The notes below the pieces were generated by a model. It searched no databases and was not told the DNA's origin. It saw only the letters and a program-made list of their open reading frames with translations. Shown here in pieces: positions 1 to 64,000 of a stretch of DNA of 64,000 bases. The stretch is from Methylophilus sp. 13 (GTDB taxonomy: Bacteria; Pseudomonadota; Gammaproteobacteria; Burkholderiales; Methylophilaceae). Position numbers and translations under genes: made by a program. The DNA is taken from NCBI RefSeq assembly GCF_015354335.1, contig NZ_JADKYR010000001.1, positions 248,001 to 312,000 on the forward strand. The letters run 5' to 3'. Positions within the stretch are counted from its first letter, which is position 1. Every line of letters begins with the position of its first letter.

Positions 1-711
1 TGCGATGTGCTGGTGTTGAACAAAACCGACCTGATGACGCTGGAGGAAATTGCACGGCTGGAAGGCATTCTCAAAACACTTAACCCGCGTGCACACATCC
101 TGCACAGCAGCTTTGGCAAGGTGCCGTTAGACCGCATCATGCATACTGGCCTGTTCGACTTTGACCAGGCTGCTGAAGCACCAGGCTGGCTCCAAGAGCT
201 ACGCGGCGAGCATGTGCCAGAAACCGAGGAATATGGCATCTCAAGCTTTGTTTACCGTTCACGCACGCCGTTTCATCCACAACGCTTGTGGCAGTGGCTC
301 AATAGCGAATGGCCAGGCGTGATCCGCTCTAAAGGCCGCTACTGGATCGCCTCGCGTCCCGAGTTTTGTGCCATGTGGTCGCAAGCGGGTGCGGTGACGC
401 GCACCGAACTGGCGGGCATCTGGTGGGCGGCAACGCCGGCCAAGTATTGGCCGCAGGATGTAGACAGTCTGCAACATATCCGTTCACGCATGCAAGCGCC
501 TTATGGTGATCGTCAACAAGAGTTGGTCATTATTGGCATGGAGATGGATAAAGCGGCGCTAACGGCAAAATTTGATGCCTGCCTGCTGACAGAAAGCGAG
601 CTGGCATTGGGCATGGAGGCCTGGCGCAAGTTTGACGACCCATTCCCCCACTGGGCGGTAGAAGAAACCGTTGAAACCAACGACGATATGCAGATATTGG
701 AAAGTGTCTAG
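1..711 (+). CDS. COG0523 (CobW/ZigA-type) GTP-binding metallochaperone, 5'-truncated by window edge
   Basis: This is the C-terminal part of a G3E-family P-loop GTPase of the COG0523 group, proteins thought to deliver metal (often zinc) to client enzymes. The frame is open at base 1, so the Walker A motif and the metal-binding CxCC motif lie upstream of the window. The first visible residues carry the NKTD guanine-specificity motif. The rest is the CobW C-terminal domain, with the typical segment YGISSFVYRSRTPFHPQRLW. It ends in TAG one base before the DUF1826 gene, so the two are probably co-transcribed. COG0523 and DUF1826 genes are often neighbours in zinc-limitation loci; that this one handles zinc is an inference. 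Confidence 0.85.
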   Translation, partial: CDVLVLNKTDLMTLEEIARLEGILKTLNPRAHILHSSFGKVPLDRIMHTGLFDFDQAAEAPGWLQELRGEHVPETEEYGISSFVYRSRTPFHPQRLWQWLNSEWPGVIRSKGRYWIASRPEFCAMWSQAGAVTRTELAGIWWAATPAKYWPQDVDSLQHIRSRMQAPYGDRQQELVIIGMEMDKAALTAKFDACLLTESELALGMEAWRKFDDPFPHWAVEETVETNDDMQILESV

Positions 712-712
712 C

Positions 713-1417
713 ATGTTGTCGGTTGCCAGCTCCCCTCAAACTGCTTCACTTGCACCTGCGCTGACACCAGCAAGCGAGCCGTTGACCTTTAACCCACTGC
801 AAATGCTGCCGATCTTTGAGCCCGAGCAGCAAGTCTGTCTCGTACGCCGGGAGGCGCAAACTGCAATCAGCGACTACCTGCAGCTGGCAGCGCGCAGCTT
901 GGCGCCTGGACTGCGCAACGTGATTTCATTGCAGCCCGCACTTGCGCCACAGTTGCGTGCTTTGCCGTTGCCTGCACAGCCGGGCCGCGAAGCGTTTATT
1001 CAAGAGCTGGCACAATTGGTGACGGTGTTTGCCGAGCTGCTGGATTGCCAGACCGTGGGCCTGCGACTGGAAGTATTGCAAAAAGCCATGTGCCCGCAAT
1101 TTCATGTTGACCATACCGGAATTCGGCTGCTGTGTACCTACATGGGGCCAGGCACCGAATGGCTGGAGGAAGCATTTGCCGACCGCAGTTATTTAAAGCA
1201 CCGCAGTCACTTAAACCCGCCTGGACTCAACAACCAACAGCGTGCAGGCGTGGTACTCGATGCGCGTGGCATCAGACAGGCAGACGCCTTTGATATCGTA
1301 TTGCTCAAAGGTAGTCAGTGGCAAGGGAACACCGTAGGCGGCGCCATTCATCGTTCGCCTGTGGTGCCAGAGGGGCAGACACGCGTCGTACTCGCGCTGG
1401 ATGCCATCAGGGATTAA
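713..1417 (+). CDS. DUF1826 domain-containing protein
   Basis: A 234-residue protein recognised as DUF1826 from its C-terminal half, which holds the motif CPQFHVDHTGIRLLCTYMGPG followed by a conserved acidic, Trp-containing stretch and a terminal HRSP segment. The ATG at 713 lies just after the GTPase stop and has a GGAAAG ribosome-binding site. An in-frame TTG at 671 would overlap the GTPase and is unlikely. The biochemical role of the family is not established. The conserved His and Cys residues and the tie to a COG0523 GTPase suggest a part in metal (zinc) homeostasis, which is inference. No signal peptide is visible, so it is probably cytoplasmic. Confidence 0.75.
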   Translation: MLSVASSPQTASLAPALTPASEPLTFNPLQMLPIFEPEQQVCLVRREAQTAISDYLQLAARSLAPGLRNVISLQPALAPQLRALPLPAQPGREAFIQELAQLVTVFAELLDCQTVGLRLEVLQKAMCPQFHVDHTGIRLLCTYMGPGTEWLEEAFADRSYLKHRSHLNPPGLNNQQRAGVVLDARGIRQADAFDIVLLKGSQWQGNTVGGAIHRSPVVPEGQTRVVLALDAIRD

Positions 1418-1518
1418 CGCGCTGTGATGAAAATAACTTGCCCGATTCATGAGTGTGTCATCAGAACATGGCTAGATAGCGGACGCGCTCATCGCAGGTT
1501 TTTTAATCGCCAGACTGC

Positions 1519-1863
1519 ATGCTAAATCACTACATACGGACCCGACTCAATCAATGGCTGCTAGGCGCCCTGCTGGCAGTCTTGCTGTTTTTTGTATTTG
1601 CGCAGCAGCATGCGATTGCGCACGCCATCTCTCACCTGTCTGAAGAGATTAATCACACCCTCAAGCATGATAAAACCAGCCAGGACAATCTGTGTGAAGA
1701 ATGCCTGTGCCTGGACAATCTCCCTGACACGCTACTGCCAGGGCGTCTGCTACTGCTACATGCACCAGACCTCGTCACATCAGCCCAAACCAGCCATACC
1801 GTTTTACATACCAAACCGTCCTATCGCCGCTACGCTGCGCGCGCACCACCTCTTTTCGTTTGA
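1519..1863 (+). CDS. small exported or membrane-anchored His/Cys-containing protein, unknown function
   Basis: A 114-residue protein that I do not recognise. Residues about 13-35 form one strong hydrophobic segment (uncleaved anchor or signal peptide). It is followed by a His-rich stretch (HAIAHAISHLSEEINHTLKH) and a CEECLC cluster, which together look like a metal-binding site on the periplasmic side. The C terminus is basic and aromatic. It lies about 100 bp after the DUF1826 gene and 64 bp before a TonB-dependent receptor on the same strand. This suggests a periplasmic accessory to metal uptake, but function is inferred only from composition and context. An overlapping +2 frame of 92 codons is treated as a shadow. 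Confidence 0.6.
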   Translation: MLNHYIRTRLNQWLLGALLAVLLFFVFAQQHAIAHAISHLSEEINHTLKHDKTSQDNLCEECLCLDNLPDTLLPGRLLLLHAPDLVTSAQTSHTVLHTKPSYRRYAARAPPLFV

Positions 1864-1891
1864 GCCCTGATAACCCCAACACAACCAGACG

Positions 1892-1913
1892 AAAAAGGCC
1901 TCAGCGTGAGGCC
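1892..1913 (-). terminator. perfect GC hairpin upstream of TonB receptor; intrinsic terminator on the minus strand
   Basis: GGCCTCA (1897-1903) and TGAGGCC (1907-1913) form a perfect 7-bp stem with a 3-base loop. On the minus strand the stem is followed by TTTTTC, as in an intrinsic terminator. On the plus strand there is no T-run; instead the ribosome-binding site AGAGGA and the receptor ATG at 1928 follow directly. It may stop antisense transcription from the receptor gene, or act as a stem just ahead of the start codon in the sense mRNA. Confidence 0.5.
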
Positions 1914-1927
1914 AAGAGGACAACTTT

Positions 1928-4042
1928 ATGAAGATCAAACGCATCATTTCTGTAGCGGTGGGCGGCCTGTTTGCCAGCTACCCTGCAATCTCAGTACTGG
2001 CAGAACCGGTGGATGAAAGCGCACTCGAGCTCGATAGCGTGCAAGTGACTGCAGAACGGTTCAGCAAAATCCGTAATAGCCTGTCACCCGCCACGGGCGG
2101 CAGCATATATCGCTTTGACCAGAAAGATATCAGCAATATTCCAGGCGGTGAAAACAACAGCTTTAACCAGATTTTGTTACGCGCCCCTGGCGTCGCTAAT
2201 GACTCTTATGGACAACTGCATATCCGTGGCGATCACGGCAATATCCAATACCGGATTAACGGCGTCATTCTGCCGGAGGGCATCAATGGTTTTGGTCAGA
2301 TTCTGGATACGCGCTTTGCCGATAAAATCAATCTGCTCACCGGCGCTTTGCCTGCGCAGTATGGCTACAGAACGGCCGGGGTGATTGAGATTGAGACCAA
2401 GAAAAATTTTAAACCGGGCGGCAATGTTGGCTTTTATGGTGGCACCAGCGACACCGTCAACCCCAGTATTCAAATGCACAATTCCACGGGTGACTTCAGT
2501 TACTATGTCACGGGTTCTTATCTCTCCAATAATCGCGGCATCGAAAATACCACCGATAGCTACAACCCGATTCATGATAATACCCAGCAAACCAAAGGCT
2601 TCGCCTACATGTCGTATTTGCTGAATCCGGAAACGCAAATTGTGGCGATGCTGGGCTCCTACTATGGTAATTTTCAAATCCCCAATAACCCGGCGCAGGC
2701 AGCCAACAGCGACTATCTCTCGGCCTTGGGTTTGTCTGACTATAACTCCTCCAGCCTGAGAGATCACCAGAACGAGCGTAACCAGTACGGCATACTGGCC
2801 GTGCAGAGCTCCATTGGCGCTGATTTCGATTACCAGGTTTCACTGTTCACACGCTATACCAGCACCACTTATACGCCGGATATCACGGGGGGCTTGGCCT
2901 TTAATGGCGTGGCCTCGCGCGTGTTTAGAGACAGCATGAGCAATGGCTTGCAAGCCGATGGCAGCTATCACTGGGGCGATAGCCACACCATCCGCATGGG
3001 GATGTTTACCAGCACCGAAGATATCACCAGTAACAATACCGCCAATGTGTTCCTGACCTCGGGCGGCTCGACGACCAACACCCAGGCCACCATTGTTGAT
3101 AACAATCACAAAAACGGTAACACCTTGCTGGCGCTTTACTTGCAGGACGAATGGAAAATCAACAACAGCCTGGTGATGAACTATGGCGTGCGTGCCGACA
3201 AAATGAATGCCTATGTCAGCGGCGGCCAACTCAGCCCACGCCTGGGCCTGGTATGGAATGCCACGCCTGAAACCACCTTCCATGCGGCCTACTCAAGATA
3301 CTTTACACCGCCTCCGACGGAGTTGGTGGGCACTAAAACACTGGCGTTATTCAACAATACCACCAATGCTGCGTCCAGTGACCTCAATGGCGCAGTCAAA
3401 CCCGAGCGCTCACATTATTTTGACGTCGGCGTCAGTCACCAGTTAACGCCCAAACTCACCGTGGGCTTCGACAGCTACTACAAAATTGTCCAGGACCTGA
3501 TTGATGAGGGTCGCTTTGGTGAAGCTTTGGTCTACACGCCTTTTAACTATGACAAAGGCAGAATTTATGGCTTTGAATTAACGGCAAGTTATAAAGACGA
3601 AGCCTTCTCTGCCTATGCCAACCTCTCACGCTCCATGAGCCTGGCAAAGAAAGTCGTCTCTGCACAATATAACTTTGAGCAAGATGAGCTGGACTATACC
3701 GCCAATCATTGGGTGCATACCGACCATGACCAGCGCTACACCGCGTCCGCCGGCGTCGGTTATTTATGGCAAGGCTATCAACTCAGCGCCGATGCGTTCT
3801 TTGGCAGCGGCCTGCGCCGTGGCTTCGCCAATACCGAACATATGCCCGCCTACACGCAGGTTAACCTGGGGGCCAGCACCATGATCAACGCAGGCACCCT
3901 CGGCAAGCTGGAAACCAGGCTGGCCATCATCAACCTGTTTGATAAAAAGTATGAATTACGGGATGGCTCGGGCATTGGCATTGATGCGCCACAATTTGGG
4001 CCACGCAGAGGGGTGTTTATTGGTCTGAATAAATACTTTTAA
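1928..4042 (+). CDS. TonB-dependent outer-membrane receptor (probably metal or metal-chelate uptake)
   Basis: A 704-residue TonB-dependent receptor. A signal peptide ends near ...ISVLAEP. A TonB-box-like stretch (ELDSVQVTAE) follows, then a plug domain (about residues 60-160, with LLRAPGV and IRGDHGNIQYRINGV) and a 22-strand barrel ending in aromatic ...GVFIGLNKYF, the usual outer-membrane C terminus. The ATG at 1928 has a GAGGA ribosome-binding site 7 bases upstream. It follows a COG0523 GTPase, a DUF1826 gene and a His/Cys-rich small protein, so zinc or another transition metal is a plausible substrate. The sequence does not fix the substrate. Confidence 0.9.
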   Translation: MKIKRIISVAVGGLFASYPAISVLAEPVDESALELDSVQVTAERFSKIRNSLSPATGGSIYRFDQKDISNIPGGENNSFNQILLRAPGVANDSYGQLHIRGDHGNIQYRINGVILPEGINGFGQILDTRFADKINLLTGALPAQYGYRTAGVIEIETKKNFKPGGNVGFYGGTSDTVNPSIQMHNSTGDFSYYVTGSYLSNNRGIENTTDSYNPIHDNTQQTKGFAYMSYLLNPETQIVAMLGSYYGNFQIPNNPAQAANSDYLSALGLSDYNSSSLRDHQNERNQYGILAVQSSIGADFDYQVSLFTRYTSTTYTPDITGGLAFNGVASRVFRDSMSNGLQADGSYHWGDSHTIRMGMFTSTEDITSNNTANVFLTSGGSTTNTQATIVDNNHKNGNTLLALYLQDEWKINNSLVMNYGVRADKMNAYVSGGQLSPRLGLVWNATPETTFHAAYSRYFTPPPTELVGTKTLALFNNTTNAASSDLNGAVKPERSHYFDVGVSHQLTPKLTVGFDSYYKIVQDLIDEGRFGEALVYTPFNYDKGRIYGFELTASYKDEAFSAYANLSRSMSLAKKVVSAQYNFEQDELDYTANHWVHTDHDQRYTASAGVGYLWQGYQLSADAFFGSGLRRGFANTEHMPAYTQVNLGASTMINAGTLGKLETRLAIINLFDKKYELRDGSGIGIDAPQFGPRRGVFIGLNKYF

Positions 4043-4362
4043 TCTGCTGCAACGCTAATCATGTGATGGACCAAGGATCTCTGATAATCGGTTAATCGGC
4101 GGTCCATTCCCCGATTGAAGGATCAAAAAAGTGACAGTCCATCACAACAAGCGCACACAACGAGGCTGCTGTGTGTTTTTTCTACACCAGACATTGTTTT
4201 TTTAAGGAGAAGTCGCATAGATCACTTTACAATCATTCTTATTTAACAGCTTTAGCCCAATAAAAATAAAACATATTGCCTCAGCCACCGTGTGAGATGA
4301 GGCACAAAGAGAACACACTGAACCAGATTGATGAATACGCAGACTTACAGGGAAGATAAATC
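4043..4362 (+). other. 320-bp intergenic region between two TonB receptors
   Basis: No gene is visible here. It contains a 7-bp inverted repeat, ATGGACC (4066-4072) and GGTCCAT (4101-4107), with a long loop and no T-run, so it is at best a weak terminator for the upstream receptor. It also contains a Fur-box-like palindrome at 4225-4243 and a purine-rich ribosome-binding site just before 4363. Confidence 0.5.
4225..4243 (-). promoter_or_regulatory. putative Fur box with overlapping -10 element
   Basis: Read on the minus strand this is aataagaatgattgtaaag, which matches 14 of 19 positions of the Fur consensus aatgagaatgattatcatt. On the plus strand TACAAT (4228-4233) could be a -10 hexamer inside the box, placing transcription start near 4240, about 120 bases before the receptor ATG at 4363. 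That is the classical layout for iron-dependent repression. It is a sequence match only. Confidence 0.5.
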
Positions 4363-6420
4363 ATGATGTACCCAAAAACGATTGCCAGCCTGCTGGCAGT
4401 CATGCTGTTCCCGGCGGTAACGGTTTATGCTGAAGACTCGGTAGAACTGGACCCCTCCAAACAAAGCAGTAAAGCCAAGAAAAATGAAGCACCGGTCAGC
4501 AGTGTCGAGCTGGATAGCGTCGTGGTGCTTGGCAAAAAAGAGCAAGTCTCAGCCACTGATAAAGGCCTGGCAGGCTCGGTAGATGTCATTACGCGTCAAG
4601 AACTCGAGTACGAACACGTCACCGATACCCTGGAATTGTTTAGCAAAACACCAGGCGTGGTGCTGTCTCGCTTTAGTCAGGGCATTGTCAATACCGAAGT
4701 GTCTATCCGCGGTTTTAGTGGCAATGGCGAAACACCGAATGCCAAAGTGCTGGTGGATGGCATTCCGTCCAATTTGTTCTCAGGTCTCAGTGAGCTGGAT
4801 TACCTGTTCCCCACCAACATTCAGAGTGCCCAGGTATTTAAAGGCACCAGCGACGCTTCGACCGGCCTGTTTGCCACCGCAGGCAACTACAAGGTAGAAA
4901 CCCGCAAAGACGTCGGCAAGCAATTGCAATTTGGTTATGGCAGCTTTCAAACCCGCGAAATGCAAGGCTACTATGGTGAAAAACAAGGCGATTTCACCCA
5001 AAACTATGCGATTGGTTATCGCAAAGGCAATGGCTTCCGCGCCCATACCGAAAATGAAAAAATTGCCTTATCTGGCCGTTGGCAGCTGGATTTCGAGCAG
5101 TCCAGCCTGGCATTGAGCGCCAAGTATGGCAAATACAATTCGCCTGAAGCACCGGGTTTTATGTCTAAAGAACAAGCGCGTGATGACCGCAGAGGCGTGG
5201 CTCCCAATGCACTCAACGATAGCGGTGAAAAAGAATTCAAGCATTTAAGCCTGCATTACGATTACTTTTTTAATAACGACCTTGATTTAAGCCTGAAAGC
5301 TTATTGGCAGAACTTTGGTCGTGAACGCAATGTACGTTTTTTTGGATCACCAGGCCTGGAACATCGCTTGGAAGACGAGACCTCGATTGGCTTTGTGAGC
5401 AAGTTAAACTGGAAAATCAATCCCAGCTGGGCTTTTGAAACCGGCTACGATATTGAACGCCAGCATGTCGATGAATTCCGTCAACGGTTGACCACTATCC
5501 GGCGCAATGCCCAATACGACTTCACCGCACAAGGCATTTACGCCAAATTTGAAAACACGCCGCTGGACTGGCTACGCTGGAACCTGGCCTATCGGGTGGA
5601 TTATTTGAACAGCGACCCTAGAAACCAGTTTGTGATTAATGGGAATACGCTCAGGACACGCATGCTGGATAACCAGACCATCGTACAACCCAAATTCAAC
5701 TTGTTTGCCAACCTGAATGCGCAGCAAACTTTATTTGTAAATGCCGGGCGCAGTTTTCAAACACCCACTGGCGTTAACCTTAATCTTTATAGTACCAATG
5801 GCCCGACCAACGTAAAGGTTGCGATCAACGATGGCTGGGAATTAGGAATCAAGAGCCAGTGGCATCCTGATTTGAATACGCGTCTTTCTTATTGGCAACA
5901 AAAAGCTGAAAACGAATTTATTAATATTGACAACATTAACCAACTCATCGGTACCACCCGCAGGCAAGGGATAGATGCCAGTTTTGACTATGCGTTAGAC
6001 GAGCAATGGCACTTTTGGGGCAATGTGTCACGGGTAGAGGCCATTATCGTGAAACCGGATGCATTACATCCGCAATTCAAGGATAACTCGGTCCGCAGCA
6101 TCCCCTCTTACACCGCCTCGCTGGGCTTGCAATATGCGCCCAATGCAAACTGGATTGCACGTGTTCACGTGGATAGCCAAGGCGACTACTACGTCAATGA
6201 GAGTAATCAGGGCGGAAAATACGGCGGCTATACGCTGACCAATGCCAATATTGACTATAAAACCAGCTGGGGACGCGTCAGCTTGTTAGCCAATAATATT
6301 TTTGATCGCTACTATGAGTATGTGTATGACTTTTCATCCACAGGTGCGACCAACCAGCTTAACTTCGCCCCCGGTACTGGCCGTAACTTTATGCTCACAG
6401 CAACAGTGGATTTTTTATGA
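4363..6420 (+). CDS. TonB-dependent receptor of the siderophore/iron type
   Basis: A 685-residue receptor. It has a signal peptide (residues 1 to about 23, ending VYA), a TonB-box-like segment (SVELDSVVVLGK), a plug domain (about 60-180; TPGVVLSRF, VSIRGF, VLVDGIPSN) and a beta-barrel ending in an aromatic stretch, FMLTATVDFL. The first of two tandem ATGs lies 7 bases after GGAAG. The Fur-like box upstream and the general layout suggest a ferric-siderophore or other iron-chelate receptor. Its stop overlaps the start of the ABC ATPase gene (ATGA), so receptor and exporter/importer genes 6417-9822 form one translationally coupled operon. The ligand cannot be read from the sequence. Confidence 0.9.
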   Translation: MMYPKTIASLLAVMLFPAVTVYAEDSVELDPSKQSSKAKKNEAPVSSVELDSVVVLGKKEQVSATDKGLAGSVDVITRQELEYEHVTDTLELFSKTPGVVLSRFSQGIVNTEVSIRGFSGNGETPNAKVLVDGIPSNLFSGLSELDYLFPTNIQSAQVFKGTSDASTGLFATAGNYKVETRKDVGKQLQFGYGSFQTREMQGYYGEKQGDFTQNYAIGYRKGNGFRAHTENEKIALSGRWQLDFEQSSLALSAKYGKYNSPEAPGFMSKEQARDDRRGVAPNALNDSGEKEFKHLSLHYDYFFNNDLDLSLKAYWQNFGRERNVRFFGSPGLEHRLEDETSIGFVSKLNWKINPSWAFETGYDIERQHVDEFRQRLTTIRRNAQYDFTAQGIYAKFENTPLDWLRWNLAYRVDYLNSDPRNQFVINGNTLRTRMLDNQTIVQPKFNLFANLNAQQTLFVNAGRSFQTPTGVNLNLYSTNGPTNVKVAINDGWELGIKSQWHPDLNTRLSYWQQKAENEFINIDNINQLIGTTRRQGIDASFDYALDEQWHFWGNVSRVEAIIVKPDALHPQFKDNSVRSIPSYTASLGLQYAPNANWIARVHVDSQGDYYVNESNQGGKYGGYTLTNANIDYKTSWGRVSLLANNIFDRYYEYVYDFSSTGATNQLNFAPGTGRNFMLTATVDFL

Positions 6421-7127
6421 CTGCATTGCTATCGATTCAACAGCTAAGCCTGGGGTTTTCCAAGCGGAAAATTCTAAATCAGCTTGAGCTCAACTTACAG
6501 GCAGGTGAAGTCGTCTCTGTGCTTGGCAGCAATGGCGCCGGTAAATCAACGCTGCTGAAAAGTATTTTAGGCTTACATGACACGGCCGAACAAACAGGCA
6601 ATATCCTGATTGCCGGTATTAATATCTCGCAGGACCGCCAGCGGGCGCTATCGCACCTTGCCTATGTGCCGGAGCAACCTGCCGTGTATGGACATCTCTC
6701 TGCGATAGCAAATATCCGTTACTTTTTAAGCCTGGCCGATATAGGTGAAGAAAAGGATATTAACAGCTGCCTGACCATGGCCGGCTTGCCGGAAACAGCC
6801 TGGCACCGGCCTTGCAGCGAATACTCCAAAGGCATGAAGCAAAAGGTGATGCTGGCGTTTGCACTTGCCAAACAGGCCACACTGCTGTTGCTCGATGAGC
6901 CTAATTCAGGGCTGGATCCACAGGCTACCGAAGACTTAAACCAGCTGATTGTGCAATGCAAAGAAAGTGGCATGGGCGTGCTGGTGGTCACGCATGATGT
7001 GTTGTCCGCCATTGGTTTTTCTGACCGCTTGCTGATGCTGACCAATGGGCAGTTGCAACCGGCAATGCTGGACCAGTCAGCACTGACACTGGATAGCCTG
7101 AAAAAACTGTATCAGGGGCAGGCATGA
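6417..7127 (+). CDS. ABC transporter ATP-binding protein (ABC-2 type)
   Basis: A 236-residue nucleotide-binding subunit. Walker A is GSNGAGKST (37-45), the signature region is YSKGMKQ (135-141, a non-canonical SKGMK form usual in CcmA/NosF-like ATPases), Walker B is LLLLDEP (155-161), and the switch His is in VVTHD (about 192). It starts by ATGA overlap with the TonB receptor and ends by ATGA overlap with the first permease, so expression is tightly coupled. The ATPase type and its two permease partners are ABC-2 exporters by family. In this receptor-linked arrangement the direction and substrate of transport are open. Confidence 0.9.
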   Translation: MTALLSIQQLSLGFSKRKILNQLELNLQAGEVVSVLGSNGAGKSTLLKSILGLHDTAEQTGNILIAGINISQDRQRALSHLAYVPEQPAVYGHLSAIANIRYFLSLADIGEEKDINSCLTMAGLPETAWHRPCSEYSKGMKQKVMLAFALAKQATLLLLDEPNSGLDPQATEDLNQLIVQCKESGMGVLVVTHDVLSAIGFSDRLLMLTNGQLQPAMLDQSALTLDSLKKLYQGQA

Positions 7128-8530
7128 GCGCATTGATCTGGAAAATCGCCTGCAATGAATGGCGCAGGTTATGGCATGCGCGGGTTCCGGCATTGTTAAT
7201 GATAGTGCTGGTGACATTATGGGGCATTGCCGCCCTTGCCGCCCATCACCACTGGCAAGATCATGCACAGACGGTAGCTAAGGTGACAGCGCGCAGCCAG
7301 CATGACTGGCAATCGCAACCCGACCGTCATCCACACCGGGTCTCGCATTTTGGCGATTTCGTCGCCAAGCCGGTCCATCCGCTCAGTGTGATCGAACCCG
7401 GCATTCTCGACCAGTCTGGCCATCTGGTGTATCTGGAAGCACATCGCCTGAACAGCGCCAACTTCAACCCGGCGACTGAAGCCACTACGCTGGGCCGCTT
7501 TTCATTAATTACACCAGCCATGATCGTGCAATGGTGGATGCCACTGTTTTTGATCATGATTGCCTATGCCACCGTCACTGCCGATAAAATCACCGGCATC
7601 CTGGCTTTCATGCGCGGCAATGGCACCCCAGGCTGGGCGATTGCCGCCGGAAAGTGGCTGGCACTGTTTTTACCGCTGCTGCTTCTTTTGTGCCTGCAAG
7701 CACTGTTGACGCTGGCATGGAGCTGGCACAGTGATCAGTTATTGGCCAGGCTGGCGCTCATGTTGCTGGCGCAAGCGCTTTACATTGCCGGCTGGTGTCT
7801 CTTGGTCGTCACCGTGTCCTGGTACAGCCGGCAACTGCATAGTGCCTTGCTGACTTTATTGCTGTGCTGGGTCTGTATCTGCATTATTTTCCCGCGCGGG
7901 CTGGCAAATCTGGCCCAGATCGCCTATCCAACACAGCCTCGCGCAGAGGCTGAATACCATGCGGAAAGGAAGCTGCAAAGCATAGGCGACAGCCATAACC
8001 CTGACGATCCGCATTTTGCCGCATTTAAACAAAGTATTATCGACCAGTATCATGTCAGCAGCGTTGAATACCTGCCTGTCAACTACAATGGCCTGCTGAT
8101 GCAGGAAGGCGAGCGCCTGACCACGGCCGTCTACCGCGAACAACAGGCATTGCATGACGCACAGCTGGCAAAACAGAATGAAAGTATCCGGCACTGGTTA
8201 TGGCTGACACCGGCATTGGCGCTGCAATATGTACAGATGGCGGCTAGCGGCAATGACCTGCCGCACCACCAGGCGTTTATCCGGCAGTCGGAAGCCCGGC
8301 GGTATCAATTAATCCAATATCTGAACCAGATCCACACTTACAAAGTGGACCAGCATGACGATAAGAACACGCGTGTTTCTGCCGACTTTTGGAAGAACGC
8401 GCCCCGTCCCCCGGTGAATCTGCCACCGATGGCAGTCAGCCACGCCAGTCTGACAGCTGCCTTTCTGGTGTTGATTGGCTGGCTGTTATTGCCTGGCTCC
8501 TTGCTTGTTAGGGTTTCGCACCGACTATGA
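7124..8530 (+). CDS. ABC-2 type permease, DUF3526 family (first of two)
   Basis: A 468-residue inner-membrane subunit. One N-terminal membrane segment (about residues 20-40) leads into a periplasmic loop with many His residues (AHHHWQDH, HPHRVSHFGD). A block of about five membrane segments follows (about 140-270), then a second large loop (about 275-440) and a last C-terminal membrane segment. This is the topology of the DUF3526 permeases that accompany CcmA/NosF-like ATPases. It overlaps both neighbours by 4 bases. The His-rich loop could contact a metal or metal chelate, which is speculation from composition. Confidence 0.75.
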   Translation: MSALIWKIACNEWRRLWHARVPALLMIVLVTLWGIAALAAHHHWQDHAQTVAKVTARSQHDWQSQPDRHPHRVSHFGDFVAKPVHPLSVIEPGILDQSGHLVYLEAHRLNSANFNPATEATTLGRFSLITPAMIVQWWMPLFLIMIAYATVTADKITGILAFMRGNGTPGWAIAAGKWLALFLPLLLLLCLQALLTLAWSWHSDQLLARLALMLLAQALYIAGWCLLVVTVSWYSRQLHSALLTLLLCWVCICIIFPRGLANLAQIAYPTQPRAEAEYHAERKLQSIGDSHNPDDPHFAAFKQSIIDQYHVSSVEYLPVNYNGLLMQEGERLTTAVYREQQALHDAQLAKQNESIRHWLWLTPALALQYVQMAASGNDLPHHQAFIRQSEARRYQLIQYLNQIHTYKVDQHDDKNTRVSADFWKNAPRPPVNLPPMAVSHASLTAAFLVLIGWLLLPGSLLVRVSHRL

Positions 8531-9822
8531 AACATGAATTCACTCTGCTGCTCAAGCAACGCAGCATGACCCTATTGCTTTTGCTCAGCCTGGTACTGGT
8601 TAGTTTTAGCTTGTTAAACGGCTGGCAAAATATCCGTCATATCCAGTCCCAGATCCAGCATGCGCAACAGGAAGAGACCCTGCGCAAGCAGGACTTTATC
8701 CAGCACAACAGTCATGACGGGGCACTTGAGGCAGGAGAGGTGGGCTATTACCTGTTCCACAACGTCTATTACCGCCCTGGCGAATGGAGCTTTATTGCCC
8801 TGGGCAACCGGCTGGTGGTGCCGTACGTGCAACGGATACGTTTACTCGGCTTGCAAAGCCAGCTTTATGATGGTGAGTCGCATCACCCTGAATATGTGAT
8901 GCTGGGTACCTTTGACTATGCTTTTTTGCTGGTATTTTTTGCGCCCTTGCTCTGTATCGCCCTGATGCATGACCTGAAAGCCAGCGAGCAACAGGCACAA
9001 CGTTTACTGTTTTTGCAAAGCCTGGTAAAAGAACCAGGTCATTTCTGGTTTAAACGGGTGTTATCCCGCTGGGTGCTTGTCACGCTTGTCTTCGTACTCC
9101 CGTTATTACTGTTTGCCGGGATGCACTCGCTTTCTTTGTCACCCCTGTTACAGGTTTTGACAATTACAGCCTTATATACGTTTTTATGGTCTGCATTGTG
9201 TAGTGCTGTCAGCCTGCGCAAACGAGCGCTCAACGCCAACTTCAATGCCATGTTGCTGAGCAGCATTTGGGTCATGTTATGCGTGGTCTTACCGAATCTT
9301 TGCCAGCTATGGCTGCACGCCCGTTATCCCTTGCAAGACGGTAGCCAGCTTGCCATGCAGCATCGGCAATTGGTACATGGCGCCTGGGATTTACCAAAAG
9401 AGGATACGCTGAAACCCTTCTATGCCTTGTATCCGCAATGGAAAGATACTCCGCCCGTCACAGGCCGCTTTCACTGGAAGTGGTACTTTGCCTTTCAACA
9501 TATGGGCGATGTCCACTTGCAAGCACAAGTGGCTGCTCGGACACGAACCTTACAAATGAGGGCGGATGCCGCAACAAAGATGGGGCGGTGGTTACCCACG
9601 GTCTGGGCGCAAACACAACTGGAAGCGGTCGCATGCAGCGATATTAGCCATTTGCTAGTACACAGACAGCAGATAGAGAAGTTTCACACCCGCCTGCGTG
9701 AAGCCATCTACCCTTTTTTGTTTGAGGAGCGGGCACTACATCGCAAAGAGATTGAATCCATGCCAGTCTTTGACGCAAACGAGCCGTGCGCGCAAGGTGC
9801 GCATCCTGATGGCAACAGCTAA
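8527..9822 (+). CDS. ABC-2 type permease, DUF3526 family (second)
   Basis: A 431-residue companion of the preceding permease with the same plan: an N-terminal membrane segment (LLLLLSLVLVSFSLLNGW), a periplasmic loop to about residue 120, membrane segments at about 130-270, and a long soluble C-terminal part. Unlike its partner it shows no obvious final membrane segment, and it ends in a Cys/His-containing tail. The two permeases probably form a heterodimer driven by the ATPase at 6417. The stop codon overlaps the stop of the convergent gene by 4 bases, leaving no room for a terminator between them. Confidence 0.75.
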   Translation: MKHEFTLLLKQRSMTLLLLLSLVLVSFSLLNGWQNIRHIQSQIQHAQQEETLRKQDFIQHNSHDGALEAGEVGYYLFHNVYYRPGEWSFIALGNRLVVPYVQRIRLLGLQSQLYDGESHHPEYVMLGTFDYAFLLVFFAPLLCIALMHDLKASEQQAQRLLFLQSLVKEPGHFWFKRVLSRWVLVTLVFVLPLLLFAGMHSLSLSPLLQVLTITALYTFLWSALCSAVSLRKRALNANFNAMLLSSIWVMLCVVLPNLCQLWLHARYPLQDGSQLAMQHRQLVHGAWDLPKEDTLKPFYALYPQWKDTPPVTGRFHWKWYFAFQHMGDVHLQAQVAARTRTLQMRADAATKMGRWLPTVWAQTQLEAVACSDISHLLVHRQQIEKFHTRLREAIYPFLFEERALHRKEIESMPVFDANEPCAQGAHPDGNS

Positions 9823-10874
9823 GGGGCCTTCACCACACCGATAGATAATGTGACTTCGCCCGCGCGTATCGGTGGCGTGGCGTTTTGAATCAGGATGCGC
9901 CCGCTCACAGGCGCACGCAAAGTTTCAATCTTCTCGCCAAAATAATCCGTCACTTCACCTACGACCTGCCCTGCTGTCACCCAATCGCCTATGCTGGATT
10001 TGGCCGTAAACAAGCCGGTTTGCTGGCTGCGTACCTCGACCATTTTGCTGTAATAATGAATTGGCGAGGCTACCTTTGTCGTGTGTTGCGTGCTGACATC
10101 TATCGTTTCAGGCGCATCTATCATGCCCAAGCCACTCATGGCCTGTGCACAAGCTTGTGTGATCATGGCCACAAAAGCGGCATCGCGCTGTGCAAACTGG
10201 CCGACTTCCAGCGTCAATGCAGGCTTACCCCTGGTCTGTGCCGTATTCGGATATGAGATGGAATGATCAGGATCATTGGGCCTGCCGTCATAGAGCACAA
10301 TATCTGGCAATCCTAAAAGATCAGCAAAATGCTGTGTTCTGGCATCAAGCGCTGGCACGTGCAACACCGGGGAATACACATGTGGCCATAAATGCTGGTT
10401 GGCACTGCCAGAATGGATGTCAATCAGGTAATCCGTTTTGCTGATGACTTGCGCCGTTAAAAAATCGGCGATCTGCTCAGTCAGTGTGCCCTGTGCGCTA
10501 CCAGGAAACACCCGGTTCAGGTTTTTCTCATCGACCGGACTCAGTGCAATGCGACGTGCATGAAAACCTTCAAGATTCGCCAGATGAATCAGAATCAGGG
10601 TCCCTTTCAAGTGTTCAGGCTGTATCTGCTTGCGCAACTGCTGCAAGGCCAGTATCGAAGGAAATTCATCGCCATGGATACCTGCTGTCAGGGTCAATAC
10701 CGGTCCTGAAGTTTGCCCATGAATCACCGTCACCGGAATTGCCGTTGACGACACGGCCATCATCCACGAAGAGACCGTGCCTGACGCAATCTGCTTGCCC
10801 GCCAAATCAAAGGCCTCCCTTGCATGCAAACTTCCCCAAGACAACAACAGCATGCAAAGCCAGCAGAAACGCAT
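9819..10874 (-). CDS. exported succinylglutamate desuccinylase/aspartoacylase-family (M14-like) zinc hydrolase
   Basis: A 351-residue zinc-dependent amidohydrolase of the AstE/AspA family. The zinc ligands are visible as GIHGDE (His67, Glu70) and DIHSG (His154), and the likely catalytic Glu lies in TLEVGQ (Glu223). The C-terminal part (about 265-345) is a small beta-barrel with a biotinyl-like GDWVTAGQVVGEV stretch, usual in this branch. A signal peptide (residues 1-18, ending LHA) indicates a periplasmic location. I use the ATG at 10874 because GAGGAGG lies 5 bases upstream; an ATG 27 bases earlier would bury the signal peptide. The substrate is unknown. Confidence 0.8.
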   Translation of the reverse strand: MRFCWLCMLLLSWGSLHAREAFDLAGKQIASGTVSSWMMAVSSTAIPVTVIHGQTSGPVLTLTAGIHGDEFPSILALQQLRKQIQPEHLKGTLILIHLANLEGFHARRIALSPVDEKNLNRVFPGSAQGTLTEQIADFLTAQVISKTDYLIDIHSGSANQHLWPHVYSPVLHVPALDARTQHFADLLGLPDIVLYDGRPNDPDHSISYPNTAQTRGKPALTLEVGQFAQRDAAFVAMITQACAQAMSGLGMIDAPETIDVSTQHTTKVASPIHYYSKMVEVRSQQTGLFTAKSSIGDWVTAGQVVGEVTDYFGEKIETLRAPVSGRILIQNATPPIRAGEVTLSIGVVKAP

Positions 10875-10946
10875 TTTTTCCTCCTCAATGATATGCAACA
10901 TTGTTGCGGAATAAGGTGTATATGTAAAGCGTTAAACCAGCAGTGC

Positions 10947-10986
10947 GCTCGCCAACGGCGATGATTGAGCGAGCCATCGAATGGCT
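10947..10986. repeat. two adjacent small inverted repeats in a divergent intergenic region
   Basis: GCTCGC (10947-10952) pairs with GCGAGC (10969-10974). AGCCAT-CGA-ATGGCT (10972-10986) is a perfect small hairpin overlapping it. They lie between the divergent hydrolase (minus) and coiled-coil protein (plus). They could be an operator or chance; there is no T-run. Confidence 0.25.
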
Positions 10987-11034
10987 AAACGGATGAACTA
11001 AAGAAACTAATCGCGTACATGCCTTACTAAAAGA

Positions 11035-11063
11035 TTGATGCACATGATTTAAACGCCTATGAT
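11035..11063 (+). promoter_or_regulatory. sigma-70-type promoter for the small coiled-coil protein
   Basis: TTGATG (11035-11040) and TATGAT (11058-11063) are separated by exactly 17 bp, each with one or two mismatches to the consensus hexamers. Transcription would begin near 11070, about 47 bases before the ATG at 11117. Confidence 0.5.
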
Positions 11064-11116
11064 CTGCTTTTTAATTCATGGCTTGTTGTTATACCGCTTT
11101 TTTAATGGAGTCCCGC

Positions 11117-11428
11117 ATGCGTATACTGACCCTCACCGCTCTTTTGATCTTGACCTTCAGCGAACCAGTTTTTGCGCGCAATATCAGCGTCGAACAATCT
11201 GAAGCCGCCAGTGCCCGCGATGCCGTAGGCGACGCCATGAGCAAACTCAGCGATATCGAGCAAAAAATTCAACGCCAGCAAGCCGTGCTGACGCAAGCAC
11301 AAGAAACGCTTAAACAATATCAGGCGGAAAAAGCCCAGATTGAAAAAGACCTCGATGCCAAAAAAGCCATCTTTGAACAAAAGTCCAAAGCACTGGATGA
11401 AGCCTGGAAACAACGCAACGACTACTGA
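11117..11428 (+). CDS. small exported coiled-coil protein, unknown function
   Basis: A 103-residue protein with a clear signal peptide (MRILTLTALLILTFSEPVFA). The remainder is almost entirely charged and Gln/Ala/Lys-rich heptad sequence (about residues 35-98), predicted to be one long coiled coil. No known domain is recognised. The ATG at 11117 follows GGAG with 6-base spacing; an upstream in-frame ATG at 11078 would hide the signal peptide. It is a single-gene unit with its own promoter and a strong terminator. It probably acts in the periplasm as a small structural or chaperone-like protein, which is a guess from form only. Confidence 0.7.
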   Translation: MRILTLTALLILTFSEPVFARNISVEQSEAASARDAVGDAMSKLSDIEQKIQRQQAVLTQAQETLKQYQAEKAQIEKDLDAKKAIFEQKSKALDEAWKQRNDY

Positions 11429-11448
11429 TCCAACAATCCAGCCACCCA

Positions 11449-11474
11449 AAACCAGTCTGAGGACTGGTTTTTTT
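11449..11474 (+). terminator. intrinsic terminator
   Basis: AAACCAGTC (11449-11457) and GACTGGTTT (11462-11470) form a perfect 9-bp stem with a 4-base loop, followed by a T-run to 11474. It lies 20 bases after the coiled-coil protein stop. Confidence 0.9.
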
Positions 11475-11531
11475 ATCACTCCATGCGTGCGCTTTGCTTT
11501 TTGCACGGCGTTTTAGGCAAATCCAATCCAG

Positions 11532-11573
11532 TTGACCTGCATCAATATACGGCCTGACTTGCTGACCTACAAT
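11532..11573 (+). promoter_or_regulatory. FNR/Anr-like site and -10 element upstream of ompW
   Basis: TTGACctgcATCAA (11532-11545) matches the FNR consensus TTGAT-N4-ATCAA at 9 of 10 positions. TACAAT (11568-11573) can serve as the -10 element. Transcription start near 11580 would place the FNR site centre at about -41.5, the standard class II activation position. OmpW is a known oxygen- and FNR-responsive gene in enterobacteria, which supports the reading. Confidence 0.6.
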
Positions 11574-11608
11574 GCATTCAAGTTCAATGCACTAATGGAG
11601 TGATCACA

Positions 11609-12310
11609 ATGAAAAAAACCGCAATCAGTTTAATGTTGGCTGCTTTATTGCCAGCCCTCAATGTTCAGGCAGAACAAGGCGACTGGGTTATCCGCCTGCG
11701 CGCCACCAATATCAGCCCGAACGAAAGTAGCGATCTGGGCAAATATGTAAACAAAAATATTGCGGCAGGCGCGATGTCTAGCGGTGCAGAATTAAAAGCG
11801 GACAGCAATACTATTCCTGAGCTGGACATTAGCTACTACTGGACCAAAAACATTGCGACAGAACTGATTCTGGCGCTGGGCTCCAAGCACGATGTCAGCA
11901 TCACCAAAGACTCAGGCACTACCGTCACCAATCAATTACTGGGTAGCATTGATGCTTTACCGCCAACCTTAACCGCACAATGGCACTTTAACCCCGACCA
12001 AACCTTTGACCCCTATGTCGGCGCCGGGATTAACGCAACCTTTATGCTGGACCGCCGCCTCGACCTGCGTCAAGGCCCATTAGCAGGTCAAAAAATCAAA
12101 ATTGACCGTGACAGCTTTGGTCCTGCCTTGCAGGCTGGTCTGGATGTTAACCTTAAGGATGGCTGGCTGCTGAACGCGGATGTGAAATACATCTGGATGA
12201 ATACCACCGTAAAAATGCAAAACCCGCTCAATGGCAACGCCTGGACAAAAATTGATGACCTGGATATCGATCCATGGGTGATCAGCCTGGGTTTCGGCAA
12301 GCGCTTCTAG
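11609..12310 (+). CDS. ompW: OmpW-family outer-membrane protein
   Basis: A 233-residue OmpW-family 8-stranded barrel. The signal peptide ends NVQA. Family features are WVIRLRATNISPNESS at the start of the mature protein, ELDISYYWTKNIATELILA, LPPTLTAQWHFNP, DPYVGAGINAT and the C-terminal ...WVISLGFGKRF. The family forms a narrow channel for small hydrophobic compounds. I choose the ATG at 11609, 8 bases after GGAG; the GTG at 11600 overlaps that site. The upstream FNR-like box suggests induction at low oxygen, and a strong terminator follows. Confidence 0.9.
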   Translation: MKKTAISLMLAALLPALNVQAEQGDWVIRLRATNISPNESSDLGKYVNKNIAAGAMSSGAELKADSNTIPELDISYYWTKNIATELILALGSKHDVSITKDSGTTVTNQLLGSIDALPPTLTAQWHFNPDQTFDPYVGAGINATFMLDRRLDLRQGPLAGQKIKIDRDSFGPALQAGLDVNLKDGWLLNADVKYIWMNTTVKMQNPLNGNAWTKIDDLDIDPWVISLGFGKRF

Positions 12311-12358
12311 TTAGGCGCATAACGTCTCTTCCCTGGGGCAAAGCATTAGCTCCATTCA

Positions 12359-12392
12359 CCTCTGATACTCTCCCAGTGTCAGAGGTTTTTTT
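12359..12392 (+). terminator. intrinsic terminator after ompW
   Basis: CCTCTGATAC (12359-12368) pairs with GTGTCAGAGG (12376-12385) through 10 pairs including one G-T, followed by seven T residues (12386-12392). Confidence 0.85.
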
Positions 12393-12428
12393 ATCTGCGC
12401 CTGACTGAGCGTAGCCTAAAAACAAATG

Positions 12429-13259
12429 CTAAAAGTGAAACCTTGGCGCAAGGCCAGACAAATGTAACTGCTCCAGCAATTGCAAGCCGCGCTCACGCGC
12501 GCTGCGTTTACGCTGGCCAGTATACTTGGCAATGATCAGTTCATTTTTCATAGAATGCTCCCAGCCTACCAGCTCGGTCACGGTCACCTGATAGCCATGC
12601 GCTTCCAGCGCAAGGCAGCGCAGCACATTGGTCACCTGGCTGCCAAACTCACGCGTATGGATAGGATGACGCCACAACTCACTTAAAAAAGTTTTTGATA
12701 AGGCCTCAGCTTTATGTTGCCGTAGCGCTTCAGCCACCTCCGCCTGACAACAAGGCACCAATACCATAAACTGTGCCTGCTTTTGCAAGCCAAACGCAAT
12801 CGCATCATCGGTGGCGGTGTTGCAGGCATGCAAGGCCGTCACAATATCAACCTGTTCTGGCAGTTGCGCGGACTGCATGGCTTCTGCCACTGTCAAATGC
12901 TCAAACTGCATGCGGCTAAAGTCGCATGCTTGCGCCAGTTGGCGCGACTTTTCAATCAATTCACCGCGGCTCTCAATGCCAATCACTTGGCCTGCCTGAT
13001 GTTGTTTCAGCAACAAGTCATACAAAATAAAGCCCAGGTAAGATTTACCGGCGCCGTGATCAACCAAGACGGGCGAAGGCTGTTTTTCCATCACCGCCTG
13101 CATCAGCGGTTCGATAAAATTGACCAGATGATAGACCTGCTTAAGTTTGCGGCGGCTATCCTGATTGAGCTTACCGTCGCGGGTCAGGATATGTAAGGCC
13201 TGCAATAAAGGTACAGACTGGCCAGGCCTGACCTCGGGGGGCAATAATGTTTGGACCAT
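12429..13259 (-). CDS. class I SAM-dependent methyltransferase (Methyltransf_32-like)
   Basis: A 276-residue protein with a Rossmann-type SAM-binding motif, VDHGAGKSYLGF, near residues 66-78 and a second acidic position in VIGIESR. DIVTALHACNTATDDAI resembles the methyltransferase-32 (GSTCD-like) family, and VPCCQAEV adds two adjacent Cys residues. The C terminus is basic (KRSARERG). The substrate is unknown; family members are often RNA or protein methyltransferases. It begins with ATG at 13259, stands alone on the minus strand, and converges on ompW. Confidence 0.75.
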   Translation of the reverse strand: MVQTLLPPEVRPGQSVPLLQALHILTRDGKLNQDSRRKLKQVYHLVNFIEPLMQAVMEKQPSPVLVDHGAGKSYLGFILYDLLLKQHQAGQVIGIESRGELIEKSRQLAQACDFSRMQFEHLTVAEAMQSAQLPEQVDIVTALHACNTATDDAIAFGLQKQAQFMVLVPCCQAEVAEALRQHKAEALSKTFLSELWRHPIHTREFGSQVTNVLRCLALEAHGYQVTVTELVGWEHSMKNELIIAKYTGQRKRSARERGLQLLEQLHLSGLAPRFHF

Positions 13260-13535
13260 GTTGCGGACTACTTTAAAATGCTAATACGTCAGTTTAACAG
13301 CACAATTGTTTGACGGCACGTGAGTTTAATTGCATGAGATGAACGGCATGTGCCTAAGTGCGTCTGCTAAAGTCTTTGAGTCCGATTTTAGCGGGAACTC
13401 TCAGGCTGGTTTTGCAATCATGTAAGAGACAGGGTGGTCAGTTTTATAAAAAACACCCGCCTTTGCAGCGCAACCGCTGCGTTCAATCCGCTGCCACGCA
13501 GCGCTGTTGTTCAATCGAATCAGGGAGTAGTACCT

Positions 13536-14618
13536 ATGCCGCAACAATCCATGCTTCAGGCACGCCGATATCTATCCTACACCGCGCCATCACAACCGTG
13601 GCGATGGTTGCAATGGGCCTTTTTACTGCTCCTGCTAACGACACATCTGGCGCAGGCAGATACGGTATGGCTCAAAAACGGGGACAAAATCACCGGGACG
13701 CTAGGCGTCAAAATCTCAAACAAGCTCACCTTTAAAACCAGCTATGCAGACGAGATTAAAATCAACTGGGATGACATCCACAGCATTGATGCGGAAAAGT
13801 CTATCCTGATGCAGCTATCAGATGGCAGTATCGTTACCGGACGTTTGATACACAGTACTGAGGGTCAGGTCATTCTGGATGAGGAAACGAATACACGGCT
13901 GGTGGATACTGAACTCGGCGAAATTCATTACATCAATCCGACCCTGGATCTGATTGGCGAAGGCTATGTCTGGACCGGGAATATGAGCCTGGGTGGTGCT
14001 TTTAACAACGGTAACAGTAAAAACCGCAACATGCAGTTTAATGGCGAGTCGATTTTGCGCGGCTTTGATACGCGCTATACCGTACAGGGCTACTACTATT
14101 GGGCTGCAGATAAAGATCGCCAGACTCAGAATAATGGGCGAGTCCGTGGTCAGTACGATCACTTTTTTACCAAAAAATGGTACGGCTACTTGAACACGAT
14201 TCAGGAAAAAGACCGCTTCCGCGACATTCGCTTGCGTAGCACCTACAGTGTGGGTACGGGTTACCAGTTTTTTGAAAGCGAAAAACGCAATCTTTCACTG
14301 GAAGGTGGTCTGTCATACATCACCCAGGATTATTACGAGGAAAGTAACGAGAATCATGCGGCCTTGCGTTGGGCGGTCAACTATAACCAATACCTGTTTG
14401 ATTCATTTGTGCAAGCATTCCACCGGCATGAAGTCACTTACACGCCGAACTCGCCGTCACAAATCCTGCTTTACAGCTCTACCGGCTTGCGTTTTCCGTT
14501 TATTTTCGGCTTGAGTGCCTCTACACAAGTCGACTATAACTATGACAGCCGCCCTGTCGATGAACGGCGTAAAGGCGATACGCGCGCGCTGTTTACGCTG
14601 GGTTACAGCTGGAAGTAA
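13536..14618 (+). CDS. DUF481 (YdiY-like) outer-membrane protein
   Basis: A 360-residue protein. The signal sequence is long and hydrophobic (LLLLLTTHLAQA near residues 30-42). An N-terminal domain follows (DTVWLKNGDKITGTL, typical of the family), and then a DUF481 beta-barrel of about 230 residues (GNMSLGGAFNNGNSKNRN, YYYWAADKDR), ending LFTLGYSWK. It is related to E. coli YdiY, annotated as a salt-induced outer-membrane protein. The ATG at 13536 has GGAG 8 bases upstream; a GTG at 13434 is possible but lacks a ribosome-binding site. Its function is poorly known. Confidence 0.8.
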   Translation: MPQQSMLQARRYLSYTAPSQPWRWLQWAFLLLLLTTHLAQADTVWLKNGDKITGTLGVKISNKLTFKTSYADEIKINWDDIHSIDAEKSILMQLSDGSIVTGRLIHSTEGQVILDEETNTRLVDTELGEIHYINPTLDLIGEGYVWTGNMSLGGAFNNGNSKNRNMQFNGESILRGFDTRYTVQGYYYWAADKDRQTQNNGRVRGQYDHFFTKKWYGYLNTIQEKDRFRDIRLRSTYSVGTGYQFFESEKRNLSLEGGLSYITQDYYEESNENHAALRWAVNYNQYLFDSFVQAFHRHEVTYTPNSPSQILLYSSTGLRFPFIFGLSASTQVDYNYDSRPVDERRKGDTRALFTLGYSWK

Positions 14619-14680
14619 TCGCTAAAAAGACAATCGTATTTAGTGGCTGGCCGCTTAAATGTTAAAATACGCGCTTGATG

Positions 14681-14758
14681 GTGAGGTGCGCAGCTGATAA
14701 CGGCATAGAGCTTCCTCACACAACCGGGTACGGCAAAGACATTGAACCCGTATTTTTT
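14681..14758 (+). other. structured leader or small RNA candidate upstream of ylqF
   Basis: GTGAGG (14681-14686) can pair with CCTCAC (14714-14719). CGGGT (14725-14729) can pair with ACCCG (14746-14750), followed by TATTTTTT. The second hairpin plus T-run resembles a terminator, so this 78-base stretch may be an attenuator or a short RNA. I do not recognise an RNA family. Confidence 0.3.
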
Positions 14759-14780
14759 GAGTTAAGCATGGAGCAAAAAT

Positions 14781-15716
14781 ATGGCGATACAATGGTTTCC
14801 GGGGCACATGACTTCTGCCCGCAAAAAAGCAGAAGAGACACTGGAACACATTGATGTCGTCATTGAAGTACTGGACGCCCGCGTACCCGCCGCCAGCCAC
14901 AACCCCATGATTGAGGAAATGCGTAATTTCCGCCAGCGCCCTAACCTCAAAATCCTAAACAAAGCCGATCTGGCTGATCCGAATGTGACGCAAGCCTGGT
15001 TGAATTACTTTAACAGCCAGCCCAATACCAAAGCGGTTGCCCTCTCCTGCAAAAAGCCCGGTGATGCAAAAAAAATCCCAAGTCTATGCCGCCAACTGGC
15101 CCCGCATCGCGGCACGCCGCTGAAACCCTTGCGCATGATGATCATGGGGATTCCCAACGTCGGCAAATCCACCTTGATGAATGCCCTGCTCAACCGGCGT
15201 GCAGCCAAGGTCGGCGATGAACCGGCCGTGACCAAAAGCCAGCAACGTTTCGAACTGAGCGACAGCCTCAACATCACGGATACGCCGGGCATGATGTGGC
15301 CCAAAATCGAACACGCCTCAGATGGGTATATGCTAGCCGCCAGCCATGCGATTGGCCGCAATGCAGTGATTGATGAGGATGTGGCTGAGTTTTTGGGCAA
15401 TGTGTTGTTGAAGCAATATCCAGCGCTCATGAATACACGCTACAAGCTGGACGTGATGAAGGTGAATGTGGCTGAAATAGATGGCATCGACTTATTGCAA
15501 GCCATTGCCAAACGCAGAAGCTACAAACGCAATGATGGAGAGTGGGATATGGAGCGCACAGCGATGGCCTTGCTCACAGACTATCGAAGTGGCGCCATTG
15601 GCCGCGTCAGCTTGGAGTCCCCGCAAAGCCGAGCCGAAATGCTGGCACAAGCGGCTGAGCAACAAAGTAGTCCGGTTCAGGAAGAAATACCCGCCTCTGA
15701 ATCAGACCAAGCGTAA
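14781..15716 (+). CDS. ylqF: ribosome biogenesis GTPase YlqF/RbgA
   Basis: A 311-residue circularly permuted GTPase. The G4 motif NKAD (60-63) precedes G1 GIPNVGKS (123-130) and G3 DTPG (167-170), the permuted order that defines the YlqF/YawG group. The N terminus IQWFPGHM is the family signature. In Bacillus RbgA drives late assembly of the 50S ribosomal subunit; a similar cytoplasmic role is expected here. ATG at 14781 follows GGAG with 7-base spacing. A structured leader lies just upstream. Confidence 0.93.
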   Translation: MAIQWFPGHMTSARKKAEETLEHIDVVIEVLDARVPAASHNPMIEEMRNFRQRPNLKILNKADLADPNVTQAWLNYFNSQPNTKAVALSCKKPGDAKKIPSLCRQLAPHRGTPLKPLRMMIMGIPNVGKSTLMNALLNRRAAKVGDEPAVTKSQQRFELSDSLNITDTPGMMWPKIEHASDGYMLAASHAIGRNAVIDEDVAEFLGNVLLKQYPALMNTRYKLDVMKVNVAEIDGIDLLQAIAKRRSYKRNDGEWDMERTAMALLTDYRSGAIGRVSLESPQSRAEMLAQAAEQQSSPVQEEIPASESDQA

Positions 15717-15747
15717 AGTCTACGTCAACGGCAGGAGCGCTCTGAAG

Positions 15748-17013
15748 TTAGGCAATCACGCTGGCATGCCGTTTCGCAGGTTTACCTTTCACTGGGGACT
15801 TATCAAGCAACTGCTCTATATTGCTCACAATACGGTTGCGGCCGTTTTGCTTGGCACGGTAGAGATTTTGGTCAGCCGCTGCAAACAAGGCATCAATCAC
15901 ATAGCCCATGGTTTCTGAACTCACTGCCCCCACACTGACCGTACATTTAATCGCCTGTGTCTCACGACTCATGCTCTCCACGCCGGCAATGCTCACGGGC
16001 GTCACCTCAATAATCCGGCGGATGCGCTCTGCCAGCACCATTGCCTCCTGCTCACCGGTGTTGGGCATCAGGATGCAGAACTCCTCGCCACCATAGCGCC
16101 CGATGACATCGCCGCCACGCAAGGCGGCACGTATGGTCTCGGCGCAAGACTTAAGCACCACATCGCCCACCAGGTGACCATACACATCATTCACCTTTTT
16201 AAAGTAATCCAGGTCGACAATCAGCATGCCCATGGGGAGCTGAATGCGTTGCGAAACCGCCTGCATGCGACTGGCGGCTTCTTGCAGGCCACGCCGATTC
16301 AGCACCCCGGTCAGGCCATCCAGCGTCGCAATCGCCTGCAAACCGGCTTGAGCCTTGACATGCATGACCAACAACAGCAAGCTCACCACCGCCGTGATGA
16401 CCAGCATGAAAAAGGACACCAGATAAGCATGGATACTCCAGTCGCCAAAACCATCGAGACTCGCCTGATCCGCCAGGCCAACCTTGACTGCGACAATGGC
16501 CAGGATCAAGCCAACCATGGCAAACAGGCTACAACACAGCCAAAAGATATTGGCGACAAAATCTTTTCCATGTCCCACTAAACTGCGGCTGCCGTAGGCA
16601 AATATCCAGAGCAAAACGGCTAAATTACTCAGTAGCAGCCAGCGATTGGAAATATGCATGTTCAACATCACGGCATTGCAGGCCAGCAAGGTGGTAATCA
16701 CGAGCAAGGTCCAATAGCGGTAAACGCGGTAGCCCCTGAACATACGTATCCCATTAACGAGCTGACTCAAGCCTTGTGCCACCAGAGTCACCGCCGCCGC
16801 AATATAGATACTTTGTGGTCCGATGATGAGGCTAGTTTGAGAAAAGAAATACACGGCCAGTCCACAGGCAAAAATGAGCAAGCCCCGCACCCAACCCATG
16901 ATCAGGCGGCGCTGCTGATAGGCCCCAGAAATCATCAAGACCAGAACCAGCGTTAGGGTGAGTCCAATTGATGATAGAATGGCGCTATTGAGATCAAACA
17001 CAGGGACGGACAA
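15748..17013 (-). CDS. membrane diguanylate cyclase (GGDEF)
   Basis: A 421-residue c-di-GMP synthase. The first 218 residues form about seven membrane helices with no recognised sensory domain. A GGDEF domain follows, with active-site GGEEF at 308-312 and a complete inhibitory I-site RGGD at 299-302, exactly five residues upstream, so it should be active and product-inhibited. The start is uncertain: TTG at 17013 is the only start before an upstream stop that keeps the first helix intact, and no strong ribosome-binding site is visible; GTG at 17001 is an alternative. c-di-GMP would oppose the motility encoded later in this window and favour surface polysaccharide production. Confidence 0.9.
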   Translation of the reverse strand: MSVPVFDLNSAILSSIGLTLTLVLVLMISGAYQQRRLIMGWVRGLLIFACGLAVYFFSQTSLIIGPQSIYIAAAVTLVAQGLSQLVNGIRMFRGYRVYRYWTLLVITTLLACNAVMLNMHISNRWLLLSNLAVLLWIFAYGSRSLVGHGKDFVANIFWLCCSLFAMVGLILAIVAVKVGLADQASLDGFGDWSIHAYLVSFFMLVITAVVSLLLLVMHVKAQAGLQAIATLDGLTGVLNRRGLQEAASRMQAVSQRIQLPMGMLIVDLDYFKKVNDVYGHLVGDVVLKSCAETIRAALRGGDVIGRYGGEEFCILMPNTGEQEAMVLAERIRRIIEVTPVSIAGVESMSRETQAIKCTVSVGAVSSETMGYVIDALFAAADQNLYRAKQNGRNRIVSNIEQLLDKSPVKGKPAKRHASVIA

Positions 17014-17160
17014 AGTTAGTTAACCTGAAGAAACATCATACTATGGTTACAGGACTATACCCATATAAATGAAAGGGTTGAATAGTCCATCTAGGCTAAT
17101 AATTGTCTGCTTTCCCATTATTCTCCACTTTGTACTGAAACACGTTTTATCAATCCGCTC

Positions 17161-19188
17161 ATGCAGCATCTGTTAAATCCTCCCCAGCGTGAAGCGATTC
17201 ACTATCTTGACGGCCCATTGCTGGTACTGGCAGGCGCTGGCAGTGGTAAAACTCGCGTCATTACCCAGAAAATTGCCTACCTGATCAACCAGGCGGGTTA
17301 CCAGGGTCATCAAATCGCGGCGATCACCTTTACCAACAAGGCCGCGCGTGAGATGCAGGAACGCGTGACCCCCTTGCTGGAAGGCAAAAGTGGCAAGGGA
17401 CTTACCGTCACCACTTTTCACTCCCTAGGCTTGCAGATTTTGCGCCAGGAAGCGGCGCTGCTCGGCTATAAACCGCAATTCTCCATTCTGGACGCCTCGG
17501 ACAGCTTTAAAATCCTCAGTGATATTTTAGCCACCACCGACAAGCAACTGTTGCGCAAAACACAATGGCAAATCTCCAGTTGGAAGAATGACTTTATCAG
17601 TCCGGATCAGGCCAAATCACAAGCCGATGAAGAGCTCACCCATGCCGCAGCCCGGGTGTACCAGCTTTATCAGCAAACCCTGCGCGCGTATCAGGCGGTA
17701 GACTTTGATGACCTGATCAAGGTGCCGGTGGAGCTGTTTGATCAGCACAGTGAAATGCTGGAAAAATGGCAACGCAAGTTGCACTACCTGCTCGTGGATG
17801 AATATCAGGATACCAATGCTTGCCAGTACAAACTGATTAAACAGCTAACCGGCCTGAGAGCACAATTCACCGCCGTAGGCGACGATGACCAGGCGATTTA
17901 TGGCTGGCGTGGTGCCGACGTGGAGAACTTGCGTCAGTTGACCACAGACTTTTCCAAACTCAAGGTGATCAAGCTCGAACAAAACTACCGCTCTACCGTG
18001 CGGATTTTGCGCGCGGCCAACCACGTCATTGCCAACAACCCCAAACTGTTTGAGAAAAAACTGTGGAGCGAACTCGGCACCGGCGACCTGATCCACGTCA
18101 CGGCGACGCAAAGTGAAGAGCACGAAGCAGAAACCGTGGTGATGAAGCTGCAAGCGCACAAATTCGAGCATCGCACGACTTACAAAGACTACGCCATTCT
18201 CTACCGCAGCAACCACCAGGCGCGGATTATTGAGCAATTTCTGCGTAACCACAAAATCCCCTACACAATTTCGGGGGGCCAATCATTTTTTGACAAGGCT
18301 GAGATCAAAGACATCATCAGCTATCTGCGCCTGATCATGAACGAAGATGATGATCCTGCCTTTATCCGTGCCGCCACCACGCCGAAAAAAGGCATAGGCA
18401 ACACCACGCTGGAGCGATTGGGCGAATACGCCAGCGCACACAAGATGTCATTGTTTGCCGCCGCCTTTGAAGGTGGCTTTCAGCATGAGGTCGGCGCCAA
18501 ACAGCTCGATGACCTGCTAACCTTCTGCCGCTTTATCCAAACACTGCAAGGCCGTGCTGTCAAAGACCCTGCTAACGAAGTGCTCAGCGATTTACTCACC
18601 GCCATCCAGTATGAAAGCTATCTGTACGACGGTGAAGAAGCCAGATCTGCCGAGACGCGCTGGGGCAATGTACAAGAATTCGTCGCCTGGCTCAGCAAAA
18701 AAGGCGAAGCCTCGACCGAGTTCGGCCATGAATCGGACGGTAAAAACCTCATCGAACTGACACAACTGGTTTCGCTCATCACCATGCTAGAAGGCCGCGA
18801 AGATGGCGAACCAGATGCCGTCAAACTCTCTACCCTGCACGCCTCAAAAGGACTGGAATACGGCCATGTGTTTCTGATCGGCTGTGAAGAAGGCATCCTG
18901 CCTCACACCAACTCCATCGACGCCGACCAGATTGAAGAAGAACGCCGACTCATGTATGTAGGCATTACCCGCGCCCAAAAATCACTCAACATCACCTGGT
19001 GCAAAAAACGTAAACGCGCCGGAGAAATGCAAGCCTGCGAGCCTAGCCGTTTTATTAGCGAATTGCCTAAAGATGATGTTAAACACTTTGGCAACCCGTT
19101 TAATGGGCCAGATCAGGTGCTGAGTAAAGATTATGGCAAGAGTAAGATGGCAAATATTAAGGCGATGCTGGCGAGTAAGCCCCTTTAA
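17161..19188 (+). CDS. rep: ATP-dependent DNA helicase Rep
   Basis: A 675-residue superfamily 1A 3'-5' helicase, essentially the same length as E. coli Rep (673). Motif I is GAGSGKT (25-31), motif Ia ITFTNKAAREM, motif II LLVDEYQDTN, motif III VGDDDQAIYGWRGA, motif IV KLEQNYRST, motif V VKLSTLHASKGLE and motif VI RRLMYVGITRAQ. The C-terminal KMANIKAMLASKPL also matches Rep rather than UvrD. It acts in replication restart and in removing proteins ahead of the fork. It starts at ATG 17161 and stands alone upstream of the polysaccharide locus. Confidence 0.95.
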   Translation: MQHLLNPPQREAIHYLDGPLLVLAGAGSGKTRVITQKIAYLINQAGYQGHQIAAITFTNKAAREMQERVTPLLEGKSGKGLTVTTFHSLGLQILRQEAALLGYKPQFSILDASDSFKILSDILATTDKQLLRKTQWQISSWKNDFISPDQAKSQADEELTHAAARVYQLYQQTLRAYQAVDFDDLIKVPVELFDQHSEMLEKWQRKLHYLLVDEYQDTNACQYKLIKQLTGLRAQFTAVGDDDQAIYGWRGADVENLRQLTTDFSKLKVIKLEQNYRSTVRILRAANHVIANNPKLFEKKLWSELGTGDLIHVTATQSEEHEAETVVMKLQAHKFEHRTTYKDYAILYRSNHQARIIEQFLRNHKIPYTISGGQSFFDKAEIKDIISYLRLIMNEDDDPAFIRAATTPKKGIGNTTLERLGEYASAHKMSLFAAAFEGGFQHEVGAKQLDDLLTFCRFIQTLQGRAVKDPANEVLSDLLTAIQYESYLYDGEEARSAETRWGNVQEFVAWLSKKGEASTEFGHESDGKNLIELTQLVSLITMLEGREDGEPDAVKLSTLHASKGLEYGHVFLIGCEEGILPHTNSIDADQIEEERRLMYVGITRAQKSLNITWCKKRKRAGEMQACEPSRFISELPKDDVKHFGNPFNGPDQVLSKDYGKSKMANIKAMLASKPL

Positions 19189-19227
19189 TGTAGGATATGT
19201 GCTCGACCCTTTCCAAGTTGTCACACA

Positions 19228-19236
19228 TGATATAAT
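19228..19236 (+). promoter_or_regulatory. extended -10 promoter for the polysaccharide operon
   Basis: TGATATAAT is a perfect extended -10 element (TG-N-TATAAT). No good -35 is present at 17 bp, which is normal for extended -10 promoters. Transcription would start near 19243, 24 bases before the gmd ATG. Confidence 0.5.
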
Positions 19237-19266
19237 CCACACACTTTTTAACCGAATCGTCTAAAC

Positions 19267-20355
19267 ATGTCTCCCAAAGTTGCATTAATCACTGGCGTTA
19301 CTGGCCAAGATGGCGCCTATCTGGCAGAACTTCTCCTTAATAAAGGTTACATTGTTCACGGCATTAAAAGACGATCATCGTTGTTTAATACGGCACGCGT
19401 AGATCATCTTTTTCATGATACACATTCACAAGGAAAACCCTTTTACTTACATCACGGGGACATGACAGACTCCTCAAGCCTCACGCATATCATCCAGAAA
19501 GTACAACCTGATGAGATTTATAATTTAGCAGCTCAGAGTCATGTCGCCGTTTCATTTGAAGAGCCAGAATACACAGCTAACTCTGATGCCTTAGGCGCCT
19601 TACGCATTTTGGAAGCAATCCGTATTCTTGGTCTGACGAAGAAAACTAAATATTACCAAGCTTCAACCTCAGAACTCTATGGACTGGTACAAGAAACACC
19701 GCAAAAGGAAACGACTCCATTCTATCCACGCAGCCCCTACGCCGTAGCCAAGTTGTATGCCTATTGGATTACTATAAATTACCGTGAGGCCTATGGCATA
19801 TATGCTTGTAATGGCATTCTGTTCAATCATGAGAGCCCCATACGCGGCGAAACTTTCGTCACGCGTAAGATAACAAGAGCACTAGCGCGCATCAAACTTG
19901 GTTTACAGGATTGTCTCTATCTAGGCAATCTAGATGCCAAACGCGACTGGGGTCATGCCAAGGATTATGTGGAGATGCAATGGCTGATGCTACAACAGCA
20001 GATAGCCGAAGACTTTGTGATAGCCACTGGCGTGCAATATAGTGTGCGCGATTTTGTCGATGCGGCTGCCGCAGAACTTGGAATAACTATCCATTGGCAA
20101 GGTGAGGGCGTAGACGAAAAAGGATATGATCAGAAAGGCAAATGTGTAGTGCAAGTGGATCCACGTTATTTCCGCCCAACCGAAGTTGAAACCCTCCTGG
20201 GTGATGCCTCTAAAGCGAGAGAAAAGCTAGGCTGGACTCCTAAAATTCCGTTTGCAGATTTAGTCACAGAAATGGTAAGAGAGGACTTACGCACTGCAGA
20301 ACGCGATGAGTTAGTTAAAAAACACGGCTACGTGGTGCAAAACTATTTCGATTAA
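19267..20355 (+). CDS. gmd: GDP-mannose 4,6-dehydratase
   Basis: A 362-residue extended-type SDR enzyme that converts GDP-D-mannose to GDP-4-keto-6-deoxy-D-mannose. The NADP-binding motif is GVTGQDG (10-16). The active site is visible as STSELYG (about 133-139) with Tyr158 and Lys162 in SPYAVAK. The segment [20 protein letters not shown] is diagnostic for Gmd. It is the first gene of the locus, and the next two genes can use its product, giving GDP-L-colitose (or GDP-L-fucose). No GDP-mannose synthesis genes (manB, manC) are in the window, so the substrate must come from elsewhere in the genome. Confidence 0.95.
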
Positions 20356-20362
20356 ACAAATC

Positions 20363-21283
20363 ATGCGCATTTTACTTACTGGCGGCAGTGGACTAGTTGG
20401 CAAAAATCTGATTGATGCCTTTGCTGGTACATCAATCGAATGGTTGGCACCAGCTAGCCAGCAAATGAATCTACTCGATTATGCCCAAACCCGCCAAATG
20501 ATTGCCGAATTTAAACCAGAGTTAGTCATCCATGCTGCTGGGATGGTGGGCGGTATACAGGCAAATATCCGCGAACCTGTTAGCTTTCTAGTCAATAACT
20601 TAGACATGGGCCGAAACCTACTAATGGCCTGCCTGGAAAATGGTGTAAAACAAGTGCTCAATTTGGGAAGTTCCTGTATGTATCCTAGAAACCATCAGGA
20701 ACCACTAACGGAAGAGAAGATTTTAACCGGGGAGCTGGAGGCGACCAATGAAGGTTACGCATTGGCCAAGATTGTCACGGCGCGTTTGGGAGAGTACATT
20801 CAGCGGGAGCATCCCGACTTTAATTACAAGACATTAGTACCCTGCAACTTGTATGGGAAGTATGATAAGTTTGATCCCAAACACTCACACTTAATCCCAG
20901 CTATCATCCATAAAATCCACCTAGCCAAACAGCATGGGGAGAAAACCGTTGAGATATGGGGCAACGGCGAGGCAAGACGGGAGTTTATGTATGCTGGCGA
21001 TTTGGCAAACTTTATAATCTCTGCCGTTGATCGATTTCCTGAATTGCCAGCGGTGATGAATGTCGGCCTCGGCTATGACTATACAATCAATGAATATTAT
21101 GAAGCAACTGCCGAGGTCATCGGTTTTGAAGGTACCTTCGTACATGACCTAAGTAAACCTGTAGGCATGGCGCGGAAACTGGTCAATGTGGACAAGCAAA
21201 CGGCCTTGGGCTGGCAACCCAAACACTCACTCAAGCAAGGCATCGCCAGCACTTATCAATTTTATCTGAAGGAACAGCAATAA
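20363..21283 (+). CDS. GDP-fucose-synthase-family epimerase/reductase, probably GDP-L-colitose synthase (ColC)
   Basis: A 306-residue SDR enzyme of the Fcl/ColC family, which epimerises at C5 and reduces the 4-keto group. NADP binding is by TGGSGLVG (6-13). The catalytic residues are in GSSCMYP (Ser and Cys) and YALAK (Tyr and Lys), with the conserved His in HSHLIPA. It is shorter than E. coli Fcl, and in segments such as IQANIREPV and MNVGLGYDYTINEYY it appears closer to ColC. The position between gmd and colD, with no other reductase present, makes GDP-4-keto-3,6-dideoxymannose the likely substrate. GDP-L-fucose synthesis remains possible. It overlaps colD by one base. Confidence 0.8.
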   Translation: MRILLTGGSGLVGKNLIDAFAGTSIEWLAPASQQMNLLDYAQTRQMIAEFKPELVIHAAGMVGGIQANIREPVSFLVNNLDMGRNLLMACLENGVKQVLNLGSSCMYPRNHQEPLTEEKILTGELEATNEGYALAKIVTARLGEYIQREHPDFNYKTLVPCNLYGKYDKFDPKHSHLIPAIIHKIHLAKQHGEKTVEIWGNGEARREFMYAGDLANFIISAVDRFPELPAVMNVGLGYDYTINEYYEATAEVIGFEGTFVHDLSKPVGMARKLVNVDKQTALGWQPKHSLKQGIASTYQFYLKEQQ

Positions 21284-22455
21284 TGTCTTTTAAATACCCT
21301 CTCGCCACCACCACCTGGGATGAGAAGGAAATAGCGGCGATGCACCGCGTGATTGATTCTGGGATGTTTACCATGGGTAATCACGTCAAAACATTCGAGG
21401 AACAATTTGCCTCATTCACAGGCAGCGAATATGCCATTATGGTCAACTCGGGCTCCTCAGCTAATCTTATTATGATTGCCGCATTGTTTTATAGCCAGAA
21501 CCCAGCTTACCAGTTGAAACGTGGTGATGAAGTGATCGTGCCAGCAGTATCTTGGAGCACCACGTATTACCCTTTATACCAATACGGACTGAAACTGAAA
21601 TTTGTCGATATTGACCTGGGTACACTAAATTTTGATCTGGAACAGCTGGAATCGGCGATTACTGAGAATACACGCGCAATTCTGGCAGTGAACCTTTTGG
21701 GCAACCCTAATGATTTTAAGCGCATTCAACAAATTACAAAAGATAAAAACATCCTGTTGCTGGAAGACAATTGTGAATCCATGGGAGCGACCTTTGAAGG
21801 CAAGCAGGCAGGTACTTTTGGTCTGATGGGTACTTACAGCACCTTCTTCAGCCACCATATCTCCACCATGGAAGGTGGCTTAGTCGTCACCAACGATGAA
21901 GAGCTCTACCAGATCATGCTGTCCCTACGAGCGCATGGCTGGACACGTAACTTGCCCAAAAACAACCTTGTATGTGGTGAAAAAAGTGATGAACCCTTTG
22001 AAGAATCATTCCGCTTTGTATTACCGGGATACAATCTCAGACCTTTAGAACTATCGGGGGCAATAGGCCTACAGCAGCTGGAAAAACTACCCAGTCTAAT
22101 TAGCGAGAGAAGAAAAAATGCTGAACTACTCAAATCTAAACTATCAGAACATCCCGACATATTAATTCAGAAAGAAATCGGCGAGAGTAGTTGGTTTGGT
22201 TTTAGTCTAGTCATAAAATCCACAAGCAAATTGACGCGTCAAGAATTAATTTCAAAACTTGTTCATGCTGGAATTGAATGTAGGCCAATAGTTACTGGAA
22301 ACTTTACCAAGAACGAGGTAATTAAATATTTTGATTCAACAGTATCAGGCAGTTTAAAAAATGCAGAGCATATTGACAAAAATGGATTATTTATCGGAAA
22401 TCATCACTACTCGCTATTGGAAGAAATCCACTTGCTATACGAAACGCTTTCCTAA
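21283..22455 (+). CDS. colD: GDP-4-dehydro-6-deoxy-D-mannose 3-dehydratase (ColD)
   Basis: A 390-residue PLP enzyme of the DegT/DnrJ/EryC1 fold. The position normally held by the Schiff-base Lys is His191 in FFSHHISTMEGG, matching His188 of E. coli ColD after allowing for three extra upstream residues. Other ColD stretches are present: VPAVSWSTTYYPL, VNLLGNPNDF, LLEDNCESMGATF, RAHGWTRNLPK and GIECRPIVTGNF. The enzyme removes the C3 hydroxyl of GDP-4-keto-6-deoxymannose by a pyridoxamine/glutamate mechanism. It is therefore a dehydratase and not an aminotransferase, as automatic pipelines often call it. Its last third becomes AT-rich, the left edge of an anomalous-composition region. Confidence 0.93.
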   Translation: MSFKYPLATTTWDEKEIAAMHRVIDSGMFTMGNHVKTFEEQFASFTGSEYAIMVNSGSSANLIMIAALFYSQNPAYQLKRGDEVIVPAVSWSTTYYPLYQYGLKLKFVDIDLGTLNFDLEQLESAITENTRAILAVNLLGNPNDFKRIQQITKDKNILLLEDNCESMGATFEGKQAGTFGLMGTYSTFFSHHISTMEGGLVVTNDEELYQIMLSLRAHGWTRNLPKNNLVCGEKSDEPFEESFRFVLPGYNLRPLELSGAIGLQQLEKLPSLISERRKNAELLKSKLSEHPDILIQKEIGESSWFGFSLVIKSTSKLTRQELISKLVHAGIECRPIVTGNFTKNEVIKYFDSTVSGSLKNAEHIDKNGLFIGNHHYSLLEEIHLLYETLS

Positions 22456-22464
22456 ATAGTGATA

Positions 22465-23331
22465 ATGAAAATTAAACTAATGTTCGACTTGCCCCCTAAA
22501 TCAGTCAATACAAAACCGATAACAACTATCAGCTCCGAAAAATCCTCCAAAGATGTATTAAGAGATTTGTGGAATTTTAAAGACTTGCTCTTCCTTTTGA
22601 CTTGGAGAGATCTCTTAGTCAGATACAAACAAACATTTTTTGGTGTTGCATGGGCCATATTTAGGCCGTTAATAACGGTGATGGTTTTTGCTTTTATTTT
22701 CGGGAAAGTTGCAAAACTGCCATCCGGAAATACCCCCTACTTTCTATTTGTGTTTGCTGGAATGATACCTTGGCAATTTTTCTCCAGTTCTCTTTCCGAA
22801 GCAGGTAATAGCTTGGTTGCAAATGCAAACATTATTACAAAAATCTACTTCCCAAGATTGTTAATGCCCCTTTCAAGTATCGCCGCCTGTCTAGTTGATG
22901 CACTTATCACAGGAATAATATTTTGCGTACTTTTAGTTTGGTATCAGGTTGAGTTTACTTGGCATATTCTAATACTGCCAGCATTTATCATTTGGTTGGT
23001 ATTACTAACTATTGGATTAAGTATTTGGACCGCAGCTTTAAATGTTACCTACAGGGACTTTAGATATTTAATTCCTTTTATGGTGCAATTAGGCATGTAT
23101 ATTTCCCCTGTGGGATTTAGCAGTCAAATTATTCCTGATAAATGGCTTTGGTTATTTTATATTAACCCGATGGCAAGCATTATTGATGGATTTAGATGGT
23201 GCATATTTAATCAATCAAGCAATTTCAATGTATCAATGTCTATTACTGGAATAGTTATTACACTTTTAATGTTTGTGTATGGCTTAATCTTCTTTAAGAA
23301 TGCAGAAGATAGCTTTGCAGATAGGATTTAG
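22465..23331 (+). CDS. wzm: O-antigen/polysaccharide ABC transporter permease (Wzm)
   Basis: A 288-residue ABC-2 permease with six predicted membrane segments. LLFLLTWRDLLVRYKQTFFG before the first helix, FVFAGMIPWQFFSSSL, NVTYRDFRYLIPF and YISPVGFSS are typical of Wzm/KpsM/TagG-type polysaccharide exporters. It moves undecaprenyl-linked polysaccharide across the inner membrane together with Wzt, encoded 1 base downstream. I use the ATG at 22465, two codons after a GTG; no strong ribosome-binding site is visible. Confidence 0.9.
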   Translation: MKIKLMFDLPPKSVNTKPITTISSEKSSKDVLRDLWNFKDLLFLLTWRDLLVRYKQTFFGVAWAIFRPLITVMVFAFIFGKVAKLPSGNTPYFLFVFAGMIPWQFFSSSLSEAGNSLVANANIITKIYFPRLLMPLSSIAACLVDALITGIIFCVLLVWYQVEFTWHILILPAFIIWLVLLTIGLSIWTAALNVTYRDFRYLIPFMVQLGMYISPVGFSSQIIPDKWLWLFYINPMASIIDGFRWCIFNQSSNFNVSMSITGIVITLLMFVYGLIFFKNAEDSFADRI

Positions 23332-23332
23332 C

Positions 23333-24604
23333 ATGTCGCCAGTAATTAAAGTTGAAAATATTTCAAAAAGCTATTTAATTAACCATAATCAATCAGATAG
23401 GTACAAAACCGTGAGGGATGAAATAACTCACGGAATGGGGCGATTTTATTCTAGGTTAAAAAACCCGCTACAAAAATCAAGTACTAGTGAAGTTTTCTGG
23501 GCCCTTAAAGATATATCATTTTCTATCAATGCCGGAGAATGTATTGGCGTAATTGGAAGAAATGGTGCTGGAAAATCTACACTTTTAAAAACTTTATCAA
23601 GAATCACGAAACCAACAAGCGGAAAAATAACCCTAGTTGGCAAACTTGGCTGCCTTCTTGAAGTTGGAACAGGTTTCCACCCTGAGCTAACTGGCAGAGA
23701 GAACATATATCTTAATGGCGCAATTTTAGGAATGGGCCGAAATGAGATTAAAATGAAATTCGACGAGATTGTTGAGTTTTCAGAAATTGAACGTTTTCTA
23801 GATACTCCTGTAAAGCGTTACTCAAGTGGAATGTATGTGCGATTAGCATTTTCTGTAGCCGCACATTTAGAGCCAGAGCTTCTCATTTTAGATGAAGTAC
23901 TCGCTGTGGGGGACCAAAAATTTCAACAAAAATGCTTTGATCAAATAAGAAGATTAGGTCGAGATAGTGGCCGAGCAGTTATGCTCGTCTCCCATAATAT
24001 GGCTGCGATATCTCGAATTTGCAACAGAAGCTTACTGCTAGAAAGTGGTAGATTGATTGCAGATGGTCCCACGCAGGAAGTGCTTGAAAAATACGCGACC
24101 CAAAGCAACACAACAGAGCTAGGGACAAGAGTTATGCTCGACTCTTGGGAGAACAGAGAGGGTAAAAGAGATATTGCACAAATCACCTGGGTACAAATAC
24201 TAGCTCACGACTCTGACTATAGCATGATTTATGTAGGCTCAAATTTGCTGATAAGATTCGCTGTTAACTTTGACAAACAATTAAAAGGTAATGATATTAC
24301 TTTGGCAGTCCAGCTCTCAACTATATCTGGTTATCAAATAGCAAATATGCTAGCTACAGACTCTAACTATATACCTAACTCAATGAAAGGCGAGTGTGTA
24401 TTTGAAGTTATGTTAGAGGATATAAGATTTTATCCCGGAGAATATTTGATTAGCTTATGGGTTGGCAACGCATCATCAGAACCATATGACTATGTTTTGG
24501 AGTGTGGGAGATTTGAAGTTCACGAAGGCGGCGCAAAAGCTCTTCGCAGACTTCCACGAGTTGAAGGAATGCACTTCCTCACTCCAAAATGGCAATTACT
24601 GTGA
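23333..24604 (+). CDS. wzt: polysaccharide ABC transporter ATPase with C-terminal carbohydrate-binding domain (Wzt)
   Basis: A 423-residue ATPase. Walker A is GRNGAGKST (75-83), the signature YSSGM ends at residue 167, and Walker B is LLILDE (183-188). After about residue 265 a beta-rich Wzt_C domain follows (to about 410, with YPGEYLISLWVGN). In E. coli O8/O9a this domain recognises the modified non-reducing end of the finished polysaccharide, so export here is probably coupled to a specific terminal cap. The methyltransferase genes downstream are candidates for making that cap. ATG at 23333 has AGGA 6 bases upstream. Confidence 0.92.
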   Translation: MSPVIKVENISKSYLINHNQSDRYKTVRDEITHGMGRFYSRLKNPLQKSSTSEVFWALKDISFSINAGECIGVIGRNGAGKSTLLKTLSRITKPTSGKITLVGKLGCLLEVGTGFHPELTGRENIYLNGAILGMGRNEIKMKFDEIVEFSEIERFLDTPVKRYSSGMYVRLAFSVAAHLEPELLILDEVLAVGDQKFQQKCFDQIRRLGRDSGRAVMLVSHNMAAISRICNRSLLLESGRLIADGPTQEVLEKYATQSNTTELGTRVMLDSWENREGKRDIAQITWVQILAHDSDYSMIYVGSNLLIRFAVNFDKQLKGNDITLAVQLSTISGYQIANMLATDSNYIPNSMKGECVFEVMLEDIRFYPGEYLISLWVGNASSEPYDYVLECGRFEVHEGGAKALRRLPRVEGMHFLTPKWQLL

Positions 24605-24617
24605 TTGGAAAAAGTAA

Positions 24618-25325
24618 ATGAAAAGTTTTCTTGCAAGACTACTTGGCTATATTGGAGTCAAAATCTTAAAACTATCCGAGTTAATTTGTCTATCCTCCTC
24701 AAAAGAGGGTAAACCAACAGCTAATGAAATGACTCCCCATCAAGCGTGGTTAAAAGATAATGGCGACAAGTCCTTGAGGTTAAATTATGACCTAAACGAA
24801 AACGATGTGGTTCTAGATGTTGGGGGATATGAGGGTCAATGGGCTAGTGATATATTTTCCAAATATCAATGCAAAATATACATTTTTGAACCTGTGCCTG
24901 ATTTTTTTGCTGCAATCTCAAAAAGGTTTTCTCAAAATAAAAGAATTCATGTACTCAATTTTGGACTTAGCAGCTCAAATAGCATTATTAATATTTCAGT
25001 TGATGGTGATGCTTCGTCATCGATAAGACTAAACCAAGAAACTACTAAAGTACAACTAAGAAGCTTTGAAAGCTGGTTCAAAGATCAGAAGTTAGAAGTT
25101 ATTGCTTTAATGAAAATTAATATAGAGGGCGGTGAATATGATTTACTAAATCATATAATTGAAACAGGATTAATACACAAAATAACTAACATTCAAGTTC
25201 AGTTTCACGATTTCTTCCCGGAAGCAGAATCTAGAATGTTGAACCTACAAAGTAGACTTTCGAAAACACACTATCCAACATATCAATATAACTTTATTTG
25301 GGAAAATTGGGCTTTAAAGGAATAA
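24618..25325 (+). CDS. FkbM-family methyltransferase
   Basis: A 235-residue SAM-dependent methyltransferase of the FkbM family. The SAM motif is VVLDVGGYEGQWA (about 70-82), an acidic residue follows in YIFEPVPDF, and MKINIEGGEYDLL is the family motif near residue 170. FkbM enzymes usually O-methylate sugars or natural products. Set just after a Wzt with a terminal-recognition domain, it may add a methyl cap that ends chain growth; this is inference. The sequence is AT-rich like its neighbours. Confidence 0.85.
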   Translation: MKSFLARLLGYIGVKILKLSELICLSSSKEGKPTANEMTPHQAWLKDNGDKSLRLNYDLNENDVVLDVGGYEGQWASDIFSKYQCKIYIFEPVPDFFAAISKRFSQNKRIHVLNFGLSSSNSIINISVDGDASSSIRLNQETTKVQLRSFESWFKDQKLEVIALMKINIEGGEYDLLNHIIETGLIHKITNIQVQFHDFFPEAESRMLNLQSRLSKTHYPTYQYNFIWENWALKE

Positions 25326-25328
25326 CTT

Positions 25329-26192
25329 GTGATTACAGTTCGTGTAATTGGCGGTTTAGGTAATCAGATGTTTCAATATGCTGCAGGTAGATCATTATCA
25401 ATAAGAAGGAATGACTTACTCAAACTAGATATAACAGGCTTTGAGAATTACGTATTACATGACTATGGATTAAATCATTTCAACGCCATAGCAAATTTAT
25501 CCACATCTGAACTATTAAAAAATGAAAAAAAACCTTCATACCAGCGATTTTGTAACCTTTTTAACCGTAATAAAAAAACAAAGGTTTTCAAAGAAAACGG
25601 GTTGCTATTTAATCCTCTAATCAACAACATTAAAGGTGATATATATCTAGATGGATATTGGCAGTCAGAGCAATATTTTAAAGAACACGAATCTATTATT
25701 AGAAGCGACTTCAGAATTACCACTCATCCTTCACTAGAAAACTTGCAGACTCTAGAGAAAATTAACTCGTCTAAATCAATTTCTCTGCATATTCGCAGAG
25801 GGGATTATGTTAACAACAGCCAAACTAATGCTATTCATGGTGTTTGCAGTCTTGGCTATTATCAAGAAGCATTGCAACTCTTAAAAAGAAAGCTTGATGC
25901 ACGTGATTTACATGTTTTTGTTTTTTCAGATGATCATTCATGGGTAGAAAAAAACTTGATCATAGATGCAGAGGTTACATATGTCAGAAATAACTCAGCC
26001 AAAACAAATTATGAAGATCTACGACTTATGAGCGCATGTCAGCATCATATTATTGCCAATAGTTCTTTCAGCTGGTGGGGAGCTTGGCTGAATCCTAATA
26101 CTGATAAAATTGTAATAGCCCCAAAAAACTGGTTTAAATCCACTGAATTAAATTCCAAAGACATTATTCCCTCAAATTGGATAAGGTTGTGA
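25329..26192 (+). CDS. GT11 family alpha-1,2-fucosyltransferase (possibly colitosyltransferase)
   Basis: A 287-residue glycosyltransferase of CAZy family GT11. The hallmarks are GGLGNQMFQYAAGRSL at residues 8-23, HIRRGDYV (GDP-sugar binding), and a late motif, IIANSSFSWWGAWLN. GT11 enzymes use GDP-L-fucose, and some in colitose-containing O-antigens are thought to use GDP-L-colitose, a 3-deoxyfucose. Since ColD is encoded in the same operon, colitose is a real candidate donor. The start is GTG at 25329, 3 bases after the upstream stop. Confidence 0.9.
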   Translation: MITVRVIGGLGNQMFQYAAGRSLSIRRNDLLKLDITGFENYVLHDYGLNHFNAIANLSTSELLKNEKKPSYQRFCNLFNRNKKTKVFKENGLLFNPLINNIKGDIYLDGYWQSEQYFKEHESIIRSDFRITTHPSLENLQTLEKINSSKSISLHIRRGDYVNNSQTNAIHGVCSLGYYQEALQLLKRKLDARDLHVFVFSDDHSWVEKNLIIDAEVTYVRNNSAKTNYEDLRLMSACQHHIIANSSFSWWGAWLNPNTDKIVIAPKNWFKSTELNSKDIIPSNWIRL

Positions 26193-26193
26193 A

Positions 26194-27042
26194 ATGTTTT
26201 CTAGACCCGATAATAACTACAATGTATCAGATGATGTTATTGATGCAATTCTAAAAGACCAAGCACATCCAATATTTCATATCGTTAATTACGTTAAAGA
26301 TGGCCAAAAAATTTTAGATATTGGCGCAGGTAGTGGTGTATTAGCACGAGCTATATTAAAGTCAAAAAAAAATGTATCGATCGACGGTGTTGAGCCTAAT
26401 CGCTATGCGGCAAACATGGCGGCCAATTTTTATCGAACAATGCTATGTGGATATGTTCAAGAATTTTATGCTGAGATTAGTGAAAAAAAATACGACATCA
26501 TAATTCTAGCTGACGTTATAGAACACATATCTGATCCGCTCGAGATGCTGAAACAGCTCATGAAATATATTGATTCAAGTACAAAAATTTTTATATCCAT
26601 CCCTAATGTTGCATTTGGCGGCGTACGATTAGCGCTTTTTAATGGCAGTTTTAATTACACTGACTCGGGCTTATTGGAACGAACTCATCTGAGATTCTTT
26701 ACAAGAAATACTGCAGATAAAATGTTTGAAAAATTAGAATTGTTAACAGAGCACCTTTTTTCATTGGAACGTAGTTTTTACAGAGTGGAGTTTAAGAGAA
26801 CCGAGTTATCAGCTTCATTTATTAGCATATTTAAATTAGCTCGCTTGAGTGATGCCAGAGCCTATCAATTTTTATACATTTTAAGCAAAGAAGCAAATCC
26901 CGAGAAGTTTTCCCAAAACATCATTATTCATGCTGGCACCTCTTTTTACTCAATAATGAGAGATTATTTCTTTTATCAATCTCATTTTGTTAAAATATAC
27001 AATTTAGCACTAAAAGTTATTAGAAAAATACAAAATGCCTAA
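26194..27042 (+). CDS. class I SAM-dependent methyltransferase
   Basis: A 282-residue protein. The SAM-binding motif is ILDIGAGSGVLARAI (about 40-54), the acidic ribose contact lies in DGVEPN, and DIIILADVIEHI is typical of the Methyltransf_23/UbiG-like group. The C-terminal third is unassigned and rich in aromatic and Lys residues. It probably methylates a sugar or the end of the glycan, which would fit Wzt_C-dependent export. It overlaps the next gene by 8 bases. Confidence 0.8.
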   Translation: MFSRPDNNYNVSDDVIDAILKDQAHPIFHIVNYVKDGQKILDIGAGSGVLARAILKSKKNVSIDGVEPNRYAANMAANFYRTMLCGYVQEFYAEISEKKYDIIILADVIEHISDPLEMLKQLMKYIDSSTKIFISIPNVAFGGVRLALFNGSFNYTDSGLLERTHLRFFTRNTADKMFEKLELLTEHLFSLERSFYRVEFKRTELSASFISIFKLARLSDARAYQFLYILSKEANPEKFSQNIIIHAGTSFYSIMRDYFFYQSHFVKIYNLALKVIRKIQNA

Positions 27043-28048
27043 AGTATCGATATGCATTCCTGCATATATGCAGGTTGCCTATTTGAAAGAATGCCTGCTT
27101 TCAATATCAGAACAAACCATTAAGGACTATGAACTAATTATATCCGATGATTCGCCAGATGATTCAGTTTATAACCTTATAAAACAATTTGATTTTGGAG
27201 GGCGTTTAAAATACTTTAAAAACTCTTCTCCCTTAGGTTCTCCAAAAAATTGGAACTTTGCAATTCAACATGCTACAAGCGATCTTATTAAGCTAATGCA
27301 TCATGACGATTCTTTTTCATCCCCACAATCGCTTGAAAAATTTATTAGCCTAATGGATGAGAACCCAACTGCAAATTTTGGGTTTTCAGCTAGCAAAGTT
27401 AAAAATGTGACTAACAATAAGAGTTGGATTCATACTGCGTCAGAGAGACAAGTTGCGCAAATTCAAACGAACCCAGAGTTATTAATACTTGGAAATTTAA
27501 TTGGATCGCCCAGCTCCACAATTTACAGAAGAAATATTAATATCGAATATGACAATAAGCTGAAATGGTTAGTGGATATCGACTTTTATATCAGAGTAAT
27601 CCAACAAGGGAACAAAATTGTAAACACTCAAGAAGCATTCATTACCACGCCAACAAATGCTTCACACCAAGTTACTGAAGAATGTATAAACAATTGCCAG
27701 TTGGAACTCTATGAATACACAACTCTATATTTAAAAAATCAAGATCAGGTTTCAGGAAATACTAGTATAAATAACCATTTACTTGGCATACTAGCCAAAT
27801 ATAGAATTTTCAACAAAAAGGCTCTTCACTTAGAACCCTACTTTACCTCTCAACAAATAGATGTTTTAGAACAACTATTAGTAAGGTTCAAAAATCAACC
27901 TATTATAAAGTTTATATACTACGTCTATTGGTGGCAAAATGGTCCTTTGTTCTTAATAAAAATTATCAGATTTCTGATTCATCAAGCATATAGTTTGTTA
28001 TCTTTAATTCGCTTACTTTACAATCCTAAAAATTATAAAAACCAGTAA
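27035..28048 (+). CDS. glycosyltransferase family 2
   Basis: A 337-residue GT2 enzyme with a GT-A fold: VSICIPAYMQVAYLKECLLSI at the N terminus, DYELIISDDSPDDS, and the metal-binding acidic motif LMHHDDSF near residue 90. The C-terminal part (about 240-337) is predicted helical with a hydrophobic stretch that may rest on the membrane. It presumably adds one sugar to the lipid-linked repeat; donor and linkage cannot be told from sequence. Confidence 0.85.
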   Translation: MPKVSICIPAYMQVAYLKECLLSISEQTIKDYELIISDDSPDDSVYNLIKQFDFGGRLKYFKNSSPLGSPKNWNFAIQHATSDLIKLMHHDDSFSSPQSLEKFISLMDENPTANFGFSASKVKNVTNNKSWIHTASERQVAQIQTNPELLILGNLIGSPSSTIYRRNINIEYDNKLKWLVDIDFYIRVIQQGNKIVNTQEAFITTPTNASHQVTEECINNCQLELYEYTTLYLKNQDQVSGNTSINNHLLGILAKYRIFNKKALHLEPYFTSQQIDVLEQLLVRFKNQPIIKFIYYVYWWQNGPLFLIKIIRFLIHQAYSLLSLIRLLYNPKNYKNQ

Positions 28049-28065
28049 TAACTAATAGTCGGTAT

Positions 28066-29874
28066 ATGAGTCAACCAACACTATCCGCTTTACCACTAGT
28101 ATCAGTAATCACATCAGTCAAAAATGGTGAGAAATACTTACGAAAATCCCTACAAAGCATTATTGATCAAGACTACACTAACTTTGAATTCATTATAATA
28201 GATGATTATTCAACAGATAAAACAATAGAAATTCTGCATGATTTTTCTAAAAAAGATAACAGAGTAAAAGTCTATAAGAATTCCTATCTTCCTGGCTTAG
28301 CGAATGCTTTAAACTACGGAATTAGTCTATCAAAAGGAAAATATATCGTACGCCAAGATGCAGACGACGTATCTTTGTCAGAAAGACTTCGAGTCCAAGT
28401 TGAGTTTATGGAAAGCCATCTAGAAATATTTATTTCAGGAAGCTACATAAATCTCATAGATGAAGACGATAACTTCTTAAAAATCCACAGAGAACCACTT
28501 TCAAATGATGAAATAAAACTTCATTTGATGGTTGGTACTCCTTTCGCACATCCATCCGTAATAATGCGGAGGGATTTGATAATTAAGTACAATTTATCGT
28601 ATCAGGAATTACCTGCTCAAGACTATGAACTATGGTCTAGAGCGATTAATGCTGGTCTGAAGGGCGAAAATCTACCAAAACCGCTTGTAAACTATAGAGT
28701 ATATAAGGAATCAGATAGTGCATTAAGAGCTCCACGTCATGAGGCAATGGCTACCTTAATATCAAACTATCAAATAACACAATTTACCTCATATAAAGAT
28801 ATTAGATTTTTCTTAAACCTTGAAGAATACAAACGTGTTGCACATTATCTATTGACGGGGAATGCAATAGTTTCAAGCCAATATGACTTTTTAATTGCAA
28901 GGCATATTCTTAAAATATGGAAAAGTATCGGTCAGATTGAATTATCAAATCCTCTAATGAGGTATAACTTACTGCCAAAATCGATTTATGGTTATATTAA
29001 ATGTCCTTTAGTATTTCTAAAGTATATGCTGCACAGAAGAACTTATAAAAAAACAGCATGTGATTTAACCACCAACGAAAAAGAGAGCTTAAAGCAAAAT
29101 ATCCCAATAATAATAATTGTTAGGGACAGACTTTCATGCCTCAGACAGTTAATTTCTAGATTAGAAAATGATGGTTATAAGAATTTAATTCTGTTAAATA
29201 ACAACTCCTCATTCCCTCCCCTACTTGAGTTCTTATCTCAATCTGAATTTAAAGTCATAAATCTTCATGAAAATCTGGGGCATACTGTTCTCTGGCAACT
29301 TGAGGAATTAAGAGACTTCATTAAAGCTAATTGGTTCGTATATACAGATCCTGATGTCATACCTACTATTGAAGCTAAGTCAGATTATGTTGCAACATTC
29401 TTTGAGTCTTTATTGAAACTCCCAAAGTTCAAAAAGGCTGGCTTTTCTCTCAAAATAGACGATTTACCAGATCACTTTCATTTGAAGAAAACTGTCACAT
29501 CTTGGGAAAAGCAATTTTATAAAAACAGAATAAATGAAAACTACATAGCAGACATTGACACAACTTTTGCATTATATCGACCAAACACACCATATTGTTT
29601 TGGTCCGGCAATACGATCTGTAAAGCTGTTTGCTCGCCACTTACCTTGGTACTTAGACGGAAAAAACTTAGATGAAGATGAATTATTCTATAGAAATAAT
29701 GCCTCTCAAGTTATTACCACATGGAATGTATCTGGCGAGTCAAAAGAGTTGAAAATGGCCTCGCCATTAGATAAATTCTTGAGCAATACTTATCTATTCC
29801 TTCTAAGCAATTCAATCACTCACTCCTTTGCAAAAAAAACAAAGGAGCTCTTGAGAAAAAATAATGCAAAATAA
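28066..29874 (+). CDS. two-domain glycosyltransferase (GT2 plus second GT-A-like domain)
   Basis: A 602-residue protein with two catalytic-looking modules. Residues about 10-240 are a GT2 domain (VSVITSVKNGEKYLRKSL, IIIDDYSTD, VRQDADDVSLSERL). After a linker with a YIKCPLVFLKYMLHRR stretch, residues about 345-600 show a second nucleotide-sugar transferase fold (IPIIIIVRDRLSCLRQLI, LILLNNNSS, WFVYTDPDVIPT with a DxD-like motif). It may add two successive sugars, as bifunctional O-antigen polymerising transferases do. That is inference. It sits in the AT-rich stretch and overlaps the next gene by 11 bases. Confidence 0.8.
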   Translation: MSQPTLSALPLVSVITSVKNGEKYLRKSLQSIIDQDYTNFEFIIIDDYSTDKTIEILHDFSKKDNRVKVYKNSYLPGLANALNYGISLSKGKYIVRQDADDVSLSERLRVQVEFMESHLEIFISGSYINLIDEDDNFLKIHREPLSNDEIKLHLMVGTPFAHPSVIMRRDLIIKYNLSYQELPAQDYELWSRAINAGLKGENLPKPLVNYRVYKESDSALRAPRHEAMATLISNYQITQFTSYKDIRFFLNLEEYKRVAHYLLTGNAIVSSQYDFLIARHILKIWKSIGQIELSNPLMRYNLLPKSIYGYIKCPLVFLKYMLHRRTYKKTACDLTTNEKESLKQNIPIIIIVRDRLSCLRQLISRLENDGYKNLILLNNNSSFPPLLEFLSQSEFKVINLHENLGHTVLWQLEELRDFIKANWFVYTDPDVIPTIEAKSDYVATFFESLLKLPKFKKAGFSLKIDDLPDHFHLKKTVTSWEKQFYKNRINENYIADIDTTFALYRPNTPYCFGPAIRSVKLFARHLPWYLDGKNLDEDELFYRNNASQVITTWNVSGESKELKMASPLDKFLSNTYLFLLSNSITHSFAKKTKELLRKNNAK

Positions 29875-30820
29875 ATTCTGTTCCATCGTTGTAACATTTA
29901 ATCCCAATATTGATTTACTAATGGAGCAATTTGATATACTAAGCTCGCACAGCGATCTCATAGTATTTGTAGACAACGGCTCAGATAATATCTCTAAAAT
30001 TCAATTAAATGAGTTTTTTAGCACTGCAAAAATTATTAGTCTCAAAGAAAATCTTGGTATTGGATATGCTCAAAACATAGGCCTAATCTGTGCCATTGAA
30101 AGCGGCTTTTCTAGAGCAATCCTGTTCGATCAAGATAGTATCCCAACCGTGGAAATGTTTTCAAGATTGCTAAACGCACTTACCGAAAATGTTATTGCAT
30201 CCGGTCCATCATACGAAGACCCAAGATCAGGTATAAGCTCATTCTTCATAATTCAGAAAAAACTTTTTCCAAACAGATGGTTTCCAGAAAAATCACATCA
30301 AGCAGAGCAACTAGTTGACACTGCCTTTCTAATTGCATCAGGCACAACTATCAATTTAAATTTATTAAAGAAATGTGGCGGTATGAAAAGTGATTACTTC
30401 ATTGATCACGTTGATACTGAGTGGTGCTTTAGAGCGCGTAATGCAGGTTACCGTACAATTGGTATACCTAACGCAAAAATGAAACACTCACTTGGCGATG
30501 AAGTTAAAAAAGTTTGGTTTTTTGGATGGAGGCAGGTCTCTTATCACTCCCCTCTAAGAGACTATTATATGTTCCGTAATACCATCTTAATGTTGAAAGA
30601 TAACCCTATGTCGTTTATCTGGAAAAGTCACTTTATATGGCGACTTATTCAATTTGCAACATATTTTTTAACTTTCGCCCCATTAAGAAAAGAGCGTTTT
30701 ATAAAAATGTCTTTGGGTATTATGCATGGCTTAAAAAATATCAGAGGCAAACTGGATATTAATACACACACTTGCCATGCAATCCCCAAAACAGAACTTG
30801 ATCCCACATGCCTAAAATAG
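29864..30820 (+). CDS. glycosyltransferase family 2, rhamnosyltransferase-like
   Basis: A 318-residue GT2 enzyme resembling bacterial dTDP-rhamnosyltransferases of the COG1216/RfbF type: SIVVTFNPNIDLLMEQ, VFVDNGSDN, ENLGIGYAQNIG, ILFDQDSIPT (acidic DxD-like motif) and FIDHVDTEWCFRARNAGY. No rhamnose synthesis genes (rmlABCD) are in this window, so the donor is uncertain. Start and stop overlap both neighbours (11 and 13 bases), consistent with a tightly packed operon. Confidence 0.82.
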   Translation: MQNKFCSIVVTFNPNIDLLMEQFDILSSHSDLIVFVDNGSDNISKIQLNEFFSTAKIISLKENLGIGYAQNIGLICAIESGFSRAILFDQDSIPTVEMFSRLLNALTENVIASGPSYEDPRSGISSFFIIQKKLFPNRWFPEKSHQAEQLVDTAFLIASGTTINLNLLKKCGGMKSDYFIDHVDTEWCFRARNAGYRTIGIPNAKMKHSLGDEVKKVWFFGWRQVSYHSPLRDYYMFRNTILMLKDNPMSFIWKSHFIWRLIQFATYFLTFAPLRKERFIKMSLGIMHGLKNIRGKLDINTHTCHAIPKTELDPTCLK

Positions 30821-31707
30821 CAATATTACTCACCGTTTTTAATGGGGAAAGCTGGTTAGAAGAACAGTTAGAATCGATACTAGCTCAAGAAAATGTTATT
30901 TTAGACTTATATATTTCCGATGACTTATCCTCAGATCTATCTCAAAAAATTATTCATGACTACGCTAACAAATTCTCTAACGTCACTGTCTTACCAAGTC
31001 ATACTAGGCAGGGGAATGCTGCTCTGAATTTTTTCAGACTAATTCGCGACGTTGCTTTCGCAGAGTACTCATACATCGCCTTTTCTGACCAAGATGACAT
31101 ATGGCTACCAGAAAAACTCTCAATAGCTCTCGACAAAATTAAACGTCAAAATATTGATGGATATTCCAGCAACGTGACTGCATTCTGGTCTGATGGTAAA
31201 AAGCAGCTTATCCATAAAGCGCAATCACAAACACGGTATGACTATATGTTTGAATCTGCTGGCCCGGGTTGTACCTTTGTGATTTCGCAAAAACTGGCGC
31301 TGGCAATTCAAGAATTGCTCAGAAAAAAACAAACCGAACTAAGCACTGTTGCTTTGCATGACTGGTTTATTTATGCATTTGCAAGATCGAACAACTATAA
31401 ATGGTATATAGATCCCACACCTACAATTTTATATCGTCAACATGCTACAAATGTAGTTGGAGCAAATACTGGCATGAAAGCATTTATAGCGAGAGTATCA
31501 AAATTAAAACAAGGATGGTATTTACAACAAATCCTCTTAATTGCCAAAGAACTTGGTTATCAGGAAGCGGAACCTATTAAAAAAATGACCAACCTATGCA
31601 TTTGGGATCGTTGTTACCTCGCAATATTTGCCCATCAATTTAGACGACGACTACGTGATCAGCTGGGTTTTGCCTTTTTTGCTTTGTTTTTAGCCAAAAA
31701 ATCATGA
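30808..31707 (+). CDS. glycosyltransferase family 2 (RfbG/WbbL-like)
   Basis: A 299-residue GT2 enzyme: KIAILLTVFNGESWLEEQL at the N terminus, LYISDDLSSD, then AFSDQDDIWLPEKL, the strongly conserved SDQDDIW motif of this O-antigen transferase group, and ALHDWFIY with a catalytic Asp. The C terminus is basic and hydrophobic (QFRRRLRDQLGFAFFALF). Members often transfer rhamnose or related deoxyhexoses; donor unknown here. It overlaps the epimerase gene by 4 bases. Confidence 0.85.
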   Translation: MPKIAILLTVFNGESWLEEQLESILAQENVILDLYISDDLSSDLSQKIIHDYANKFSNVTVLPSHTRQGNAALNFFRLIRDVAFAEYSYIAFSDQDDIWLPEKLSIALDKIKRQNIDGYSSNVTAFWSDGKKQLIHKAQSQTRYDYMFESAGPGCTFVISQKLALAIQELLRKKQTELSTVALHDWFIYAFARSNNYKWYIDPTPTILYRQHATNVVGANTGMKAFIARVSKLKQGWYLQQILLIAKELGYQEAEPIKKMTNLCIWDRCYLAIFAHQFRRRLRDQLGFAFFALFLAKKS

Positions 31708-32588
31708 ATTTATTGATTACGGGTGCCAATGGATTTGTGGGCGCATCATTGAGCAAAATGCTCATCAACTGCAAGCACAATGTCACAGCATTGCGCCGTG
31801 ATTTTAATCCATCAGAGTTACCTTTTGATTATTACAGTTGCCTAATTCACCTTGCAGGACGTGCACACGTCATGCATGAAACTACAGAGGATGTTTATTC
31901 GGCTTATAGAGCAGTGAATGTAAACTACACTCTTAAGGTGGCTGAGTTAGCTAGATCATCGGGAATAAAGCGTTTTATTTTTTTGAGTTCTATTAAGGTG
32001 AATGGTGAGGTTACAAACGTACCATTCGACGAGTCATATGCACCGGCACCGTTGGACGCATATGGTCAAACTAAATTAGAAGCTGAGCTATTATTAAAAG
32101 ATTTTTGTACCGAGCATCAAATAGAGTTGGTAATTATTCGTGCACCTTTGATTTATGGGCCAGGAGTAAAAGCTAACTTTAAATCATTGATTCAACTCTG
32201 CAAGAAACCAGTTCCGTTACCGTTTGGATCTGTACGCAACAAGCGTAGTCTTGTGAGTTTAGATAATTTGAATAATTTTATTGAGTTATGCTGCATCCAT
32301 CCAACAGCAGCTAACCAGACATTTCTAATTTCTGATGATCAAGATATTTCAACTAAACAACTCGTCAATACGATAAGAGCAGCATTAGGACGAAACTCAT
32401 GGCAACTCCCGATACCTGCATCACTTTTATCTATTTTTTTTAATCTTGTAGGTAAACATTATCTGAATGAACGTTTGTTAAGCAACTTGCAGCTGGATAT
32501 AAGCAAAGCGAAACGACTTCTTAATTGGAGGCCAGTTCTAAACTTCGAAGATGGCATTAAACAGACTGTGACAGATTATGTGGATTAA
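31704..32588 (+). CDS. NAD-dependent epimerase/reductase (WbpK/WbpV-like UDP-HexNAc C4 enzyme)
   Basis: A 294-residue extended SDR protein. The NAD motif is TGANGFVG (7-14), the Ser of the active site lies in FLSSIKVNGE, and Tyr/Lys are in YGQTK. IHLAGRAHVMHE is characteristic of the WbpV/WbpK group that finishes UDP-QuiNAc or UDP-FucNAc by 4-keto reduction or C4 epimerisation. It is followed by a sugar-phosphate transferase and a 4,6-dehydratase, the same trio found in many O-antigen loci. The trio would make and load the first sugar, probably QuiNAc or FucNAc, onto undecaprenyl phosphate. Confidence 0.82.
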   Translation: MNLLITGANGFVGASLSKMLINCKHNVTALRRDFNPSELPFDYYSCLIHLAGRAHVMHETTEDVYSAYRAVNVNYTLKVAELARSSGIKRFIFLSSIKVNGEVTNVPFDESYAPAPLDAYGQTKLEAELLLKDFCTEHQIELVIIRAPLIYGPGVKANFKSLIQLCKKPVPLPFGSVRNKRSLVSLDNLNNFIELCCIHPTAANQTFLISDDQDISTKQLVNTIRAALGRNSWQLPIPASLLSIFFNLVGKHYLNERLLSNLQLDISKAKRLLNWRPVLNFEDGIKQTVTDYVD

Positions 32589-33153
32589 GAGAGTTTTAGA
32601 TATCTTACTGGCTTTGATCGCAACAGTATGCTTAAGTCCATGTTTATTAATCACTTATCTATTAGTAAAACTAAGCTCTAAAGGCCCCGCATTATACTGG
32701 AGCAAGCGAGTCGGTCAGAAAAACAAGCTTTTTAGCATGCCAAAATTCCGGTCCATGCGTGTGGGAACACCTCAAATTGCCACCCATTTGCTGAATCAGC
32801 AAACGGATCCCAATGCATTCTTAACACCTGTAGGAAGTTTTATCAGAAAAACCAGCCTAGACGAGTTACCGCAATTATGGAGCGTGCTGAAAGGGGATAT
32901 GTCTGTTGTCGGGCCACGTCCTGCACTTTTCAATCAAGACGATTTAATCGCATTACGCACTGAAAAGAACGTTCATACTCTGAAACCAGGCATCACCGGC
33001 TGGGCACAAGTAAATGGACGGGACGAAATTCCCATTCCACAAAAAGTGGCTCTGGATGAATACTATCTAAAGCATCGATCAATCTGGTTAGATATTAAGA
33101 TTATCTGCATGACAGTGATCAAGGTCATCCGGCGTGATAACATCACGCATTGA
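32578..33153 (+). CDS. initiating undecaprenyl-phosphate sugar-1-phosphate transferase (short, PglC/WcaJ-C type)
   Basis: A 191-residue monotopic phosphoglycosyl transferase comprising only the catalytic domain. One N-terminal hydrophobic segment (about residues 5-30) is followed by KFRSMRVG, the catalytic Asp-Glu in SLDELPQLWSVLKGDMSVVGPRP and KPGITGWAQVNGRDE. It starts glycan assembly by moving a sugar-1-phosphate from a UDP-sugar to undecaprenyl phosphate on the inner face of the membrane. It overlaps the epimerase gene by 11 bases. Confidence 0.9.
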   Translation: MWIKRVLDILLALIATVCLSPCLLITYLLVKLSSKGPALYWSKRVGQKNKLFSMPKFRSMRVGTPQIATHLLNQQTDPNAFLTPVGSFIRKTSLDELPQLWSVLKGDMSVVGPRPALFNQDDLIALRTEKNVHTLKPGITGWAQVNGRDEIPIPQKVALDEYYLKHRSIWLDIKIICMTVIKVIRRDNITH

Positions 33154-33170
33154 TTGATTATTTGATTTCT

Positions 33171-35087
33171 ATGCTCAGGCTACCAGCACGCGTTTTGTCT
33201 TTTCTTGCTTTTAAACATGATGCGGTCGTTGTGATCGCGGCATGGGTATTTGCGTTCTTGTTACGCTTTAACTTCCAGATACCGCCCAACTTTGTACAGC
33301 ATATCTGGCAGACATTGCCAGTGATTTTTGCCATTCATGCGATCTGTTTTTATAGCTTTGGCCTTTATAAAGGACTTTGGCGGTTTGCCAGTCTGCCCGA
33401 TTTAAAACGGATTATGCGCGCAGTAGGATTTGCTGCCTTGCTTAGCGCAGCGTATGCCCTGCTGGTCCACCCAACGATCATCATCCCGCGCTCGGTGCTG
33501 ATCCTGAATCCTATGTTGCTCATTTTGGCGATGGGCGGGAGCCGTTTTTTATACCGTGCCTGGAAAGAGCGGCGTTTATTTAATACGGTTGCGCTGCAAG
33601 GTAAACCTGTGATTGTGATCGGGGTTGAAGATGCTTCTTTTAACCTGATTAAAGAGCTCAGTAAAAATCCGGAATGGCGTGTCGTGGCCATGATAGATCC
33701 AGCGAACAGGCTGGTGGGCCGCGAAATTATGCACACCAAGGTAGAAGGTGGTCTGGAAGATATTCCAGCAATTGCCGCACGTTATGGCTGCCGGCATTGC
33801 ATGATCGCGATGCCAAGTAGCCGGCACCAGAAACGCAGATTGGCGGTGGAAGCCGCCAGAAAATCTCCCGAGATGGAGGTTTTGACCCTGCCAGCCATGT
33901 CTGACCTGATCAGTGGCCGGGTCAGTCTCTCGCAAATTCGCAAGATTGATGTCGAGGACTTGCTGGGGCGTGATGTGGTGCAGCTGGATACCCATGGCTT
34001 GAGTACGATGTTGGCTAACAAGGTAGTGCTGGTCTCGGGGGCTGCGGGCTCCATTGGCTCTGAACTGTGCAGACAAATACTGAGTTTTCACCCGGCACAA
34101 TTAATCTGTCTGGATATCTCGGAATATGCGTTGTATACCTTGCAGCAAGAATTTAATCAGTCCGTCACCAATACAGAGCTGGTCTATCTGGTGGCGGATG
34201 TGAAGAATCAGGCCAGGATGCAACGCATCTTGCAAAATCATCAGCCGGAGGTTGTGTTACATGCCGGGGCCTATAAGCATGTGCCTATGATGGAGCATTT
34301 TAACGTGGTAGAGGCCTTGCAGAACAATGCCTACGGCACCTACCAGATTGCAGCGGCGTGCCAGGCAGCTAATGTGCCCACCTTTGTGCTGGTCTCCACT
34401 GATAAAGCAGTGAATCCGACCAATGTCATGGGTGCCAGCAAGCGTCTGGCCGAACTCATTTGTCAGGGCTTGCAAAACAAGCAAAATCACACCCGTTTTA
34501 TCACGGTGCGTTTTGGCAACGTGCTGGGAAGCAGTGGCAGCGTGATTCCAAAATTTCGCGAGCAAATTGCGCACGGCGGTCCGATCACGATTACCCACCC
34601 GGAGATCACACGTTACTTTATGTCCATCCCGGAAGCCGCGCAACTGGTATTACAGGCAGCGACCATGGGCAACGGCGGTGAAGTCTTTGTAATGGATATG
34701 GGCACACCGGTCAAAATCATTGATCTGGCACGCGACATGATTAAACTATCCGGTCTGCAAGAGCAAGAGATACGCATTGAGTTTACCGGCCTGCGTCCGG
34801 GTGAAAAGCTTTATGAAGAGTTGCTGGCAGATGATGAAAACACCTTGCCGACGAGCCATGAAAAACTACGGATTGCCCAAGCGCGCAGTGCAGATAGCCT
34901 TTGGCTGACGCAGTTGCTCGAGTGGTTGGCGACCATACCGCATTTGCCAGAGTCTCAAATCAAGCAAGACTTGCAGCGCTGGGTCGAGGAGTATCAGCCA
35001 GATACCCGGCCCGCCCCCTCTGTCTCTTTACGTGCCGCTCTGGCACCCTTAGAGACCCTCCCCTCGCCTTCACAACAGATACACTGA
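33171..35087 (+). CDS. WbpM/CapD-family nucleoside-diphosphate-sugar 4,6-dehydratase
   Basis: A 638-residue membrane enzyme. Four N-terminal membrane helices (to about residue 125) are followed by a CoA-binding-like Rossmann domain (about 140-260) and the catalytic SDR domain, whose NAD motif GAAGSIGSE starts near residue 290. The usual YxxxK is MxxxK (NVMGASK), the known WbpM variation. It converts UDP-GlcNAc to UDP-4-keto-6-deoxy-GlcNAc, the precursor for the upstream epimerase. A TTG at 33150 overlapping the upstream stop is an alternative start; I prefer ATG 33171. Base composition returns to the higher-GC host level in this gene. Confidence 0.9.
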   Translation: MLRLPARVLSFLAFKHDAVVVIAAWVFAFLLRFNFQIPPNFVQHIWQTLPVIFAIHAICFYSFGLYKGLWRFASLPDLKRIMRAVGFAALLSAAYALLVHPTIIIPRSVLILNPMLLILAMGGSRFLYRAWKERRLFNTVALQGKPVIVIGVEDASFNLIKELSKNPEWRVVAMIDPANRLVGREIMHTKVEGGLEDIPAIAARYGCRHCMIAMPSSRHQKRRLAVEAARKSPEMEVLTLPAMSDLISGRVSLSQIRKIDVEDLLGRDVVQLDTHGLSTMLANKVVLVSGAAGSIGSELCRQILSFHPAQLICLDISEYALYTLQQEFNQSVTNTELVYLVADVKNQARMQRILQNHQPEVVLHAGAYKHVPMMEHFNVVEALQNNAYGTYQIAAACQAANVPTFVLVSTDKAVNPTNVMGASKRLAELICQGLQNKQNHTRFITVRFGNVLGSSGSVIPKFREQIAHGGPITITHPEITRYFMSIPEAAQLVLQAATMGNGGEVFVMDMGTPVKIIDLARDMIKLSGLQEQEIRIEFTGLRPGEKLYEELLADDENTLPTSHEKLRIAQARSADSLWLTQLLEWLATIPHLPESQIKQDLQRWVEEYQPDTRPAPSVSLRAALAPLETLPSPSQQIH

Positions 35088-35088
35088 T

Positions 35089-36996
35089 ATGCCTTTAATC
35101 ACACTAAAACAGGCCAGCCTGGCCTTTGGTCATGTGCCATTGCTGGACCAAGTCAACTTTCAGCTGGATAACAAGGAGTGTGTCGGCATCATTGGCCGTA
35201 ACGGTACCGGTAAATCCAGCATGCTTAAAGTGGTCGCCGGGCTGATCAAACTGGATGATGGCGAATATTGGCGCGACCCTGGCAGCAAGATTGCCTACGT
35301 ACCGCAAGAGCCAGAGCTGGATGCAGCACATGATGTGTTTACTGCCGTCGCCCAAGGCTTGGGGAATGTCGTGACACAACTTAAAGAATATCACGACCTG
35401 TCACTGCAGTTGTCGCAGGCGCAAGAGACTGAAGCTTTGCTCGATCGCATGCAAGTATTACAGCACAGCCTGGAAGCTGAAAACGGCTGGGCGCTACAAT
35501 CCCGCATTGAGTCAGTGTTGTCCAAACTCGGGCTACAGGCAGACACCCCAATTGCCACCTTGTCAGGTGGCTGGCGCAAACGCGTGGCCCTGGCACAGGC
35601 ATTAGTGCAAGCCCCCGATGTCTTGTTGCTCGATGAACCGACGAACCATCTGGATCTGGAAGCAATCGTCTGGCTAGAGGAGCTGCTCTTGGGCTATCAA
35701 GGCAGCGTGATGCTGATTACGCATGATCGTCGCTTTCTGGACCGCCTGTCTACCCGTATTGTCGAACTTGACCGCGGTCATTTAACCGAATTTACAGGCA
35801 ACTATAGCCAGTACCAACTGAAAAAGGCTGAATTGCTGACCGTAGAAGCACAACACCAGGCCAAATTTGACAAGTTTCTAGCGCAGGAAGAAGTCTGGAT
35901 CCGCAAAGGGGTTGAAGCCAGGCGCACGCGCAATGAAGGTCGCGTCAGAAGACTGGAACAACTGCGGCTTGACCGCGCTGCACGCCGTGATCGTCAAGGT
36001 CAGGTGCACTTGCAACTGGATGCGGGCGAGCGCTCAGGCAAGCTGATTGCAGAACTGCAAGAAGTGCGCATGGCGTTTGGTGACAAAGTGCTGATTAATC
36101 GCTTTAGTACCCGCATCATGCGGGGGGACCGCATCGGACTGCTAGGCCCGAACGGAGTCGGTAAATCTACCCTGCTTAAGCTGCTCTTGGGCGAGTTGGC
36201 GCCGAGCGCGGGCAAGGTGCAACTGGGAACGAATATCCAGGTGGCCTACTTTGACCAGATGCGCGAACAGCTCAACCCGGAAGCAACGCTGATGGACACG
36301 ATCAGTCCGGGATCGGAGTATGTTCAAATCGGTGAAACACGCACCCATGTCATTGGTTATCTTGAGGATTTTCTGTTTGCACCGCAACGTGCACGCTCCC
36401 CGGTCAAATCTCTGTCTGGCGGTGAACGCAATCGTCTGTTACTAGCCCGATTATTTGCGCGTCCGGCCAATGTATTGGTGCTAGACGAACCCACCAACGA
36501 TCTGGATATCGATACGCTGGAACTGCTGGAAAACCTGCTGCAAGATTATGCGGGCACCCTGTTTCTGGTGAGTCATGACCGGGCATTCCTGGAAAATACG
36601 GTGACACAAGTCATTGCTTTTGAAGGCCAGGGCAAACTCACCGAATTTAGCGGTGGTTATGATGACTGGCTGCGCTTTAGCCAGCAGCGCGAAGCTGCAA
36701 ATAAACCAGTCGAAAAACCGGTGCCTGCAGCCCCTTCCCCCGCCAGCACGAGCGCCCCATCCAACACCTCAACCCGAAAAAAGTTGAGCTTTAAGGAGCA
36801 GCGTGAGCTTGAAGCGCTGCCTGCAGAAATTGAACAATTAGAGCAAGAGCAAGCTGATATCCAGGCACAGTTTGCACAAGGGGACATTTACAAGCAAGCG
36901 CCTGAGCAGGTCAAGCAACGACAAGAGAGACTGGATGAAATTGAAGCGTTAATCTTGCAGAAACTGGAGCGTTGGGAATGGCTGGAAAGCCAGTAA
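35089..36996 (+). CDS. uup: ABC-F family ATPase Uup
   Basis: A 635-residue cytoplasmic protein, exactly the length of E. coli Uup. It has two ABC domains, with Walker A GRNGTGKS (36-43) and GPNGVGKS (about 356), signatures LSGGWRKRVAL and LSGGERNRLLLARL, and Walker B LLLDEPTNHLD and LVLDEPTNDLD. The linker contains the Uup-typical EVWIRKGVEARRTRNEGRV, and the C terminus (about 560-635) is a coiled-coil DNA/RNA-binding domain. Uup is linked to ribosome function and to limiting tandem-repeat and transposon excision. It starts one base after the dehydratase stop, so it may be read through from the polysaccharide operon. Confidence 0.93.
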   Translation: MPLITLKQASLAFGHVPLLDQVNFQLDNKECVGIIGRNGTGKSSMLKVVAGLIKLDDGEYWRDPGSKIAYVPQEPELDAAHDVFTAVAQGLGNVVTQLKEYHDLSLQLSQAQETEALLDRMQVLQHSLEAENGWALQSRIESVLSKLGLQADTPIATLSGGWRKRVALAQALVQAPDVLLLDEPTNHLDLEAIVWLEELLLGYQGSVMLITHDRRFLDRLSTRIVELDRGHLTEFTGNYSQYQLKKAELLTVEAQHQAKFDKFLAQEEVWIRKGVEARRTRNEGRVRRLEQLRLDRAARRDRQGQVHLQLDAGERSGKLIAELQEVRMAFGDKVLINRFSTRIMRGDRIGLLGPNGVGKSTLLKLLLGELAPSAGKVQLGTNIQVAYFDQMREQLNPEATLMDTISPGSEYVQIGETRTHVIGYLEDFLFAPQRARSPVKSLSGGERNRLLLARLFARPANVLVLDEPTNDLDIDTLELLENLLQDYAGTLFLVSHDRAFLENTVTQVIAFEGQGKLTEFSGGYDDWLRFSQQREAANKPVEKPVPAAPSPASTSAPSNTSTRKKLSFKEQRELEALPAEIEQLEQEQADIQAQFAQGDIYKQAPEQVKQRQERLDEIEALILQKLERWEWLESQ

Positions 36997-37014
36997 GCAA
37001 CGCTCAAGCTTGAT

Positions 37015-37037
37015 AATGGCAATGATGAATTGCCATT
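37015..37037. terminator. possible hairpin between convergent uup and flgN
   Basis: AATGGCAA (37015-37022) and TTGCCATT (37030-37037) form a perfect 8-bp stem with a 7-base loop in the short gap between convergent genes. There is no long T-run, so termination strength is doubtful. Confidence 0.4.
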
Positions 37038-37068
37038 TACGGTTGTGATCGTTTGATTTTAATGCGAG

Positions 37069-37551
37069 TTATACCGCAAAACTGGTGCGAGAGCTGTGGG
37101 CACCGTGAGTTTGGCCATTTTTGCCATAGAACTGTGTGGCATTGGTTGCTTTGCCTTGAATCGCATCCAGCTTTTCCTGGTTGCGTTGAAAATGCTTGTT
37201 GATCAGGATGCCGTTGATGCGGTTAAGCTCTTTTGCCTGCGCCAGTTTTTTCTGGAACTCCATCCATGCAGTATCCATCACTTTGCCATGTCCTAACTCC
37301 AGCCATTTAGCCATGCCTTTTTCATTGGCTTCGAAGCCAGCAGCCGACAAGGCAGCGTAACGCTGTTTTGCGGCTTCACCCAGCGCCTGTAGTAACTCTA
37401 CACGCTGATCAATAATCCGTTCTATGGTGTCCAGGTCAGCTTTGACCAAGGCTTTTTGTTCATTCTGCAAATCTTCAATGAGCGCTTCAACCAGATTGGC
37501 ATCCGCTTCAAAACTGATCTCAGGGATAGCGTTGCGATTTGCAGTTGTCAT
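37069..37551 (-). CDS. flgN: flagellar export chaperone FlgN
   Basis: A 160-residue mostly helical protein of the FlgN type, which binds the hook-junction proteins FlgK and FlgL and brings them to the export gate. The N-terminal part (LVEALIEDLQNEQKALVKADLDTIERIID) and RINGILINKHFQRNQEKLD near the C terminus fit the family, as does its place 5 bases after flgM. I choose the ATG at 37551 because AAGGA lies 8 bases upstream; two ATGs at 37560 and 37557 overlap that site. Confidence 0.85.
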   Translation of the reverse strand: MTTANRNAIPEISFEADANLVEALIEDLQNEQKALVKADLDTIERIIDQRVELLQALGEAAKQRYAALSAAGFEANEKGMAKWLELGHGKVMDTAWMEFQKKLAQAKELNRINGILINKHFQRNQEKLDAIQGKATNATQFYGKNGQTHGAHSSRTSFAV

Positions 37552-37556
37552 AAACA

Positions 37557-37877
37557 TCATCCTTTTTTCGAATGTATCAAGTCCTTAACGGTTTGCAATA
37601 AGCCGTCAGCCACTTTACCCGTGTCGACAGTAAAGTCTCCACGCGCAATAGCACTTTTAATTTCGTCCACTTTGTGCGTATCAAACACCTCTGACGAGGT
37701 GATCCCCGCTTCAATGGACTGCATCTGCACCGATGCCGCGGACAATGTCACATTGTCTTTGCTGGCTGGCGTTGCCGATGTGCTTGTTTTTTCGGTACTT
37801 TTGCTGCTGGTACCTTTATCTAATACTGGTTTATCTACACCAATCCCAAGTTTCTTGATCGAATCTGAAATATTCAT
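37557..37877 (-). CDS. flgM: anti-sigma-28 factor FlgM
   Basis: A 106-residue FlgM: MNISDSIKKLG at the N terminus, a low-complexity Ser/Thr/Lys linker, and the sigma-binding C-terminal part with DNVTLSAAS, VFDTHKVDEIKSAIARGDFTVDTGKVADGLL. It holds FliA inactive until hook completion, then is exported. The ATG at 37877 gives the normal family length and has AGAGGG upstream; a longer reading from 37949 adds 24 residues that overlap the promoter. A near-perfect sigma-28 promoter at 37940-37966 shows the usual feedback control. Confidence 0.92.
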   Translation of the reverse strand: MNISDSIKKLGIGVDKPVLDKGTSSKSTEKTSTSATPASKDNVTLSAASVQMQSIEAGITSSEVFDTHKVDEIKSAIARGDFTVDTGKVADGLLQTVKDLIHSKKG

Positions 37878-37939
37878 GCTATCCCTCTGCCTTGATGTCT
37901 GAGTTTGTCGGGTGACTAAACCCTCATTGATTAACAGTT

Positions 37940-37966
37940 CTATCGGCATAGTTTAAGCGAACTTTA
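37940..37966 (-). promoter_or_regulatory. sigma-28 (FliA) promoter of flgMN
   Basis: On the minus strand TAAA (37966-37963), a 15-base spacer and GCCGATAG (37947-37940) match the FliA consensus TAAA-N15-GCCGATAA at 11 of 12 positions. The match extends to TAAAGTT at the -35 side. Transcription would begin near 37933, about 56 bases before flgM. Confidence 0.85.
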
Positions 37967-38038
37967 GTTGTTAATATAGTTTTTATCTCAAGATTCTGAT
38001 CGAGAAGTATTTTTTCATGTTTGTCGTGGTGAGTCTGC

Positions 38039-38806
38039 CTAATATCTTACATCGACTTTTCCACTCGACAGTGCAACCCCTTTAATCACCTGGCCGCTAC
38101 TGACCTTGACATCCACCACCTGCCCTGCATTGGCTGTTTGCAGTGCAGTCCCATCGGCACTGACCACAAATCCTTCGCCACGGCTATTTAACTGTACAGT
38201 CTGACCCTGCATGATCACAGGTCTGGACTTGAGCAGCTCTGGGCGCAACACCGTGCCCAGCGGCATATTCAAGGCGGCTTGTTTGCCTTCGAGCATGGAC
38301 AAGTCCGTGATAATGCCAGCCGGTAGCTTGCTTAAATCCCCTGATTGCAACACCACATCGTTCGGGCTAAGTAGTGCACCCTGACTGACTGGCACTGCCG
38401 TCACTGCATATTCAGCCCACACTTGCACGTCTGCCTGCACATACAGCGTCCACAACTTGGTCTCGGCTTGCAGGCAACGTACACCTATATGTGTTTTACC
38501 CCACAACCGTGAGCCTGGTACGGTAAATCCTTCCATCATGTCGCAGGCAGCAATACGAACACGGCTGTCTAGTGGCTGAATGTCGACATTGACTTTGCCT
38601 GGATAACCTTGCGTCTGGCTCTGCACATATTGCACAGCGGTTTGATACACGCGGCTGTGCATGTCTGCGACCGCCGGCTCAGCGACACGCTGATTGGCCA
38701 GCGTGGCGGTTGTCGCCGTACGGTCAGCTGCGTGCAATAAATGACTGAAGAACCCGGTCAGGGCAATCAGCATCGCACAAAAAATTGTAAGCAGACGAGG
38801 TTTCAT
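38039..38806 (-). CDS. flgA: flagellar P-ring assembly chaperone FlgA
   Basis: A 255-residue periplasmic protein with a signal peptide (MKPRLLTIFCAMLIALTGFF...LHAA). The SAF-type C-terminal domain (about 130-255) has GALLSPNDVVLQSGDL, ALNMPLGTVLRPELL and GQVVDVKVSSGQVIKGVAL. It assists FlgI in forming the P ring. An ATG two codons upstream (38812) is equally possible. It is transcribed divergently from flgB and carries its own sigma-28-type promoter. Confidence 0.9.
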   Translation of the reverse strand: MKPRLLTIFCAMLIALTGFFSHLLHAADRTATTATLANQRVAEPAVADMHSRVYQTAVQYVQSQTQGYPGKVNVDIQPLDSRVRIAACDMMEGFTVPGSRLWGKTHIGVRCLQAETKLWTLYVQADVQVWAEYAVTAVPVSQGALLSPNDVVLQSGDLSKLPAGIITDLSMLEGKQAALNMPLGTVLRPELLKSRPVIMQGQTVQLNSRGEGFVVSADGTALQTANAGQVVDVKVSSGQVIKGVALSSGKVDVRY

Positions 38807-38959
38807 GAGCATTCATTCTACGCACAACCGCTGGCGCTAAATGCTCAAATAAAGGGGATTTACCGCATTTAATTCAGAAATTGTTCATAAACGTGCGGCG
38901 TACACTAGGCATAGCTAGTAAAAGTGACTCGAGCAATAAGAGGTAACGAGTTATCAGGA

Positions 38960-38986
38960 TTAACGGCCGTGTCTGGCAAACCTTTA
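38960..38986 (-). promoter_or_regulatory. sigma-28 (FliA) promoter upstream of flgA
   Basis: On the minus strand TAAA (38986-38983), exactly 15 bases, and GCCGTTAA (38967-38960) match the FliA consensus at 11 of 12 positions. The leader to the flgA ATG would be about 147 bases. The region also serves as the upstream region of flgBCDEFGHIJ on the other strand. Confidence 0.7.
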
Positions 38987-39082
38987 GGATATTTTTGAAT
39001 AAAGGTGTTTTGGCGACGAGGCTACAACAATCGCTAACCAAAGATTAAAGCCAGAGATTCAGGCAAGTGAAAGGAATCAATG

Positions 39083-39505
39083 ATGATCAACAAATTAGAC
39101 GCCGCACTGAATTTTCATCAGACGGCATTGCGTGTACGCAATGAACGTCAAGAGCTGTTGGCATCCAATATCGCGAATGCGGATACACCGCAATACAAGG
39201 CACGCGATATCGACTTTAAAGCCGCCATGCAGGCCGCCATGCATCCAGCCAGTAGCACGGGTACATCGACAGGTGGTTTGCAAAAAACCGACTCGGGCCA
39301 CATGCAAGGTCAGCCGAATCAAGGCTACGCAGGCCCGGGTGATCCATTGTTCCGTACGGTGACGCAAGCCTCTGTAGACGGCAATACGGTAGACATGGAT
39401 GCAGAACGTAATGCCTATGTCGATAACGGCATCCGTTATGAAGCAAGCTTAACCATGATCACCGGACAGATCAAAAAAATGCTGACCGCAATCAATGGCC
39501 AGTAA
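39083..39505 (+). CDS. flgB: flagellar basal-body rod protein FlgB
   Basis: A 140-residue proximal rod protein. The N-terminal rod motif is LLASNIANADTPQYKARDIDF, and the C-terminal helix region NTVDMDAERNAYVDNGIRYEASLTMI is typical. It is the first gene of the flgBCDEFGHIJ operon. Of two tandem ATGs I choose 39083, 7 bases after AAGGA. I saw no confident sigma-54 or sigma-28 promoter on this strand in the 270 bases upstream, so its control is unclear. Confidence 0.93.
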   Translation: MINKLDAALNFHQTALRVRNERQELLASNIANADTPQYKARDIDFKAAMQAAMHPASSTGTSTGGLQKTDSGHMQGQPNQGYAGPGDPLFRTVTQASVDGNTVDMDAERNAYVDNGIRYEASLTMITGQIKKMLTAINGQ

Positions 39506-39524
39506 TTGAGTAAGGAGTACTGAC

Positions 39525-39932
39525 ATGTCTTTGTTTAATGTATTCAAGATTTCCGGCTCTGCGATGAGCGCACAATCCATGCGTCTGAATACCGTAGCCA
39601 GCAACCTGGCCAACGCGGACAGCGTGGTCAGCTCTGACGGCAAACCCTATCAGGCCAAACAGGTCGTGTTCAAGGCCGTGCAAGATGCGGCGAATCAAAA
39701 CGCCAGCACGGTTGCGGTTGACGGCGTGATTGAAGATAACCGCCCCGGCAAAGTGGTCTACGACCCCAAACACCCGATGGCCAACAGTGAAGGCTATATC
39801 ACCATGCCTAACGTCAACGTTACTGAAGAGATGGTGAATATGATCTCTGCCTCCCGAGCTTATCAAAACAACGTGGAAACCATGAATGCGGCCAAGACCA
39901 TGTTGCTTAAAACACTCAATATTGGTCAATAA
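39525..39932 (+). CDS. flgC: flagellar basal-body rod protein FlgC
   Basis: A 135-residue rod protein. The N-terminal motif is MRLNTVASNLANADSV with GKPYQAKQVVF; the C-terminal half has HPMANSEGYITMPNVNVTEEMVNMI and ASRAYQNNVETMNAAKTMLLKTL. It is located 19 bases after flgB with an AAGGAG ribosome-binding site. It forms part of the proximal rod with FlgB and FlgF. Confidence 0.95.
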   Translation: MSLFNVFKISGSAMSAQSMRLNTVASNLANADSVVSSDGKPYQAKQVVFKAVQDAANQNASTVAVDGVIEDNRPGKVVYDPKHPMANSEGYITMPNVNVTEEMVNMISASRAYQNNVETMNAAKTMLLKTLNIGQ

Positions 39933-39952
39933 CCTGCAGAAAGGAATCTCAT

Positions 39953-40624
39953 ATGACCACGGTGAATACTAACAATCAGGTCCCTCAAGACTTGCTCAAT
40001 ACAGTGAACAATCGCTCATCAAGTACAACCAGTACCGATGATGCCCAAGATAGGTTCATGAAGCTTCTGGTGACGCAAATGAAAAACCAGGACCCGCTCA
40101 ACCCGATGGACAATGCTCAGGTGACTAGCCAGATGGCGCAACTGAACACGGTAACCGGGATCAACAAACTGAATGACTCCATGACCAGCCTCATCAACAA
40201 CGTGCAGATGGGCCAGTCCTACCAGGCGACCAGCATGATAGGCCGCAATATATTGTCTGCCGGCAATACCATGGAGCTGGGCGAAAAAGGCGCACTGTTC
40301 GGTGTCAACATCCCGAACGGAGCCGACAACCTGACCGTCACCATTAAAAATGGCGCAGGCACCGTCATTCAAACACTGACGCTAGGCAAGCAGGCCACCG
40401 GCATCAATGCCCTGTCCTGGGATGGAAAAGACGCGAGCGGCCAACCGGCACCGACTGGCACTTATACCTTTGAAACGACCGCAACACTGGGGGATGCAAA
40501 AACAACCAGCACCGCATTAAGCCTGGCCCAGGTGCAAAGTGTTTCACAAATGAACGGCTCGTCCAGACTGAATTTGAGTACAGGCAAGGACGTGGCACTG
40601 GCCGATGTTCTGGAAGTATTCTAA
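39953..40624 (+). CDS. flgD: flagellar hook assembly protein FlgD (hook cap)
   Basis: A 223-residue hook-capping protein. The N-terminal export and cap segment contains DRFMKLLVTQMKNQDPLNPMDNAQ and TSQMAQLNTVTGINKLN. After about residue 110 come the FlgD Ig and Tudor-like domains (GADNLTVTIKNGAG, LSWDGKDASGQPAPTGTYTF). It caps the growing hook and is discarded afterwards. AAAGGAA ribosome-binding site. Confidence 0.95.
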   Translation: MTTVNTNNQVPQDLLNTVNNRSSSTTSTDDAQDRFMKLLVTQMKNQDPLNPMDNAQVTSQMAQLNTVTGINKLNDSMTSLINNVQMGQSYQATSMIGRNILSAGNTMELGEKGALFGVNIPNGADNLTVTIKNGAGTVIQTLTLGKQATGINALSWDGKDASGQPAPTGTYTFETTATLGDAKTTSTALSLAQVQSVSQMNGSSRLNLSTGKDVALADVLEVF

Positions 40625-40662
40625 AGCCCCACAGAATGTAATCTTACGCAAGGAGAAATAGC

Positions 40663-41901
40663 ATGAGTTTTCAACAAGGTCTTAGCGGTTTAAATGCCAC
40701 CTCTCAACAATTGTCTGTGATTGGCAACAACGTCGCCAACGCCAACACTGTGGGTTTTAAGCAATCAACCTCCAAATTTTCTGATGTGTATGCCGCCTCA
40801 TTGAACGGCGGGGGTGCCACACAAATCGGGATTGGTACCAAGCTGGCCAAGGTCTCGCAAGAGTTCACTCAAGGCAACATCACCAATACCAACAATACAC
40901 TGGATGTAGCTATCAATGGCAATGGCTTTTTCATTATGAGCCAGAACGGTGTCGTCACCTACACGCGTAACGGCCAGTTTGAGATGGATAAAGATGGTTA
41001 TATTGTGAATAGTGAAGGCAAACGCCTGAGAGGCAACAGTGCTGACAACCTGGAAGGCTCCTCGCCAGTAGATATTCAAATTAACACCAGCGACCTGCCC
41101 CCAAAAACATCCACCCAGGTCACCGGCAAGCTCAATCTGAACTCGGATAGTCCAGTCATCGATCAATCGGTTAAACCATTTAACCCTTCTGATGCCACTA
41201 CCTACACCAACTCGACTTCGATTACCGTGTATGATGCCTTGGGCAATAGCCATACGGTGCAGAATTACTTTGTCAAAACCGCTGCAAACACCTGGCAAAC
41301 ATATACCACTGCTGACGGCAGTGTGGTCCCACCGAAAGCGAATGCTTCAGATCCATATACAGCAACGGGCACGATTAAATTCACGACCTCTGGCGCGTAT
41401 GATACTGCCAACTCTACAGCCCTGAATGTCAGCTTTACACCTTCAAGCGGTGCAGCTGCCGTCAACCTCAAACTGGATTACACCGCCAGTACGCAATATG
41501 GCTCTGGCTTCAGTGTGAACAAGTTAGCCCAGGACGGCTACACCTCTGGCCGGATTGCCAACTTCAGCATCGGTAGCGACGGCATTATTGTGGGACGTTA
41601 CAGTAATGGTCAATCACAGGCGCTGGGCCGTGTGGTTTTGGCCAACTTTGTCAACCCTAACGGCTTGCGCTCGCTGGGCGGCAATCAGTGGCAATCCTCG
41701 TTCGATTCAGGCGAAGCCTTGATTGGCGCACCAGGCAGCAGCACGCTGGGGGTATTGCAATCTTCTGCAGTGGAAGACTCCAACGTCGACCTGACTGCAG
41801 AACTGGTGAACATGATTATGGCGCAGCGTGTTTACCAGGCCAACTCACAAACCATCAAAACGCAAGACCAGGTGCTGCAAACACTGGTGAACATGCGTTA
41901 A
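40663..41901 (+). CDS. flgE: flagellar hook protein FlgE
   Basis: A 412-residue hook subunit. The N-terminal axial segment is MSFQQGLSGLNATSQQLSVI with GNNVANANTVGFKQS. The middle FlgE D2-type domains include the SITVYDALGNSHTVQNYF segment, and the C-terminal axial helix is ELVNMIMAQRVYQANSQTIK. Ser/Thr- and Asn-rich loops are normal for surface domains. AAGGAG ribosome-binding site. Confidence 0.95.
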   Translation: MSFQQGLSGLNATSQQLSVIGNNVANANTVGFKQSTSKFSDVYAASLNGGGATQIGIGTKLAKVSQEFTQGNITNTNNTLDVAINGNGFFIMSQNGVVTYTRNGQFEMDKDGYIVNSEGKRLRGNSADNLEGSSPVDIQINTSDLPPKTSTQVTGKLNLNSDSPVIDQSVKPFNPSDATTYTNSTSITVYDALGNSHTVQNYFVKTAANTWQTYTTADGSVVPPKANASDPYTATGTIKFTTSGAYDTANSTALNVSFTPSSGAAAVNLKLDYTASTQYGSGFSVNKLAQDGYTSGRIANFSIGSDGIIVGRYSNGQSQALGRVVLANFVNPNGLRSLGGNQWQSSFDSGEALIGAPGSSTLGVLQSSAVEDSNVDLTAELVNMIMAQRVYQANSQTIKTQDQVLQTLVNMR

Positions 41902-41945
41902 TTGAGTCGTTAAACGCTGAATGTTGACTGATTGAAGGAGTCGCA

Positions 41946-42689
41946 ATGGACCGTCTGATTTATACCGCCATGACCGGCGCCAAACATATCCTGGAGCAAC
42001 AGGCTACCACTGCACACAACCTGGCCAACGCAACGACAACAGGCTTCAAAGCGCAGATAGACAGCTTCCGGGCGGTGCCCATTTTAGGAGATGGCCTGCC
42101 AACCCGCGCCTTTGTGGTTGACGCCACCATGGGTACCAATTATGCCGCAGGCAGCATTCAGCAAACCGGACGTGATCTGGACATTGCCGTGCAAGGCGAA
42201 GGCTGGATTGCCGTCCAGCGCGCCGATGGCTCTGAGGGCTATACGCGTAACGGTTCACTCAAGATTAACCAGAATGGGCAGTTGCAAACCGAATCCGGCT
42301 TGAATGTGATGGGCGATGGTGGTCCGATCAGCATTCCACCGGATGTCTCGGTGACGATTGCCAAGGACGGCACGGTCTCCAGCGTGAACAATCTGACGGC
42401 GCCCGGTGCAACCAATATTATCGGCCGTATCAAACTGGCAAACCCGCCAGAATCCAGTCTGAAACGGGCTGCAGATGGCTTGTTTGTGACTTCGAATGGA
42501 CAACCGGCACCGGCAGATGCCAATGTCACGGTGGTCGGTGGTGCATTGGAAAGTAGTAACGTGAATGTCGTCGATACCATGGTCAACATGATCAGCTTGG
42601 CGCGCCAGTTTGAGATGCAAATGAAAATGCTTGATAACGCCCAAAACAACGCCGGAAAAGCTGATCAACTCTTTGGTTTGAATGGCTAA
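41946..42689 (+). CDS. flgF: flagellar basal-body rod protein FlgF
   Basis: A 247-residue rod protein of the FlgE/F/G fold. MDRLIYTAMTGAKHILEQQ at the N terminus is specific for FlgF, with AHNLANATTTGFKAQ, then DLDIAVQGEGWIAVQ and the C-terminal SSNVNVVDTMVNMISLARQFE helix. It sits between flgE and flgG with a GAAGGAG ribosome-binding site. Confidence 0.95.
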   Translation: MDRLIYTAMTGAKHILEQQATTAHNLANATTTGFKAQIDSFRAVPILGDGLPTRAFVVDATMGTNYAAGSIQQTGRDLDIAVQGEGWIAVQRADGSEGYTRNGSLKINQNGQLQTESGLNVMGDGGPISIPPDVSVTIAKDGTVSSVNNLTAPGATNIIGRIKLANPPESSLKRAADGLFVTSNGQPAPADANVTVVGGALESSNVNVVDTMVNMISLARQFEMQMKMLDNAQNNAGKADQLFGLNG

Positions 42690-42742
42690 GGCCAGGACTA
42701 AGATGACACTATGAACATGGCTCAATGCCCAAGGAGTGAACG

Positions 42743-43525
42743 ATGATACGCTCATTATGGATTTCCAAAACCGGTCTGGATGCACAGCAAATGCAGATGG
42801 ACGTGATTTCAAACAACCTGGCCAACGTCAGTACCAGTGGCTTTAAAAAATCGCGTGCCGTATTTGAAGACCTGTTATACCAAAACCTGCGCCAGGTCGG
42901 CGCCCAGACTTCTCAGCAAAGTCAGTCACCCAGCGGCTTGCAGTTGGGTACCGGGGTCAAACCGGTCGCGACTGAGCGTATTTTCACCCAAGGCAACTTG
43001 CAGCAAACAGGTAACGACAAGGATGTCGCGATCCAGGGCCAAGGCTTCTTCCAGATTTTGCTGCCAGATGGCACCACCGCTTATACCCGTGACGGCTCTT
43101 TCCAGGTTGACAGCCAGGGCCAGCTGGTCACCGCTAGCGGCTATCCTGTACAACCGGCAATCAGTATTCCGGCCAACGCGCAAAGCCTGACCATAGGCCG
43201 TGATGGCGTGGTCTCGATCACTACTCCAGGTTCTACCGCCACTACACAGATTGGACAGATCCAGCTGGCAACATTTATTAACCCGGCTGGCTTGCAGGGC
43301 AAAGGCGAAAACCTGTATGTCGAAACCACGGCCTCTGGTAACCCTGGTGTGAACACACCGGGCACTAATGGCGCGGGGCTGTTGAATTCTGGCTATGTTG
43401 AAACGTCCAACGTCAATGTGGTGGAAGAACTGGTTAGCATGATTCAGACGCAGCGCGCCTATGAAATTAATAGCAAAGCAATCACGACCTCGGATCAGAT
43501 GCTGCAAAAACTAGCGCAGCTTTAA
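42743..43525 (+). CDS. flgG: flagellar basal-body rod protein FlgG (distal rod)
   Basis: A 260-residue distal rod subunit: [79 protein letters not shown] and C-terminal [19 protein letters not shown]. Length matches the family. AAGGAG precedes the ATG. Confidence 0.96.
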
Positions 43526-43547
43526 TCCCTGGTTGAGGGGCATTCAA

Positions 43548-44216
43548 ATGATGAATAGAACGATCATGAGCTTATTACTTTGTCTGGCATTCTCCCAATT
43601 ACTGAATGGCTGTTCCATCACGCCGTCTACGATTGTTCAAAAGCCTGAAACACCGCGCGTTGCAGCGGCCCGCCCGGATACGCGCAGCGAAGGGGCTATT
43701 TTTAACAGCGGCGCCTACCGTCCACTGTTTGAGGATCGTCGTCCACGCTATGTCGGCGACATGGTCACCGTGCTGATTACAGAGAACACCACCGCCAACA
43801 AAGCCACTGACAATGAACAAACCAAAGACGGTGCAACTACGGCTGGCGTCACCGGTTTATTTGGTCACAACGTGCCTAAAGCTTCATTCAATGCCAGCTC
43901 TGCCCTCTCCTTCAAAGACAAGGCGACTGCGGATGCCAGCAACACCTTTAGCGGCTCTGTCACGGCAACCGTGGTCGATGTTCTGCCCAATGGCTATCTC
44001 GTGATCAGCGGCGAAAAACAGATCGGCTTTGACAAAGGCACAGAGTATGTGCGCTTCTCTGGCGTGGTCAACCCGGACATGATTACCATTGGTAACCAGG
44101 TGGTCTCTACCAAGGTGGCTGATGCGCGTATCGAATACCGCACCAATAGCAAAATGGATGCGGCAGAAGTGCTATCGATGTTTTCCCGCTTCTTTCTTAG
44201 CATGATTCCGTTGTAA
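43548..44216 (+). CDS. flgH: flagellar L-ring lipoprotein FlgH
   Basis: A 222-residue outer-membrane lipoprotein forming the L ring. The signal sequence ends in a lipobox (LLNGC), with the acylated Cys near residue 22. Family motifs are RYVGDMVTVLITENTTANK, the LPNGYLVISGEKQI region and VNPDMITIGNQVVSTKVADARIEY. The ATG at 43548 follows GAGGGG by 7 bases; the in-frame TTG at 43533 is not needed. Confidence 0.95.
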   Translation: MMNRTIMSLLLCLAFSQLLNGCSITPSTIVQKPETPRVAAARPDTRSEGAIFNSGAYRPLFEDRRPRYVGDMVTVLITENTTANKATDNEQTKDGATTAGVTGLFGHNVPKASFNASSALSFKDKATADASNTFSGSVTATVVDVLPNGYLVISGEKQIGFDKGTEYVRFSGVVNPDMITIGNQVVSTKVADARIEYRTNSKMDAAEVLSMFSRFFLSMIPL

Positions 44217-44225
44217 GGGGCACAC

Positions 44226-45389
44226 ATGATGAAACAAACACGCCCCCGCAACGCACGCACCCTGTTACGGTCTTTTTATGACTACAGAAAAGAACTGTTA
44301 TGCATGCTGTTATTGCTCAGCGTGACCATCGTCAACACCGATAATGCCCACGCAGAACGGATCAAAGACATCAGCAACATCCAGGGCGTGCGTAGCAACC
44401 AGTTAATTGGCTATGGTCTGGTCGTCGGTCTCGATGGCACTGGTGACATGACAGTACAAACCCCGTTTACCGTCCAAAGTATCATCAGCATGATGAACCA
44501 GCTCGGTGTGACAATTCCACCCGGGACCAACCTGATGCTGAAAAATATTGCCGCCGTCATGGTCACCAGTGCCCTGCCCCCTTTTGCGCAACCAGGACAA
44601 ACACTGGATGTGACCGTTTCCTCCATGGGCAACGCCAAAAGCTTGCGGGGGGGTACCTTGCTGATGACACCGCTCAAAGGTGCAGATGGCCAGATTTATG
44701 CCATGGCGCAGGGTAACCTGGTGGTCGGCGGGGTCGGCGCTTCAGCCAATGGCAGCCAGGCCCAGATTAACCATCTGAGCGTGGGCCGGATTTCTGAAGG
44801 GGCGACCGTAGAACGCGCGTTGCCAAATACCCTGCTCAGTCAGGATATTGTTAAGCTTGAGCTTAAAGAAAGTGACTTTTCAACCGCCAATAACGTCGTG
44901 GAAGCCATCAATAAAAAGTTTGGCCCGATGACTGCGCAAGCCGAGAGCGGCCGCGTGATCCAGGTTCGGCCACCTGAAAGCATGAGCCGTGTCTCATTTT
45001 TGGCCAATCTCGAAACCATTAATGTCGCGCTGGCGGCAACGCCTGCCAAAATTATTCTTAATGCACGCACCGGCTCCGTGGTCATGAACAAGGCCGTGAC
45101 ACTGGATAGTTGCGCCGTCTCGCATGGCAACCTGTCAGTGGTCATCAATACCTCACCGGTCATCAGCCAGCCTGGCCCATTCTCTAACGGCCAAACGGTG
45201 TCTACTGCAGTGTCTGAGATCAATATCAACAAAGAGCCTGGCAAAGTGCTCAAGCTCAACAATGGGGCCAACCTGGCAGATGTGGTCAAAGCACTCAACG
45301 CCATTGGCACGACGCCGCAGGACTTGCTGGCAATTCTGCAGGCCATGAAAGCGGCCGGTGCATTGAATGCCGAGCTTGAGGTGATTTAA
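44226..45389 (+). CDS. flgI: flagellar P-ring protein FlgI
   Basis: A 387-residue periplasmic P-ring subunit. An unusually long signal region (about 43 residues) ends NAHA, and mature ERIKDISNIQGVRSNQLIGYG follows. Further family stretches are GTGDMTVQTPF, VMVTSALPPFAQPGQTLDV and LNAIGTTPQDLLAILQAMKAAGAL. The long basic N terminus suggests that translation might instead begin later, at the Met of CMLLLLSVT (residue 27). AAGGGG lies 5 bases before the ATG used. Confidence 0.95.
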   Translation: MMKQTRPRNARTLLRSFYDYRKELLCMLLLLSVTIVNTDNAHAERIKDISNIQGVRSNQLIGYGLVVGLDGTGDMTVQTPFTVQSIISMMNQLGVTIPPGTNLMLKNIAAVMVTSALPPFAQPGQTLDVTVSSMGNAKSLRGGTLLMTPLKGADGQIYAMAQGNLVVGGVGASANGSQAQINHLSVGRISEGATVERALPNTLLSQDIVKLELKESDFSTANNVVEAINKKFGPMTAQAESGRVIQVRPPESMSRVSFLANLETINVALAATPAKIILNARTGSVVMNKAVTLDSCAVSHGNLSVVINTSPVISQPGPFSNGQTVSTAVSEININKEPGKVLKLNNGANLADVVKALNAIGTTPQDLLAILQAMKAAGALNAELEVI

Positions 45390-45402
45390 ACGGGAGGCGC
45401 TC

Positions 45403-46479
45403 ATGCAACCACGTGTCGATCCAAATAGCCTGGCCATAGACGGCAGTGCGCTGAATAGTCTCAAGCGAGCTAAAAATGACTCGCCTGAAACCATTCGTGC
45501 AGTGGCACGTCAGTTTGAAGGTATTTTGATGAACATGATGCTCAAAAGCATGCGCGATACCGTCCCGCAAGAAGGCTTTGCCGATAACGAACAAAGCAAA
45601 ATGTTTACCGGCATGCTTGATCAACAATTGAGTACCCATTTGAGCCAGAAAGGCCTGGGGCTCACTGATGTGTTGGTCAGGCAATTGAGTAAACTCAACG
45701 GACATCCCGTGGATACCAACACACCCGCAAGCGGTAACGAATCGGGCAAGGCAAATAAAGCCACTGACAAAGTCAGCAGTGCAACGGTGCAGAGCGCAGC
45801 CCCCACCTATGCCCAAGCCGTGCTGGCACAAGCAACACAAAAAATCCGTGAAGCGTATCAACAATGGGAAGCTGCTGATACTCAGTCCACAGCGCCAGCC
45901 AGCGATACCGCCTGGGCACGTGGCATCCCGGAATTGCCGCCTTTGATTGAAGAAACACAAGCCAATGTGCAAGGCTTTACCCTGCCCCAGGCGCCGTTGG
46001 CGACCGCGATGCGTGAAGTCGCTGGCAAAACCCAGCAATTCATTCAAAGCATGCTGCCACATGCGCAGGCAGCCAGTAACGCATCTGGCATTCCGGCCAA
46101 ATTCATGATCGGCCAGGCTGCACTGGAAAGCGGCTGGGGTAAACATGAAATTAAAACAGAGAATGGCGTCAACAGCCATAACCTGTTCGGCATCAAGGCT
46201 GATGCCAGCTGGAAAGGCAAAGTCGTCAGTAGTACCACCACCGAGTACGTGAATGGCGTCAAGCAAACCAAAGTGGAAAAATTTCGGGCCTACGACAGCT
46301 ACAGTGACGCATTCAAGGATTACGCCAAAATGATTTCGCAAAATCCGCGCTATCAACAAGCCATGAATAACACGCATGATGCCAGCGCTTATGCCCATGC
46401 GCTGCAGCGTGCAGGCTATGCGACTGATCCGCAATATGGCAAAAAACTGACGCAAGTGATTAATCATTTGCGAAGTTGA
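45403..46479 (+). CDS. flgJ: flagellar rod assembly protein and peptidoglycan hydrolase FlgJ
   Basis: A 358-residue bifunctional protein. Residues about 30-95 are the rod-binding domain (ARQFEGILMNMMLKSMRDT). An Ala/Gln-rich linker follows (about 100-210), then the C-terminal glucosaminidase domain (about 211-358) with the catalytic Glu242 in QAALESGWGK and NLFGIKADASWKG. It clears the cell wall for the rod. It ends the flgB-J run; flgK has its own promoter. Confidence 0.95.
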   Translation: MQPRVDPNSLAIDGSALNSLKRAKNDSPETIRAVARQFEGILMNMMLKSMRDTVPQEGFADNEQSKMFTGMLDQQLSTHLSQKGLGLTDVLVRQLSKLNGHPVDTNTPASGNESGKANKATDKVSSATVQSAAPTYAQAVLAQATQKIREAYQQWEAADTQSTAPASDTAWARGIPELPPLIEETQANVQGFTLPQAPLATAMREVAGKTQQFIQSMLPHAQAASNASGIPAKFMIGQAALESGWGKHEIKTENGVNSHNLFGIKADASWKGKVVSSTTTEYVNGVKQTKVEKFRAYDSYSDAFKDYAKMISQNPRYQQAMNNTHDASAYAHALQRAGYATDPQYGKKLTQVINHLRS

Positions 46480-46482
46480 AAT

Positions 46483-46509
46483 TAAAGTATTTGAAAACAT
46501 TGCCGTTAG
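46483..46509 (+). promoter_or_regulatory. sigma-28 (FliA) promoter of flgKL
   Basis: TAAA (46483-46486), 15 bases, and GCCGTTAG (46502-46509) match the FliA consensus TAAA-N15-GCCGATAA at 10 of 12 positions. The start site would be near 46516, about 66 bases before the flgK ATG. It marks flgKL as late (class III) genes separate from flgB-J. Confidence 0.75.
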
Positions 46510-46581
46510 GCAACTTAATCGTGATGTTGATGACCGTTTTTAAGCGTTCATCCATCCGCTTGCCCGAAAGGTCTATAGCAT

Positions 46582-48225
46582 ATGAATGTATTAAACGTTG
46601 GGAAAAGTGCGCTGACCGTCGCTCAGCTAGGCATTGCAACCACGGGACATAACATTGCCAATGCATCCACGCCTGGATACAACAGGCAGTCCATTGTTCA
46701 AAAGGCGGCAGCCGCACAAAGTTTTGGTAACGGTTATCTTGGTCAAGGTGCCGAGGTTGGGACCATCGTACGTTCCTACGATGACGTGCTGGCCAAACAA
46801 GTGATTAATACAACCAGTAACCAAAGTTCAAGCTCGGTATATTTACAAGGCATTAATGAAGTCAATAGCCTGCTGTCTGATGACAAAGCCGGCGTGAGCG
46901 CGGTGATGACCAACTTTTTCAGATCTGTCAGCGCAGCGGCTGCGAACCCTTCGGATATTGCCACCCGGCAAACGGTCATTTCCAATGCGCAATCCTTGGT
47001 GAGCCGCTTTACCGCAGTCAATTCGCGTCTGGATGAAATGCGTTCCAATATCAATACGCAAGTTTCAACCAGTGTGGCAACCATTAACAGCTATGCCAGC
47101 TCTATTGCGGATCTGAATGAAAAAATCAAGCAAGCGTTTAGTTCAACTGGTAATCCGCCCAATGACCTGATGGACCAGCGTGACTTGCTCGTCGCAAAAA
47201 TCAGTGAACAGATCAAAACGACAGTCCTGCCACAGCAAGATAACACTTACAACGTTTCCATCGGCAATGGCATCCCGATTGTACTGGGCAATCAATCCCA
47301 AGACCTGTATGCGGTACCCAATGACACGGATAGCACCCGACTTGAAGTCGGTTATGGTGCTTCTGGCTCGCCTAAACCCATAAGCGGCTCTCTGACGGGC
47401 GGCGCATTGGGCGGCGCATTGCAATTCAGGGATGAAACGCTAGACACGGTACAAAACCAGCTGGGACAACTGGCGATTACCTTTGCCACGGCGTTTAACA
47501 ACCAGCACAAACAGGGCACAGACCTGACCGGTACCGTTGGCCAGAATATGTTTAATATTGCTGGTCCGGTCGCGATCAGTAACCGTAATAATACTGACCA
47601 GAGCAAACAGGCGTCTGTCGCGATCACGGACCCTTCACAACTGACCAGCAGTAACTACACCCTGGAGTATGTGAATGGTCAGTACAATATCACGCGCCAA
47701 AATGATAAGTACGTCTGGACAAATGTGACCTTGCCATTCAATCAGGATGGCATCACCATTAACACGAATACCAGTTCACCGACCAATGGCGACTCTTACC
47801 TGATTAAGCCTACCCAGTATGCTGCCAGCGGATTGACCCTGGCGGTAACGGATGTGGAAAAGCTGGCATTGGCCGACAACCCTTCTAAAGGGGAAAGCGA
47901 CAACACCAATGCGCTAAAACTGGCTGATTTACAGAATCAGAACTTCGTCAGGGTAAATGCCAGCTCTACCAACAGAACCTTTGCACAGGCTTATGCCCTC
48001 ACCACCAGTGCGGTGGGGATTAAAGCCAACCAGATGAGCATCATTAACCAGGCCGACAAAACTGCGCTGGATAATGCCACCTCGGCCATGCAGTCACAAT
48101 CAGGGGTCAACCTGGATGAAGAGGCTGCCAACCTGCTACGCTATCAGCAAGCGTATCAAGCGGCAGGCAAAATGATGCAAATCGCCAGTAATATGTTCGA
48201 TACCCTGCTAAGTCTGGGCAGATAA
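46582..48225 (+). CDS. flgK: flagellar hook-associated protein FlgK (HAP1)
   Basis: A 547-residue hook-filament junction protein. The N-terminal axial part has GKSALTVAQLGIATTGHNIANASTPGYNRQ and the C-terminal part has LDEEAANLLRYQQAYQAAGKMMQ with terminal NMFDTLLSLGR. The middle domain is variable. It is secreted with the help of FlgN. AAAGG lies upstream of the ATG; a sigma-28 promoter precedes the gene. Confidence 0.95.
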   Translation: MNVLNVGKSALTVAQLGIATTGHNIANASTPGYNRQSIVQKAAAAQSFGNGYLGQGAEVGTIVRSYDDVLAKQVINTTSNQSSSSVYLQGINEVNSLLSDDKAGVSAVMTNFFRSVSAAAANPSDIATRQTVISNAQSLVSRFTAVNSRLDEMRSNINTQVSTSVATINSYASSIADLNEKIKQAFSSTGNPPNDLMDQRDLLVAKISEQIKTTVLPQQDNTYNVSIGNGIPIVLGNQSQDLYAVPNDTDSTRLEVGYGASGSPKPISGSLTGGALGGALQFRDETLDTVQNQLGQLAITFATAFNNQHKQGTDLTGTVGQNMFNIAGPVAISNRNNTDQSKQASVAITDPSQLTSSNYTLEYVNGQYNITRQNDKYVWTNVTLPFNQDGITINTNTSSPTNGDSYLIKPTQYAASGLTLAVTDVEKLALADNPSKGESDNTNALKLADLQNQNFVRVNASSTNRTFAQAYALTTSAVGIKANQMSIINQADKTALDNATSAMQSQSGVNLDEEAANLLRYQQAYQAAGKMMQIASNMFDTLLSLGR

Positions 48226-48265
48226 ATTCAGAACTGGGTAAATCACATCGAGTAAGGATGTCACT

Positions 48266-49171
48266 ATGAGATTAAGTACAAATACGATCTATGCCAATGG
48301 CACCAACCGCCTCATGGGCCTACAAAGTGACGTGAATGATCTGAATGAAAAAATTTCTTCAGGCAAGAAAGTCCGCTCGCCAGCGGATGACCCGGTTGCC
48401 TCTGCCAGGATTATCGAGATCAACAATAACAAGAGCATGAAGGACACTTTTGCTGAGACGCGAAAAACGGCCAGCAGCATGCTCGAAAACTATGAAACCA
48501 ATTTATCGTCCGTGACTGACCTGGTGTTGAATATCAAGAGTTCACTGACGGCCGCGGGTAACGCCACCTATAACGATTCACAGCGCCAAAGTATTGCGAC
48601 TGAGTTGCAAGGCCGCCTGGATAGCCTGATCAGTCTGGCCAACGCCAAAGACTCCATGGGTAATTTTATCTACTCAGGATTTACTACAGATAAGGCGGCA
48701 TTTACCAGTGCGGGTGTTTTCCAGGGGGAGACCTCGCGCATGAATTTGCAGATTGACGATAACCGGACCATGCCGACCACGTTTACAGGTGATAGCGTGT
48801 TCAATGCCAATGGCAATAATTTATTTGCCAACATGCAACAGGCAATTACGTTGCTCAATACACCGATTACTGATGCAACATCGCGCACCAACTTCACCAA
48901 TGGCCTGGCAACTGCTCTGCAGAATACAGACAAATCCCTGGACAGCATTCTTGATACCAGAGCGCAAATTGGTAGCCAACTCAATGAAATCCAGATTCTG
49001 GATGACACAGGCGATGATATATCCCTGCAATACTCTAAGGTACTTTCCGACTTGCAAGACCTGGACTACACGCAAGCACTGTCTGACCTGGCTAAAAAGA
49101 ATACCATTATGGAAGCCGCTCAGAAGTCGTTTGTTTCGACCTCTAAATTGTCACTGTTCCAGTTTATTTAA
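48266..49171 (+). CDS. flgL: flagellar hook-associated protein FlgL (HAP3)
   Basis: A 301-residue junction protein related to flagellin: MRLSTNTIYANGTNRLMGLQ, LNEKISSGKKVRSPADDPVASARI at the N terminus, and YTQALSDLAKKNTIMEAAQKSF with SLFQFI at the C terminus. It joins FlgK to the filament. It follows flgK by 40 bases with TAAGGA and is followed by a strong terminator. Confidence 0.95.
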   Translation: MRLSTNTIYANGTNRLMGLQSDVNDLNEKISSGKKVRSPADDPVASARIIEINNNKSMKDTFAETRKTASSMLENYETNLSSVTDLVLNIKSSLTAAGNATYNDSQRQSIATELQGRLDSLISLANAKDSMGNFIYSGFTTDKAAFTSAGVFQGETSRMNLQIDDNRTMPTTFTGDSVFNANGNNLFANMQQAITLLNTPITDATSRTNFTNGLATALQNTDKSLDSILDTRAQIGSQLNEIQILDDTGDDISLQYSKVLSDLQDLDYTQALSDLAKKNTIMEAAQKSFVSTSKLSLFQFI

Positions 49172-49197
49172 TTCAGACCGGTATCGCACTGATTTTT

Positions 49198-49227
49198 AGC
49201 CGATCGCTTACCAGCGATCGGCTTTTT
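49198..49227 (+). terminator. intrinsic terminator after flgL
   Basis: AGCCGATCGCT (49198-49208) and AGCGATCGGCT (49213-49223) form a perfect 11-bp stem with a 4-base loop, followed by TTTTT to 49227. It ends flgKL transcription ahead of the convergent fliR. Confidence 0.9.
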
Positions 49228-49279
49228 CATGGATCAATCCAAACAATACGTCTAAAGCGCGATTGGTAAATCAGTGAGA

Positions 49280-50047
49280 CTAATGCAGCACTTGCAGCAT
49301 GTATTGCTGCGCATCGATCATCCAGTCCTCGACCGGATGAATCAGGGAAGGTAATCCGAGCAAAATCATGATAAACCCGACCGCGATGGTGATTGGAAAA
49401 CCCATGGCAAACAGGTTGAGTTGAGGGGCGGCTTTGGTTAATACGCCCAGCGCCATGTTGGTAATCAGCAGACTGGCAATCACGGGCAAAGACATCAGCA
49501 AGCCTTGCGAGAAAATATGACCTCCAATGCTTGCAATCGCCTGGCTATTCAGTTGCCAGTGCGTCATGCCTATCGGCATGGTTTCAAAACTCTGCATCAT
49601 CACCGCAATGACAATCAAGTGCCCGTCCAGGCTCATAAACACCATTAAGGTCAGCATGGTCAGCATCTGGGCGACGGCGATGGTTTGCCCTTCGGTATGC
49701 GGGTCATAAAAACTGGCAAAGCCCAGCCCCATGCTCATCCCCATCATAAAGCCAGCCAGCTCAACGGCAGTGAACATGAGCCGCATGACAAAGCCCATGC
49801 TGATGCCGATCAAAAACTGCGCCAGTAATGAGAACAAGCCTTGCCATGACAGCACAGCAATATTAGGCACCTGGATGCCAGGCACCAGTGCCAGCGTAAT
49901 GATAAAGCCGATTGTGAGTTTAATGCGGTTGGGAATGGAGGGATGACTAAACAACGGCACCACGGCAATGCAGCCGAGGATACGTGTCAGCGGCCAGAGA
50001 AACTGTACCACCCATTGCTGCAGGTCTGAGTCATGAATCGTCAGCAT
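49280..50047 (-). CDS. fliR: flagellar export apparatus protein FliR
   Basis: A 255-residue inner-membrane protein with about six membrane segments. FLWPLTRILGCIAVVPLFS, LLAQFLIGISMGFVMRLMF and VELAGFMMGMSMGLGFASFYDP are family stretches. With FliP and FliQ it builds the helical export gate. It is the last gene of the fliL-R run, 18 bases after fliQ. Confidence 0.93.
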   Translation of the reverse strand: MLTIHDSDLQQWVVQFLWPLTRILGCIAVVPLFSHPSIPNRIKLTIGFIITLALVPGIQVPNIAVLSWQGLFSLLAQFLIGISMGFVMRLMFTAVELAGFMMGMSMGLGFASFYDPHTEGQTIAVAQMLTMLTLMVFMSLDGHLIVIAVMMQSFETMPIGMTHWQLNSQAIASIGGHIFSQGLLMSLPVIASLLITNMALGVLTKAAPQLNLFAMGFPITIAVGFIMILLGLPSLIHPVEDWMIDAQQYMLQVLH

Positions 50048-50065
50048 GTGGTGAGGCAGTCCTCG

Positions 50066-50335
50066 TTAATTGACCAGCTGTGGAATCATGGTAAAGATAT
50101 GGTGCATGTAGTCCACCAGCGTCATCAGCATCCAGTGCCCGGCCAATAGCAAGATCGCCATCACCCCTACCAGCTTGGGGATAAAAGACAAGGTCTGCTC
50201 GTTGATTTGTGTGGCCGCCTGAAAAATACTGACCACCAGACCAATGATCAGCGCAGTGCCCAATACCGGCGCTGCCACCAGCAAGGTGGTCTGCATGGCT
50301 TCACTGCCCAAGGTCAGGACTTGTTCTGGACTCAT
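50066..50335 (-). CDS. fliQ: flagellar export apparatus protein FliQ
   Basis: An 89-residue protein with two membrane helices: MSPEQVLTLGSEAMQTTLLVAAPVLG, VSIFQAATQINEQTLSFIPKL and a C-terminal helix. Length is exactly typical. The ATG at 50335 has GGAG upstream; a TTG four codons earlier coincides with that ribosome-binding site. Confidence 0.95.
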   Translation of the reverse strand: MSPEQVLTLGSEAMQTTLLVAAPVLGTALIIGLVVSIFQAATQINEQTLSFIPKLVGVMAILLLAGHWMLMTLVDYMHHIFTMIPQLVN

Positions 50336-50358
50336 ACAATACTCCAAAAAGAAACGAG

Positions 50359-51123
50359 TTAGAGGACAAAGCTTTGCGCCAAAGACCCCAGGATCAATTG
50401 CCAGCCGTCTACCAGCACAAACAGCATCAGCTTGAAAGGCAAAGAGACCACGGCCGGTGACATCATCATCATGCCCATGGCCATCAAGATACTGGCCACC
50501 ACCATATCAATAATCAGAAACGGGATATAAATGGCAAAACCAATCTGAAACGCCGTTTTCAGCTCACTGGTCATAAATGCAGGCACCAGAATTCTGAGCG
50601 GGACTTCTTCTGGCGTATTGATGGACTCACTATGGGCCATATTGGCAAACATGGCCAGGTCGGTCTCGCGCGTTTGCTTGAGCATAAAGGTTTTAAGCGG
50701 CAAGACACCGCGTTGCAGCGCTTCCTGCATGGTGATTTTACTTTCGGAAAGCGGCTGGTAGGCATCGGTATAAATCTTGTCAAATACCGGCCCCATGACA
50801 AAAAAGGTAATAAACAAGGCCAGGCCTATCAATACCTGGTTAGACGGTGCAGACTGTGTCCCCAACGCCTGACGTAACAGCGACAGCACAATCACAATGC
50901 GCGTAAAACCGGTCATCATGAGCAAGGCGGCTGGAATAAACGTGAGTGCAGTCAGCAGAATGAGCGTTTGCAGGCTCAGTGTATAGTCCTGGCCACCCCC
51001 TGGCGCCGGCGTCACCGTGCCGATGGGCAAGCCCTCTGCCGCCAGACTGCCTGATGACCACAATAGCAGCAGTGCGATTGGCAGCATGACTTGCAAAGAC
51101 TTGAGGATGGAATGTAAACGCAT
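50359..51123 (-). CDS. fliP: flagellar export apparatus protein FliP
   Basis: A 254-residue gate protein with a cleavable signal peptide (about residues 1-29, ending SLAAEG) and four membrane segments. The family stretches are [45 protein letters not shown] and [19 protein letters not shown] choose the ATG at 51123, which starts the signal peptide; an in-frame ATG nine codons upstream lacks a spaced ribosome-binding site. Confidence 0.94.
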
Positions 51124-51234
51124 GCAACAATACCCGTCACTGACTTGCGCCATCCTTGGACAGCACAAGCTCTAAAATAAGTTAGGGATAGTCTACGCTG
51201 GGGACAGCCCAATCAAAGGCTGGAAATAAGCCAC

Positions 51235-51762
51235 TCAAGGCTTGTTTTTGAAAGATTTGACTTTGTCTTGCAAGGTGGCCTGCATCGCCTGTTGCAAACG
51301 CACGGCAAAAGAAGCTTGCGGATCAACAATCGCTTGAGCAGAGATCGCCTGGGCAGAAGGCTCTGCCGCCTGCGTGCTGTCGGATGCAGCCGATTCAGTG
51401 GCAGTCGGACTCACCTCACCCAACGCGGTCATTTGCCCACCATGCAGCCCTACCACCAGCCAGCGGCCACCCACTTCAAGCACCACCACCCGCTCGCGTG
51501 GGCTCAATTGCAAGCCGCCAACCTGCCTGATCACACCAGCTTTTGAATAGCCTTGCCCAGGCAGGACGCGGCGCAAGAACCAGGCAACCGCCGCAATCGC
51601 CAGCAAGACGATCACCGTGCCCCACACCATACGGCCCAAGGTATCGCCGGTGCTAGGGGCTACCGTGGCAGCCGTTGTTGTCGCGGCAGCCAGGGCGAGC
51701 GGCGAAACACTCCAGCTAGCCACGGCGGCCAGCAGCCATTTGCATGCATGCATCATACGCAT
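51235..51762 (-). CDS. fliO: flagellar biosynthesis protein FliO
   Basis: A 175-residue protein with an N-terminal signal-like segment (to LALAA), one membrane helix (VWGTVIVLLAIAAVAWFLRRV, about 46-66) and a cytoplasmic FliO domain (QVGGLQLSPRERVVVLEVGGRWLVVG). The C-terminal third is Ala/Gln-rich. FliO helps FliP assemble. The gap to fliP is about 110 bases, wider than elsewhere in this run. Confidence 0.88.
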   Translation of the reverse strand: MRMMHACKWLLAAVASWSVSPLALAAATTTAATVAPSTGDTLGRMVWGTVIVLLAIAAVAWFLRRVLPGQGYSKAGVIRQVGGLQLSPRERVVVLEVGGRWLVVGLHGGQMTALGEVSPTATESAASDSTQAAEPSAQAISAQAIVDPQASFAVRLQQAMQATLQDKVKSFKNKP

Positions 51763-51777
51763 CAGTATCCCGGAAAG

Positions 51778-52263
51778 TTAGCGGTTCAGTTTACGGATAC
51801 GTTCTGCGGGGGTAATGATGTCGGTCAGGCGGATACCAAACTTGTCGTTCACCACCACCACCTCACCTTGTGCAATCAGGCAGCCATTCACTAATACGTC
51901 CATGGGTTCACCCGCCATGCCATCCAGCTCAACCACAGAACCTTGCGCCAATTGCAGCAGGTTCTTGATCGAAATCTTGGTACGGCCCAGCTCTACAGTT
52001 AGCTGTACCGGAATATCCAGAATAAAATCAATATCGTTCTGGGTGCCTTCGAGCTTGTTGCTGCTGCTAAACTCGTTGAAGACGGCGGCCTTGCCTATCG
52101 GCTCTTGCAATGCAGAGGACTCGGCTTTGGTTTGCTCGGCCAGGGCCGCGCCCCAGTCATCCTCGGCAATGGTTTGCACCCCCTCCGACTCAGGCATCCC
52201 CATGCTGGCCAGTGCGGCATCCAATTCCTCTTCATTACTACTTGTCGCGGGATCCATTGCCAT
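51778..52263 (-). CDS. fliN: flagellar motor switch protein FliN
   Basis: A 161-residue C-ring protein. The first 75 residues are acidic and variable. The C-terminal SpoA domain (about 82-158) has IDFILDIPVQLTVELGRTKISIKNLL, VVELDGMAGEPMDVLVNGCLIAQGEVVVV and FGIRLTDIIT. Its ATG overlaps the last base pair of fliM's stop, giving tight stoichiometric coupling. AAGGAG is the ribosome-binding site. Confidence 0.95.
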   Translation of the reverse strand: MAMDPATSSNEEELDAALASMGMPESEGVQTIAEDDWGAALAEQTKAESSALQEPIGKAAVFNEFSSSNKLEGTQNDIDFILDIPVQLTVELGRTKISIKNLLQLAQGSVVELDGMAGEPMDVLVNGCLIAQGEVVVVNDKFGIRLTDIITPAERIRKLNR

Positions 52264-53267
52264 TATGACTCTCCTTGCAATTGTTCCTGACTACTACCGT
52301 CAGCACGTATCATTTTTTCCACCTTGAGCGCATATTGCCCGTTAAACACGCCATAACGACACTCCATAATGGGCACGTTATCGATTTGTCCTTCTACCGT
52401 ATCCTGAATATTCACAGGAATGACATCCCCCACTTTTAACGCAAGCAGGTCTGCCACCATCATCTTGCGTGTGGTCAGATTGGCCACAATTTCGACTTCT
52501 GCCGCCTGGATTTGCTGGGTCATCATTTTTACCCAGCGTTTGTCACCGCCAAGGTTCTCGCCTTGCAGGGACGAGGTCAACAAGTCCTTGATCGGCTCCA
52601 CCATGGCATAAGGCACACAGAAATGGATTTCACCACTGTTAGGTCCAAGCTCCACATTAAACGTAATCGCCACCACCACTTCATTCGGCGTGGCAATGCT
52701 GGCAAACTGGGTATTCATCTCCGAGCGCAGATACTCAAACTGCACCGGATAAATAGGCGCCCAGGCTTTCTGGTAGGCATCAAACAAGATATTCAGCACG
52801 CGTTGAATAATCCGCTGCTCGGTTTCTGTGAAATCACGCCCCTCCACCCGGGTATGAAAGCGGCCATCGCCTCCAAACATATTATCCACCAGCAAAAAGA
52901 CCAAGGTAGGATCCAGTACCAGCACACCCGTGCCGCGCAAGGGATTCATGTGGATCAAATTGAGATTGGTGGGGACCACCAGATTACGGATAAAGTCCGT
53001 GTATTTGATGATCCTGACCGGCCCAACCGAGATTTCGACCGTACGCCGCAGAAAATTGAACAACTCAATACGCAGCAGCCGGGCAAAACGCTCATTAATG
53101 ATCTCAAGCGTGGCCATGCGCCCACGCACAATGCGCTCTTGCGTGGCCAGGTTATAGTTGCGAACACCAGACTCATCCTTGCTGGATGCATCACTGTCAT
53201 CGTCGCCCTCGACCCCTTTAAGTAAGGCGTCGATTTCGTCTTGTGATAAGAATTTATCTGCAGACAT
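52263..53267 (-). CDS. fliM: flagellar motor switch protein FliM
   Basis: A 334-residue switch protein. The N-terminal CheY-P-binding segment (FLSQDEIDALLKGV) is intact, so the motor should respond to chemotaxis. The middle CheC-like domain has ATLEIINERFARLLRIELF and NLIHMNPLRGTGVLVLDPTLVF, and the C-terminal SpoA domain has DLLALKVGDVIPV. It is located between fliL and fliN. Confidence 0.96.
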   Translation of the reverse strand: MSADKFLSQDEIDALLKGVEGDDDSDASSKDESGVRNYNLATQERIVRGRMATLEIINERFARLLRIELFNFLRRTVEISVGPVRIIKYTDFIRNLVVPTNLNLIHMNPLRGTGVLVLDPTLVFLLVDNMFGGDGRFHTRVEGRDFTETEQRIIQRVLNILFDAYQKAWAPIYPVQFEYLRSEMNTQFASIATPNEVVVAITFNVELGPNSGEIHFCVPYAMVEPIKDLLTSSLQGENLGGDKRWVKMMTQQIQAAEVEIVANLTTRKMMVADLLALKVGDVIPVNIQDTVEGQIDNVPIMECRYGVFNGQYALKVEKMIRADGSSQEQLQGES

Positions 53268-53282
53268 GGTTATTCTCAGGCA

Positions 53283-53897
53283 TTACTGAATCACAAATGA
53301 AGTAAACAACACCTGTTTGATCTTGAGTTGTTTACCCCCCTTTTTCAAAGGTTTTTTCAGTTCTGCCAGCAGTTCTTCGCTGAGCTGAGCTTTGCCCTCA
53401 GGCGTCGCAATATCCGATGCTTTTTTACTGGTGAGCAACATCAATACACGGTTACGCATGAGCGGCATTTGTGCCTTCATTTTGTCGGCCAGTGCGGTGT
53501 CTTTGGCTTCAATGGTCAGGTCCAGTTGCAAAAACTTTTCATCGGGATCAGGCAGCAAGTTTACGGTAAACGTTTCAAACTGCAAGTAGGCCGGGCCCGC
53601 ACCCGCTTCACCATGGCCACCGCCACCACCGCTTTCATGCTCTTCCTCTTCTTCATCGGCTGCGGCCTCTTCCTCTTCGCCCTCAGCAGCACTTTCTTCG
53701 TGGCCATCTTCTTTCTCGGCCTTGCTACCATGCTTACCTTTGGCCTGATGCGCTTCAGGTTTTTTCATCAGGAAGAAGGCTGCTGCGCCGCCGCCAGCGG
53801 CTAACGCCAGCACCACGGCCAGGATCACAATCAGTTTTTTCTTGGATTTGGGGGCGGCCTCTGCTGCACCGTCTGCTTTTGCTGGTTCTTGAGCCAT
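53283..53897 (-). CDS. fliL: flagellar basal-body-associated protein FliL with an acidic insert
   Basis: A 204-residue single-pass protein. A membrane helix at about 22-45 (LIVILAVVLALAAGGGAAAFF) precedes the periplasmic FliL domain (about 105-204), with FETFTVNLLPDPDEKFLQLDLTIE and LTSKKASDIATPEGKAQL. Between them lies an unusual stretch of about 55 residues of Glu, Ala, His and Gly (about 50-103), making the protein longer than most FliL. It is first in the fliLMNOPQR run, after a 150-base gap. Confidence 0.92.
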   Translation of the reverse strand: MAQEPAKADGAAEAAPKSKKKLIVILAVVLALAAGGGAAAFFLMKKPEAHQAKGKHGSKAEKEDGHEESAAEGEEEEAAADEEEEEHESGGGGGHGEAGAGPAYLQFETFTVNLLPDPDEKFLQLDLTIEAKDTALADKMKAQMPLMRNRVLMLLTSKKASDIATPEGKAQLSEELLAELKKPLKKGGKQLKIKQVLFTSFVIQ

Positions 53898-54047
53898 GAC
53901 ACTACCTTTCTTACTGTAAAACCTTGACGATATATGGTGTCATTATGCGGAGAGCGCCCAGCAAAACATTGCCGGATAAAAGGGGAAAATCAGCGTTAAA
54001 TCGACCTTTATGCTGGGTGAGGCATGCTAGCCAGCCTGGAGCAATGC

Positions 54048-55442
54048 TTATACAAACGTATCCACCAAGCCACGTACCACACGTGGCTGGACTGCCGTTT
54101 GCGGTGCGATCGCCGTGTCTGACTCAGCCCCAGGGGCTGCAGTCCTTGCAGAATCACGGCTGGATTGCTGTTCAAAATGCTGTTGTGCCTGCTGCCCGTT
54201 GCCAACAAAGGTCTGGCCCAGTTGCAAGCCCTGGGACTGCATGCGATCACGCAGATCCTGCATGCCATCTTCCAGCGCCTGGCGCACCAGAGGGTTATCC
54301 GTGATAAAACTGGGATTCACTGACTGGTTATCGACCTTTAACACCACCTGGATGGGCCCCAAATCCGGGGGCGACAATGTCAGGCTGGCCACTTCGTCGC
54401 TCTGGCTAGCCATCTGCATCACATGCTGGTTAATTGCGGCTTGCCAACGGTCATCGGTAAACGGCGTCGTAATCTGGGTGGTGACCACCTGGCTCAAATC
54501 GGTCACGCCAGCCGATTGCAACCAGGGCGTCTGCGGCATGGCCTCTATCATGGGCGGCGTGGTCAATGTACTGGCGCCCTGCGTCGTTTCATGCACACGC
54601 ACGGCCTGCTCCATGACTTTCGGCAAGGCAATCTCCGCGCTGGTCGATTTGGCGTTATTCAACAGCGCTGTAAAACCTTCCGCCGTCTTTTCTGATTTGG
54701 TGGATAGGCTTGAGAGCTGCTTACCGTCTGGCACAACCGCGGTCGCTGCTGTCAGCGTGTCTTTGTCGGTGGCTGGCGTGATCTGCAACTCATTCGTTAT
54801 TCCGTGTTGGCTAGAGGCTTTATCGAAGCCAGCGGCTGCAAAGCGACCGTTACTAAGGGTCAATGCGCCCCCTTCGGCTCCACCTTTTGCAGCCTCTGCG
54901 GGCTGATTGGCCCGCATCGCAAGCATGGTCTGCATCCATGGCATGATGCCGGCAGCCGCAGCACTGGTATCCTCAGTCGTACCAACACCGGTTTTTTTCT
55001 GGTCAGGTTTGGCATCGGTCAAACTGGCAGGGTCAATTACCCCCACAACAGGAGAGACCACGCTAGAAGCCTCTTTGGCGACATTGTTTGCCTGACTGGC
55101 GTTCTCGTCTGCTTTGGATTTGGCCGTGGTTTTGACTGCGCGGTGAGGAATATTTTTTTCGGTTGGGGCGACTTCTGTCCCCGTGGCGGCAGTGGCTTTG
55201 TCAGCCGGTTCAGTCGGTTCACTCGCCTTATTCGACACAGCACCTTGCTCAGTGTTGCTCTCCGCTTTGGGCGCAGCCGGCTTGTCTTTAGGCGCAGCAG
55301 GTTGGGCTTGGGCCATTTGCTGGCGCAAGGTTTGTGAAAACGCATCGGGTGACACCGGCTCCTGGCCGCCTGACGACGTCATGGGCGCTTTAAGCGCCTC
55401 TGACGCCTGGGTAGGCAGTACTGGTGAATTAATCAAGGCCAT
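54048..55442 (-). CDS. fliK: flagellar hook-length control protein FliK
   Basis: A 464-residue secreted molecular ruler. The first two thirds are low-complexity Ala/Thr/Lys/Pro sequence. The conserved C-terminal domain (about 330-430) has WQAAINQHVMQMASQ, EVASLTLSPPDLGPIQVVLKV and NPLVRQALEDGMQDLRDRMQSQGL. It sets hook length and triggers the switch to filament export. The ATG at 55442 has GGGAG 7 bases upstream. A second FliK-like gene lies at the window end. Confidence 0.9.
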   Translation of the reverse strand: MALINSPVLPTQASEALKAPMTSSGGQEPVSPDAFSQTLRQQMAQAQPAAPKDKPAAPKAESNTEQGAVSNKASEPTEPADKATAATGTEVAPTEKNIPHRAVKTTAKSKADENASQANNVAKEASSVVSPVVGVIDPASLTDAKPDQKKTGVGTTEDTSAAAAGIMPWMQTMLAMRANQPAEAAKGGAEGGALTLSNGRFAAAGFDKASSQHGITNELQITPATDKDTLTAATAVVPDGKQLSSLSTKSEKTAEGFTALLNNAKSTSAEIALPKVMEQAVRVHETTQGASTLTTPPMIEAMPQTPWLQSAGVTDLSQVVTTQITTPFTDDRWQAAINQHVMQMASQSDEVASLTLSPPDLGPIQVVLKVDNQSVNPSFITDNPLVRQALEDGMQDLRDRMQSQGLQLGQTFVGNGQQAQQHFEQQSSRDSARTAAPGAESDTAIAPQTAVQPRVVRGLVDTFV

Positions 55443-55460
55443 CACATTACTCCCGGCTAT

Positions 55461-55907
55461 TTACCAACGTGCTCGTCTGGCGCGGCTGGCAAATTCGTCC
55501 ATCATTTTCTGATCACGCTTGTTTTCAGCCTTGGCCTGTGAGGTTTGAGCCCGCGTAATCAAAACTTCATAAGACTTTTGCTTGCGCTGTTTTTCCTGCA
55601 ACCGCAACCGCTGCTGCTGGACAATCGCCTGACATTGTTCGATTTGAGCATTTTGCGTGCGTACCGCCAATTCCAATTGCGAGAAAAAGCCCTGAAAATT
55701 ACGGTATAAATCGGCTTTAAGGCCGTTTTGCACTACCTGCTGCCATTGCTGCTCATATTCCTGCTGATATTGCGCCAGCATGACTTGCTGCTGTTGCGCC
55801 TGTTCCAGCTGTTGCATGGCCTGGGCCAGCGCCTGCATCGCCGCTTCCACCTCGTCGGCAGCCAACTGGTTAAGCAAGGTCAGGGTTTGGGTGGATTGTT
55901 TGGCCAT
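55461..55907 (-). CDS. fliJ: flagellar export chaperone FliJ
   Basis: A 148-residue protein that is almost entirely one alpha-helical coiled coil, very rich in Gln (runs such as QAMQQLEQAQQQQ), as FliJ is. It connects the FliI ATPase ring with FlhA and escorts empty chaperones. Assignment rests on length, coiled-coil character, LEKQ-like pattern and the place between fliI and fliK, with 18-base gaps on both sides. Confidence 0.88.
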   Translation of the reverse strand: MAKQSTQTLTLLNQLAADEVEAAMQALAQAMQQLEQAQQQQVMLAQYQQEYEQQWQQVVQNGLKADLYRNFQGFFSQLELAVRTQNAQIEQCQAIVQQQRLRLQEKQRKQKSYEVLITRAQTSQAKAENKRDQKMMDEFASRARRARW

Positions 55908-55925
55908 GGGCTCGCTTTAAAGGGG

Positions 55926-57407
55926 CTATAAGGTTAGCGTGTTGGCTAATTGCTGCAGGCTATGCTGCATATCCGCACACTCATCAATGTCCTGTTGTAA
56001 AAAGGCATTGATGTCGTCACGTTTTCTAATCGCGATATCCAGCATGGGGTCTGATCCTGGCTGATAAGCCCCTACCGCGATCAAGTCCTGATTGCGCAGA
56101 TAGCGTGAGTACCACTGCTTGAGCATGCGGGCGGCCTGTTGATGTTCTTTGCTGGTAATGTTGTGCATGGCGCGACTGATCGACTGCTCGATATCAATGG
56201 CGGGGTAATGTCCGCTCTCGGCCAGGCTGCGGTTCAACACGATGTGTCCGTCCAGAATCGCGCGCGCAGAGTCCGCAATCGGATCCTGCTGGTCATCGCC
56301 TTCGGTCAACACGGTATAAAACGCTGTAATCGAGCCCTCGCCCCTGGCGCCGTTGCCGGTACGCTCGACCAGTGCCGGCAATTTGGCAAACACAGAAGGC
56401 GGATAGCCCTTGGTTGCCGGTGGCTCACCAATGGCCAGGGCAATTTCGCGTTGCGCCATGGCATAACGGGTGAGTGAATCCATAATCAGCAACACATTTT
56501 TGCCTTGCTGGCGGAAACGCTCGGCAATGGCCGTGGCATAACTCGCGCCTTGCAAGCGCATCAATGCCGAGACGTCGGCAGGTGCAGCGACCACCACAGA
56601 GCGTGCCAGCCCTTCCGGCCCCAGAATCTGCTCGATAAATTCCTGTACCTCGCGGCCCCGTTCACCAATCAGGCCGACCACGATCACATCCGCAGTGGTG
56701 TAACGGGCCATCATGCCCAAGAGCACACTCTTACCCACACCAGAACCGGCGAACAGGCCCATGCGCTGCCCCCTGCCCACGGTAAGCATGGCGTTGATCG
56801 CACGCACCCCTACATCCAGCGTGTCTTCAATCGGTGCCCGTTGCAAAGGGTTAATCACGCGGCCATTAAGCGGCGCGGTCACATCCCCCGGAATTGGGCC
56901 CAGACCATCCAGCGGATTACCGGCTGCATCGACCACGCGTCCGAGCAAGCCATCCCCTACCGGAAAATGGCGCGCTCTATCCTGTGCACGTCGACGTGGC
57001 GGGCGGCCAATTTGGGGTTTTGGCACGGTTTCAGCAATTTCCATGCTGAACACCTTGGCGCCCGGGGTCACCCCCTCCAACGCGGTTTGCGGCATGAGCA
57101 GCAAATTCTCGCCATCGAATCCCACCACCTCGGCTTCTACCCGGCCTCCATCCTGTAACGGGATAAAACAGGCACCGCCTATTGGCATTTTGATACCGGT
57201 AGCGACCATCACCAGGCCAGTCACCTTGACGATACGACCTGCGACTTCAAGCGGGTCGACCATATTGATCAGTTCACTGCAATCGCGCAAATAACTTTGC
57301 CAGCGTTGCTCATGCACATTGGACTGTTTGGCAGGCTCATTGGTGACTTGGGGGCTATTGTCAGCAACCGCGTCTAACGTCGGCAGCCCTGAATCTGAAA
57401 TTGTCAT
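55926..57407 (-). CDS. fliI: flagellum-specific ATPase FliI
   Basis: A 493-residue export ATPase related to F1-beta. Walker A is AGSGVGKS (220-227), Walker B is [18 protein letters not shown], and [23 protein letters not shown] is the family signature. The N-terminal domain is extended by about 30 residues. Residues about 129-146 form a Pro/Arg-rich insert ([12 protein letters not shown]...) not usual in enterobacterial FliI. It begins 30 bases after fliH. Confidence 0.95.
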
Positions 57408-57437
57408 GACGTAGGCTTAAACTAGAAAGTGAAAAAC

Positions 57438-58106
57438 TTATTCGTGGGTGGAGGCAGGTTTATGCCAGTCATCATAGCGTGACAGCCCTTGTACCAGACG
57501 TTTCCAGCGGACCTCATTACTGGCATCAATCTGGTTATCTGCCGTTTCAACCAGGCAACCGCCACGTTCGACTTGCAACTCTTCGACAATTTGCCAGCCT
57601 TGCTCTTTGAGTGTGTCGCCGATATGACTGCGTAGCACCTGCGCATCATCCGGATGCACAATCAGGCGCGCGGGCTGTCTGACTTGGGGCAAATAGTGCA
57701 TGGCATCCAGCACGACCGGGAGCACCGCCTGCGGATCGGCCTGCAACTTGGTTTTCATCATGGCTTTGGCCAGATCCAGCGCCAGGCTCAAAACAGACTC
57801 GGCAACATGGCTATCCTGAAACGCCAGCGCCTGCTGGAAACTCTGCGCCATTTGCAACAACTGACCACGTTCGTTTTCCAGTTGTGCCTGCGCGTGCTGC
57901 ATGCCATCGCCATAACCAATCTTGAACCCTTCTTCATAGGCTTCCTGGCGGACTTGCTTGAGAATTTCAGTGACCGTGCGCGCGGCTTCATCGGCCTGTG
58001 CCTGTTTGCGACGCACGCTCTCACTGCTATTAGCATCATCAAAACTGGCCATCTCCCAGCGCTGATAGGCACTCATTTGTTCTTTTGGGATTGCTGCAGC
58101 CACCAT
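57438..58106 (-). CDS. fliH: flagellar assembly protein FliH (ATPase stator)
   Basis: A 222-residue cytoplasmic regulator of FliI. AYQRWEMASFD near the N terminus is the Trp-containing segment that binds FlhA. A charged helical stretch (about 35-110, with YEEGFKIGYGDGMQHAQAQL) and the conserved C-terminal part (PARLIVHPDDAQVLRSHI, VERGGCLVETADNQIDAS) follow. AAGGA precedes the ATG. Confidence 0.93.
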   Translation of the reverse strand: MVAAAIPKEQMSAYQRWEMASFDDANSSESVRRKQAQADEAARTVTEILKQVRQEAYEEGFKIGYGDGMQHAQAQLENERGQLLQMAQSFQQALAFQDSHVAESVLSLALDLAKAMMKTKLQADPQAVLPVVLDAMHYLPQVRQPARLIVHPDDAQVLRSHIGDTLKEQGWQIVEELQVERGGCLVETADNQIDASNEVRWKRLVQGLSRYDDWHKPASTHE

Positions 58107-58130
58107 TATGCTTCCTTACACTGACTGGAT

Positions 58131-59126
58131 TTAAACATATTGCTCGCCATCGCCTTTGGCAGCCAGCATGATCTGGCCTTCATCGGCCAGCCTGCGCACA
58201 ATTTGCAGAATTTGTTTTTGCTGTGCTTCAACCTCAGACAGCTTGACCGGACCACGGCTTTCCATGTCTTCACGCATCATATCGGCTGCACGCGAAGACA
58301 TATTGCGCAGGAACTTCTCTTTCATTTCATCAGAGGTTCCCTTCAAAGCCACAATCAACATATCAGATTGCACCTCACGCAGCAGCGTTTGAATGCCTTT
58401 GTCGTCAATTTCCAGAATATTGTCAAACACAAACATCTGGTCCATGATCTCCTGCGCCATATTGTCATCATAGCTTTTGAGGCCTTCCATCAATTTGGCC
58501 TCGTTGTCGCCACTCAGGTAGTTCATGATTTCAGCCGCGGTTTTTACGCCACCTATCGGCTGACGCTTCAGGTTTTCATTGCCTGACAGCATTTTCATCA
58601 TGCCTTCATTGAGCTCTTTGAGCGCGGCCGGTTTAATGCTGTCGAGCGTGGCAATCCGCAAAATCACATCCTGACGTAAACGGTCAGTAAAATGCCCCAG
58701 AATTTCTGCGGCCTGGTCTGCCTCCAGATGTGACAAGATGGTCGCGATAATCTGTGGATGCTCATTCTTGATAAACTCGGACACGCTGAAGGCATCCATC
58801 CACTTCAGGCTTTCAATACCCGCGGCATCTTGCGATTGCGGAATCCGGCTTAACAGATTGGAGGCTTTGTCATCGCCAAAAGCTTTGATCAGAACCGAGC
58901 GGATATAGGCGTCCGAATCCAGACCGAAGTCACTGCTGCCGGCAAAGTCGACCATAAAGGACTCCAGCACTGCAGTTACCTCTTCACGTGGCACCGGCTT
59001 CATTGAGGCCATGACAATGCCCAGCCGCTGTACCTCTTTGGGTGACAAATACTTCATCACCTCCGCCGCTTCGTCTTCACCGAGGGCAAGCATCAAAATC
59101 GCGCTTTTAGTCAAGCCTTCAGTCAT
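58131..59126 (-). CDS. fliG: flagellar motor switch protein FliG
   Basis: A 331-residue rotor protein: KSAILMLALGEDEAAEVMKYLSP at the N terminus (FliF-binding), ENEHPQ-type motif as FIKNEHPQIIATILSHLEADQAAEIL in the middle domain, and the charged torque helix with MFVFDNILEIDDKGIQTLLREV in the C-terminal domain. Length is normal. It starts 3 bases after fliF ends. Confidence 0.96.
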   Translation of the reverse strand: MTEGLTKSAILMLALGEDEAAEVMKYLSPKEVQRLGIVMASMKPVPREEVTAVLESFMVDFAGSSDFGLDSDAYIRSVLIKAFGDDKASNLLSRIPQSQDAAGIESLKWMDAFSVSEFIKNEHPQIIATILSHLEADQAAEILGHFTDRLRQDVILRIATLDSIKPAALKELNEGMMKMLSGNENLKRQPIGGVKTAAEIMNYLSGDNEAKLMEGLKSYDDNMAQEIMDQMFVFDNILEIDDKGIQTLLREVQSDMLIVALKGTSDEMKEKFLRNMSSRAADMMREDMESRGPVKLSEVEAQQKQILQIVRRLADEGQIMLAAKGDGEQYV

Positions 59127-59129
59127 GGT

Positions 59130-60851
59130 TTATTTCTCCGCAGTCGCCCAGCTGGAAACCACATTCGCGACCATGCGTGGGTTTTCTTTGGCCACCTGCT
59201 TCACGGCCAGCAAGGTTTGATCCATCCGGCCATCATCGCCCGTTAACGCAGGAGGATCGCCACTCAAGGTGACCAGTGCATCTTCACCTTCAGCTGCACT
59301 GCCTGCCGCGCCGGCAACCGCTTCACCGCCTGCTGCCGCGTTTTGTGCCGCAGTCACAGCCAGTTGTTTTTTATCCGCGCCAGTCAGTTTGGTGGCCATC
59401 GGCTTGAGCAATTTTTTATAAATCATCATCAACACCACCACGCCAGCCAGGAAGCGCAAGGCATCTTTACCATACTCAATCATGACAGGGTCCTTCCACA
59501 GCGGTGGCTCAACCAGTTTTTCCTGTGCTTCGGCCACGAACGGGGTATTCACCACAGAGATAGTATCGCCACGCTCTTTGTTGTAGCCCATGGCCTGCAT
59601 TGCCAGGTCGCTTACCTGCTGCTTCTCGGCCGCGGTCAGTGCACGGTAAGTCGTTTTACCGGTGCTATCCACGACTGGGATGTGATTGACCACCACCGCC
59701 ACATGCAGGCGCTTGATGCCGCCCTTGGCCTGCTGGATATAGCTCACAGTCTTGTCCAGCTCGTAGTTAGTGGTGGTATCTTTTTGCGTATTTTGTGGCG
59801 GGGTTGGGGCAGCAGCAGGCGCAGCATTTTCCCCTTGACCCTGCGCACCAGGGGCATTGATCGGAGCAGTTGCATCTGCAGGCGGCTGGTTAGACAAAGC
59901 ACCAGGTACCGCGCCGTTGTTGGCGCCGGTATTTTGCGTCTCATGGCTTTGCGCACTGCGAATTGCCATGTCATCCGGCTTGGTGTTGGGTTTATAGGAC
60001 TCGTTGGCCTGTTCTGTCATCGAGAAGTCAATCTCGGCGCTGGTTTCGGCATGCACATTTTTCGCACCGACGATAGGCGTAATAATGGATTCCACACGGC
60101 GAGCAATGCTATTTTGCATATTCTCCACGTAGGCCATCTGCTCTGGGTCTAGGCCACTTTGCTTGAGCTTATTGGCGTTGTCAGACAGCAAATTGCCGTT
60201 TTGATCGACCACGGTGACGTGATCGGCAGACAGGTTAGGCACACTGCTTGCCACCAGATGCACGACGGCACCCACTTGTTGCGCGTCTAACCGGCGGCCA
60301 TTGTGCAGATTGAGCAGCACAGAAGCGGTTGGGTATTGTTGCTCGCGCACAAACACGCTGGGCTTGGGAATCGCCAGATGGATACGAGCAGCCTGCACGG
60401 CAGAGATAGACTGGATACTGCGTTCCAGCTCGCCCTCAAGGCCGCGTTGAAAGTTTACCTGCTCAACAAACTGCGACACGCCAAATTTCTGGTTTTCCAG
60501 CAGTTCAAAGCCGATGTTGCCGCCTTTGGGCAGACCTTGTGCCGCCAGTTTCAAACGTGCCTGATGTACCATGTCAGCAGGCACCAGAATGGCACCCCCA
60601 CCATCGGCAAATTGATAAGGGATATTCAATTTATCCAACTCGGCGACGATGGCACCGCCATCCTTGTCAGCAAAGTTGGAGAACAACACCCGGTAATCCG
60701 GCTTCTGACTCCACAGCCAGAACACCACCATCACCGCGACCACGGCAGCAATCCCGGCGACCAGCATTAACTTTTGTCCGAGCTGCCCAAACATGTTGGA
60801 CGCTCCGCCAGACTCATTGCTTGTTGTTAATAAGGCAGCATCAGCAGCCAT
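59130..60851 (-). CDS. fliF: flagellar MS-ring protein FliF
   Basis: A 573-residue inner-membrane ring protein. Membrane helices lie at about 28-48 (LMLVAGIAAVVAVMVVFWLW) and about 455-475. Between them are ring-building domains (VLFSNFADKDGGAIVAELDKLNIPYQF, ASVLLNLHNGRRLDAQQVGAVVHLVA, DHVTVVDQNGNLLS) and a long Pro/Ala/Asn-rich linker. The C-terminal FliG-binding helix ends MVANVVSSWATAEK. I use the ATG at 60851 because GGAGG lies 5 bases upstream; the TTG at 60863 is that site's neighbour. Confidence 0.95.
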   Translation of the reverse strand: MAADAALLTTSNESGGASNMFGQLGQKLMLVAGIAAVVAVMVVFWLWSQKPDYRVLFSNFADKDGGAIVAELDKLNIPYQFADGGGAILVPADMVHQARLKLAAQGLPKGGNIGFELLENQKFGVSQFVEQVNFQRGLEGELERSIQSISAVQAARIHLAIPKPSVFVREQQYPTASVLLNLHNGRRLDAQQVGAVVHLVASSVPNLSADHVTVVDQNGNLLSDNANKLKQSGLDPEQMAYVENMQNSIARRVESIITPIVGAKNVHAETSAEIDFSMTEQANESYKPNTKPDDMAIRSAQSHETQNTGANNGAVPGALSNQPPADATAPINAPGAQGQGENAAPAAAPTPPQNTQKDTTTNYELDKTVSYIQQAKGGIKRLHVAVVVNHIPVVDSTGKTTYRALTAAEKQQVSDLAMQAMGYNKERGDTISVVNTPFVAEAQEKLVEPPLWKDPVMIEYGKDALRFLAGVVVLMMIYKKLLKPMATKLTGADKKQLAVTAAQNAAAGGEAVAGAAGSAAEGEDALVTLSGDPPALTGDDGRMDQTLLAVKQVAKENPRMVANVVSSWATAEK

Positions 60852-61127
60852 CTGAACCTCCAATATTACCTACTTGCAGTGACCTGCCTCCCGGCCTGTT
60901 GATTGCCGGTCATGCTGCCACCTCTTTTGAACTTCAATATCCTGTCAGGACACTTTCACATGGATCACATTATGCGCTGACCCTGCCTATTCAAATCAGC
61001 AAATAAGACGGATTAATGTTGCCTATTTTGCAAAGCAGTCCAGCTGGCGCAATGTTACAGTGCTCACCATGAGATAAGAGGTGATGGCCTCCCCCACGAA
61101 ACGAGTACAGGATGAAAGGAGACACCT
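60852..61127. promoter_or_regulatory. divergent fliF/fliE intergenic region
   Basis: This 276-base region must hold the promoters for fliFGHIJK (minus) and fliE (plus). I looked for sigma-54 (TGGCAC-N5-TTGCA) and sigma-28 elements. Only weak partial matches were found, for example TGGCGC at about 61041 without a GC at the -12 position. The promoters are therefore not assigned. Confidence 0.4.
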
Positions 61128-61493
61128 ATGAACGCAGGCGGTATTGATGCACAACGCATCTCCTCCATGCTGGCGCAATTACGGGCGGCGGCTCAAAAAC
61201 CAGAAGGTCTGGGCAACAGTGCTATTGCCAATCCTGTCGCCAAGCCGCCCCAGGCAAGCCCGACGACACAAGTGAGCTTTAGTGATGCGCTGAAATCCTC
61301 TCTGGACCAGGTCAACAATATGCAATTGCAGGCCGAACAAATGGGCAAGGATTTTGCCATGGGAAATGACAATGTCAGCCTGTCTGATGTCATGATCTCC
61401 GGGCAAAAAGCGAATATCGCCTTTCAGGCCACAGTGCAAGTCCGCAACAAACTGGTCACCGCCTATCAGGACATGATGAATATGCAAGTCTAG
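61128..61493 (+). CDS. fliE: flagellar hook-basal body complex protein FliE
   Basis: A 121-residue MS-ring/rod adaptor. FSDALKSSLDQVNNMQLQAEQMGKDFAMGNDNVSLSDVMI and QKANIAFQATVQVRNKLVTAYQDMMNMQV are diagnostic, and the length is normal. It is transcribed away from fliF instead of heading the fliF operon. AAAGGAG precedes the ATG. Confidence 0.95.
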   Translation: MNAGGIDAQRISSMLAQLRAAAQKPEGLGNSAIANPVAKPPQASPTTQVSFSDALKSSLDQVNNMQLQAEQMGKDFAMGNDNVSLSDVMISGQKANIAFQATVQVRNKLVTAYQDMMNMQV

Positions 61494-61557
61494 GCTTAAC
61501 TAGCCAGCTGGCGACTGGGCCAGACCATCAGTCCGTTTTAACAGTGAGAAAAGAACA

Positions 61558-63153
61558 ATGCAGGCTCAACCCGTGGCTGGCTTGATACAACACACCCCCT
61601 CTGCCCCGCTGATGCGACTCAATGGCACGCCAGTATTGCGGCCATCAGGCAGTACCGCCAGCCACGAGTCACCTGACGCCGTGTTAGCCAGCAACCCCGC
61701 GAATGTTCAAGCCTGGTTTCAAAAGGGAATGCTGTTCAAGCAGCAAAAAAACGCCCCGCAGGCCCTGCACTGTTTTAACCAGGCCCTGCATCTTGCGCCT
61801 GAGCATGAACCCACACTTATCGAATGCGGCAACTTGCTGTTTGAATTAGAGCAATTTGAGTTTTCGCTCGCCCATCATGAATTTGCTTTACAGTTAAACC
61901 CGGCTTGCGTTGCCGCCTTACACAGCAAAAGCCTGATCCTGAGTCGGCTCGGCCGCTATGAAGAAGCCTTGCTCAGTGCAGACCACCTGGTCGGCTATGC
62001 ACCCACGCTGGCACCGGCCTTATTGTGCCGAGGCAGCATCTTACACGTGCTTGGCCGCCATCATGAGGCCTTGGCCAGCTACCAGCAAATCCCGCTAGCC
62101 GATCAGCAGAACGCGTTGTTTTATCTTAATCTGGCCAACCTGTATCTGGATATGCTGGACATTGACATGGCCAGCGACTGTTATCGTCAGGCGCTGGCAC
62201 TGGAGCCACACAACCCGACGTTGCACTGGAATCTGGCGTTATTCCAGTTGCTCACCGGCGATTATGCGCAAGGCTGGGCCATGTACGAAAGTGGCAAACA
62301 TGCGCCACATCTGCCCAGGGGACGCCGTGCAGCCTGTGTGCAACCGATGTGGACCGGCGAACAATCCCTGCAAGGCAAGCGTATCTTGCTTTACACCGAA
62401 CAGGGTCTGGGCGATACCATCCAGTTTATACGCTACGCCAAACTGGTCGCCGCCTTGGGTGCACAGGTCATTATTGAAGCGCAAGCGAGCCTGATTCCCT
62501 TGTTGCGCTCACTGGGGCCAGACTATTTACTGATTGCCGCGGGCACCGCTTATCAGGACTATGATTACCATTGTTCGCTCATGAGCTTGCCATATGTCTT
62601 CAAGACAGAACTCGGCAATCTGCCTCAGCACACCCCTTACCTGTTTGCCGCGCCTGACAAGGTAAGCCGTCTGCAGATGAGAGATCAGAAAAGATTACGG
62701 GTAGGCCTGGTCTGGTCAGGATCCACCACGCATCAGAAAGATCGTTACCGCAGCATTCCGCTAGCGCAGCTGGCGCCGTTGCTGGCACTGGATGCGAGTT
62801 TTCATAGCCTGCAAAAAGAAGTCCGCGATACTGACCAGGCTGCGTTAAGCGGGCTACCACAACTCACGCAGCACCAGGCCGAACTAGAGGATTTTAGCGA
62901 TACAGCTGCGCTCATCGCACACATGGATCTGATTATTTCAGTGGATACTTCAGTCGCACATCTGGCTGGCGCCATGCACAAACCGGTATGGATATTGTTA
63001 GCTGACCCACCTGATTTTCGTTGGCTGCTCGCACGCGAAGACAGTCCGTGGTATCCCTCGGCCAGACTGTTCAGAGCCCATGAGCATGATTGGACAAGTG
63101 TCATTACAGACGTCAAACAGGCGCTGGCAGAAGTGATTGCAGAAAAATCGTAG
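61558..63153 (+). CDS. TPR-containing glycosyltransferase (possible flagellin glycosyltransferase)
   Basis: A 531-residue protein. Residues about 45-265 are six or so tetratricopeptide repeats (for example AWFQKGMLFKQQKNAPQALH, ALFYLNLANLYLDMLDIDMA). Residues about 280-530 are a GT-B-type domain like GT9/GT41 enzymes (ILLYTEQGLGDTIQFIRYAKL, VGLVWSGSTTHQKDRYRSIPL, DLIISVDTSVAHLAGAMHKPVWIL). Similar TPR-transferases occur beside flagellar genes and modify flagellin. That role is inferred from location 64 bases after fliE; the donor is unknown. Confidence 0.8.
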   Translation: MQAQPVAGLIQHTPSAPLMRLNGTPVLRPSGSTASHESPDAVLASNPANVQAWFQKGMLFKQQKNAPQALHCFNQALHLAPEHEPTLIECGNLLFELEQFEFSLAHHEFALQLNPACVAALHSKSLILSRLGRYEEALLSADHLVGYAPTLAPALLCRGSILHVLGRHHEALASYQQIPLADQQNALFYLNLANLYLDMLDIDMASDCYRQALALEPHNPTLHWNLALFQLLTGDYAQGWAMYESGKHAPHLPRGRRAACVQPMWTGEQSLQGKRILLYTEQGLGDTIQFIRYAKLVAALGAQVIIEAQASLIPLLRSLGPDYLLIAAGTAYQDYDYHCSLMSLPYVFKTELGNLPQHTPYLFAAPDKVSRLQMRDQKRLRVGLVWSGSTTHQKDRYRSIPLAQLAPLLALDASFHSLQKEVRDTDQAALSGLPQLTQHQAELEDFSDTAALIAHMDLIISVDTSVAHLAGAMHKPVWILLADPPDFRWLLAREDSPWYPSARLFRAHEHDWTSVITDVKQALAEVIAEKS

Positions 63154-63226
63154 ACCCAGTAACTCTCTGGCAAAACAGGAGGCGGCAATGTTACTGCGAC
63201 AAAGTCTCTATCTGAGACTGGCCAGT

Positions 63227-63505
63227 TTAATGGTCGGCCTGCCCTTGTTCCAGCTTGTATAACCAAGCCAGAATTTCAGCAATCGCCTGGTACAACTGTG
63301 GGGGAATATGGGCATCGAGTTCGACCTGCATGAGCAGGTTGAGCATGGCTTGTGACTCATGCACATAGACTTCGTGTTCTTGCGCCAGGGCAATGATGCG
63401 TTGTGCGAGCAGACCATTGCCTTTGGCCACCACACGTGGCGCCAAATCCCCGGCTTCGTAAGCCAGGGCCACGGCAGATTGGGTATAAGGCTTATCCTGC
63501 TGCAT
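63227..63505 (-). CDS. FlhB C-terminal-domain-like protein (FlhX type)
   Basis: A 92-residue protein resembling only the cytoplasmic autoprocessing domain of FlhB/YscU: AVALAYEAGDLAPRVVAKGNGLLAQRIIALAQEHEVYVHES, followed by LNLLMQVELDAHIPPQLYQAIAEILAWLY. The NPTH self-cleavage motif is absent, as in other stand-alone FlhX proteins, which can replace the processed FlhB fragment. The ATG at 63505 overlaps the end of the upstream FliK-like gene. It probably helps in export substrate switching; this is inferred from the family. Confidence 0.8.
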   Translation of the reverse strand: MQQDKPYTQSAVALAYEAGDLAPRVVAKGNGLLAQRIIALAQEHEVYVHESQAMLNLLMQVELDAHIPPQLYQAIAEILAWLYKLEQGQADH

Positions 63506-64000
63506 ATTGCGGCCTGTGCTGCGCGATTTCTTCACGCACGATTTGCAAGGAATCCAGCTTCACGCCAGAAGCTTGCAAATTCATGGCCAGCGTACTGCGG
63601 CCAGATTGCATTTCCTTGAGGCTCGCTGCATCCGTGGGCTGCACACGGACACTAAAGCGCCCGTTAGCCAGCGTGATTCTTACAGCCACCTCGCCCAGCC
63701 TTGGCAGCTGCAATTTCAAATTGCTAAACAAACTGTTTAAGGTCGGGTCTTCGCTAGACTGCTGGGAATTTTTGCGCTCACTGACCTGCCACTCCATCAT
63801 CTGGCCGGGCCAGACTTCACCATGCCAAATCACACGCTGCTGTTCCAGCACCTGTAACTGTTGCGACACCATCTCCGGCGGTACAAAGTGAGGTTTGTTT
63901 TGCGGCTCTTGCAGTAGTTGATGCCAGGGCCGGGTGCCCAGCGTCGCCTCTTTCAGGTGAGACTCATAGAACAAGCCCGAGCTATCCAGCGCATGCTTGA
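63492..64000 (-). CDS. second FliK-like hook-length control protein, N-terminal part beyond window edge
   Basis: The last 169 or so residues of a protein read on the minus strand; the frame is open to base 64000. HALDSSGLFYESHLKEAT is a common C-domain entry in betaproteobacterial FliK-like proteins. A hydrophobic-polar beta-rich domain follows (VWPGQMMEWQVSER, LPRLGEVAVRITLANGRFSVRV). It overlaps the FlhX gene by 14 bases, so the two act together in all likelihood. It differs from the FliK at 54048-55442 and may control a different step or be a diverged partner. Confidence 0.7.
   Translation of the reverse strand, partial: KHALDSSGLFYESHLKEATLGTRPWHQLLQEPQNKPHFVPPEMVSQQLQVLEQQRVIWHGEVWPGQMMEWQVSERKNSQQSSEDPTLNSLFSNLKLQLPRLGEVAVRITLANGRFSVRVQPTDAASLKEMQSGRSTLAMNLQASGVKLDSLQIVREEIAQHRPQYAAG

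Follow-up and report, generated by a model that had tools for sequence, protein, structure and literature searches.

Three adjacent genes of Methylophilus sp. 13, gmd, colC, and colD, very probably encode a complete GDP-L-colitose branch, with a GT11-family transferase most likely attaching the colitose and a Wzm/Wzt pair exporting the surface polysaccharide. The genes lie in a window of 64,000 nucleotides, which is the whole stretch of DNA analyzed here, and occupy positions 19267–22455 of the + strand as three open reading frames, with a gap of 7 bp between gmd and colC and an overlap of one base between colC and colD (Table 1). The original prediction that these genes form a set sufficient to convert GDP-mannose into GDP-L-colitose was supported by the score of the Gmd product, the ColD match of the third product, and the placement of the reductase in the ColC clade. 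Colitose is a rare sugar of cell surfaces, found in some gut and marine bacteria, and the three genes open a swappable block for surface-polysaccharide synthesis. The pathway is a known one, predicted here in a new host, Methylophilus, and it is not unique, since ColD was present in 11 of 150 Methylophilaceae genomes and in many phyla.

In the proposed pathway, Gmd would convert GDP-D-mannose into GDP-4-keto-6-deoxymannose. ColD, which uses PMP and has a histidine where the PLP lysine would be, would then take away the hydroxyl at C3 in a dehydration and a hydrolysis step, with glutamate restoring PMP, in line with the dehydration mechanism given in the available text of PMC8987622. Epimerization at C5 and reduction at C4 by ColC would yield GDP-L-colitose, and this enzyme could have a side activity on the nondeoxygenated substrate. 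GDP-mannose would be supplied by ManC/GMP-PMI together with an enzyme of the phosphomannomutase family, both encoded outside the cassette; the only ManC/GMP-PMI match of the genome (721 bits) adjoins a PGM/PMM protein. The GT11 transferase would most likely attach colitose, and the colitose-bearing polysaccharide, probably an LPS O-antigen rather than a capsule or exopolysaccharide, would leave the cell via the Wzm/Wzt ABC transporter.

Table 1. Predicted features of the colitose cassette and adjoining genes (window coordinates)
Feature	Position	Strand	Evidence
gmd, GDP-mannose 4,6-dehydratase, 362 aa	19267..20355	+	TIGR01472; E. coli Gmd identity; PF16363
colC, GDP-L-colitose synthase type C5-epimerase/C4-reductase, 306 aa	20363..21283	+	identity, tree, active-site residues
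colD, GDP-4-keto-6-deoxymannose 3-dehydratase, 390 aa	21283..22455	+	PDB 2gms match; His191
wzm-like ABC-2 polysaccharide export permease	22459..23331	+	PF01061, 66.7 bits; about 5 hydrophobic segments (crude scan)
wzt-like export ATPase with Wzt C-terminal domain	23300..24604	+	ABC_tran (PF00005), 81.9 bits; Wzt_C (PF14524), 40.2 bits
FkbM-family methyltransferase	24618..25325	+	TIGR01444, 62 bits, cut-off 37.7
GT11-family transferase, candidate colitosyltransferase	25329..26192	+	PF01531, 129.7 bits
Methyltransferase	26194..27042	+	PF13489, 61.6 bits
Four GT2-type glycosyltransferases	27035–28048, 28066–29874, 29864–30820, 30808–31707	+	PF00535
SDR epimerase, bacterial sugar (phosphoglycosyl) transferase, PF02719 nucleotide-sugar dehydratase	31704..35087	+	PF01370, PF02397, PF02719
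Variable cassette	19189..31853	.	between helicase gene 17161–19188 and conserved 31854–36996 part ending with uup

Assignment of the three enzymes

The first product scored 592 bits against TIGR01472 (cut-off 415), was 70% identical to both Gmd copies of E. coli (the O55 copy and the copy of its wca cluster), and was the top PF16363 match of the genome with 511 bits, the runner-up reaching 331 bits.

The third product belongs to the DegT family (PF01041, 271 bits), and its full-length similarity and the trees identify it as a predicted ColD. When it was aligned with ColD and other DegT enzymes, as had been proposed beforehand, ColD was far ahead, with a phmmer score of 569 bits over residues 4–389 for PDB 2gms, the solved E. 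coli ColD, versus 196 bits for E1, the best non-ColD enzyme, and 121 bits for perosamine synthase. The identity to both the O55 and O111 ColD was 64%. The claim that this DegT-fold protein carries a histidine in the register of His188 of E. coli ColD agreed with the alignment: His191, counted from the first Met of the open reading frame and located in GTYSTFFSHHISTMEGG, fell into the column that distinguishes three mutant PDB ColD chains from the native chain, one of the three being also altered in the preceding column. In the 66 rows that made up the ColD alignment and tree, the PLP-lysine column held His in 59 of 59 ColD-type and 5 of 5 RfbH-type rows, and two other DegT proteins of the genome had Lys and Ser, the Ser row being long and poorly aligned. 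Since the histidine is common to ColD and RfbH/E1, the residue alone is no proof of ColD. A plain sugar aminotransferase was ruled out, as His replaces the catalytic Lys that such enzymes of the DegT family require.

The second product was 54% identical to the O55 ColC, 51% to the O111 ColC, and 37% to E. coli Fcl. A reductase tree with Fcl and ColC had been set beforehand as the test that could overturn the colitose prediction, and the window reductase grouped with ColC, apart from Fcl. The ColC clade including it had a support of 100/100 in a careful tree of 43 rows and of 100 (SH-aLRT) in a tree of 99 rows, in which the O55 and O111 references were taken to be ColC by context and serotype chemistry, and the assayed Yersinia ColC was left out. 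The larger tree comprised 45 of the 60 Fcl loci L127–L186, E. coli Fcl, and 51 rows of ColD neighbors including the window reductase; the Fcl loci were the best-scoring matches, so weak Fcl relatives are under-represented. The ColD neighbors came from the odd-numbered loci L024–L103 and eight named extras, so far as these passed the filters, and from those of L110–L117 with a reductase, and reductases more than 1.5 kb away or matching fewer than 260 residues were dropped. The 43 rows of the careful tree were hand-picked from the 99 for spread.

Forcing the window trio of reductase rows among Fcl cost 264 and 261 log units and was rejected in two AU tests framed once the tree was known (p-AU 0.005 and 0.0004). 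A constraint that grouped the trio with the rows outside ColC, apart from the remaining ColC rows, was not rejected (p 0.31); it is also satisfied by the trio as the deepest ColC branch and is therefore no test of membership, but it shows loose branching within the ColC clade. The active-site residues of the epimerase/reductase, numbered as in E. coli Fcl (Ser107, Cys109, Tyr136, Lys140, and His179), were all conserved in the reductase. Its score against the Fcl model NF047922 was 299 bits (cut-off 500); this cut-off was passed by only 3 of 150 Methylophilaceae genomes, and the Fcl-clade proteins of the family fall mostly slightly under it, so the tree rather than the cut-off alone bears the weight. 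Consequently, we regard the second product as a predicted reductase of the ColC, or GDP-L-colitose synthase, type.

Alternative pathways and the distribution of ColD loci

The substrate cannot be read from ColD by itself, since relatives of this enzyme act on heptoses in Campylobacter, where 3,6-dideoxyheptoses are made, according to the available text of PMC10440746. In a GDP-3,6-dideoxyheptose pathway like that of Campylobacter jejuni HS:5/HS:11, GDP-6-deoxy-4-keto-heptose would be the substrate of the ColD relative, and an epimerase and a C4-reductase, as separate enzymes, would act next; the same text puts the Campylobacter C3-dehydratases at 62%–67% identity to E. coli/Yersinia ColD, similar to the value of the window ColD for E. 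coli. This pathway is nevertheless very unlikely here, and the hexose reading is preferred because of Gmd, the ColC-type reductase, and the lack of a gene at HddC level. In the window, the well-matched Gmd directly precedes the reductase. Two Campylobacter ColD loci that were tested carry HddC for GDP-heptose supply (405 and 414 bits, cut-off 300). The best match of the Methylophilus sp. 13 genome to one Campylobacter HddC reached only 86.5 bits with 34% identity, and four of its 8 PF00483 nucleotidyltransferases all gave ≤90 bits for HddC in the NCBIfam comparison. The two PF00908 genes of the genome, the RmlC-type family to which the Campylobacter dideoxyheptose epimerase presumably belongs, are located outside the window beside RmlA genes. 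In the careful tree, Cys109 was replaced by Ser and Thr in the two reductases from Campylobacter and was conserved in 23 of 23 ColC rows; the three other non-ColC neighbors of ColD in this tree also have Cys109, which is thus no general mark.

The survey of ColD loci covered 83, comprising three from E. coli and 80 from many phyla out of 149 relatives found. A reductase of the superfamily was present within the stretch examined in 81 loci. It was closer to ColC in 71, of which 64 also showed Gmd, and closer to Fcl in the remaining 10, eight of which lacked a Gmd match reaching 250 bits within the DNA examined. Seven of these 10 reductases were in the 99-row tree, all on the Fcl side, which argues against the dideoxyheptose alternative here. 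Among the 11 ColD genomes of Methylophilaceae, 10 had an Fcl-model match of 296–317 bits directly adjoining ColD, and none had a higher one. The exception (G080) had no reductase in its 4.15-kb stretch, and the Fcl model found nothing in it at E 1e-60. A genome outside the tree (G034) had a full-length Fcl-model match of 327 bits, in the ColC-like score range, in the absence of ColD.

A GDP-L-fucose pathway whose genes merely adjoin that of an unrelated aminotransferase would be suggested by the top curated NCBIfam match of the reductase, which is GDP-L-fucose synthase, and by the GT11 transferase, whose family is best known for fucosyltransferases. It is even less probable, as the reductase is far under the Fcl cut-off and outside the Fcl clade, and its neighbor is a predicted ColD devoid of the aminotransferase Lys. 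A CDP-linked route to abequose, paratose, or tyvelose through an RfbH/E1 enzyme is barely conceivable, although RfbH likewise has His at the lysine position and the RfbH model NF011936 was the top NCBIfam match of the third gene, because the score of 289 bits was below the cut-off of 423. The RfbH-type proteins of Methylophilaceae also formed a separate branch with a support of 98 (34%–36% BLAST identity, frames of 438–457 aa), and the first gene, which passes the GDP-mannose dehydratase model, scored just 73 bits with the CDP-glucose dehydratase model (cut-off 278).

Export genes and cassette variability

The genes downstream of the trio correspond to an ABC-dependent O-polysaccharide locus, with Wzm, a Wzt carrying the C-terminal domain, and no Wzx or Wzy family among the Pfam hits of the cassette genes searched. 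In a crude scan of the 12 genes from wzm to position 35087, only wzm had more than four hydrophobic segments. The GT11 product shared 38% identity with its GT11 counterpart in the colitose locus of E. coli O55, and phmmer found no solved relative at E 0.1. The only strong Fcl-model match of the genome was colC itself (300 bits, the next match reaching 51 bits), so a separate GDP-fucose synthase was not seen, in keeping with a candidate colitosyltransferase. The third GT2-type gene matched PF00535 weakly (24.8 bits) and passed TIGR01556.

The cassette is 12.7 kb long and has a GC content of 37.3%, compared with 51.3% and 51.8% in the flanks. In a genome of the same species (G099), the flanks were 97.05% identical up to position 19178 and 97.44% from 31854, with different genes between them, and the block with the SDR epimerase, sugar transferase, and dehydratase was conserved in synteny from 31854 on. 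The helicase gene upstream is by its sequence presumably rep, and the uup product scored 832 bits against NF050005 (cut-off 900). This arrangement points to a serotype-like locus whose cassette is swapped within one species. We consider it slightly more probable than its opposite that a methylotroph here exports a colitose polysaccharide via an ABC transporter, and not by Wzx/Wzy as E. coli O55/O111 do, with GT11 as the colitosyltransferase, and that swapping of the cassette at rep–uup within one species is a switch of serotype driven by phages or grazers in this free-living C1 organism.

Methylophilus joins the predicted colitose makers, and the exchange of the cassette opens surface-antigen variation to testing in a harmless, culturable genus of methylotrophs, of which M. 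methylotrophus is used industrially. The combination of reductase clade, Gmd, and HddC offers a practical sequence rule to separate colitose, fucose, and 3,6-dideoxyheptose loci, where standard annotation as fucose synthase and aminotransferase masks colitose. That automatic annotation hides this pathway, as had been anticipated, was borne out in E. coli: in O55 and O111 alike, RefSeq lists colD as a DegT aminotransferase, while colC is entered as a "GDP-L-fucose synthase family protein" in O55 and as an "NAD-dependent epimerase/dehydratase family protein" in O111.

Comparison with known systems

The original prediction came with no known report of colitose from a methylotroph-like betaproteobacterium. 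This held for the methylotroph, as a literature search that mostly did not extend to subscription papers gave no paper on colitose in Methylophilus and, among the matches listed, no title or abstract opening on colitose in a methylotroph, but not for Betaproteobacteria, since Herbaspirillum frisingense GSF30T likewise has colitose in its LPS, in an O-polysaccharide described by Velichko et al. (2020), as cited in the available text of PMC8614823. Campylobacter jejuni HS:5/HS:11 shares a PLP-type C3-dehydratase of the ColD family, for which glutamate is the amino donor, and differs in its heptose substrate and separate epimerase, as far as the available text of PMC10440746 goes, and the reductases adjoining ColD in the Campylobacter loci examined belong to a different clade from the window reductase.

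Within the genus, Methylophilus sp. QUAN (L024) and M. methylotrophus DSM 46235 (L025) carry gmd-colC-colD in the same order, with the same upstream flank on the same side, and their ColD proteins were 87% and 83% identical to the window protein, respectively. The DSM 46235 locus has around 2–3 kb extra between the upstream flank and gmd. No Wzt match of 120 bits was present in the stretches examined from these two strains; beyond the three genes, their clusters would thus differ from the window cassette, perhaps in export as well.

The E. coli O55 and O111 loci (L009 and L010) have the same enzymes and the colC-colD order with overlapping genes, and O55 also has a GT11-type gene. In contrast to Methylophilus sp. 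13, where gmd, colC, and colD are adjacent and manC is elsewhere, gmd is split from colC by other genes in E. coli, and manC and a phosphomannomutase gene are part of the cluster. The E. coli loci contain wzx and wzy, whereas in Methylophilus sp. 13 the trio is followed by the Wzm/Wzt pair.

The gmd-colC-colD genes

The gmd, reductase and DegT-fold genes lie close together on one strand (Table), with open reading frames at the positions of the original prediction, whose numbering of His191 was also correct. In the phmmer comparison with solved structures, the DegT-fold protein matched four E. coli ColD chains with 564-569 bits, the native chain aligning to residues 4-389, and the next matches were E1 (196 bits) and perosamine synthase (121 bits). 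Its identity was 64% to both O55 and O111 ColD. The His191 column is where three mutant ColD chains depart from the native chain, one of them departing also in the preceding column, and in the 66-protein alignment it contained His in 59/59 ColD-type and 5/5 RfbH-type rows. PMC8987622 describes the Lys-to-His exchange of ColD, together with a dehydration mechanism driven by glutamate.

Table. Features of the polysaccharide region in the window
Feature	Position	Strand	Match
gmd	19267-20355	+	TIGR01472, 592 bits (cut-off 415)
Reductase (ColC type)	20363-21283	+	Fcl model, 299 bits (cut-off 500)
DegT-fold gene (ColD)	21283-22455	+	phmmer match to solved E. coli ColD
Methyltransferase	24618-25325
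GT11 transferase	25329-26192
Methyltransferase	26194-27042
Rhamnosyltransferase family	29864-30820

The reductase shared 54% identity with E. coli O55 ColC, 51% with O111 ColC, and 37% with E. coli Fcl (GDP-L-fucose synthase). In the tree proposed by the original prediction, the window protein grouped with ColC, apart from Fcl. The 99-row version placed it inside a 46-row set (support 100) in which each row is a ColD neighbour or one of the two E. coli ColC. The opposite side comprised all 46 Fcl rows plus seven reductases encoded beside ColD, from Campylobacter (three), Helicobacter (one), Brachyspira (two) and a spirochaete (one). Since two further Helicobacter rows belonged to the ColC set, the ColC/Fcl split is not species-bound. 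The ColC set had a support of 100/100 in a careful 43-row tree. A first, poorly posed AU test gave p 0.31; forcing the three Methylophilus reductases into the Methylophilaceae Fcl (p-AU 0.005) or together with all Fcl (p-AU 0.0004) was rejected. The window protein had the ColC letter in 11 of the 12 separating columns, which were picked on the same alignment rows as scored, and another letter in one. The ColD-adjacent reductases of L073 and L097 (Brachyspira) and L091 (Spirochaetia bacterium) formed their own deep lineages on the Fcl side. Genome G034, which has an RfbH-type gene and no ColD, contained a full-length Fcl-model match (C1:510485-511402) of 327 bits, within the ColC-like score range.

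Predicted sugar product

Colitose was weighed against 3,6-dideoxyheptoses, which are made by C. jejuni ColD relatives with 62-67% identity (PMC10440746). A reductase was visible in 81/83 ColD loci, in 75/83 at most 1.5 kb from ColD (centre to centre), and absences are soft where the stretches end at contig ends, as many do. It was nearer ColC in 71/81 loci, 64 of them with a visible Gmd, and nearer Fcl in the other 10, only two with Gmd. Judged by these sequence features, ColD loci fall into two classes, the window belonging to the first, with the ColC-nearer reductase. The window reductase retains the epimerase Cys, which is missing from two Campylobacter reductases, although it is also present in three other Fcl-side ColD neighbours. 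HddC, the GDP-heptose supply enzyme, scored 405 and 414 bits (cut-off 300) in two Campylobacter ColD loci; the best match in the window's genome had 86.5 bits, and its HddC-sized protein was MurU (339 bits, cut-off 250). The genome's two RmlC-family genes adjoin RmlA genes, away from gmd-colC-colD. Together, these features point to a hexose, colitose, as the predicted product.

Distribution and cassette exchange

ColD (58-100% identity) was found in 11/150 Methylophilaceae genomes and in 4/22 genomes of the genus Methylophilus, the nearest named relatives being Methylophilus sp. QUAN (87%) and M. methylotrophus DSM 46235 (83%). RfbH-type matches (34-37%) occurred in eight of the 150 genomes, two of them also with ColD. 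A ColC-like gene adjoins ColD in 10 of the 11 ColD-bearing genomes. In the exception, G080, the 4.15 kb examined (L116) contained ColD but no reductase recognisable as ColC or Fcl; upstream were a fragment of Gmd and a minus-strand gene that had no match. The reductase may be encoded elsewhere in G080, or the product may be a different 3,6-dideoxy sugar.

The same-species genome G099 was 97.05% identical to the window up to 19178 and 97.44% identical from 31854 to its end. Between these flanks it had around 7 kb of other genes (L232, L233), namely GT2 genes, one for an acyltransferase and two that matched no Pfam family, with a 389-base stretch 67% similar to window 31162-31545. The search for gmd-colC-colD between the G099 flanks gave no match, and none was found for ColD in that genome at E 1e-60; G099 had gmd and an above-cut-off Fcl at a different site. 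The congener G066 had the same upstream flank, gmd, and then an Fcl-clade gene. The GC content of the cassette was 37.3%, versus 51-52% in the surroundings. This is an exchange of the whole polysaccharide cassette (19189-31853) between genomes of a single species.

Predicted sugar supply, transfer and export

The window's genome had one ManC/GMP-PMI match (721 bits, C1:123766-125163), adjoined by a PGM/PMM protein gene, and one Gmd-level gene (511 bits, next best 331). Besides colC, the Fcl-model search of this genome gave nothing above 51 bits. Since a separate fucose synthase was not seen in the genome, the GT11 protein, with 38% identity to that of the E. coli O55 colitose locus, is the best candidate for a colitosyltransferase. 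GT11 (at least 60 bits) occurred in only 18/83 ColD loci. The methyltransferase genes on either side of it possibly serve polymer O-methylation or capping. Two clusters (C1:125-131 kb and C7:41-45 kb), each with RmlA (518 and 519 bits), RmlC-family, and PF16363 dehydratase genes, suggest that rhamnose-type sugars may also occur in the polysaccharides of this genome; the cassette itself includes a rhamnosyltransferase-family gene.

The GDP-L-colitose pathway is already known, and the fetched ColD loci came from many phyla. L-colitose has been covered before in a survey of 12,939 genomes, whose main text names it once, as absent in TACK archaea (PMC7725333), and a betaproteobacterial colitose O-polysaccharide is in print (cited in PMC8614823). 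As far as literature searches show, the new element would be the predicted colitose in a methylotroph, with ABC-type export. A Wzt match of at least 120 bits was present in 5/83 ColD loci. While the E. coli O55 and O111 colitose loci contain wzx and wzy, the window locus instead carries Wzm and a Wzt with a Wzt_C domain.
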